A stretch of 32,578 nt of DNA from contig NSIG01000024.1 of the NCBI GenBank assembly GCA_002737275.1, forward strand, positions 1 to 32,578, given 5' to 3'. Position numbers and translations under genes: made by a program. Positions 1 to 32,578 of this stretch are shown piece after piece (the stretch's first letter is position 1; every line of letters begins with the position of its first letter). The notes under the pieces are model-generated. The model searched no databases, was not told the DNA's origin, and saw only the letters and a list, made by a program, of their open reading frames with translations. The stretch is from Opitutia bacterium. Its GTDB lineage: Bacteria; Verrucomicrobiota; Verrucomicrobiia; Opitutales; Opitutaceae.

Positions 1-1046
1 TAATGGCGGCGGCGACAGCGCCCACGATCACATCGCAGCCAAGCGCAAGTTCCGTCGCCGTAGGTAGCGCAGCGAGCCTCTCGGTCGTGGCCGGAGGAAC
101 GGCGCCACTCAGCTATCAATGGAGGAAAGACGGGGTCGCGATTAGCGGCGCGACGTCTTCGACCTACACAATTGCATCAACCAAGAGTTCTGATGCCGGC
201 AGTTACACGGTGGTAGTGACCAATAGCGCAGGATCCGTGACCAGTAACTCAACCGTGCTGACGGTGAGCGCGCTTCCTCGCCTCTATAGTCTCGCCGTGC
301 GGACGGTGCTCGAGGCCGATCAAATCTTGATCGTTGGGTTCACCATGTCGGGCGGAGGCAAGAACGTGCTGCTCCGCGCCGTGGGCCCCACGCTTGGCGC
401 GTTCGGAGTGCCCGGGACCATGGCTGATCCGAAGCTCGATCTGTACAGCGGTTCAAGCCTGATTACCTCCAACGATAACTGGGGAGGTGGCTCGAGTCTG
501 GCCGCAACCTTCCAATCGGCGGGCGCATTTGCCTACGCCTCGGCCACCAGTCTCGATGCGGCTTTGGTTGCCTCCATTAACGGCGGTAGGACCGCTCATG
601 TTTACGGCCGCACGGCCGGAGCGGTGCTGGTTGAAGGTTATGATGTGGGCAGTGGCGATGCCCAAAGATTCACCAGTCTGGCCGCCCGCAACCGAGTCGG
701 CACAGGGGCGAACATCTTGATCGCTGGTTTCAGCCTAGCGGGTGAAGGTATGCGAAATCTGTTAATTCGCGCCGTTGGGCCAACCCTAGGCGCCTTCGGC
801 GTGCCGAGTGTATTGTCAGACCCGAAACTCGAAATTTACCACAGTTTTACCAAGATCGGCGAAAACGATAACTGGTCTTCCATGCTCTCGACCGCGTTTT
901 CCTCGGTCGGAGCGTTCCCGCTTACCCCAGGCAGCAAAGATGCCGCCATCACGATTTCTTTGCCGGCCGGTGGCTACACGATTCAAGTTTCCGGCGCTGA
1001 TGGTGGCGTGGGTGAAGCGCTGGTTGAAATTTACGAGCTGCCGTGA
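1..1046 (+). CDS. Ig-like domain surface protein, C-terminal part (5' truncated)
   Basis: This is the C-terminal 347 or so residues of a larger secreted or surface protein; the frame is open to the left edge, so the ATG at 3 is probably not the true start. Residues 4-90 form one immunoglobulin-like domain (YQWRKDGVAISGAT, then DAGSYTVVVTNSAG), a type found in arrays on very large verrucomicrobial exported proteins. The rest holds two copies of a module of about 120 residues, at roughly 93-215 and 222-347, each with 'LLRAVGPTLGAFGVP' or 'LLIRAVGPTLGAFGVP', then 'DPKL(D/E)(L/I)Y' and 'NDNW'. This duplicated tail is a hallmark I associate with Opitutaceae exported proteins; its role is unknown, perhaps anchoring or sorting. 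The stop codon overlaps the GTG start of the next gene (GTGA), implying co-translation. There is no catalytic domain in the visible part. Confidence 0.8.
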   Translation, partial: MAAATAPTITSQPSASSVAVGSAASLSVVAGGTAPLSYQWRKDGVAISGATSSTYTIASTKSSDAGSYTVVVTNSAGSVTSNSTVLTVSALPRLYSLAVRTVLEADQILIVGFTMSGGGKNVLLRAVGPTLGAFGVPGTMADPKLDLYSGSSLITSNDNWGGGSSLAATFQSAGAFAYASATSLDAALVASINGGRTAHVYGRTAGAVLVEGYDVGSGDAQRFTSLAARNRVGTGANILIAGFSLAGEGMRNLLIRAVGPTLGAFGVPSVLSDPKLEIYHSFTKIGENDNWSSMLSTAFSSVGAFPLTPGSKDAAITISLPAGGYTIQVSGADGGVGEALVEIYELP

Positions 1047-2407
1047 AATCACGCCGGGTTCTCGCCGGGTTTTTGGGCATCGCCCTGATGGTTGTTCTCG
1101 GGGTGTGGCTGCTGCGACCGCAGGGAGCGCCGCTCGAGCACGATCTTCCGGCGGTGCAGCCGGTCGCCGGAGCAGCCGTGCCTGCGACGGAGGAGTGGCG
1201 CGAGCGCCCGCCCGGACCGGAGCGCGATGCCTCGCTATTTGTAATGCTCGATGCGCTGCATCGGCGCGATCCGGAGGCCGCGCTGGCCCAGGCCCGCGAT
1301 CGCGTGGGCACGCGCGAACAGGCGGCGGTTTACGGTCTGTTTTTTGACACCTTTGCGCGGGAGAATCCGACGCTCGCGGTGGCGCGACTTGCGGCGGTCC
1401 CGCCGGGTCCCGGCAGAGAGAACGCCCTGCGTGCGCTCGCCTCTGTCTGGCTGCGGGCCGATGCTCCGGCCGCGCTGGCGTGGGCGCAGAATCTCTCCGC
1501 CGATGATCGGGCGCCGGCCATGGAGAGCGCATTGTTCGAACTTGCCCGGCGCGATCCCTTGCAGGTGATCGAGCTCGCGCCGCAATCGCTCTCGGGTCCC
1601 GCGCTGGAGCGAACGTTGTTTCATGCGCTCCAACTTATCACCGCCGCCGATCCGGTGGCCGCCGCGGGGCTGGTGCGGCTCCTGCCCGCCGGGGAAACTC
1701 AGACGCGTGCGGCCCTCGACGTGGCGCGTGGTCTCGCGGTGGTAGATCCCGCCGCGGCTCTCGCCTTCGTCGGGCAACTCCCGATCGGTCCGGCTCAAAC
1801 CTGGGCTCTGAACCATGCGCTTACGAGCTGGGCGGCCACGGCGCCGGCCGCCGCCGGCCAGTATGTCGCCGGGCTTCCGGCCGGTGCGGCGCAAGACGCG
1901 GCCGCCGCGCATCTCGCGGCGCTGCTCGCGAGTGATCCCGCGAACGCGTTGGCGTGGGCGAACTCGCTCGGCGCCGCGAGTGCGCGCGATGCGGCGTTGA
2001 TCCGGATCGCTTCGACCTGGGCGCAAGCCGACGCGCCGGCCGCATCGCGTTGGGCGAGTGCGCAACCGCCGGGACCGACGATGACGACCGCACTTGGCGG
2101 CGCGTTGTCCTACTGGTTGCTGGTCGACGCGCCTGCCGTGCGGAATTTCGTGAGCGAGTTGCCGGCGTCGAGCCAACCTGCCGCCGCCGCGTCGGTCGCG
2201 CCGCAACTCGCCCAGCGCGATCCCGCGGCCGCGATCGCTTGGGCGCAGACGCTCGTTGCGCCGGCCGCCCGTGAGGCCGCCGTGACGGCTGCGTATTCGC
2301 GCTGGCTGGACAACGCCCCCGCCGCCGCCCGCGCGTGGTTGGCCACGGCGACGATCGCGCCGGAATTGCGCGCGCGGTTGGGCGAAGCGGGATCGCCGAA
2401 CCGATAG
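1043..2407 (+). CDS. Membrane-anchored Ala-rich helical repeat protein
   Basis: A 454-residue protein of unknown function. The GTG start overlaps the stop of the upstream gene (GTGA), and no other start is as well placed. Residues 1-25 hold a positively charged start and one hydrophobic segment (GFLGIALMVVLGVWLL), which is either an uncleaved anchor or a signal peptide. From about residue 60 to 440 the chain is a run of degenerate repeats of 30-40 residues with the theme 'DP.AAL.WAQ.L......R..AL......W', giving helix-turn-helix pairs like a TPR or HEAT-type solenoid. Alanine and arginine are very abundant. Proteins of this kind recur in Verrucomicrobiota and Planctomycetota; a scaffold role is plausible but not demonstrated. 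It is convergent with the next gene, with only 23 bp between their stops. Confidence 0.75.
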   Translation: MKSRRVLAGFLGIALMVVLGVWLLRPQGAPLEHDLPAVQPVAGAAVPATEEWRERPPGPERDASLFVMLDALHRRDPEAALAQARDRVGTREQAAVYGLFFDTFARENPTLAVARLAAVPPGPGRENALRALASVWLRADAPAALAWAQNLSADDRAPAMESALFELARRDPLQVIELAPQSLSGPALERTLFHALQLITAADPVAAAGLVRLLPAGETQTRAALDVARGLAVVDPAAALAFVGQLPIGPAQTWALNHALTSWAATAPAAAGQYVAGLPAGAAQDAAAAHLAALLASDPANALAWANSLGAASARDAALIRIASTWAQADAPAASRWASAQPPGPTMTTALGGALSYWLLVDAPAVRNFVSELPASSQPAAAASVAPQLAQRDPAAAIAWAQTLVAPAAREAAVTAAYSRWLDNAPAAARAWLATATIAPELRARLGEAGSPNR

Positions 2408-2430
2408 AGCTCGGTCGGCGGAATGCGGGT

Positions 2431-4485
2431 TTACGGCGATTTTTTTGTCGCTTCGATTTCGGTGCGGAGAGAGCGTGCGCGACTCTCGGCGCGCGCCACG
2501 GCATCAGGCCGCAATTCCGCTTTCAGCAAGTTGGCGCGGCGCGCCGCTTCCTGGTGGCCGAGATTTGCCGCGACCATGAACCAAGCGAGTGCCTCGACCG
2601 GATCTTTTGGCACGCCGTCGCCCCGGGCATACATCAGGCCGAGCAAGTCTTGGGCGTTCGTCAGACCCTGTTTGGCGGCGCGTTGGCCCCAGAGGGCGGC
2701 TTGCGGCAGATCGGGCCGCGCGCCGTCGCCATTCAGCAAAAACAGCGAGAGATTGAATTGCGCATCGGCGAGACCCAGTTCCGCCGCCCGACGAAACCAA
2801 CCGGCGGCTTGGACCGGGTCGCGGCTGAGGCCGAGCTCGCCGTTGACGAGATGGAGACCGAGGCGATTTTGGGCATCCGGGTTTTGGTAGTGAGCCTTGA
2901 TCCGAGTGACCGCGATTTCCGACTCGGCCCGGACGATTTCTTGGCGCTCGTTCAGATAGATCATCGGGAGGTAATCACCCTCATGCTCTCTGCGCCAAAA
3001 ATTTCCCGTGGTCCGATAGGTTTCCAAATCGGTGAATCGATACCGGTAGGTCGCCATGCGGATCATCTGCGGCGGCTGATCGGGAAACGGATTTTTCCGG
3101 AAAAGCCGGACGATCTCGGGGTTCTGGGCCAGCAGGTGGCCGGCTACGATGGCGTAGATCGAGTGAGGCTCGGGGCGGGTCGCGAGCACGATTTGCAGTG
3201 AGCCTTCAAAGCGGGGAAAGTGCGGGGCGATAAAGCCGCTCATCCGATCCAATGGTTGGGGGTAGTGAAAAAACTCGTAGGCTCGCCAGGTCTGCCCGCC
3301 ATCGTTGGAGCCGGTAAACTCCGTCACGCGATGCACGGGATCGATGTGGGCATAGAGCTTGAAAGCATTGCTGCTGCCATGGGTGAGAAGAACGGGCGGG
3401 ACGCTTTCTTTATCCCAATAAACTGCGATGGAGAGCGCGAAGTGCGCCCAAAGGCCGGTGGCGACCGTGACTTTTTTCCAACCGATACCGGTGGCAGCGG
3501 GGGTGGGTGCGGCGGGAGCAGGTAGTGACCAAGCGGGAAGACGCCGGCGAAGAAGTCCGGTGGTCCGGGCCAGCATCTGATCGTCGAGCAACAGCAGGCC
3601 GAGTCCGATCGCCGCGGTGTTGAGCCAGCCGTAGTTGCAGTTGAGTTGGATGCCGGCTTGAAGCGCGGTCCAACTCGCGAGCGCGATCCATCGCCCCCGT
3701 CGCCCGCCAAAGACTGCAAGCAACGGTGCGATGATTTCCGCGGCAAACGTGAGCACCCATTCGACGACGTGCCAGGCGTGGGGCAGGTGATGGTTGAAAT
3801 AGCCGACGATGGTGGGGCTTGGGGCCGATTCGTAGAGCACGTCCATGGCCGTGAAGTTCAGCCAGTGCGGATCGCCGTAGATAAGTTTGGCGAGCCCGGG
3901 CCCGAACATGACCCTGAGCAACAGCCAGCGCATCATGAACAAGGCGAGGGGCGACGGCGGTGAGGCTCCACCCAACCCGGGGCGAAGGCCGGCGGGCGCA
4001 AAAGGAATGCACAACAAAGCAACCTCGAGCATCAGCCAGTCCAACTGCGGCTCCGAGAAAATCACCCACACCCGGGCGAACGAGAGCAGCGCCAGCCAAC
4101 AGATGAAAAGTGCGAGTCGCGGACATAAATTCAGCACGAGGGCTATGGCGGCCAGCAATCCGCCCCACTCGACGGCTGCGATCATGGTCGGATCGGCATT
4201 GATCCAAAACAGGCTGGGTCGATGGAGCACGGGATCGAGCACGCCGGTATGTTCGGCGCGGGCTTGTTCCAGTAGCCGGGGCAGAGGCAGTAAACCCTTT
4301 GGCCCGATCAGCGCGCCGCTCTCCGCGATGATCCCGGAAAAAATGACGACGAAAACGATCCCCACCGCCCGCAACATCGCCCAGCGCGGCCAGAGGGTGC
4401 TGGCACCCGGCGCAAGACCTGAAAAATCCCGGGCGGCGTGCCATCCGGCCGACAACGGCCCGAGTGATTTCCCGGAGTTGCTCAT
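2431..4485 (-). CDS. Lipase maturation factor family protein with C-terminal Sel1 repeats
   Basis: A 684-residue polytopic membrane protein. Residues 1 to about 330 contain many hydrophobic segments and the landmarks of the lipase maturation factor (LMF1/LMF2) family: 'QLDWLMLEVALLCIPFAP', 'MRWLLLRVMFGPGLAKL', 'GDPHWLNFTAMDVLYES', 'NHHLPHAWHVVEWVLTF' and 'LNCNYGWLNTAAIGLGLLLL'. Residues 350-520 form the soluble part typical of this family ('HYPQPLDRMSGFIAPHFPRF', ending near 'MATYRYRFT'). From about 536 to 650 there are three Sel1/TPR-like repeats, such as 'DPVQAAGWFRRAAELGLADA' and 'DPVEALAWFMVAANLGHQEA', followed by a charged helix. In vertebrates LMF1 helps lipases fold in the ER; the bacterial role is unknown. 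The Sel1 tail is unusual for the family as I know it. The gene lies downstream of the TonB receptor but beyond its terminator, so it may have its own promoter. Confidence 0.85.
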   Translation of the reverse strand: MSNSGKSLGPLSAGWHAARDFSGLAPGASTLWPRWAMLRAVGIVFVVIFSGIIAESGALIGPKGLLPLPRLLEQARAEHTGVLDPVLHRPSLFWINADPTMIAAVEWGGLLAAIALVLNLCPRLALFICWLALLSFARVWVIFSEPQLDWLMLEVALLCIPFAPAGLRPGLGGASPPSPLALFMMRWLLLRVMFGPGLAKLIYGDPHWLNFTAMDVLYESAPSPTIVGYFNHHLPHAWHVVEWVLTFAAEIIAPLLAVFGGRRGRWIALASWTALQAGIQLNCNYGWLNTAAIGLGLLLLDDQMLARTTGLLRRRLPAWSLPAPAAPTPAATGIGWKKVTVATGLWAHFALSIAVYWDKESVPPVLLTHGSSNAFKLYAHIDPVHRVTEFTGSNDGGQTWRAYEFFHYPQPLDRMSGFIAPHFPRFEGSLQIVLATRPEPHSIYAIVAGHLLAQNPEIVRLFRKNPFPDQPPQMIRMATYRYRFTDLETYRTTGNFWRREHEGDYLPMIYLNERQEIVRAESEIAVTRIKAHYQNPDAQNRLGLHLVNGELGLSRDPVQAAGWFRRAAELGLADAQFNLSLFLLNGDGARPDLPQAALWGQRAAKQGLTNAQDLLGLMYARGDGVPKDPVEALAWFMVAANLGHQEAARRANLLKAELRPDAVARAESRARSLRTEIEATKKSP

Positions 4486-4611
4486 GCGAACCGAGAGGCG
4501 AAGCCGGGAGGGGACAAGATCATGTGGGGGTGTCGCTCGACGGAGTCCAATCTACGATCCAGGAAAAATTCGCGTCAATGGTTCGGACAGGGGGTTCGGA
4601 AAATCAGGGCA

Positions 4612-4642
4612 CAAAAAAGCGGAGCCCGCTGAAGGGCTCCGC
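4612..4642 (-). terminator. Intrinsic terminator of the TonB receptor gene
   Basis: A perfect 9-bp stem (GCGGAGCCC at 4619-4627 pairing with GGGCTCCGC at 4634-4642) closes a 6-nt loop. Read on the minus strand it is followed at once by a run of six T (the A run at 4613-4618). It lies 36 bp after the receptor stop codon and before the LMF-like gene, so it should end receptor transcription. Confidence 0.88.
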
Positions 4643-4655
4643 CGTGAGATGAAGT

Positions 4656-4670
4656 GACCCTTGAAGGGTC
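4656..4670 (-). other. Small hairpin just after the receptor stop
   Basis: GACCCT-TGA-AGGGTC forms a 6-bp stem with a 3-nt loop, 8 nt after the receptor stop codon and 13 nt before the strong terminator. It has no T-tract of its own. It may protect the mRNA 3' end or support termination; the stem is seen, the role is a guess. Confidence 0.4.
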
Positions 4671-4677
4671 CGAGACC

Positions 4678-7600
4678 TTAGAACGACAGGGTGGTCCGGA
4701 AGATGAAGTTGCGCGCGGGTGAGAGCGCGAACGAGCCTTCGGAGTATTTCCGGTCCGTCAGGTTGTAGATACCGAGGGTGCTGTTGAATTTATAGCCGAA
4801 CACTTCCCAAGGCATGCCGACCGTCGCATCGAACACGAGGTAGTCACCGGCTTGATAGCCGCCCGTGAACGGATTCCAATCCACCGAACGGGAAACCACC
4901 GTCTCGGAAGAGTAGCGCATACCGAGACCGACGTTGAGACCGCGGGCCATGCCGTTCACGACGCCATCAACAAAGGTGTATTTGTTGAAGACGTTGAAGC
5001 GGAACTCTGGGACGTTCTCGAGGCGGGCGTTGTAGTAGATGTCGGATGCAACCTTGGCCGCCGGAGCGAAGGCGTTGTAAGCCGCCGTGCCGGGTGCGGC
5101 GCGGGTCTTGTCATACACGGTCTTGGCGGACCACAGCCATGAGCCGTTGATGACGGCCTGGTAGTTGCGCACCGGAGTCCAGATGACTTCGGCTTCGGTG
5201 CCCTCGACCTGGTTCATGAGATCGGTCGTGCGCCAACGCAGCAGACGGGTGGCGCGATAAGGTGAGCCGACCGGGAAGAGGGTGGTGCTTTGGTTAAGCG
5301 GCTCTTCAAGGTTCGATTGCTTGGCTCCATCGTCGAGCATCTGATTTTCGCGCTCGCCGCGGAAGAACGAGACGGTGCCAACGATACGGCCATCTTGCCG
5401 CGAATATTTGGCGCCGAACTCCCAGTTCATGCCCTGCTCGTTTTTGATGAGGTCGTAGACGCCGCGTCCGGAGAGGATTTGTTGGAACTGAGCGAGCGAG
5501 GTGACCGTTTGGCCGAGGTAGCTGAAGGAGGCACCGGGAGTGCCGCCGAAGCCGAACGCACGGGCTTCGTTATACCAAAGCACTTCATCGCCCACGAACA
5601 GACCGCCGACGCGGCCGGAGTTGAACTTGAAGGTCTTGGAGTTCGAAGCGTAGAGGCTGAGCTCAGGAGTGAGCGCGAAGGACAGACCGCCCATCCACGA
5701 GTCGCCCTTCTGGTCTGAAGGCAGACCGCGTTGGTAGCTGATGGAATGACCCCATTCGCTCTCAGGATAGAGGTCCGGGCGGAGGTACATGTCCGGGAAG
5801 TAAATAAACCACGGATAATTGTTCGATTGGAACTGACCGCGGGCCCATTGCTTTTCCTCGCGATAGCCGGCGAGCAACGTCAGCCGATCTTTAAACATCG
5901 TGGCCTGGTAGTTGATGTAAGCCGACATTTGCTTGGTTTTGTAACCGTCGAGAGCGTTGCGGTCCTCTTGGTGATACGCGGTGATGTCGGGATAGATTTC
6001 CGCGCCAGGATCGAAGTTGGAGAAGATTTGGCGAACGGGTTTGATCGATCCGTCGCGTTGACGGATGACTTGGTTAACCGGAACGGCACCTGCGTTGTAG
6101 ATCGTGCGATTCGTGCCGGCGTAATCCGGGTTGGACGTCGGGTTGGTCGCGCCTGGAAGGAAAGACCAAATCGAGTCGGTGACCGTTTGACCGCCGAGGA
6201 ACTGTTGATACGGGCTGATCTTTTGGACGCCCAACAGGAACTTGCTCTTCACGCCCAGGAAATCGAATTTCACCACGGCGTCGACGTTGTGCGTCTGACC
6301 GTAGCGATAATAGCCGGAAAGATTGCCGGTGCCGACATTCCAGTTGGTGCCGTTGGCGTAGGGCGTGGTGAGTGCGCCGCCTTGGCCGACGGTGTAATTC
6401 TCAGACTTCTCTTGGAAGAAGTTGTAGCGAACATCGAGCCAGCTGAATGGGCTGAGGTCGGCGGTCACCGAGAAGTTTTCGATCGCGTTGTTGAAGACAG
6501 CGCCGCGGCTGGTGTAATTGAATGCCTCGTCCTGATAACGTTTGCCGTTCTTGTCGGTGATGTAGGCACCGCGCTCGACGCTGGTGTAGGCTGGCAGGCT
6601 CCAATCGCTGTTCGCGATACGCTTGTTGTTGATGTAAGTGGCGTAGGCGAGCGTTGGGGTCGCGGTGTTCTGGATTACATTGGCGGCCAGAAGATTGCCT
6701 GCATTGGCCGCGATCGTGTTGGACAGAGTGGCGGTGGTTGAGCCGTAACGTCCTGTGCGGGCGGCCTCGTTCCAGCCGGCGAAATCGCTCCAGATCCAGT
6801 CATAATCATTCAGCATGAAGCGCTCGCGGGTGAATTCGCCCTCGGCGGTGATCTTTACTTTTCCGCTTTCGAAAGGAACCAAGCTGATCGAAGGATTCAC
6901 ACTGTAGTTACGGCGGAATTCAAAGCGACGTTCGCCTTGGGTGTCTTCCCACACGCCGAGCACGCGCAGGGCGAGCTTGTCGCTGGCGGCCACGTTTTGA
7001 TCGAGCACGACTTTCTGGCCCGAGTTGTCGTTCAGCGTCATCGTGATGGAGCCCTGCGTACGATTAAACTGGGGCAGCTTGCTGATGTAGTTGATAACGC
7101 CACCGGGGTAACCTTGGCCGAAGAAGACGGCGGCCGGTCCCTTGATGACCTCAACGCGCTCGACGGTGTCGAGGTTGTAGGAGGTATAGCGGAAGATGCC
7201 GTTACGCATGAGGCTGTTCACCACGAAGCCGCGCATCGTGAAGGTGCCTTGCGGGGTCGCAGAGTTGGCCGGAATACGCATCGCGAAGCGGGTATCACCG
7301 GACGCTGCCGCCGTGTAGCGGAACAAGTCGGTGAGGGACTGGGCGTTGGTATCGTTAAGGAACTCGCGCGAGATAACCGAGACGTTCAATGGGATCTTTT
7401 GGATCTCCATGCCGATCTTCGTGGCGGTCGCGGCATTGGTCTTGAGGTAGCCGTAGTCCTTGTCGGTTTTAACCTCGAACGCGCTCAGAACTTGCACGCC
7501 TTCATCCGCTTTCAGCGGGGTCCGGGCGGCCGGGGCTACGGGGCCGGCCGATGGCGCGGCGGCGGGAGCTGCTGGCGCGCCTTCGAGGGCGGCGAGGCGC

Positions 7601-7752
7601 TTGCGGAGGGCAGAATTTTCTTCCTGCAGTTTCTTCAAGGCGTCGCTGTCGGCGGCGTAGCCCATGGGGGCGGACACGGCCATCAACGCGGCTAAACAGG
7701 AAGCCAAGTATTTCTTGGTCCTGGGCGATCCGGTGCTGGTATCTGGTTTCAT
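4678..7752 (-). CDS. TonB-dependent outer-membrane receptor
   Basis: A 1024-residue outer-membrane receptor that should import a large ligand (oligosaccharide, siderophore or similar) with energy from TonB. Residues 1-34 are a signal peptide ending 'SAPMGYAAD'. Residues 36-58 form a short coiled coil (LKKLQEENSALRKRLAALEG), then a Pro/Ala linker to about 80. The plug domain starts near 85 ('VQVLSAFEVKTDKDYGYLKT') and includes the diagnostic 'VERVEVIKGPAAVFFGQ' and 'GGVINYISK' around 197-225. The remainder is the beta-barrel, closing on a terminal aromatic residue (TTLSF). The size and 'PLNVSVISREFLND' fit the FhuA/FecA-like receptors expanded in Opitutaceae. It lies 84 bp downstream of the LacI-type regulator on the same strand, suggesting control by it. 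No Shine-Dalgarno is visible before the ATG. The substrate is not identifiable. Confidence 0.95.
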   Translation of the reverse strand: MKPDTSTGSPRTKKYLASCLAALMAVSAPMGYAADSDALKKLQEENSALRKRLAALEGAPAAPAAAPSAGPVAPAARTPLKADEGVQVLSAFEVKTDKDYGYLKTNAATATKIGMEIQKIPLNVSVISREFLNDTNAQSLTDLFRYTAAASGDTRFAMRIPANSATPQGTFTMRGFVVNSLMRNGIFRYTSYNLDTVERVEVIKGPAAVFFGQGYPGGVINYISKLPQFNRTQGSITMTLNDNSGQKVVLDQNVAASDKLALRVLGVWEDTQGERRFEFRRNYSVNPSISLVPFESGKVKITAEGEFTRERFMLNDYDWIWSDFAGWNEAARTGRYGSTTATLSNTIAANAGNLLAANVIQNTATPTLAYATYINNKRIANSDWSLPAYTSVERGAYITDKNGKRYQDEAFNYTSRGAVFNNAIENFSVTADLSPFSWLDVRYNFFQEKSENYTVGQGGALTTPYANGTNWNVGTGNLSGYYRYGQTHNVDAVVKFDFLGVKSKFLLGVQKISPYQQFLGGQTVTDSIWSFLPGATNPTSNPDYAGTNRTIYNAGAVPVNQVIRQRDGSIKPVRQIFSNFDPGAEIYPDITAYHQEDRNALDGYKTKQMSAYINYQATMFKDRLTLLAGYREEKQWARGQFQSNNYPWFIYFPDMYLRPDLYPESEWGHSISYQRGLPSDQKGDSWMGGLSFALTPELSLYASNSKTFKFNSGRVGGLFVGDEVLWYNEARAFGFGGTPGASFSYLGQTVTSLAQFQQILSGRGVYDLIKNEQGMNWEFGAKYSRQDGRIVGTVSFFRGERENQMLDDGAKQSNLEEPLNQSTTLFPVGSPYRATRLLRWRTTDLMNQVEGTEAEVIWTPVRNYQAVINGSWLWSAKTVYDKTRAAPGTAAYNAFAPAAKVASDIYYNARLENVPEFRFNVFNKYTFVDGVVNGMARGLNVGLGMRYSSETVVSRSVDWNPFTGGYQAGDYLVFDATVGMPWEVFGYKFNSTLGIYNLTDRKYSEGSFALSPARNFIFRTTLSF

Positions 7753-7785
7753 CGTTATATGTGGGGGTTGGTTATTTTCCGGTCT

Positions 7786-7809
7786 TCGGCGCGGTTTGAA
7801 TCGCGCCGA
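7786..7809 (-). promoter_or_regulatory. GC-rich hairpin between regulator and receptor genes
   Basis: TCGGCGCG (7786-7793) and CGCGCCGA (7802-7809) make a perfect 8-bp stem with an 8-nt loop. It sits between the lacI-type stop (7837) and the receptor start (7752). On the minus strand it is followed by AGACCGGAAAA, not a T run, so it is not a standard intrinsic terminator. It could be a 5'-leader structure or an RNA-processing/stabilising element that sets the receptor level. Confidence 0.45.
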
Positions 7810-7836
7810 CTACCGACAAAAATTGGGATGATCGAT

Positions 7837-8886
7837 TTAGGCAATCATCTGGTTGGCCTCACTGGCCGGGAGGACGAGGGTGGGGGCGACGCATACTCCG
7901 ATGCGTCCGAGAGTTTTGGGGTTGTCGATGCGCCACACGAGATGGTCTACGACTTTCCGCACCAAGGTGGCGAGGTTGATGTCGAGCGCTGGCGGGAGGT
8001 GATCCAAATTATGGTAGATGACCGGATTCAGATTGCCCAGAATGGCTTCGAAATCGCGGTCTGACTTCAACCCGGCGAGGCGCATCGAACGGAAGAGCGA
8101 CCCGCAAAAGTGATCGACCGGCACATAAACCCCCGTCGGGCGCGGTGAAAGTTGGCAGAACCGCTTGGCCAGCGCGTCGCTTTCGTCGTGCACAGGCACG
8201 ATCTCGAGGAAATTCACGGGTTTGGATTTTCCCAGGATGCTGTGCACCGTGAGGCCGAGGGTCTTTGCTTGGTCGACGAATGAGGTAACGCGTTGGCTGA
8301 CTGCGCTGTAGCCGGGATCGGCCGCGATCACGGCGACGGATTTATGGGCGTGTTGGTGAAGATAGTTGGCGGCCATGCGACCGTTGGCGTCGTTGTCCGG
8401 CTCGACGTAATCTCCGGGGAATGACAACGAACGGCGGGTCATGAACCAAACGTGCGGGAGGTCGCCCAGCTTGGCCATGCAGGCGACGGACGGCTCCATC
8501 CCTTGGATGATCACGCCGTCGACCTGGCGCTCAGCGAGCGCGCGGGGCAAATCGTCCGGCGTATCGGTGAAGAGCACGCTGATCTCGAGCCGTTGACGGT
8601 CGTTGGAGTGCTGGGTCTGGAGCAGTTGGTCCTGGAACCAATTGAAACTGGAGTTTTTCTTCGCGCCCACGAACCAGACCGCGATGTTCTTCGGGGCCGC
8701 CAAGCGGGACTTGGGCCCGCGGCGGCGATGAAGCGGGGTCGGAACGTAATCTGCGGCGGACATGACAGAGCGGACGCGTTCCAACCGGTCGGCCGCGACG
8801 AGGTGCGGTTGGTTGATGACGCGGGAGACAGTGGCGGGCGACACTTTCGCCTTCCGTGCAATGTCGGCAATGAGCAGAGAGGGCAT
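7837..8886 (-). CDS. LacI-family transcriptional regulator
   Basis: A 349-residue repressor-type protein. Residues 3-25 are the LacI helix-turn-helix (LIADIARKAKVSPATVSRVI), followed by a hinge-helix region (RLERVRSVMSAADYVP). The rest is a periplasmic-binding-protein-like effector domain: 'NIAVWFVGAKKNSSF' near 70, 'ERQVDGVIIQGMEPS', 'DNDANGRMAANYLHQHAHKS' and 'VAVIAADPGYSAV'. Such regulators usually bind a sugar or sugar phosphate and control a nearby transport and catabolism locus. It lies between the isomerase-like gene and the TonB receptor on one strand. A perfect 7-1-7 palindrome lies 9 bp upstream of its start codon, suggesting autoregulation. The effector is unknown; rhamnose or a derived sugar is possible given the rhamnosidase nearby, but this is inference. 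Confidence 0.93.
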   Translation of the reverse strand: MPSLLIADIARKAKVSPATVSRVINQPHLVAADRLERVRSVMSAADYVPTPLHRRRGPKSRLAAPKNIAVWFVGAKKNSSFNWFQDQLLQTQHSNDRQRLEISVLFTDTPDDLPRALAERQVDGVIIQGMEPSVACMAKLGDLPHVWFMTRRSLSFPGDYVEPDNDANGRMAANYLHQHAHKSVAVIAADPGYSAVSQRVTSFVDQAKTLGLTVHSILGKSKPVNFLEIVPVHDESDALAKRFCQLSPRPTGVYVPVDHFCGSLFRSMRLAGLKSDRDFEAILGNLNPVIYHNLDHLPPALDINLATLVRKVVDHLVWRIDNPKTLGRIGVCVAPTLVLPASEANQMIA

Positions 8887-8895
8887 GCGGAGTTA

Positions 8896-8910
8896 TCTGA
8901 AATTTTCAGA
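8896..8910. promoter_or_regulatory. Candidate operator for the LacI-type regulator
   Basis: TCTGAAA-T-TTTCAGA is a perfect 7-1-7 inverted repeat, 9 bp before the regulator's start codon and 3 bp downstream of a possible -10 box. Size, symmetry and place suit a LacI-family operator covering the transcription start. Binding is inferred. A related, imperfect copy lies at 9898-9912. Confidence 0.55.
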
Positions 8911-8913
8911 ATG

Positions 8914-8942
8914 AATGGACTGAATTGCCAAGGATGGGTCAA
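8914..8942 (-). promoter_or_regulatory. Possible sigma70-type promoter of the regulator gene
   Basis: On the minus strand TTGACC (8942-8937) is a good -35 box. After a 17-nt spacer comes TCCATT (8919-8914), a weak -10 matching the consensus at three of six positions. The palindrome at 8896-8910 would then fall on the transcription start, which gives the pair some weight. Confidence 0.3.
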
Positions 8943-8999
8943 GGGTTTTGTCACGAAGCGGTGACGGCGCATCAAGGGGCAAAAGCCGGGACGGAGGCT

Positions 9000-9869
9000 T
9001 TATACAGAGGGCGTGCGTTTCAGTGCGCGGCTCCAAGCTTTGGCGAAAGCGCCGCGGGCCGCGACGGCGTCGGGCCACGGGTGCGGATTCGTGCTCACAT
9101 GGTAGCCGTGGGTGCAGCCCAACTCGGGGCAGGTCCAAAGGGTGTTGCCAGGCCGGGGGCCGCGTAGCCAAAGAGCGAAGAGGTCTTCGACAAACGCGAT
9201 GTAGTCCTCGAATTCCGGGGTGAACTCTCCCCGGCCGTTGGTCACGGGGATTTGACAATGTTGGCTGTTAAAAGGCCGGAGATGGAACATCTGGGAGTGC
9301 TGAATCGACTCCGGCCAAGCCAGCAGGCGCGTCGAGAAGTCCTTTGGCATGACATGTTTCGAAACCGCGAAGTGGGAGTGATCCCAAGTGACGGGCATAA
9401 TCTGGCGCGTGGCCCGACGGTAAAGCCGGGCGATCTCGGTGAATTTCTCCGGCGTTTCGGTGGAGGTATCGCGGTGAACTTCGATGTGCACGCCTAGGCC
9501 GAGTGATCGGGAGAGTTTGATCAACTTCACGGCCATCGCCGCGGCGCTCGCGGGCGGCGTATCATGGTTGAGCAACTGAATGTTAATGAAGTGAACGCCG
9601 AGGTCTCGTTGGGCCTCAAGTCGCGGCCGCGCGACGTCAAGATCGCTGCAATCAAAGCCGCTCATGAGCACGAGCCCGCGGCGCTCGGCCCCGGCCTTGA
9701 GTTCGGGGGACACGTAAGCGCAAACCCCGTCAAAGCCTGCTTCTTTGATCGCATCCAGTTTTTGTTCCAAGGCCCATTCCCTGCGTTTTGAGGGCCAATC
9801 GTGCATCGACCACGGAGAGGCGCACTGAACGAGACGCGGAGCGGGCGAGGAAACAGAAAGCTTGTTCAT
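9000..9869 (-). CDS. Sugar phosphate isomerase/epimerase-like TIM-barrel protein
   Basis: A 289-residue protein resembling the AP-endonuclease-2/xylose-isomerase-like TIM-barrel family. The beta/alpha pattern includes 'KLDAIKEAGFDGVCAYVS', 'DLGVHFINIQLLNHDTPP' and 'LGLGVHIEVHRDTSTETP'. Residues likely to form the metal site are in 'HIEVHRD', 'VTWDHSHF', 'MFHLRPFNSQH' and the late 'CPELGCTHGYH'. There is no signal peptide, so it should act in the cytoplasm on a sugar or sugar acid; the substrate is unknown. It is divergent from the rhamnosidase operon, with 157 bp between the starts, and is the first gene of the minus-strand group leading to the regulator. A 10-bp perfect palindrome (TGAAATTTCA) overlaps its start codon. 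Confidence 0.8.
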   Translation of the reverse strand: MNKLSVSSPAPRLVQCASPWSMHDWPSKRREWALEQKLDAIKEAGFDGVCAYVSPELKAGAERRGLVLMSGFDCSDLDVARPRLEAQRDLGVHFINIQLLNHDTPPASAAAMAVKLIKLSRSLGLGVHIEVHRDTSTETPEKFTEIARLYRRATRQIMPVTWDHSHFAVSKHVMPKDFSTRLLAWPESIQHSQMFHLRPFNSQHCQIPVTNGRGEFTPEFEDYIAFVEDLFALWLRGPRPGNTLWTCPELGCTHGYHVSTNPHPWPDAVAARGAFAKAWSRALKRTPSV

Positions 9870-9878
9870 GAAATTTCA
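9869..9878. promoter_or_regulatory. Short palindrome at the isomerase start
   Basis: TGAAATTTCA is a perfect 10-bp palindrome starting at the first base of the isomerase start codon. It shares the TGAAA/TTTCA halves of the palindrome at 8896-8910 but lacks the central base. It may be a weak site for the same regulator or chance in an AT-rich patch. Confidence 0.25.
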
Positions 9879-9897
9879 CGGAAAATACTGATTGAAA

Positions 9898-9912
9898 TCT
9901 GAAAATTGACGA
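9898..9912. promoter_or_regulatory. Second, imperfect copy of the candidate operator
   Basis: TCTGAAAATTGACGA matches the reverse-strand reading of the palindrome at 8896-8910 at 12 of 15 positions, including one intact TCTGAAA half. It lies in the 157-bp divergent region (9870-10026) between the isomerase and rhamnosidase genes, where it could regulate both directions. I see no convincing -35/-10 pair in that region. Confidence 0.35.
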
Positions 9913-10026
9913 GAAGATTCTGGATTTGGTCGAGCGCTGCTGCGACTGCTCTAGTAAATCCATCGTCTCTTCGGTGGCAGAGGCCAACCCGAGCCCGAGG
10001 CAGCCTCGGATCAACCCACGGACCCA

Positions 10027-12519
10027 TTGAATTCCCCAAAAAAACCCTTTGTCGATTCTGCCGTTTGGATTTGGTCTGCCGAGGGCTCTCACGGGGTGCC
10101 GGCGCGTGATGCCTCCTCGCCGTCGCACTACCAAGTCCGGATGTTTCGGCGCAGTTTCGAGGTCGCGGATCCTGCCGCGGTGACGTTGGCAGTTTCGGTT
10201 TCGGGCGATAGTCGCTATCTGTTTTTCTGTAATGGGGTGCTGATCGGGCGCGGCCCGGCGAAGGGCGACGTGAACCACCATTTTTTCGAGACCTTCGATC
10301 TCACGCCCCAGCTTCGTCCCGGCCGCAACGTTCTCGCTGCGCTCGTGCTCGACATGGCGCACGTCGCGCATCGGCCGGCATTGCTCGGGGCCCCGTGCTC
10401 GGTGATGACTTACACGGGCGGTTTCGTTTTGGAAGGAGCGGTGCGGAATCGGGCTGGAGCGGAGGTGGTGGATCTGCGCACCGATGCGACTTGGCGGGTG
10501 GCCGTGGATACGGCACACCGGTTTCAAAATGAGCACACGACCTTCGAGGGGTATCTCGGCTATTTTGAGCATCGGGTATCGGCGTTGATCCCGCCGGGTT
10601 GGAATCTCCCCGATCATGACGACTCGGCGTGGGCGCCCGCCCATGTGTTGTTCAAGGCCGAATTGCTCGAGAATCGCCGTGATCCCACCAGCCCCTACGG
10701 CCTCATCCCTCGGATGATTCCGCCGCTAGCCGAGGAAGCGATCGAGCGGTTTTCGGATGTCTTTGTGCCCGGGGGCCAAGATGCACCGGCCGGTTGGGCC
10801 GGGGTGATCGCAGGTGATTCCGCGGTGACGCTCGCGGCCGGCACGGAGGTGGAGGTGATCCTCGATCACGCGAAACTGACCTCGGCTTTTCCCCAGCTGG
10901 CGGTGGCGGGTGGTGCGGGCGCGACGGTACGGTTGATCTACGCCGAAGCGCTCCGTCTGTCTTGGGAGACGCCCGGCGCGCTTTTGTTGGGGCGCAAGCA
11001 GTCGCTCGCCAATCTCGCCTCGCATTTCGCCGACGAGAAGACCGGCTGGACCTTCGACCGACGCGGAAAAATTACCGGTTGGTGCGATGTGTGGGAACCC
11101 GCCGGCCATGGAACGGCCACGGCGCCCGAGGGGTTTGAGCCACTGCATTGGCGGGCCTACCGCTACGTCGGATTGCGGATCAAGGTCGGCTCGGTGCCCC
11201 TCGTGATTCACGGGGTCACCCAGCGTTTCACGGTCTATCCGTATCACGTCGCGGCCACCTTCGTTTCTTCCGATGCGCGCCTTGATCGCGTGTGGGCGGC
11301 GAGCATCGAAACCATGCGGCTCTGCTCGCACGAGACGTTCGAGGACTGCCCGCATTACGAGCAGATGCAGTATGCGGGCGACACGATGATCACGTCGAAG
11401 ATCGCGATGCTCGCGACCGCGGACTATCGTTTGAGCCGGCAGGCGCTTTATCACTTCGACTGGTCGCGGCTCTCCGACGGGCTCACCCAAAGCCGCTATC
11501 CGTCTCGGCTCGTGCAGATCATTCCGACGTGGTCGTTGCATTGGATAACAAATATCCGTGATTATTTTCTTTGCTCCGGCGACGCCGCCACGGTGCGCGA
11601 TTTGCTGCCCGGAGTGCGGGCGGTGCTGGATTGGTATCGGCGGCATACCGATGCCACGGGTCTGCCCGCAAAACTTCCGTTTTGGAACATCACTGATTGG
11701 TGCCCGTGGTGGCCCCGTGGCGTTGTGCCCGGTGCCGATTCCGGTCCGACCACGATTCTCAGTGCGCAATACATCCAAGGGCTCGCCGACGTCGCCGAAC
11801 TTCTCCGGCAACTGGGCGGCGCCCCGCGTCACACCGCCGAGATCGACGCCCTCGAGTCTGAGGCCGCGCGGCTGCGGGTCGCGTTGCACGCGCTCACGTG
11901 GAGCGAAAGCGAAGGACTTTACTTTGATCGTCCCGGTGGCCCCGAGGTTTCCCAGTGCGGGAACGCCTGGGCGATCATCGCCGGAGTCGCCGGACCTCGT
12001 GAAACGGCGCGCATTTTCCAGCGTTTCCCGCTCGATGCCAAACTCGCGCCCGGCTCGTTCTTCTGCTGGCATTTTATCTTCACCGCGCTCGTGCGCGCGG
12101 GGCTTTACGACCGGATGCCGACGTATCTCGGCCCTTGGCACGAATCGCTTGATTACGGTCTCACGACCTTCGTCGAAGAGAACTCCTACTGGCGCTCGCT
12201 CTGCCATGCGTGGTCCGCGCATCCCGCGCTCGAGTTTCTGCAACGCATCCTCGGCGTCGTGCCGACGGCGCCAGGATTCGCCCGCGTGACCATCGCGCCG
12301 CATCGCTGCGGACTGACTCATGCGACCGGCCGGGTGTGCACGCCGCAGGGACCGATCGACGTGGCGTGGCGCGTGGTCGAAGGCGCGTTCGCGCTTGAGA
12401 TCACCGCTCCGGTCGGGCTCGACGTCACGGTGGTCGCACCCGATGGCGCGTCGACGGTGCGTCGGTTCCCGGGCGGCACGTTCGCAGAAAAGTTCCCGCT
12501 TTTACCCGACCGCGTATGA
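10027..12519 (+). CDS. Alpha-L-rhamnosidase-like glycoside hydrolase (GH78 type)
   Basis: An 830-residue enzyme expected to cleave terminal alpha-L-rhamnose. The N-terminal third is beta-rich ('VWIWSAEG', 'MFRRSFEVADPAAVTLAVSV', 'LFFCNGVLIGRGPAKGD'), like the accessory sandwich domains of GH78. The (alpha/alpha)6 catalytic domain starts near 415 and carries the signature 'ETFEDCPHYEQMQYAGDT' (437-454), in which Asp440 and Glu445 are the likely catalytic acids. Downstream are 'TDWCPWWPRGVVPGADSGPT' and a C-terminal beta domain ('VVPTAPGFARVTIAPH'). No signal peptide is seen, so the enzyme is probably cytoplasmic unless exported by another route. The start is inferred: TTG at 10027 is the only usable start that keeps the conserved N-terminus, with an in-frame stop at 9955 and no ATG between. 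Its stop overlaps the next start (ATGA). Confidence 0.85.
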   Translation: MNSPKKPFVDSAVWIWSAEGSHGVPARDASSPSHYQVRMFRRSFEVADPAAVTLAVSVSGDSRYLFFCNGVLIGRGPAKGDVNHHFFETFDLTPQLRPGRNVLAALVLDMAHVAHRPALLGAPCSVMTYTGGFVLEGAVRNRAGAEVVDLRTDATWRVAVDTAHRFQNEHTTFEGYLGYFEHRVSALIPPGWNLPDHDDSAWAPAHVLFKAELLENRRDPTSPYGLIPRMIPPLAEEAIERFSDVFVPGGQDAPAGWAGVIAGDSAVTLAAGTEVEVILDHAKLTSAFPQLAVAGGAGATVRLIYAEALRLSWETPGALLLGRKQSLANLASHFADEKTGWTFDRRGKITGWCDVWEPAGHGTATAPEGFEPLHWRAYRYVGLRIKVGSVPLVIHGVTQRFTVYPYHVAATFVSSDARLDRVWAASIETMRLCSHETFEDCPHYEQMQYAGDTMITSKIAMLATADYRLSRQALYHFDWSRLSDGLTQSRYPSRLVQIIPTWSLHWITNIRDYFLCSGDAATVRDLLPGVRAVLDWYRRHTDATGLPAKLPFWNITDWCPWWPRGVVPGADSGPTTILSAQYIQGLADVAELLRQLGGAPRHTAEIDALESEAARLRVALHALTWSESEGLYFDRPGGPEVSQCGNAWAIIAGVAGPRETARIFQRFPLDAKLAPGSFFCWHFIFTALVRAGLYDRMPTYLGPWHESLDYGLTTFVEENSYWRSLCHAWSAHPALEFLQRILGVVPTAPGFARVTIAPHRCGLTHATGRVCTPQGPIDVAWRVVEGAFALEITAPVGLDVTVVAPDGASTVRRFPGGTFAEKFPLLPDRV

Positions 12520-13382
12520 TCCTCCGCCTTGAACATGCCGCCGGTTCCGCCGTCACCGTTTTTGCGGGCGAGGCCGTTTTACTCCGCTATGTTTACGCGC
12601 CGACGACTCCGGCCAACGAATCGCCGCGGCCCTACGCGCATCCGGTCAATACGTTGGCGGGCGACACCCTTACCAATTTCCGGCCCAACGACCATCCGTG
12701 GCACCACGCGCTGAGTTTCACGTTGAACCAAGTCTCGGGTGCGAATTTTTGGGGCGGCCCGACCTGCCGGCGCGACGAAGGCTACAAATGGCGCGACGAT
12801 CACGGCTCGCAGCAGCACGTCGCCTGGACCGCGCTTGAGGCGACCGGGGCGACCGCGGCGCTCAGTCATTCGCTGGAGTGGAAACGGCTCGGCGAAACGC
12901 TTTTTCGCGAGGAGCGCGCGTTGCAGATCGCCGTCGCGGCCGATCCCGCCGCGGCGACGTGGTCGCTGCGTTGGCGCAGTCACTTGGTCAACGTCAGCGG
13001 CCGCGCCCTCACGCTCGGCAACCCGCACTCCCATGGCGGGATGGTCGGCTCGCACTACAACGGGCTGCAGTTTCGCGGGGCGCGCGAGCTGCTGGATGAT
13101 CACCTCGATCCCACGATCAAACTGGTCGCCGAGGGCGGGCTGGAAGGCGTGACGGCGGTGCACGGGGCCGCGGCCCGCTGGATGGAATGGCACGGCCAGC
13201 TCGACGGCACTTTGCGCCGCGTGCGCATTCGCTTCGAGAACAACGCGGGTCCGTTGACGTGGTTTGTGAGGCGTAATTATCCGTTGGCGGCCTTCCCTTT
13301 GCAGGCCGAGTCCGATCTTGTGCTCTCGCCCGGGGCCGAACTGCTCGCTGATCACACCCTGACTTTTCAATCGCTCGCATGA
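12516..13382 (+). CDS. DUF6807/PmoA-like family protein
   Basis: A 288-residue protein resembling the DUF6807 family, often annotated as methane oxygenase PmoA-like although it is unrelated to methane oxidation. Landmarks are 'YAHPVNTLAGDTLTNFRPND' followed by 'HPWHHALSFTLNQVSGANFW' (residues 41-80), and 'GNPHSHGGMVGSHYNGLQFR' (about 168-187). The repeated His and Asp residues suggest a sugar-binding or catalytic beta-sandwich of the galactose-mutarotase kind. Family members commonly sit in carbohydrate catabolic clusters, but I know of no firmly established reaction. There is no signal peptide. It is translationally coupled at both ends (ATGA overlaps at 12516 and 13379), so it belongs to one operon with the rhamnosidase and the PLP enzyme. 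Confidence 0.8.
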   Translation: MILRLEHAAGSAVTVFAGEAVLLRYVYAPTTPANESPRPYAHPVNTLAGDTLTNFRPNDHPWHHALSFTLNQVSGANFWGGPTCRRDEGYKWRDDHGSQQHVAWTALEATGATAALSHSLEWKRLGETLFREERALQIAVAADPAAATWSLRWRSHLVNVSGRALTLGNPHSHGGMVGSHYNGLQFRGARELLDDHLDPTIKLVAEGGLEGVTAVHGAAARWMEWHGQLDGTLRRVRIRFENNAGPLTWFVRRNYPLAAFPLQAESDLVLSPGAELLADHTLTFQSLA

Positions 13383-14662
13383 AACTCGACCGCCGCCAAT
13401 TTCTCCAAGGCATGGGCGGCGGTGCGGCGGGGGCGTTGATCGCCGGATCCACCGCCCGGGCGGCGACCGCCAGCCCGGCGACATTACCCGCTTTTTCCAC
13501 GTCGACCTCGGCCGACTTCTGGCGGGCCGTGCGCGCGCACTTCCCGCTGCAGGACGATCCGGTTTACCTCAACTGCGGTGGCCTCGGACCGTCTTCACAA
13601 CGCGTGCTCGACGCGGTGTTTTCGACCATGCTCACCCTTCAGCAGCATTCGGAGACTGGTCACAGCCTGATCCAGCCGGCGCGGGAGATCGTCGCACCGT
13701 TTGTCGGAGCCGAGCCCCGCGAGCTCTGCTTCACGCGCAACGCCACCGAGGGTAACGCCCTGATCGCCGCCGGGCTCCGGCTGCGCGACGGCGACGAGGT
13801 GATCTTTGAGTCGCACGCGCATCCGGGCGGTTCGTTCCCGTGGTTCAACCAAACTAAGGAACGCGGCGTGACGGTGAAGCTCTTCGAACCCAGCCCCGTT
13901 TCCGCCGAGGAGAATCTCGCGCGCATCCGGGCGCTGGTGACGCCGCGGACGAAGGTCATTCAGGTGAGCCACATCACCTGCACCGACGGCCTCGTGATGC
14001 CCGTGCGGGCGATCGCTGAATTCGCCGCCGCGCGCGGCATCTGGTTTCACGCCGATGGGGCGCAGGCGGTCGGCATGGTTCCGGTTAACCTCAGTGAGCT
14101 CGGCTGCGACTCTTACGCCTTTTGCGGACACAAATGGCTGGGCGGGCCCCATGAATCGGGCGCGGTGTTCATCCGCCACGCGCGCCTCGAGGCGGTGGCG
14201 GTCACGGGCATCGGCTCGCATTCCGGCGATCTGCCGTTTCTGCCGGGCGAGATCCGCTACGTCGATGGCGCGGCCCGGCACGAATACGGCACCCGCAATG
14301 CCGGACTGATCGTCGCTCTCGCCGAGGCCGTGCGGTTGCAAAAAGAGATCGGCGTCGAGCGCATCGCCGCTTACGGCCGCGATCTGGCGACTTACCTTCA
14401 CGCCGAGTTTTCAAAAATTTCCGGGCTCGTCGTGCTCACGTCGGCCCGGCCCGAGCTGCGGGCGTCGATGGTCACGATCGCCCACCCGCGCGCTTCGGCC
14501 GGGGATTTTTTCACCTATCTCTTGAAGACGCACGGGCTGCGTTGCCGGCCGGTGACCGAGCAGAAACTCAATGCGGTGCGCATCTCGACCCACGTGTTCA
14601 ATTCGCCCGCCGAGTGCGAGCGGGTGGTCGCCGGCGTCCGAGCGGCGATGCGCGATCTCTGA
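13379..14662 (+). CDS. Tat-exported class-V aminotransferase-like PLP enzyme
   Basis: A 427-residue PLP-dependent enzyme of the class-V aminotransferase/cysteine desulfurase/isopenicillin-N-epimerase-like group. Residues 1-30 form a twin-arginine signal ('DRRQFLQGMGGGAAGALIAG'), so the folded holoenzyme should go to the periplasm. The fold-type I core shows 'VYLNCGGLGPSS' (near 63), 'ELCFTRNATEGNALIAAGL', 'IFESHAHPGG', 'VSHITCTDGLVMPV', 'FHADGAQAVG' with Asp226 for the pyridine nitrogen, and 'FCGHKWLGGP' with Lys252 as the Schiff-base lysine. The key residues are present, so it should be active. The reaction (epimerase, desulfurase or lyase) cannot be told from sequence. It is the last gene of the rhamnosidase operon and is convergent with a RidA-family gene 44 bp away; RidA proteins hydrolyse imines released by PLP enzymes. 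Confidence 0.88.
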   Translation: MKLDRRQFLQGMGGGAAGALIAGSTARAATASPATLPAFSTSTSADFWRAVRAHFPLQDDPVYLNCGGLGPSSQRVLDAVFSTMLTLQQHSETGHSLIQPAREIVAPFVGAEPRELCFTRNATEGNALIAAGLRLRDGDEVIFESHAHPGGSFPWFNQTKERGVTVKLFEPSPVSAEENLARIRALVTPRTKVIQVSHITCTDGLVMPVRAIAEFAAARGIWFHADGAQAVGMVPVNLSELGCDSYAFCGHKWLGGPHESGAVFIRHARLEAVAVTGIGSHSGDLPFLPGEIRYVDGAARHEYGTRNAGLIVALAEAVRLQKEIGVERIAAYGRDLATYLHAEFSKISGLVVLTSARPELRASMVTIAHPRASAGDFFTYLLKTHGLRCRPVTEQKLNAVRISTHVFNSPAECERVVAGVRAAMRDL

Positions 14663-14706
14663 TCGCCGTCATCATGAACCGCCGTGGTTTCCCGCTCAAC
14701 GCGCCG

Positions 14707-15249
14707 TCACGGCGTCGCGATTTCCGCAATCAACTCGATCTCGACCGGAGCGCCCGCCGGGAGGGCGTTGACGCCGACCGCGGCACGTGCGTGCCGACCT
14801 TTTTCGCCGAAGACGGTGACCAACAAATCCGAAGCGCCGTTGATCACCTTGGGCTGCGCGGTGAAGTCGTCGGTGCAGTTCACAAAACCCGTGAGCTTCA
14901 CGATGCGTTTCACTCTCGCGAGATCACCGACCTCGGCCTTGAGCGCGGCGATCAGTTGCAAGGCGCAGGTGCGGGCGGCGTCGGCGCCTTGGGCCTCGGT
15001 GAAGTCGCGGCCGACCTTGCCGGCGAGAAATTTGCCGCCGGCACCGCGGGCGATCTGGCCGGCGAGAAACACGAGGTTTCCGCTCCGCACGGCCGGCACG
15101 TAGTTGGCGATCACGGGCGGGACGGAGGGCAGGGTGAGGCCGAGCGCCGCGAGCTTGGCTTCGGGCGTTGGGTGCGTCTCGGCGGCGCCGGCCGTCAGCG
15201 ACCAGGCGGCTGCGATGCAGAACAGGCGAAGGGCGAAGGAAGGAATCAT
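14707..15249 (-). CDS. Exported RidA (YjgF/YER057c/UK114) family protein
   Basis: A 180-residue RidA-like enamine/imine deaminase. Residues 1-22 look like a Sec signal peptide (LRLFCIAAAWSLTAGAAE), which is unusual because most RidA proteins are cytosolic. The RidA core runs from about 30: 'VPAVRSGNLVFLAGQIARGA', 'AARTCALQLIAALKAEVGDL', 'RIVKLTGFVNCTDDFTAQPK' and 'HARAAVGVNALPAGAPVEIE'. Arg155 in 'HARAAVGV' matches the substrate-carboxylate-binding arginine needed for deaminase activity. The length and the 'LGLTLPSVPPVIANYVPAV' lead-in match the longer subgroup. It is convergent with the Tat-exported PLP enzyme and divergent from the propeller operon by 47 bp. A periplasmic role clearing reactive imines made by the neighbouring PLP enzyme is an attractive inference. 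Confidence 0.87.
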   Translation of the reverse strand: MIPSFALRLFCIAAAWSLTAGAAETHPTPEAKLAALGLTLPSVPPVIANYVPAVRSGNLVFLAGQIARGAGGKFLAGKVGRDFTEAQGADAARTCALQLIAALKAEVGDLARVKRIVKLTGFVNCTDDFTAQPKVINGASDLLVTVFGEKGRHARAAVGVNALPAGAPVEIELIAEIATP

Positions 15250-15296
15250 GCGGCGAATGTGCCATTCCGCGGCGGGCAGGCGAGCCGACTTTGTTT

Positions 15297-16316
15297 ATGC
15301 AGACTTTGAAATTGAAATTATTTTTCGCGGCGTGGCTCGCGGCCCTCGTTGGCCACGCGCCGCTTGGGGCGGCCGCGCCGAAACACGATTTGTATCTGAG
15401 CGTGTTGCTCAGCGGGCAGGGTCAGATCATGGGCGGCCGGGCGCCGGCGCTAAGCGGCGTCTATCGTTCGACGGACCGGCTCAAGGTGGAGCACGTGGGC
15501 TTCGGCCACATCCGGATGTTTCAAGTGATCGGCGATCCGCACTCGGCCGACGGGCTTTACCTCGCTGCGCTCAACGGCGTCGTGCACTCGAAGGATCGCG
15601 GCAAGACATGGCGCATTCTCACGGGCTGGGATATGACCGAGCCCAAGGGTCTCGTCATCGACCCCAACGCGACCGACCACATTTACGCGGGCTTGCCCGA
15701 CGGCATCGCGGTTTCACGGGACCGCGGCGCGACTTGGACGCGGATGAACGACGGCATCCGCCGCAGCTACACTCAGACGATTACGATTGATCGCACGCAG
15801 GCCGGTCGCGTGCTCGCGGGCACCGAGCTCGGCATCTATCTCACCGAGGATGGCGCGCGCACCTGGCGGCTCGTGCAGCCCACCACCGAGACGACTTACG
15901 ATCTGCGCCAATCGCCGCACGATCCCAAAATATTCTTCGCCGCCACGACCTCGAGCGGCGCGCTTTGGTCGGAAGATCGCGGGCGCACGTGGCGGCCCAT
16001 CGCCGGCGTGCCGAAGAAACACACGTTGCACAACGGTGTCTTCGACCCTTCGGCTGCGCGGCGACTCGTGCTGTGCGGCTGGGACGCCGGCCTGCTGGTT
16101 TCCGAAGATGGCGGGCGCACGTGGCTCGATCGCACCGCGGGTCTGCCCAACCGCCAGATTTGGAGCGTTGCCGTTGACCCCGATCAGCCCGGCCGGCTCT
16201 ACGCCTCGCCTTTTCAACAACCGGTTTACGTCTCGGAGGATTTTGGCCTTACTTGGAAACCGGCGTTTTTTGAGAAAGCCACTGCGTTCAATCTCACGTT
16301 TGTGCCGCGCTCATGA
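15297..16316 (+). CDS. Secreted Asp-box beta-propeller protein, copy 1
   Basis: A 339-residue exported beta-propeller. I chose the ATG at 15297 because it opens a clean signal peptide (MQTLKLKLFFAAWLAALVGH, mature end near 'GAAAPKHD'); the frame is open further upstream but encodes an Arg-rich, non-signal sequence. At least six BNR/Asp-box motifs follow: 'SKDRGKTW', 'SRDRGATW', 'TEDGARTW', 'SEDRGRTW', 'SEDGGRTW' and 'SEDFGLTW', alternating with strands such as 'DHIYAGLPDGIAV' and 'AGRVLAGTELGIYL'. Asp-box propellers include sialidases and also non-catalytic binding proteins; I do not see the Arg triad of sialidases clearly, so the activity is open. Its stop overlaps the start of the large partner (ATGA), implying a fixed stoichiometric relation. 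No Shine-Dalgarno is visible. Confidence 0.85.
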   Translation: MQTLKLKLFFAAWLAALVGHAPLGAAAPKHDLYLSVLLSGQGQIMGGRAPALSGVYRSTDRLKVEHVGFGHIRMFQVIGDPHSADGLYLAALNGVVHSKDRGKTWRILTGWDMTEPKGLVIDPNATDHIYAGLPDGIAVSRDRGATWTRMNDGIRRSYTQTITIDRTQAGRVLAGTELGIYLTEDGARTWRLVQPTTETTYDLRQSPHDPKIFFAATTSSGALWSEDRGRTWRPIAGVPKKHTLHNGVFDPSAARRLVLCGWDAGLLVSEDGGRTWLDRTAGLPNRQIWSVAVDPDQPGRLYASPFQQPVYVSEDFGLTWKPAFFEKATAFNLTFVPRS

Positions 16317-18160
16317 AGACTCTCTCCGGCCTCGCGCTCGCCGTCGTTTTTAGCGTGCCGCTCGCCCGGGCTCAGCCGTCATTCAAGGGGCCGATGCCCG
16401 ATGCCACGGTGATCGTCGACGCCTCGCTGCGTCGCGCGGCCTATCTCTCTCGCATCGACGAAGCGCTCATCTGGCGCGCGGCGATGGCCAAGCCCGGCGA
16501 ACCCAAAACCTTCGGGCTGGGGGAAATCGTGGCCAAACTCGCACGGCGCGAGGACGCCGCCGCCTGCTCGGAGCGCCTGATCGAGCTGATGAAGGCTCCC
16601 ACGGGGGACATGTTTTGGATGTTCCCGGTAACGGCGATTTACTATCTCGGCCGAGACCAACTCACCCCCGAGGCCAAGGCGGCTGTGCGGGAGGCGTGGC
16701 GGGTGTATATGCCGCTGAGGGGTGATACAGAAAATCATTGGGCGATGTATTACTCGTCGCTCTATCTGATGGCGCAGCAGTGGCCCGACGAACCCGGCGA
16801 ACGCTGGTTCAACGGCAAAAGTTCGCAGGAGAATTTCGAAGAATCGCGCGATTACCTGCTCCATTGGATGGAGCTCACGACCACGACCGGGCAGGGCGAA
16901 TACGACTGCACGCACTACATCGGCGAGTATGCGATTCCGTTGCTCCACCTCGCGACCTGGGCCCGGGACGCGGCGATGCGGCAACGCGGGCGGATGATGC
17001 TCGATTACGTTTTCGCCGATTACGCCGTCGAGACGCTCGACGGAATGTATGTCGGCGCTCATGCCCGCACCGATGACACGACGCTGCTTGAGAAATGGAA
17101 CGGATTTTCGTCGTTCTTCGGTTGGTTGTTGCTCGGCAATTGTCCGCCGACGGTCTCCTACGGCGGCTGGGGCATCTATTTCGTGGCGGCCGCAAAGAAC
17201 TACGAATTGCCCGAAGTGATTTACCGCATCGGCACCGATCGCGCCGGGACTTACGCCCACTACGAGCGCAAGCGCACCCGGCACCGCTGGCGTAACAGCG
17301 ACGTGCGTAACGCCCCGGTGTACAAAACTACCTACATCACCAAGGACTACGCCGTCGGCTCTGATCAGGGCGGCCTCCTTCAGCCGATCCAGCAGCACTC
17401 TTGGGATGTGACGTGGGCCGTGCCCGATCCGCGCGGCGTGCATAACACGATTTTCTCCAATCAACCGCATTTCAGCACCTACGAGCTGATGATGTATTTC
17501 TCGGAGAAACCCGATTTCATGCCGGCCACCGTCACGTCGCAGGGCAAGCCCACCTACATCAGCGAGTCGAAGTTGCTCGGTGGTTCGCCCTACGAGCAGA
17601 TCTTCCAACGCGATGACACGGTGATCTCGCTTTGCCACGTTCCGGCGGGCGCGAATTTCGAGCAGGTCAACGGCTTTTTCTCCAAAGACCTCGCGCGCGT
17701 GGAGGAAGACGCGTCGGGTTGGATCTTCACCCAAGGCGGCAACGCCTACATCGCTTATCGGCCGCTCGCGCCCTATGAATGGAAGCCGCTCGAGGTCGGC
17801 GGCAAACGCCTGCGTTCGCCGCAAGGTAAAAATGGCACGATCGTCCAGGCCGCGTCCGTCGCCGAGTTCAAGAGCTGGGACGATTTCAAAGCCGCGATCC
17901 GCGCGCTGCCGCTGGAAATCCGGCTTGAGCCCACGCCACGCGTGGCGTTCACGACCCTGCGCGGGAAGAAACTCGTCTGCACCTACGGTGCGGCCCCGAT
18001 CGTCGACGGCACGACGTTCGATTACTCCGGTTGGAAGCTCTTTTCTGGGCCTTACCTGAATGCTGAGGTCGGCTCGGGCAAACTCACGATCACCCACGGC
18101 GCACTCGAGCGCGTGCTGGACTTTAACACCGTCACGATCACGGATCGGGTGAAACCGTGA
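16313..18160 (+). CDS. Secreted toroid-like protein, copy 1 (possible polysaccharide lyase or hydrolase)
   Basis: A 615-residue exported protein that I do not recognise as a named family. Residues 1-20 are a signal peptide and the mature protein starts near 'QPSFKGPMPD'. Residues 30 to about 310 are helical, with 'GDTENHWAMYYSSLYLMAQQ' (137-156) and 'GQGEYDCTHYIGEYAIPLLH' (around 192-211), reminiscent of (alpha/alpha)-toroid enzymes. From about 330 the chain is beta-rich: 'YAVGSDQGGLLQPIQQHSWD' (346 on), 'WAVPDPRGVHNTIFSNQPHF', 'VNGFFSKDL' and 'GWIFTQGGNAYIAYRPL'. A toroid plus beta-sandwich is the plan of several polysaccharide lyases (heparinase II/III-like and related), so a new lyase or hydrolase family is a fair hypothesis. 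The conserved Glu-Asn-His and Gln-Gln-His clusters are candidate active-site residues. It is coupled by ATGA to the propeller upstream. The function is not established. Confidence 0.82.
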   Translation: MKTLSGLALAVVFSVPLARAQPSFKGPMPDATVIVDASLRRAAYLSRIDEALIWRAAMAKPGEPKTFGLGEIVAKLARREDAAACSERLIELMKAPTGDMFWMFPVTAIYYLGRDQLTPEAKAAVREAWRVYMPLRGDTENHWAMYYSSLYLMAQQWPDEPGERWFNGKSSQENFEESRDYLLHWMELTTTTGQGEYDCTHYIGEYAIPLLHLATWARDAAMRQRGRMMLDYVFADYAVETLDGMYVGAHARTDDTTLLEKWNGFSSFFGWLLLGNCPPTVSYGGWGIYFVAAAKNYELPEVIYRIGTDRAGTYAHYERKRTRHRWRNSDVRNAPVYKTTYITKDYAVGSDQGGLLQPIQQHSWDVTWAVPDPRGVHNTIFSNQPHFSTYELMMYFSEKPDFMPATVTSQGKPTYISESKLLGGSPYEQIFQRDDTVISLCHVPAGANFEQVNGFFSKDLARVEEDASGWIFTQGGNAYIAYRPLAPYEWKPLEVGGKRLRSPQGKNGTIVQAASVAEFKSWDDFKAAIRALPLEIRLEPTPRVAFTTLRGKKLVCTYGAAPIVDGTTFDYSGWKLFSGPYLNAEVGSGKLTITHGALERVLDFNTVTITDRVKP

Positions 18161-18173
18161 TGCCATTGCCCGC

Positions 18174-19190
18174 ATGAAAATCCGTTATTATCTGTTTCTG
18201 GGCGCCCTCAGCTGCGCCCTGCCGGTGCTTTCCGCGCCGCCAGCGCCGGAGTATGAATTCTTCATCGCGGCGAACATCAACCGCAACTACGTCATCGGCT
18301 CAAAAATCGTCACGACCAACGGCATTTTTCGGCGCGACGTTGCTGGTGCTTGGCAGCATGTCGGCTATAACGACACCGGCATCAGCGCCTTCGCCTTCGA
18401 TCCCCGCGACCGCGGCGTCATTTACACCACTACTACCAACGGCCTGTGGCGTAGCCTCGACGGCGGCAAACTCTGGCGCATCTGCAACGATTCCGAGATG
18501 ACCGAAGGCCTCGACGTGGCCGTCGATCCCAACGCGCCCGATCACGTCTATCTCGCTTTGCCCGACGGCATCGCGTTCTCCTCCGACCGAGCCCAACACC
18601 TCGAACGTCGGGAACACGGCTTGCCGGCGCGGGGCAAGTTCACGCGGGCACTGGCGATCGACCGCACCCGCGCGGGGCGCGTTCTGGCCGGTTGCGAGAT
18701 CGGGATCTACCTGACGGAAGACGCGGGCAAAAACTGGCGCCAAGTTCTGCCGACGAAAGATACGGTCGCCGACATCCAGCAATCCCCGCATGATCCGCGT
18801 ATCTGGTTCGCCGTCACTCAGAGTGCGGGCGCTTGGCGCTCGGCCGACGGCGGCCTCACTTGGATCCACGTGCCCGCCGCACCGGGTGACCGACCGCTCC
18901 ACAACGTCACCTTCGACGTCACCAATCCCAACCGTCTCGCCATCGGCAGTTGGGGCCGGGGCGTGTGGACGAGCGAAGACGGGGGACGGACCTGGACCGA
19001 TCGCAACGCCGGGTTGCCCGCTGGGGCCCGGGTTTGGCGGGTCGGCGTCGATCCGGCGGGCCGGCTGTTCGCGAGCGTGGTCGAGGAGACGCTGTTTCAG
19101 TCGGCGGATTTCGGGCGGGCGTGGCGCCCCGATGCATTGGCCGGTTCGGCGGTGAAGAAGTTCCTCTTGCTGCCCAAGGCCCCAAAGTAA
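18174..19190 (+). CDS. Secreted Asp-box beta-propeller protein, copy 2
   Basis: A 338-residue paralog of the propeller at 15297. The signal peptide is residues 1-20 (YYLFLGALSCALPVLSAPPA). Asp-boxes are 'SLDGGKLW', 'TEDAGKNW', 'SADGGLTW', 'SEDGGRTW' and 'SADFGRAW'. One blade is degenerate: 'SSDRAQHLERREHG' replaces the 'SRDRGATWTRMNDG' of copy 1, with the Gly and Trp of the Asp-box lost. Shared landmarks with copy 1 include 'VDPNAPDHVYLALPDGIAF', 'GCEIGIYLTED', 'QQSPHDPRIWFAVT' and 'LHNVTFD'. It lies 13 bp after copy 1's large partner and 18 bp before its own. The role is unknown; ligand binding or catalysis paired with the adjacent toroid-like protein is inferred from the conserved pairing. 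Confidence 0.84.
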   Translation: MKIRYYLFLGALSCALPVLSAPPAPEYEFFIAANINRNYVIGSKIVTTNGIFRRDVAGAWQHVGYNDTGISAFAFDPRDRGVIYTTTTNGLWRSLDGGKLWRICNDSEMTEGLDVAVDPNAPDHVYLALPDGIAFSSDRAQHLERREHGLPARGKFTRALAIDRTRAGRVLAGCEIGIYLTEDAGKNWRQVLPTKDTVADIQQSPHDPRIWFAVTQSAGAWRSADGGLTWIHVPAAPGDRPLHNVTFDVTNPNRLAIGSWGRGVWTSEDGGRTWTDRNAGLPAGARVWRVGVDPAGRLFASVVEETLFQSADFGRAWRPDALAGSAVKKFLLLPKAPK

Positions 19191-19208
19191 ACCCGCCGCC
19201 TTTTTTCG

Positions 19209-21095
19209 ATGAAACGCCCGCTATACCTTCTCCCGTTGCTCGCCTTGGTGGGGCTTCGTCTTGCCGCCCAACCCTCGTTTGAAGGACCGGTTCCATCGAC
19301 GGTGCCGGAGATCGACGAGGATCGGCGTCGTGCGGCTTACGTCCGCCGGGTGGACGAGATTCTCGGCTGGGCGGCGGCGGGAGGCAAGGCAACGACGGAC
19401 GATCCGGCGAAACTTGATCTAGCCATGATCGCGGCGAAAATCGTGCGTGGCGAGGATCTGCCCGGCTGCTCCCAGCGCGTGATCGAGCTGATGCGAGAGC
19501 CCGGCACCGGGCCTTTCTGGATGTTTCCGACCGTGTGCATCGCCTACCTCGGTCGCGATCGCTTGTCCCCGGAGGCGTTGGCCTCGATCCGCACCGCGTG
19601 GAAAACGACCCGCCAGCAGCGTGGCGACACCGAGAACCACTTCGTGATGTATTACGCATCGCTCTACCTCATGGCCGAACTTTACCCCGATGAATCGGCC
19701 GAGACGTGGTATTCCGGCCGCTCCTCGGCCGAAAATTTCGCCGAGGCCAGCGCATTTCTCATCAAGTGGATCGATACGAATACGACGGTCGGACAGGGTG
19801 AGTTCAACACCTCGAATTATATCGGCGAGTATGCGATCCCGCTGAGTTTCCTCGCCAACTGGTCGAAAGATCCCGCGATGCGCCAACGCGCGAGCATGAT
19901 GCTCGACTGGCTCTTCGCCGAACTGGCGACCTCTTCGCTCAACGGCGTGCTCCGCGGTCCCCATTCGCGCACCGATGAAGGCGCGGTGATCGAGCGGTGG
20001 CAGGCCATGACGTCCTTCTTCAGCTGGCTTTTGTTTGGCAACACGCCGCCCACGGCCGGCTATAGCGGCTGGGGACTTTATTTCGCCCCGCTCGCCAAAA
20101 GCTACCACTTGCCCGAGGTGACCTACCGCATCGCCACCGACCGAAGGGGCGACTTCATCCAGCGCGATCGCGCCCGCGTGCGCCGGCTTTGGCGTTACAG
20201 CGATGAGCTTTCACCGCCCGTTTATAAGACCAATTACCTACGTCACGACTACGGCGTCGGCTCGACGACGGGCGGCCTCATCGATCCGATCCAGTCCCAC
20301 GTCTGGGACGTCACCTGGGCCGAGTCCGACCCGAGGGGAAAACACCCCACGATGTTCTCGCTGCATCCGCATTCGTCATCCCGGGCAATGCAGTCGTCTT
20401 TCACCGCCTACCCCGAGCCCATGATCAAAGGGGTTACGTTTGAGGGTAAACCGTCCTACGATTCGCCCGACAAGCTCATGGGCAGCTCGCCCTTCGAGCA
20501 GGTGTTTCAGGACCTCGACACGGTGATCGCGCTTTACGCAATCGCGCCGGGCGAACGGTTTCCCCACATCAACGGCTTCTTTTCCAAGGACCTCATCAAC
20601 GTCACGGAGGACGACTCCGGCTGGATCTTTGCGCAAGGCGGCCGCGCTTATCTCGCCTATCGGCCGCTCGCGAGTTACCACTGGATTCCCTACCTTCACT
20701 ACAAATCCGGTTGGGCCAAACAACGGCTCAACCTTGGCGGCCGGGTGCTCACCAGCCCGCACCTCAACAACGGAACGATTGTGCAGGCGGCGGGGGTGGG
20801 TGAGTTCACGGATTTCGCGGCTTTTCAACGGGCGATCCGCGCGTTGCCGCTCGCGTTCAAGCTCGATCCGTTGCCCGCCGTGGAAATGACCACGCTGCGC
20901 GGGAATAAAATTTCCTTCACCTTCGGGACCGTGCCGCAGGTGAACGGCCGTGCGGTCGACTACCGTGCTTGGAAACTTTTCGAAGGCCCCCACCTCAACG
21001 CCGAGGTGGGCGGCCGGAAGCTCACGATCACCCACGGCCGGCTCGAGCGCGTGCTCGACTTCAACACCTTGTCCGTCACCAACCGCGTAAAATGA
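19209..21095 (+). CDS. Secreted toroid-like protein, copy 2
   Basis: A 628-residue paralog of the protein at 16313, alignable from end to end. The signal peptide is 1-20 (MKRPLYLLPLLALVGLRLAA) and the mature start 'QPSFEGPVPS' mirrors copy 1. Conserved blocks are 'GDTENHFVMYYASLYLMAEL' (139-158), 'GQGEFNTSNYIGEYAIPLSF', 'YGVGSTTGGLIDPIQSHVWD' (348 on), 'PFEQVFQDLDTVIALYAIAP', 'INGFFSKDL' and the C-terminal 'LTITHGRLERVLDFNTLSVT'. Differences between copies point to different specificity: copy 2 has 'NTSN' where copy 1 has 'DCTH', 'QSH' where copy 1 has 'QQH', and a 12-residue insertion around 'HWIPYLHYKSGWAKQRLNLG'. Its stop overlaps the M28 peptidase start (ATGA), so the peptidase is co-translated with it. 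No family name can be given with confidence. Confidence 0.82.
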   Translation: MKRPLYLLPLLALVGLRLAAQPSFEGPVPSTVPEIDEDRRRAAYVRRVDEILGWAAAGGKATTDDPAKLDLAMIAAKIVRGEDLPGCSQRVIELMREPGTGPFWMFPTVCIAYLGRDRLSPEALASIRTAWKTTRQQRGDTENHFVMYYASLYLMAELYPDESAETWYSGRSSAENFAEASAFLIKWIDTNTTVGQGEFNTSNYIGEYAIPLSFLANWSKDPAMRQRASMMLDWLFAELATSSLNGVLRGPHSRTDEGAVIERWQAMTSFFSWLLFGNTPPTAGYSGWGLYFAPLAKSYHLPEVTYRIATDRRGDFIQRDRARVRRLWRYSDELSPPVYKTNYLRHDYGVGSTTGGLIDPIQSHVWDVTWAESDPRGKHPTMFSLHPHSSSRAMQSSFTAYPEPMIKGVTFEGKPSYDSPDKLMGSSPFEQVFQDLDTVIALYAIAPGERFPHINGFFSKDLINVTEDDSGWIFAQGGRAYLAYRPLASYHWIPYLHYKSGWAKQRLNLGGRVLTSPHLNNGTIVQAAGVGEFTDFAAFQRAIRALPLAFKLDPLPAVEMTTLRGNKISFTFGTVPQVNGRAVDYRAWKLFEGPHLNAEVGGRKLTITHGRLERVLDFNTLSVTNRVK

Positions 21096-22492
21096 ACTTC
21101 ATTGTTCGAACCCTCTGCCTGCTCCCGCTGATTTTAACCGCGGAGCTTCCGGCCCAGCCTGCGCTCCCTCCGGTCGTCACCGCGCTGCTCGCGGATCGCT
21201 CGGGCCACGACTTGCTCGGGCGATTGTCGGACGATTTTGGCGGCCGAGTCACCGGGAGTCCGGCCAACCGTGCGGCGATGGATGCGCTCGTCGCCGAATT
21301 GCGCGCGCTCGGCCTCAAACCCGAGGAGCAGAAATTTACGATGCTCGGCTGGGCGCGCGGCGATGACGAGGTCACGCTGCTCGCGCCGCTGCCCGAGGCC
21401 CGGCGATTGCGCGTGGCGGCACTTTCATCCACGCAGGCGCACGCGCCGTTTGAGGCCGAGGTCGTCGACATCGGGCAGGGTCGTGACGCTGATTTTGCGA
21501 AGGCGGATGTGCGCGGAAAGGTCGGCCTGTTGGCGGCCAACACGACGGTTCCGCGCGGATTCTACGAGCAGGCCGCGAACGAACGCGGGATGCGCGGCGT
21601 GCTTTTTATCAATCGCGAGGGGGGCGGTCAGTTGCTCGCTCGCGCCGGTTCATTCGGTGACGAACCGTTGAAAATCCCGGTCTACAGCATCGCTCAGGAA
21701 GAGGGCCGGTGGATCAGTCGCCTGTTGGCGCGGGGGAAATCCGTGCGCGTGCGGATGCACACGCGTTCGCGTTGTATGCCAATTGAAACGTCGAACCTGA
21801 TCGTGCGTTTCCCCGGCCGCACTGCGGAGAAGATCGTGATCGGCGCGCATTTTGATTCTTGGGATCTCGGCCAAGGCGCGACCGACAACGGCCTCGGTGT
21901 CGCCCAAGTCTTCGGGCTCGCCAAATACCTTGCGGCACATCCGGCCGACCGCCTGCGTCCGATCGAACTCGTCTGGTTCAACGGCGAGGAGCAGGGGCTT
22001 TGGGGTTCGCGGCACGCGGCGCAGGCCGCGCGCGGCGAGGCCATCGCGGCGATGGTGAATCTCGATATGGTCGGATATCCGCTGTCGGTGAATGCCTGCG
22101 GCGACGACCGGCTCGTGCCGATGCTCAGGCGGTTTGCGGCGACGCTGCCGGTCGAGCGCTTGCGCGAAGGTGTCAAAAACATCGCCTGGTTGGCGAGCGA
22201 CCACACGCCTTACCAACTCGACGGCGTGAACGTCATCACCTTCGGTGCCCACATTGATCGCGAAATCGTGCGCTATTACCACGATTTCGCCGACACCTTC
22301 GACAAGATCGACGCGAAGATGATCGCTGAGTCGTCGGCGACGATCGGGGCACTCACTTTGTTCCTCGCCGATGCGCCCGAACTCACCGCGCAGCGCCGCC
22401 CGGCCGAGGAAATCGCCGCGACGGTGAAGATGTTTGATCTGACGCCCCGGCTGACCGCGATGGGGCTTTGGCCGCGCGAGGCGGGGCGATAA
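21092..22492 (+). CDS. Secreted M28-family metallopeptidase
   Basis: A 466-residue exported zinc aminopeptidase or carboxypeptidase of the M28 family. I chose the ATG at 21092, which overlaps the preceding stop (ATGA) and opens a signal peptide (VRTLCLLPLILTAELPAQPA); an open frame upstream is a shadow of the previous gene. Residues 140-215 look like an inserted PA-like domain ('VVDIGQGRDADFAKADVRGK'). The dizinc site is complete: His253 in 'IGAHFDSWD', Asp265 in 'GATDNGLG', Glu299/Glu300 in 'NGEEQGLWG', Asp325 in 'NLDMVGYP' and His397 in 'RYYHDFADTFDKID'. It should therefore be active on peptides in the periplasm or outside the cell. Its place as the fifth gene of the propeller-toroid operon suggests that the substrate carries a peptide or amide part. 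Confidence 0.92.
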   Translation: MNFIVRTLCLLPLILTAELPAQPALPPVVTALLADRSGHDLLGRLSDDFGGRVTGSPANRAAMDALVAELRALGLKPEEQKFTMLGWARGDDEVTLLAPLPEARRLRVAALSSTQAHAPFEAEVVDIGQGRDADFAKADVRGKVGLLAANTTVPRGFYEQAANERGMRGVLFINREGGGQLLARAGSFGDEPLKIPVYSIAQEEGRWISRLLARGKSVRVRMHTRSRCMPIETSNLIVRFPGRTAEKIVIGAHFDSWDLGQGATDNGLGVAQVFGLAKYLAAHPADRLRPIELVWFNGEEQGLWGSRHAAQAARGEAIAAMVNLDMVGYPLSVNACGDDRLVPMLRRFAATLPVERLREGVKNIAWLASDHTPYQLDGVNVITFGAHIDREIVRYYHDFADTFDKIDAKMIAESSATIGALTLFLADAPELTAQRRPAEEIAATVKMFDLTPRLTAMGLWPREAGR

Positions 22493-22504
22493 TTTTTTCA
22501 TCCT

Positions 22505-23377
22505 ATGATCACAAACCGTCGCGATTTTATAAAAACCCTCGGTTGGGTTGCCACCGCCGCCGGCGCGCCCCGGCTCTGGGCGGCGACGGGACCGTTGCCC
22601 GCGGCGCCCAACCTACACCGCTCGCCGCTGGTCTCGGCCATGGTGAGCGGCGGGACGATCACGAAAGACGGCAAACTGCTGCCCGCGGTCAGCGCCGCGC
22701 ACCGACTGCACTACGGGACGCGAAAGAAGATTCTATTGATTTTGCATGCGTCGCTGCCGGCTGATTGGGACAGCGCCGAGCAGAAGATCCGGCCGTTGTT
22801 CGAGACCGATGGCTACGCCGTCGAGTCGCTGCACCGTTGGAAAGGCCGCGAGGCCCTGAAAAAGATTGAGGATGCGGAGGCGTTTTTTGTCGGCGGCGGG
22901 GAGACCTTCCTGCTGTTGCGCACCTTATATGAAACGGGCCAGCTCGGGGTTTTGCGCGAACGGGTGTTGGCGGGAGGGGTGTTCAACGGTTCGAGTGCAG
23001 GCTGCAATATCGCGGGCACCGTGATCGGGGCGACCAACGATTTCCCGGTGGTTGACGTGCCCAGCCGAGCGGCGCTGGGACTGTTTCCGTGTGTGTTCAA
23101 TCCGCATCATCCCAAAGTCGGCGAGCCCGAGTATGCCGCCCGGGCGAACAAGATTCGCGGTTATCGCCGGGTGAATCCGGGCGAAACCGTGTTGGGCATC
23201 GGCAACGGTGCGGTCGCGCGCCTGCACGCCGGCAAAGTCACGGTCGAGGCGGGCCCCATCTTCATTTACGACGACGCCGGCAGCCGCGAGTTGCCCGTAG
23301 GTGAAGTTCCCGAGCTGACAAAGCTTCTGGCATCTGCGTCGGTCACGAGCCCGGCCGGTTTGTCATCTATTAGATGA
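22505..23377 (+). CDS. Tat-exported S51 peptidase (dipeptidase E/cyanophycinase-like)
   Basis: A 290-residue serine peptidase of the S51 family, whose members cleave Asp-X dipeptides (PepE) or the beta-Asp-Arg units of cyanophycin. Residues 1-26 carry a twin-arginine signal ('NRRDFIKTLGWVATAAGAPR'). The core shows 'KKILLILHASLPADWDSAEQ', 'DAEAFFVGGGETFLLLRTLY' (about 120-139), the nucleophile elbow 'FNGSSAGCNIAGTVIG' with Ser164, and 'FNPHHPKVGEPEYAARANKI' with His201 as the likely catalytic His. It follows the M28 peptidase by 12 bp and probably ends the operon. The last codons and stop (LSSIR) are formed by a 21-nt palindrome, so the C-terminus may have been changed by insertion of that element. 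The precise substrate is unknown. Confidence 0.88.
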   Translation: MITNRRDFIKTLGWVATAAGAPRLWAATGPLPAAPNLHRSPLVSAMVSGGTITKDGKLLPAVSAAHRLHYGTRKKILLILHASLPADWDSAEQKIRPLFETDGYAVESLHRWKGREALKKIEDAEAFFVGGGETFLLLRTLYETGQLGVLRERVLAGGVFNGSSAGCNIAGTVIGATNDFPVVDVPSRAALGLFPCVFNPHHPKVGEPEYAARANKIRGYRRVNPGETVLGIGNGAVARLHAGKVTVEAGPIFIYDDAGSRELPVGEVPELTKLLASASVTSPAGLSSIR

Positions 23378-23406
23378 CAATCTCCCCGGAGGCGCGGAAT
23401 CGGGGG
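23348..23406 (-). repeat. Palindromic interspersed element, copy 1
   Basis: The core is a perfect 21-nt palindrome at 23360-23380 (TTGTCATCTA, central T, TAGATGACAA). Read on the minus strand, the flanks (CCCCCGATTCC before, ACAAACCGGCCGGGCT after) match copy 2 at 28093-28148. It covers the stop codon of the S51 peptidase gene. It could act as a bidirectional terminator-like hairpin or be a REP/MITE-type mobile unit. Confidence 0.65.
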
Positions 23407-23485
23407 CGCCGACGGTTTGGTCCAATTGGCTGAAACCTTGCGGAAAGCGGGGTGTCTGCCATTTTCTGTCTCTTCTTTCCCCGAC

Positions 23486-24223
23486 ATGAAAACGTTTCTC
23501 TCTTTCAGTTTGGCTCTGGCCGCACTCGTGCCGTCGCACGCGCAAAGTATCCGGCGTGAAGCGGTCAACGGCGTGGCCATCGGCGCGGTCGCAGGTGCGG
23601 TGATCGGTAACAACAGCGGCAGCTTGGGGCATAACGCATGGCGGGGTGCGGCCTATGGTGCCGGAGCCGGACTTTTGGTCGGAAGCGCAATCGGACACGC
23701 CAATCGGCGCGCCGAAGCTCACCGGCCGGCGGTCCACCACCGCGGCGATTATCGCCCCTCGTTTTTCTACTCTGATTTCCATCGGCCTCACTACGGTTAC
23801 GGCTACGTTTCGCGACCGAGTTTTTATCGGCCCTACGTTTACCGCTCGGAGCCGGTTTACGATTACGACCCCTCCGACACCTACGTCGCCGCTCGGCCGA
23901 ATTATGCCGGTAGCGGCCTGTTCCTAGGTGTGCTCGCCGGTGCGATTATCGGTCACAACAGCGGCAGTCTTGGCCACAATGCCTGGCGGGGTGCCGCCTA
24001 CGGCGCCGGGGCCGGACTCTTGATCGGTTCGATAGCCGAGAGCCGCGCCCGCCGCGCTGAATCCGCCGACGCCGCGACGTTGGCCAACGCTGCGGCCGCG
24101 CCGGCCGCGCCCGCGACCTCGGTCGGGCAGCAGGCGACCACCATCATCAACAACACCTATTACAACAGTCCCGCGCCCACGACCCCGATGAGCGCGGCGA
24201 ACTCCATGTTTGGCCGGAACTGA
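23486..24223 (+). CDS. Exported glycine-zipper protein with duplicated zipper
   Basis: A 245-residue exported protein. I chose the ATG at 23486 because it opens a signal peptide (MKTFLSFSLALAALVPSHAQ). Two near-identical glycine-zipper segments follow, at 34-77 and 149-191, each containing 'GSLGHNAWRGAAYGAGAGLL'. They are separated by a Tyr/His/Pro/Arg-rich linker ('HRPHYGYGYVSRPSFYRPYV'). The tail is Ala-rich and ends 'TTIINNTYYNSPAP'. Glycine zippers of this YMGG-like sort occur in envelope proteins that pack against or insert into membranes. It is the first gene of the envelope module leading to lpoB (49 bp to the next start). No enzymatic role is visible. Confidence 0.83.
   Translation: MKTFLSFSLALAALVPSHAQSIRREAVNGVAIGAVAGAVIGNNSGSLGHNAWRGAAYGAGAGLLVGSAIGHANRRAEAHRPAVHHRGDYRPSFFYSDFHRPHYGYGYVSRPSFYRPYVYRSEPVYDYDPSDTYVAARPNYAGSGLFLGVLAGAIIGHNSGSLGHNAWRGAAYGAGAGLLIGSIAESRARRAESADAATLANAAAAPAAPATSVGQQATTIINNTYYNSPAPTTPMSAANSMFGRN
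23585..23716 (+). repeat. Internal glycine-zipper repeat, unit 1
   Basis: Encodes residues 34-77 of the glycine-zipper protein. It matches unit 2 (23930-24058) closely: 'NSGSLGHNAWRGAAYGAGAG' is identical in both. Confidence 0.85.
23930..24058 (+). repeat. Internal glycine-zipper repeat, unit 2
   Basis: Encodes residues 149-191 of the glycine-zipper protein. Codons differ from unit 1 at several silent positions (for example ttggggcat against cttggccac), so the duplication is not recent or the peptide is under selection. Confidence 0.85.
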
Positions 24224-24272
24224 TCGCGCCGGTCCGTTTCCCATTCTGTTCGTTTCTACCACCACCAGCACC

Positions 24273-24902
24273 ATGAAAAACTCCTTTCGCATTCTCGCTT
24301 TCGCCACCGCGGCGGCGCCGGCCCTGTTTCTCACCGGCTGCGCCACCGGGGTTCAAAATCCCTCGGGCGTTCCCGTCACCGAGATGAAGGCCGATGAACG
24401 CGGCTTCGTCGCCGGCACGGGCGTCGAGTCGCAGGATTTGGTGGCCGTCACGGACAAAATGGCCCGCGGCGTCCTCGGCATTCCCGAGATCACGTCCGCC
24501 AAAGTCGCACCGCGCATCGTGCTCGATCCCGTGGTAAACGAGACCCGTTTTCCGATCAACAAAGACATCTTTCTTACCCGGATCCGCAGCCAACTGAACG
24601 AAAAGTCCATGGGCAAAGTGCGGTTCCTCGACCGCGAGATGATGAAGACGCTTGAGCGCGAGCGGGACCTGAAACGCGGCGGCCAAGTCACGGCCAGCTC
24701 CGATCCCAACGTCGTCGAGTTTCGCGGGGCCGATTATTTTCTCACCGGCAAACTCCAAGGCCTGACGACCAAGAGCTCGCAGGGCACGAGCGACTACATC
24801 CTCTACAGCTTCCGGCTCACCGACGCCCGCACGAGCGAGATCGTTTGGGAGAGTTCGTCCGAGATCAAGAAACAGGGCCTTGAGGACGCCGCTTACCGCT
24901 GA
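24273..24902 (+). CDS. lpoB: LpoB-like outer-membrane lipoprotein, penicillin-binding-protein activator
   Basis: A 209-residue lipoprotein. I chose the ATG at 24273, giving a lipoprotein signal with lipobox 'LTGC' (Cys23). The body fits LpoB: 'SAKVAPRIVLDPVVNETRFP', 'RIRSQLNEKSMGKVRFLDRE', 'GADYFLTGKLQGLTTKSSQG' and 'YSFRLTDARTSEIVWESSSE'. In Escherichia coli, LpoB reaches through peptidoglycan from the outer membrane to activate PBP1b; its length (about 213 aa) is close to this one. The following genes encode COG3014-like and YcfL-like lipoproteins, a neighbourhood I recall from gammaproteobacteria. Whether it activates a PBP in this organism is untested. The 'GARG'-like linker seen in some LpoB proteins is absent. 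Confidence 0.85.
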   Translation: MKNSFRILAFATAAAPALFLTGCATGVQNPSGVPVTEMKADERGFVAGTGVESQDLVAVTDKMARGVLGIPEITSAKVAPRIVLDPVVNETRFPINKDIFLTRIRSQLNEKSMGKVRFLDREMMKTLERERDLKRGGQVTASSDPNVVEFRGADYFLTGKLQGLTTKSSQGTSDYILYSFRLTDARTSEIVWESSSEIKKQGLEDAAYR

Positions 24903-24990
24903 GGCGCCGGTCCGGTCCCGATCGGTGTTTTTCCAATGGGCGGGTGCCGGCCTTGCGCCGCGCCCGCCTTTTTCACCCGCTTTCCGTCCG

Positions 24991-26226
24991 ATGCTCCTTC
25001 GAGTTCAGCTTCTCCGCCGTCGCTTCATGGCCACCCTGGCTGTCGTGGGGCTCGTCGCGTTCACGGGCTGCGCCACGGTGCCCGACCGGCCTCAGGTCAT
25101 CGTCACGGGCGATGCGGTGGTCGATGGCAATGCGCAGCGAGCGGCTGCGCCCGCCAAGGACCGCGCGCTTTGGGATTTTCGGGTCGCGGCCAGCGCGCTG
25201 CGGGCCGCGAATCCGGCCGAGGCGAAGCTCCGCCTCGACGACGCACTGCCCCTGATCGGCGGGATTCTGGCGAACGACGCCGATGCGAAGCGCGCCCGCG
25301 GTCTGTTCTCCGCCGAGAGCACTAAGACGTTTATCGGTGAGCCCTACGAGCGCGTCATGGCCTACTACTATCGGGGCCTCCTTTACTGGCGCGATGGCCA
25401 GCCCGACAATGCCCGCGCCTGTTACCGCTCGGGTCAGCTCATCGACAGCGATGCCGAGGCGGTGGACAACAAAAGTGATTACGTGCTGCTCGACTACCTC
25501 GATGGATTCGCCTCGGCGAAACTCGGCGGTGACGGCTCGGATGCGTTCGCGCGCGCGCAGACGAACGCCAAAGGCAAGACCCTGCCGCCTTACGATCCAG
25601 CGGCCAACGTCCTAATCTTCGCCGACTACGGCCGCGGTCCGCGTAAATACAGCGGCGGCGAATACGGCGAACAGCTCAAGTTCTTTACCAAGGATTCCGC
25701 CGTGCACTCGGCCACGTTGGCGGTCAACGGCGAGACCGTGGTCCTGCCGGCTTTCGACGATCTCAATTTTCAGGCGACGACCCGGGGCGGGCGCGTGATG
25801 GACCACATCCTCGGCGGTAAAGCCGTCTTCAAGCGCAACACGGATGTTGTGGGTAATGTCGCCCTCGTTGGGGCCGCCATCGCGGCGGACAACGCTTACG
25901 GCCGCCGCCGCCGGCCCGACGGCACGATCGAGACCTACGGCAATCGCGATGCGCAGGCGGCCGCTGTCGCGCTTGGGGCCATCGGCCTGCTCAGCAAACT
26001 CGCCTCGGCCGCCACGACGCCCAAGGCCGATATCCGCATGTGGGATAACCTGCCCCAGCGGCTCAGTTTTGCCGCCCTGCGTCTTGGGCCGGGCGAGTAT
26101 CCTGCCACCCTTGAATTCCAAGACGCCGCCGGCAGCACCCTGCCCGGGCTCACGCAAACCCTGAAGATTCAAGTCGAACCGGCGGCTCGCGACACCGTGA
26201 TATTTCTGAGCGAACTTAAACCCTGA
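24991..26226 (+). CDS. COG3014-like lipoprotein
   Basis: A 411-residue lipoprotein. I chose the ATG at 24991; the ATG at 25027 is possible, and both keep the lipobox 'FTGC' (Cys27 from 24991). The frame stays open upstream into the end of lpoB, but that part is not signal-like. The middle has TPR-like helices: 'LWDFRVAASALRAANPAEAK', 'ERVMAYYYRGLLYWRDGQPD' with 'NARACYRSGQLIDSDAEAVD', and a beta-rich C-terminal half ('DNLPQRLSFAALRLGPGEYP'). This plan (helical repeat, then a domain with 'ANVLIFADYGRGPRKYSGGE') fits the COG3014 family, which is known as a neighbour of lpoB and ycfL in other bacteria; the assignment rests on pattern plus context. Its molecular role is unknown. Confidence 0.72.
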   Translation: MLLRVQLLRRRFMATLAVVGLVAFTGCATVPDRPQVIVTGDAVVDGNAQRAAAPAKDRALWDFRVAASALRAANPAEAKLRLDDALPLIGGILANDADAKRARGLFSAESTKTFIGEPYERVMAYYYRGLLYWRDGQPDNARACYRSGQLIDSDAEAVDNKSDYVLLDYLDGFASAKLGGDGSDAFARAQTNAKGKTLPPYDPAANVLIFADYGRGPRKYSGGEYGEQLKFFTKDSAVHSATLAVNGETVVLPAFDDLNFQATTRGGRVMDHILGGKAVFKRNTDVVGNVALVGAAIAADNAYGRRRRPDGTIETYGNRDAQAAAVALGAIGLLSKLASAATTPKADIRMWDNLPQRLSFAALRLGPGEYPATLEFQDAAGSTLPGLTQTLKIQVEPAARDTVIFLSELKP

Positions 26227-26268
26227 TCGCGAGTCCCACTTTACCACCACCACACCACGAATCCCGTT

Positions 26269-26688
26269 ATGAAGATAAAATTTGTCACCCAGATCATCGC
26301 CGCTGCCGGCCTCGCTCTCTTCGCCGGATGTGCCACTCCGCCCGGTCCGTTCACGCCGCAGGACACCACGCGCTACACCCTGGAAAACACCGAGAGTTTT
26401 GTGCTCCTCGACAAGCCCACCCAGACTTCGATCACCTGCACCGGCCTGCAGGAACGCACGCTCGCCGACGGCCGGCTCGAAGTCGTCGCCAACGTGAAGA
26501 ACCGCGAAGCCCGCCGGATTCAGGTGCAGATCAACGCCGTGTTTAAGGACGAGAAAGGTTTCTCCACCGGCGATGAAACTCCGTTCCAGACGCTCATCCT
26601 CGCCGAGAATTCCACCGAGGCCGTCCGCTTCACCGCGATGAACACCCTCGCGAAAAAATACACGATCCGCGTCCGTCAGGCGCGTTGA
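26269..26688 (+). CDS. ycfL: YcfL/DUF1425-like lipoprotein
   Basis: A 139-residue lipoprotein with lipobox 'FAGC' (Cys21). The body is a small beta-sandwich: 'RLEVVANVKNREARRIQVQI', 'NAVFKDEKGFSTGDETPFQT', 'LILAENSTEAVRFTAMN' and a final 'KKYTIRVRQAR'. This matches the DUF1425 (YcfL) plan, in which strands with 'V.V.N......Q.Q..F.D..G' precede 'W..L.L......V...A'. In E. coli ycfL is immediately next to lpoB; here only the COG3014-like gene lies between them. The function of YcfL is not well defined. It starts 42 bp after the preceding stop. Confidence 0.75.
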   Translation: MKIKFVTQIIAAAGLALFAGCATPPGPFTPQDTTRYTLENTESFVLLDKPTQTSITCTGLQERTLADGRLEVVANVKNREARRIQVQINAVFKDEKGFSTGDETPFQTLILAENSTEAVRFTAMNTLAKKYTIRVRQAR

Positions 26689-26817
26689 ACCCAGCCCCAC
26701 GCTTCGCCGTCGAAGTTTAGGACTGCCGAACTGTAGAACCGACCGGTGGTCGATTTTCCGCCGCCCGGCCACCGGTCGGGCCAACAGCAAACCACCCAAA
26801 CCGTTCCCTCCTCCGCC

Positions 26818-27654
26818 ATGAAACCCATTTTCTACTCGTTTGTTCTCTCCACGCTCACCGTCGTCGCTCTCGCCCAATCCCAGCCCGTGCCGGAGCCGCC
26901 CGTGCCCGTTATCCAAGGTTGGCCCGCCGCGCCGGCCCAGCCCGTTGCACCCGCCGACCAGCGCCTCTATGGCCCGACGTCCGCCACGTTGATCGCGCCG
27001 GCCGTCGCCCAGGCGGTGCTGGAGAAATTTCGTGCCGCCTTCGGTGCGACCCAAGCCCCCCGCATCGTGATTTACGTCAACCGGTCTCTGGTCGATCCGG
27101 CGGGCCTAAAGCTCACGGGCCGCACGGAAAAATTTTCCGAGAAGACGACCGATGGGAAGCCGGCCCAAACCAAGACGAGCGGCACGAATACTTACGGGGT
27201 GAAAGACGCCCCGGTCGCCACGCTCGCCGACCAGCAGACCGTGCGCGACATCGAGCGACTTCTTGGCCGCGCGTTTCGCGACGGCGGCGCCAAGTTGGCC
27301 GACCAACGCACCGCTGGCGTGATGTTGAGCGCGCAGCCCGCCTCTCGTCTGCTCGGCGATCAGGCGGCGAAAGAACGCGACGCGCTCGCGCAATCGGCCG
27401 ACATCGCCGTCGAGGTGTTGATCTCTTCCCGCAACCTACCGGTGGTTGAAGTCTCCGGCGACAGCACGGTGGCGGTGCCTGATATTCAGATGACGGCGAT
27501 CCGCCTGAAAGACGCGTCGATCCTCGGCCAAGCCTCGGCGAGCGACGTGCTCGGCCAATCGGCCGCGCGCGCCGCGAAGCAGTTCGGCGTCTCAGAGATC
27601 ACGGAAGCGACCGCGCTCGCGCTGATGGAAGATATGCTGAGCAGCGCGAAGTGA
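26818..27654 (+). CDS. Exported protein with a possible CsgG/LpoB-like fold
   Basis: A 278-residue exported protein without a recognised name. I chose the ATG at 26818, giving a signal peptide (YSFVLSTLTVVALAQSQPVP); there is no lipobox. A Pro-rich linker (20-60) follows. From about 80 the order of elements resembles the CsgG/LpoB fold: a strand 'PRIVIYVNRSLVD', a long Ser/Thr/Lys-rich loop, a helix 'VRDIERLLGRAFRDGGAKLA', then 'SADIAVEVLISSRNLPVVEV' and 'PDIQMTAIRLKDASILGQAS'. The sequence differs strongly from the LpoB at 24273, so this is a structural guess. It is 129 bp after the ycfL-like gene and likely ends the envelope operon. If right, the module has two CsgG-fold proteins. Confidence 0.6.
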   Translation: MKPIFYSFVLSTLTVVALAQSQPVPEPPVPVIQGWPAAPAQPVAPADQRLYGPTSATLIAPAVAQAVLEKFRAAFGATQAPRIVIYVNRSLVDPAGLKLTGRTEKFSEKTTDGKPAQTKTSGTNTYGVKDAPVATLADQQTVRDIERLLGRAFRDGGAKLADQRTAGVMLSAQPASRLLGDQAAKERDALAQSADIAVEVLISSRNLPVVEVSGDSTVAVPDIQMTAIRLKDASILGQASASDVLGQSAARAAKQFGVSEITEATALALMEDMLSSAK

Positions 27655-27900
27655 GGCCGATGGGTGGTGAGTCTGGGACTTTCCGGCAGCTGCAAGCGCA
27701 AGCGAGTGGCCGGATCCCCACTCGCTCGTCGAGCGTGAGAATCATGCGTGGGATAATCCCACCCAACGAAATTTCTTCAAGCCGTGGATCTCAAATGTGG
27801 GCTCAACGGGCGAATTTCTCTTTTGGCGATCGGCTCCGAGGCCACGCGTCCGAGGAACGGGCGGCATCCGATTCTGGCTCAATGCGGAGAGTGACGTGGT
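27655..27900. other. Intergenic stretch after the envelope operon
   Basis: About 250 bp with no gene I can support. It holds one strong hairpin (27701-27726). The only reading frames are short and lack a start context or a family resemblance. The IS3-type end begins at about 27901. Confidence 0.6.
27701..27726 (+). terminator. Hairpin after the envelope operon, possible terminator
   Basis: AGCGAGTGG (27701-27709) and CCACTCGCT (27718-27726) form a perfect 9-bp stem with an 8-nt loop, 46 nt after the last stop of the operon. No T run follows, so termination would not be of the classic intrinsic kind; 3'-end protection is an alternative. Confidence 0.4.
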
Positions 27901-28080
27901 TGAGGTTACCCCGATTTGACGGACACGAGTTGAGCCCAAAGAAAGGGCTCAACCATGACAAAAAAGCAGGAAAGCGGGGCAACGCCCCGGCAGTATGATG
28001 CCGCGTTTAAGGACGAGGCTGGGCGTATGTGGCTGACCAGCGGTCAATCGGCCGAAGTGACCGCACGGGCACTAGTTAAG
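27901..28080 (+). mobile_element. IS3-type insertion sequence remnant (left end only)
   Basis: The segment opens with TGAGGTTACCCCGATTTGAC followed by GGACAC, which resembles the left terminal repeat of many IS3-family elements (TGAGGT...CCCCGATTT..GGACAC). A perfect 9-bp hairpin (GTTGAGCCC at 27929-27937, GGGCTCAAC at 27945-27953) sits just before the start codon of a truncated orfA. The rest of orfA, all of orfB and the right end are absent. The match is from memory of family features, not a database hit. Confidence 0.5.
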
Positions 28081-28176
28081 TTTTCCGCTGAATCCCCTCC
28101 GATTCCCAGAGAAGATTGTCATCTAATGGATGACAAACAGGCTGGTCTGTTTTTCACGAGAAACGTCCCAGAGTAG
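27955..28176 (+). pseudogene. Truncated IS3-type transposase orfA
   Basis: An open frame of 73 codons whose first 40 or so residues resemble the N-terminus of IS3-family OrfA: 'RQYDAAFKDEAGRMWLTSGQ' then 'SAEVTARALV', compare the general pattern 'R.Y..EFK.EAVRL....G.S...VA..L'. OrfA normally has about 90-100 residues with a leucine zipper after the HTH; here the homology stops near 28078 and the frame runs on into an unrelated palindromic element. It cannot encode a working transposase subunit. Confidence 0.6.
28093..28148 (+). repeat. Palindromic interspersed element, copy 2
   Basis: The core at 28116-28136 is TTGTCATCTA-A-TGGATGACAA, an 8-bp stem (TTGTCATC/GATGACAA) with one mismatch inside. 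Flanks match copy 1 (23348-23406, opposite strand): CTCCGATTCC before and ACAAACAGGCTGGTCT after. It directly follows the IS3-type remnant. Confidence 0.65.
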
Positions 28177-28178
28177 TA

Positions 28179-29042
28179 CTAGGTGAGAGCCGGGCCAAAC
28201 TCGTAGCGGAGGCTCCAGGTGCGCGTCGCGCCAGGGGCCAATTCTGTGATGAGGTAGGGCTCGATGCTCCAAGTATTGCTATTGCCCCAGACCGGGCAGA
28301 AGTCGGGCGGGAAATCGGTCGTGAACACGATTTCGGTGAGGAGCGGGTGCGAGACTCGGGCGCGCAGCGGTTGGCCGCGGGGGAGGCGGAGTTGCTCGAA
28401 ATGGCCGTCGCGCTCGGATTCGAAGCGGCGCTTGAAGGTGAGGCGCGAGGCGGGGTCGAGGGCGTAGCCGGGGTTTTCGGCGAAGGTCGTGCCGGCGGGG
28501 AGATCGCAGGTGATCAGGCGATCGTTGAGCGCAAAAAACGGGTGGGCGAACCAGTGCAATGGCAACGGGCGCTCGCCAGTGTTGGTCAATTGCGTGGACG
28601 AGGTGAGGGTGCGGCCGGCGAGCGCGATGTGGCGGGTGAGCTGGGTGCCGTAGCCGTCGCCTGATTGCGCAGTGCAGAATTCAAGGGCGTCGCCGGCCGG
28701 CGTGATGTGCCACGTGCAGGGCTTGGTGACGGTAAATTTGGCGTCGGCCGAGCGCACGACTTCACCGATACCGATGACCCAGCCGCGGCCGTCGCGGAGC
28801 ATGAGGGGGCGCTGCGTATGGAAGTCGGAGTGGCGAAACGATTCGGGCAAGCCTTGGCCGTTGTGCGGCGTAGGATCCGGCTGGGGCCATTGCGGGCCGG
28901 CGAGAAGGGGGCCGAGGTGGGCGTCGCTCACCTGCCAGATGTAACCGCCCCAGCAATAGCGCGCACCCTGCCGCGCCTGTTCCGTGGGGTCGGCGGGGTC
29001 GAGCAGATCAACGGTGAGCGCGGAATTGGCGAGGCGCAGCAT
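28179..29042 (-). CDS. Aldose-1-epimerase-like (galactose mutarotase fold) protein
   Basis: A 287-residue protein with a galactose-mutarotase-like beta-sandwich. I chose the ATG at 29042 ('MLRLANSALTVDLLDPADPT'); the longer reading from 29162 adds a Cys/Pro-rich stretch that does not look native. Landmarks are 'YCWGGYIWQVSD', 'GLPESFRHSDFHTQRPLMLR', 'LTRHIALAGRTLTSSTQLTN', 'LPLHWFAHPFFAL' and 'PVWGNSNTWSIEPYLITELA' near the end. The 'HWFAHPFF' His and the late 'SIEPY' Glu match the usual places of the mutarotase catalytic His and Glu. There is no signal peptide, so it acts on intracellular sugar or is a mutarotase-like protein of other use. It is the last gene of the minus-strand group. Confidence 0.8.
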   Translation of the reverse strand: MLRLANSALTVDLLDPADPTEQARQGARYCWGGYIWQVSDAHLGPLLAGPQWPQPDPTPHNGQGLPESFRHSDFHTQRPLMLRDGRGWVIGIGEVVRSADAKFTVTKPCTWHITPAGDALEFCTAQSGDGYGTQLTRHIALAGRTLTSSTQLTNTGERPLPLHWFAHPFFALNDRLITCDLPAGTTFAENPGYALDPASRLTFKRRFESERDGHFEQLRLPRGQPLRARVSHPLLTEIVFTTDFPPDFCPVWGNSNTWSIEPYLITELAPGATRTWSLRYEFGPALT

Positions 29043-29082
29043 AGGGGCGGGGGTGAGGTGGACGGCGGAGAGGAAAAAGTGG

Positions 29083-29099
29083 CCCGATGCTAAATCGGG
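29083..29099 (-). terminator. Possible weak terminator after the small secreted protein gene
   Basis: CCCGAT (29083-29088) and ATCGGG (29094-29099) form a 6-bp stem with a 5-nt loop. On the minus strand the stem is followed by CCACTTTTT. It lies between the stop at 29222 and the mutarotase-like start at 29042, so it could partly separate these two genes. Confidence 0.45.
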
Positions 29100-29170
29100 T
29101 TCAGAGTGGGTCGAAAGCGGATTGAGGCAGCGGCAGGGTGGCCACGCGGCGGCCGGCCACACGGGGAATC

Positions 29171-29184
29171 GCCCGCAAGCGGGC
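29171..29184. repeat. REP-like GC palindrome
   Basis: GCCCGC-AA-GCGGGC followed by TCCTAC resembles the 'GTAGGAGCCCGCTTGCGGGC' type of repetitive extragenic palindrome seen in many high-GC genomes. It lies in the 179-bp gap 29043-29221. It is the only copy in the window, so its repeat status is inferred. Confidence 0.4.
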
Positions 29185-29221
29185 TCCTACCTCCGGCCCG
29201 ATCTTGAAAGAGCGCCGGGTA

Positions 29222-29758
29222 TCACTTAACCCGGCGGATGCGGACGGTGGTGTTTTTTCCCTCGATGGAGAGGGCGAAAGCGCCGGCGGGGCGGGGTTGG
29301 ATTTCGATGTCACGACCGGCGATCTCAAAGGGAATAGGTTCGGTGCCTTCCCAGACTTGGCCGTTATCGAGGGCGAAGCTGTTGCCGCCGACCCAACCGG
29401 TGGCGCGGGCTTTGAGGACAGGCGCGGAGCGCCAGTCGTTGTTGAGCGTGGGGATGCCGAATCGCTCGAGGACGCCGCGTTTGCGGTCGGCGGCGACGGC
29501 CTCAGCGGTGGTCGCGGCGGCGGCAGGGGAATTTGTCTCGGTCGCAGCCTGGCGTTGGGCGGCGACGCTGACGGCAGCTTTGAAGTGCCGGATCAGCGCG
29601 GCATCGATCACGCCGAGTTGGTCGGGCGAAAGTTTGTCGAGGCCGGCGCGCGCGTAGTCCTCGGCGGTCATGACGACCTTGAGGCCGGGGAACGATTCGG
29701 CGCGGAGACCGATGACGGAGCAGAGCAGCAGCAGGCCGAGGCAGAGGCGGGTTTTCAT
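29222..29758 (-). CDS. Small secreted protein of unknown function
   Basis: A 178-residue exported protein. The signal peptide is 1-20 (MKTRLCLGLLLLCSVIGLRA). Residues 24-60 include 'MTAEDYARAGLDKLSPDQLG' and a helix 'VIDAALIRHFKAAV', a pattern ('AGL.KLS..QL..ID') I have seen at the N-terminus of small proteobacterial and verrucomicrobial envelope proteins. An Ala/Thr-rich linker follows. The C-terminal 70 residues are beta-rich: 'ATGWVGGNSFALDNGQVWEG', 'PIPFEIAGRDIEIQPRP' and 'FALSIEGKNTTVRIRRVK', resembling a small barrel. I do not know a function. It lies 30 bp downstream of the ABC exporter on the same strand and may be cotranscribed. Confidence 0.75.
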   Translation of the reverse strand: MKTRLCLGLLLLCSVIGLRAESFPGLKVVMTAEDYARAGLDKLSPDQLGVIDAALIRHFKAAVSVAAQRQAATETNSPAAAATTAEAVAADRKRGVLERFGIPTLNNDWRSAPVLKARATGWVGGNSFALDNGQVWEGTEPIPFEIAGRDIEIQPRPAGAFALSIEGKNTTVRIRRVK

Positions 29759-29788
29759 GGGGGAAAAACGGGCACGTGGAGGTGAAAG

Positions 29789-31540
29789 TTAGGCGGTGGG
29801 CGCGTCGTCGCCGAGCGTCTGAGCATGGATAAGTTCGGCGAAGACACCGCGGCGCGCAAGGAGCGAGGCGTAGTTGCCCTCTTCCAGGATCGCGCCGTCG
29901 CGAAGGACGATGATGCGGTCGGCGTTCTTGATCGTGCTAAGACGGTGGGCGATGGTGATGACGGTGCGGCCCTGCGCGAGGCGCTCGAGGGCTTGCTGGA
30001 TGAGACGCTCGCTCTCGTAGTCGAGGGCGGAGGTGGCCTCGTCGAGGATGAGTACGGGGGGGTTGCGCAATACGGCGCGGGCGATGGCGAGGCGCTGGCG
30101 TTGACCGCCGGAGAGGGTGACGCCGCGTTCGCCGACGGGGGTGGCGTAGCCTTGGGGCATGGTGAGGATAAACTCCTCGGCGTTGGCGAGCCGGGCGGCG
30201 GCGCGGACCTCGGCTTCGGTGGCGGTGGCGTGGGCGAAGCGGATGTTTTCCTCGATGGTGCCGGAGAGCAAAATGCTCTCTTGCATGACGACCGCCATCT
30301 GGCGGCGGATCCAGCGCATGTCCCATTCGCGCTGGGGCACGCCGTCGATGAGGATCTGGCCGGTAGTGGGCGCGTAGAGGCCCAGAAGAAGATTGGCGAG
30401 GGTGCTCTTGCCCGCGCCGGAGGCGCCGACGAGCGCAATATTTTCGCCGGGGCGGATGGTGAGCGAGAGATCGTGGATGACGCGCTTATCGGTTTCGGGG
30501 TAGGTGAAGGCGACGCGGTCGAAGACGATGTCGCCGGTGAGCCGGGTCTCGCGGCGCGCGCCGTGCCATTCCTCGACGTAGGGCGAGTCGATGAGTTCCT
30601 TGATGCTCGCGTAACTCTCGCGGCCGGCGAACCACGGCTCGCTCAGGCCGATGACCATCTGCACGGGCGAAAGAATCACGGGCAGACCGGCGATGAAGGC
30701 GACGAGTGTGCCGACGGTCATCTGCCCGTTGATGGCGAGGATCGCGCCGCCGGCGACGACCAGAGCGGCGATGGCCTGCGTGCTCACATAGGTGAACGTG
30801 CCGAAAACCGCGCTGACCCACGATTGGTCCACGCGGCTGCGGGCGAAGTCTCCGCTCGTGCGGTCGAGCAGCAACTCGGCCTGTTTTTCCTCGCCGAAGC
30901 TGCGCACGAGCCGGAGGGCGGAGATGAACTCGCTGGCGGTGCCGGTGAGTTTTTCCTGAGCGAGGCGGGCCTCGTGGTTGGTGCGCTGGAGTTTTGAGAA
31001 GAAGCGCCATTTCGCGAAGGCCCAGACGGGCAGAGCGAGCACGAGCACGGCGGTGAGCCGCCAGTTAAGAAACGCGAGGACCAGCAGGACGCCGCCGCTG
31101 TAAAGAATGACGGGCAGGAACTGGTTGAGAATGGTGTAAAGCAGAGACTCGATTTTTTGCGTATCGAACGCGTATTTCGAAAGCAGGCGCCCGGTTTTCT
31201 GGCGGTCGAGGTAGCTGAAGCTGAGATACTGCAACCGGAAAAAAATCCGGCTGCGCAGCTCGACCATCTGGCGGGCCATGACCTTGGCGAGTTCGTTGGC
31301 CCCGAGTACGGAGAACAGGTAGTGCAGGCCGAGCAGCGCGGCAAAGACGGCGGTGGCGAGCAGCACGTCGCGCGAGTCGCCCGCGGGCACCGAACGGTCG
31401 ATGATGTGGGCGAAGATCAGCGGGCAAGGCGCGATGGCGAGGCTGCGCAGCAACGCGAGGCCGACGCCCGGCGCGAGGGCGCGGCGGACCCGCCACAGAT
31501 AACCGAGAAGAGTGGGCGCTTGGAGCGGCTCGTGGGACAT
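29789..31540 (-). CDS. ABC exporter, fused permease and ATPase (MsbA/LmrA type)
   Basis: A 583-residue half-transporter expected to work as a dimer in the inner membrane, exporting lipid, drug or peptide. Residues 20-300 hold the six-helix exporter domain ('LLRSLAIAPCPLIFAHIIDR', 'YLSFSYLDRQKTGRLLSKY', 'GTLVAFIAGLPVILSPVQMV'). The nucleotide-binding domain has Walker A 'GASGAGKST' (372-380), the Q-loop Gln420, the signature 'LSGGQ' (476-480), Walker B 'VLILDE' with catalytic Glu501, and the switch His532 in 'TIAHRLSTI'. All catalytic residues are present. There is no peptidase domain. The substrate is not identifiable. It lies 76 bp downstream of the oxidoreductase gene and upstream of a small secreted protein. 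Confidence 0.95.
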   Translation of the reverse strand: MSHEPLQAPTLLGYLWRVRRALAPGVGLALLRSLAIAPCPLIFAHIIDRSVPAGDSRDVLLATAVFAALLGLHYLFSVLGANELAKVMARQMVELRSRIFFRLQYLSFSYLDRQKTGRLLSKYAFDTQKIESLLYTILNQFLPVILYSGGVLLVLAFLNWRLTAVLVLALPVWAFAKWRFFSKLQRTNHEARLAQEKLTGTASEFISALRLVRSFGEEKQAELLLDRTSGDFARSRVDQSWVSAVFGTFTYVSTQAIAALVVAGGAILAINGQMTVGTLVAFIAGLPVILSPVQMVIGLSEPWFAGRESYASIKELIDSPYVEEWHGARRETRLTGDIVFDRVAFTYPETDKRVIHDLSLTIRPGENIALVGASGAGKSTLANLLLGLYAPTTGQILIDGVPQREWDMRWIRRQMAVVMQESILLSGTIEENIRFAHATATEAEVRAAARLANAEEFILTMPQGYATPVGERGVTLSGGQRQRLAIARAVLRNPPVLILDEATSALDYESERLIQQALERLAQGRTVITIAHRLSTIKNADRIIVLRDGAILEEGNYASLLARRGVFAELIHAQTLGDDAPTA

Positions 31541-31616
31541 GACGGCGCGGAACGTAGCTAAGGCGCGCGGGACGCCAAGGGGCTTTTGCGGCCGACCGAC
31601 GGCCCGGCCGCAGACC

Positions 31617-32578
31617 TTATCGTGGGTGGCGGCGCGGGCTACCGTCCCCGTGGAGGGCGTGGTAGTAAGGGTCGCCGGGAACGATGCTGCCGCGAACGAC
31701 GGGACGGCCGGTGAACGCGCTCTTGTAGAGCGCGGTCAACAACTCGAGCGTGCGCCGGGCCTCGGGGCCGCTGAGGAGTGGGCGGCGGTTTGCGTCCATG
31801 TCAGCGATGAGGGTTTCGAGCTGCGCGGCGTGGGTTGAACCCACGTCGGTGGGGAACTGTTTCCACGCCTGGATCAGCGCTTCGCCTTCGGCTACGGTGG
31901 TGGCGGCGGGGGTGAACCGCCAGTGGTCGCGGTTGTAACTGTAAAGGTGGGTGAGTTCGACGGTGGCGCGCTGGTAATCGAGGCGGATGTAAGTCTCCTG
32001 GCGCGGACTGAGGGCGCTGTTAACGACGGAGGCTTGAGCGCCGTTGGCGAATTGGACGAGGGCCATCGAGACGTCTTCGACCTCGATCGCGCGGTCGAGG
32101 GTGGCGGCCATCCCGCGGATCTCGGTCCAGTCCCCGAGGAGATGGAGCAAGTGATCCATGGCGTGGATGCCGAGTCCCATGGTGGGCCCGCCGAGTTCGG
32201 TGGCCCACTTGCCGCGCCAAGGCACCGCGTAGTAAGCGGCGTCGCGGAACCAGACGGTGTTGCAGATCGCGACGAGAGGTCGGCCGAGCAGGCCTTCGTC
32301 GGCAAGGCGGCGGAGGTGTGCGGTCGAGGAGGCGAAGCGCATCTGGAACACACAAGAAGCGAATTTGCCCGTGCGCCGTTCGGCGGCTTCAATGAGATCG
32401 AGTTCGGCGAGCGACGCGCAAAACGGCTTTTCACACAGCACCCAGGCGCCGGCCTGCATGGCGGCAATGCTCATGGCCGCGTGGAAGGAGGGCGGCGCGG
32501 CGATGAAGACTAGATCGGGTTTTTCGGTCGCGAGCGCGGTAGCGTAGTCGGTGTAGAACTGCGCGAGTTTGTGCCGTT
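31617..32578 (-). CDS. Gfo/Idh/MocA-family oxidoreductase (N-terminus outside window)
   Basis: The C-terminal 319 or so residues of an NAD(P)-dependent sugar or inositol dehydrogenase-like protein. The frame is open to the right edge; the ATG at 32474 is internal, since the codons before it read 'PDLVFIAAPPSFHAA', the usual fourth strand of the Rossmann fold. The family signature 'AGAWVLCEKPF' carries the conserved Glu-Lys-Pro, with the Lys as catalytic or cofactor-positioning residue. Then come 'CVFQMRFASSTAHLRRLADE', 'LGGPTMGLGIHAMDHLLHLL' with the conserved 'G.H..D' substrate site, and a C-terminal beta-sheet ('VEDVSMALVQFANGAQASVV'). The substrate is probably a sugar or sugar acid, but is unspecified. 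It heads the minus-strand group with the ABC exporter. Confidence 0.92.
   Translation of the reverse strand, partial: RHKLAQFYTDYATALATEKPDLVFIAAPPSFHAAMSIAAMQAGAWVLCEKPFCASLAELDLIEAAERRTGKFASCVFQMRFASSTAHLRRLADEGLLGRPLVAICNTVWFRDAAYYAVPWRGKWATELGGPTMGLGIHAMDHLLHLLGDWTEIRGMAATLDRAIEVEDVSMALVQFANGAQASVVNSALSPRQETYIRLDYQRATVELTHLYSYNRDHWRFTPAATTVAEGEALIQAWKQFPTDVGSTHAAQLETLIADMDANRRPLLSGPEARRTLELLTALYKSAFTGRPVVRGSIVPGDPYYHALHGDGSPRRHPR

Follow-up and report, generated by a model that had tools for sequence, protein, structure and literature searches.

Polysaccharide lyases that join a helical toroid to an antiparallel beta-sheet domain, among them heparinase III of PL12, Alg17c of PL17, the GAGases of PL35 and members of PL15, PL33 and PL8, have to our knowledge been studied as single proteins. 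The seven-bladed Asp-box beta-propeller is common to GH74 enzymes, the putative BNR glycosyl hydrolase 3b7f, Ycf48 and sortilin; GH74 enzymes possess two such propellers with a catalytic pair of Asp residues. The catalytic residues of the toroid-lyase fold are compiled in Table 4 of PMC12088678, the part of that source on which our comparison draws. In the six enzymes of this table used here, the neutralising residue precedes the Tyr by 53-57 residues and the Tyr precedes the His by 130-166; the PL8 and PL23 rows lie outside those six, since their Asn and Tyr are 59 and 63 residues apart and their His precedes the Tyr. At the level of gene clusters, the closest precedent that we met is the ong system, devoted to oxidised chitin, in which a PLP deaminase and a Rid protein are both required (PMC9537276). 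The locus described here resembles it in associating glycan catabolism with a PLP enzyme, a Rid-family protein and a transporter of the SSS type, but the ong PLP enzyme is of fold type III and its catabolism is described there as cytoplasmic, whereas the present PLP enzyme is of class V and the Rid protein looks exported.

The window, that is the whole stretch of 32,578 nucleotides of contig NSIG01000024.1, contains between positions 15297 and 21095 of the + strand four intact open reading frames in the order P1-T1-P2-T2, hence two complete pairs (P1/T1 or pair 1, P2/T2 or pair 2) of a propeller protein, hereafter P, and a large protein, hereafter T:

15297..16316, + strand: P1, putatively exported seven-bladed Asp-box beta-propeller (Pfam BNR and Sortilin-Vps10; predicted model, pLDDT 93.7; 3b7f, Z 29.5)
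16313..18160, + strand: T1, putatively exported lyase-like protein with toroid and beta half (predicted model, pLDDT 92.3; Foldseek and VIA lyase matches)
within T1, N141, H142, Y202 and H362: candidate catalytic residues, from residue conservation
18174..19190, + strand: P2, second propeller, paralogue of P1 (40% identity, E 4e-83; Pfam)
19209..21095, + strand: T2, second lyase-like protein, paralogue of T1 (54% identity, E 0.0)

We consider it fairly probable that T represents a new toroid-type, lyase-like enzyme family and that P is its dedicated propeller subunit. The computed basis for this reading consists of the predicted lyase-like fold, the lyase-type spacing of residues, the near-exclusive adjacency of the two genes, their co-divergence and their natural fusion.

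The genes of each pair are closely joined, with a 4 bp overlap between P1 and T1 and an 18 bp gap between P2 and T2, while T1 and P2 are separated by 13 bp; moreover, the ATG of the M28 peptidase gene at 21092 overlaps the stop of T2, so that the operon continues past the second pair. All four translations start with a hydrophobic, signal-like stretch. In 12 comparisons of orthologues from the window and two related loci (L051, L052), dN/dS ranged from 0.04 to 0.28, so that both copies, the orthologues of which are intact, are under purifying selection. The earlier note had described adjacent, intact and similarly ordered pairs of secreted proteins with tight P-to-T junctions, diverged from each other and kept by selection, all of which agrees with these data. 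Its notion of a tandem duplication holds insofar as both pairs are real paralogues, but the recency which it implied does not: T1 and T2 sit in different starred sets of the T tree (27 and 13 rows), which makes the duplication old and rules out a recent one. An Rfam search of the window gave no match.

Profile libraries leave T unplaced. Nothing exceeded the Pfam cut-offs for T1 (best Imm33, E 0.04) or T2 (none), including those of the Hepar_II_III and Lyase_8-type families, which we take to represent PL8, PL12, PL15, PL17 and PL21; the NCBIfam search gave no match, and sequence search of the PDB gave no convincing one (best E 0.87-1.2). The proposal of a new family, which a profile match to a well-characterised one could have undone, thus withstood these searches, and T appears to be an unnamed lyase-like family that is new relative to Pfam and NCBIfam profiles.

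The predicted model of T1 is helical in its first half and beta-rich in its second, and over approximately residues 41-575 it matches the toroid-lyase arrangement of helical toroid and then antiparallel beta domain. At E<=0.001 Foldseek gave 17 matches, every one of them a polysaccharide lyase chain and together representing about nine enzymes, in agreement with the earlier impression that the helical-then-beta organisation recalls such lyases. The best VIA row is heparinase III (5jmd; Z 11.0, rmsd 6.7, 405 aligned), followed within 1 Z by Alg17c (4nei; Z 10.1, rmsd 5.5, 427 aligned), and a Z of about 10 may be regarded as moderate for helical models. The predicted fold of T is well supported by computation as lyase-like. 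Its TM-scores to the Foldseek lyases are low (0.15-0.45), and profile-profile comparison with Hepar_II_III proteins by hhalign is weak (probability 9% and 17%), the Asn-His of T being aligned there onto the Asn-His of Hepar_II_III; these values, together with the Z of about 10, count against the reading that we prefer. T thus resembles the toroid lyases in predicted fold, and in the order and spacing of a candidate Asn/His-Tyr-His set, while differing from them in the lack of a sequence-level match, in this weak profile link and in a propeller that is nearly always paired or fused.

The candidate set is recognised by order and spacing. In T1, N141 and H142 precede Y202 by 61 and 60 residues, and Y202 precedes H362 by 160; the counterparts in T2 are TENH in the region of 143-144, Y204 and H364. 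N141, H142, Y202 and R252 are invariant in 133/133 paired T, and H362 is invariant in the 108 members with the P-T order. The same position is occupied by Gln in 22, Glu in one and His in two of the 25 members labelled T-P, a label given when no P was seen upstream. The two His-bearing members (L098 and L151) are probably the two T-P-labelled rows that fall inside the P-T clade of the T tree. Gln at the place of the second His in 22 of 25 T-P members counts against the preferred reading, as does the distribution of GH88 and GH105 enzymes, which are expected downstream of many lyases. Of the 21 relatives with a close T, 7 yielded no such enzyme, namely G000 (genome only 68% complete), G001, G010 and the 96-100% complete G005, G019, G020 and G027. 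GH88/GH105 could therefore not serve to mark a lyase pathway; their absence speaks against the usual endo-lyase route, whereas an exo-acting lyase, or some other chemistry on uronates, would be compatible with it.

The latter possibility takes the form of a rival explanation, in our view unlikely, by which T would retain the lyase fold and carry out a different glycan chemistry, for example hydrolysis or uronate epimerisation. It draws on the GH88/GH105 gap, on the Gln of the T-P clade and on the VIA result for human dermatan sulfate epimerase (6hzn), whose Z of 9.4 is level with that of lyases, but it is at odds with the invariance of the Asn/His and Tyr pair and with the Foldseek results, in which no hydrolase reaches E 0.001. 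The best hydrolases there are YgjK chimeras at E 0.02, and T as a toroid glycoside hydrolase was rejected on these rows.

The preferred reading of T as a lyase-like enzyme with its own propeller subunit also draws on the genomic pairing of the two genes. Because the P seeds were taken from loci around T, the count of fetched loci alone cannot reveal P without T, which the P searches of 57 related and 387 phylum genomes can. In the 57 related genomes there are 30 P matches of at least 319 bits (the next propeller match has 104.6 bits), and 30/30 adjoin T or are fused to it; reciprocally, 30 of 32 close T places have P, and of the other two, one is the second member of a T-T row (G032) and one stands alone (G031, L040). 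Among the 387 phylum genomes, in which at most 3 T and 5 P candidates were scored per genome, 23 have a best T match of at least 816 bits (the next genome has 466), and a P match at E<=1e-60 occurs in exactly those 23. All 45 P copies in phylum genomes lie within 300 bp of T or are fused to it, three such T being read from fetched regions.

The fetched loci tell the same story on a narrower sample: they come from one motif, with 80 of 367 relatives kept (79 loci), and consequently lean to close relatives, so that the whole-genome searches are less biased. After merging rows with identical last 150 residues (177 to 158), 141 of 148 distinct T with at least 500 bits have P beside or fused, the 500-bit border having been drawn post hoc from the gap in scores. 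P lies upstream in 92 cases, downstream in 28, on both sides in 18 and is fused in 3. As for the seven T without P, L114 lies where its contig stops, L036 belongs to a T-T row, L048 and L049 are divergent (about 30% identity to T1), L150 and L151 are broken or partial copies from a single genome, and L040 is a solo gene. From the side of P, 157/159 have T beside, the other two lying at the ends of the fetched stretch. P-to-T junctions overlap by 4 bp in 39 of 91 cases, overlaps with GTG or TTG starts also being counted, and measure 0-30 bp in 44; the T-to-P counts also take in the spacing from T1 to P2 where pairs stand in tandem.

Hence P-T pairing is close to obligate for close T homologues, and since the T gene is almost always beside or fused with that of P, the two proteins are suggested to work as one machine. 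The propeller partnership of the earlier note stands in this respect (141/148), but it fails for distant relatives: all nine below 500 bits lack P, as do L048 and L049 (the tenth row below that border is a close-T fragment, L151 2661-3557). That five groups of distant T are without P, and that one close T is solo (L040), counts against the preferred reading. Among 20 proteins scanned around unpaired T relatives there were a rhamnosidase-like protein (L048), an arabinofuranosidase-like protein (L050), a TonB receptor (L158) and adenine-deaminase-like proteins (L148, L152), with no clear common pathway.

Gene order follows phylogeny. In a FastTree of 156 T rows (of the 158, those with a domain shorter than 450 residues were omitted), one clade with T before P holds 26 T-P, 3 fused and 1 unpaired members, and the clade with P before T holds 110 P-T, 3 unpaired and 2 T-P-labelled ones. 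The natural fusions (L042, L140, L141) all belong to one starred clade, with only 12 and 21 residues between the T and P domains in L140 and L141. In 18 loci with two P-T pairs, the distances of T and of cognate P correlate with r 0.77, whereas partner swaps within loci give a mean r of 0.20 and a maximum of 0.56, 0/500 reaching 0.77 (133 pairs were kept, fused proteins, T below 500 and P below 280 residues being left out). This co-divergence shows that the pairs stay together, not that the proteins touch, and block duplication alone could give the same r. Chance adjacency is ruled out by this test and by the pairing of 141/148 and 45/45. On the whole, the lyase fold matches, the near-exclusive pairing in whole genomes and the natural fusions favour the earlier proposal of a two-protein unit with a lyase-like partner.

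Regarding P, the closest structure to the model of P1 is 3b7f (rmsd 2.9, 297 aligned), with GH74 propellers also near. Both P1 (85.3 bits) and P2 (51.5) exceed the gathering cut-off of Sortilin-Vps10 (PF15902, 33 bits), but the best stretch covers only ~100/446 profile positions, and we read this match as that of the shared Asp-box repeat, not of a sortilin. Scores remain below the NCBIfam cut-offs for the F510_1955 glycosylhydrolase (NF045728; 110.9 and 92.2 bits for P1 and P2 versus 175) and for Ycf48 (NF010237; 18.3 and 15.5 versus 326). With 338-339 residues, P amounts to one single propeller and so falls outside GH74. P therefore shares the seven-bladed Asp-box propeller with GH74, 3b7f, Ycf48 and sortilin, but is single, short and without an evident catalytic set, and unlike them it is confined, at high score, to the neighbours of T.

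These features bear on two further rivals. P might itself be catalytic, as a propeller hydrolase or lyase, the pair then forming a two-enzyme relay; relatives such as GH74 xyloglucanases and 3b7f are in its favour, but Gly, Trp and residues of the Asp boxes make up most of the columns that are invariant among 55 P proteins, D165 being the only invariant charged residue outside the boxes (assigned by eye), and GH74 has two propellers rather than one, so that we judge this quite unlikely. Very unlikely, in our estimate, is that P helps T to fold or assemble, or inhibits it, without being a lasting subunit: the nearest propellers do include Ycf48 assembly factors and the dispase autolysis-inducing protein, but the three fusion proteins of one clade, in which T and P are permanently joined, are more in keeping with a lasting subunit.

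The P-T pairs belong to a conserved rhamnose-related locus, the other genes of which are listed below with their occurrence over 91 loci; these counts are lower bounds, as many loci are cut short:

4678..7752, - strand: TonB-dependent receptor (Pfam Plug, E 9.3e-14; 26/91)
7837..8886, - strand: LacI-type regulator (Pfam LacI, E 6.3e-13; 35/91)
9000..9806, - strand: protein of 280 aa without Pfam match (39/91)
10027..12519, + strand: alpha-L-rhamnosidase-like glycosidase, start codon uncertain (Bac_rhamnosid6H, E 7.4e-21; 55/91)
12516..13382, + strand: DUF6807 protein, 4-bp overlap with the preceding gene (Pfam, E 9.1e-52; 58/91)
13379..14662, + strand: class V PLP enzyme with Tat-like N-terminus (Aminotran_5, E 4.8e-50; NCBIfam; 61/91)
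14707..15249, - strand: Rid-family protein with signal-like N-terminus (YjgF_endoribonc, E 2.6e-25; 50/91)
21092..22492, + strand: M28 peptidase (Pfam Peptidase_M28, E 3.9e-33; 53/91)
22505..23377, + strand: S51 peptidase (Pfam Peptidase_S51, E 1.3e-31; 28/91)

GH127 (21), GH51 (16) and an SSF symporter (15) recur in the same 91 loci. The rhamnosidase has rhamnosidase B (2okx, E 1.2e-57) as best PDB match and no signal peptide seen in its sequence; the PLP enzyme is similar to cysteine desulfurases and PvdN, its Tat-like start scoring just under the Pfam cut-off (22.0 versus 22.7), and the 280-aa protein is possibly, as a guess, a TIM-barrel isomerase. A crude check of N-termini for hydrophobicity and twin arginines suggests export of Rid (43/47 hydrophobic) and M28 (35/53) proteins, gives a mixed picture for S51 (8/28 hydrophobic, 16/28 twin-arginine-like) and PLP proteins (15/64 and 23/64) and shows little or no sign of export for the rhamnosidase (1/55), DUF6807 (3/58), GH127 (0/21) and GH51 (0/16).

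If T is indeed a lyase-like enzyme with P as subunit, it would act outside the cytoplasm and cleave the linkage of a uronic acid by beta-elimination, N141 and H142 neutralising the carboxylate, Y202 acting as acid/base and, in the P-T clade, H362 as second base. P, itself non-catalytic, would bind T and help to hold the glycan or give the cleft its form. From the setting of the locus we infer that the substrate is a uronate- and rhamnose-containing glycan, of which the two old paralogous pairs of the window would presumably attack two linkages. Amino or aminoacyl groups could be the target of exported Rid, peptidase and probably PLP proteins, while in the cytoplasm the rhamnosidase, with GH51 and GH127 in relatives, would finish the oligosaccharides. 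A bolder version, unlikely in our opinion, is that T and P constitute a new two-subunit class of polysaccharide lyase in which the propeller is essential to the active enzyme; the two clades, with opposite gene order and His or Gln at one catalytic place, would cut different linkages of one glycan with amino- or aminoacyl-substituted uronates, and exported PLP and Rid proteins would complete the amine chemistry outside the cytoplasm.

A lyase-like family passed on almost without exception together with a propeller of its own would represent a new architecture, and proteins left unnamed by every profile library would acquire a role. An unusual, testable chemistry is suggested by the Rid and PLP genes. 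A description of the P-T pair was not found in the literature searched, which left most subscription journals uncovered and included passages of PMC12088678, PMC4765187, PMC9537276 and PMC5615132. The last of these, which surveys freshwater Verrucomicrobia, puts the emphasis on polysaccharides with fucose and rhamnose; the term 'polysaccharide lyase' is absent from its main text. Of the 367 relatives found in the genome collection, the 79 loci kept carry Opitut- or Verrucomicrobi- titles in 76 cases, the others being one Lacunisphaera and one Cephaloticoccus, both Opitutaceae, and one Acidobacteria (L125). The locus thus recurs in many Opitutaceae, mostly genomes from metagenomes titled after lakes, ponds or groundwater, and its recurrence may point to a freshwater glycan that is abundant and uncharacterised. 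One locus (L074) comes from a strain, recorded as Opitutaceae bacterium EW11.

Distant proteins resembling T, the exported lyase-like partner of the exported Asp-box propeller (P), occur across the phylum with no propeller beside them (loci L147, L148, L152, L153, L156, L158 and L050), and thus the paired proteins make up only part of a broader T superfamily. At times these distant proteins lie in tandem, two adjoining each other, as in L158 and L147. Among the T proteins labelled T-P, that is, encoded before rather than after the propeller gene, the candidate second catalytic His (H362 of the first T copy in the window) is replaced by Gln in 22 of 25, for example in L107, L120 and L047.

A class V PLP enzyme with a Tat-like start adjoins the P/T pairs in at least 61 of the 91 loci analyzed for neighboring genes, and a Rid-family protein that begins with a signal-like stretch, encoded on the opposite strand to the PLP enzyme, lies beside them in at least 50 (window 13379-15249 for both). 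Together, these two proteins suggest that the glycan locus encodes extracytoplasmic amine chemistry. In relatives, the GH127 protein (L116, 15574-17499) is akin to aceric acid hydrolase but fails the curated rule for that enzyme, scoring 425 bits against the NCBIfam model, which has a cut-off of 950 bits.

The window also contains the following features:

2431-4485, minus strand: single bacterial protein with LMF1 and LMF1_C (lipase maturation factor) domains, then Sel1 repeats
9000-9806, minus strand: conserved protein, kept in at least 39 of the 91 loci
23417-26688: consecutive genes for Gly-zipper, LpoB-like, TPR and DUF1425 proteins

The Pfam search at E 0.01 returned no family for the conserved protein at 9000-9806. 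The row at 23417-26688 is probably an outer-membrane lipoprotein/peptidoglycan cluster.
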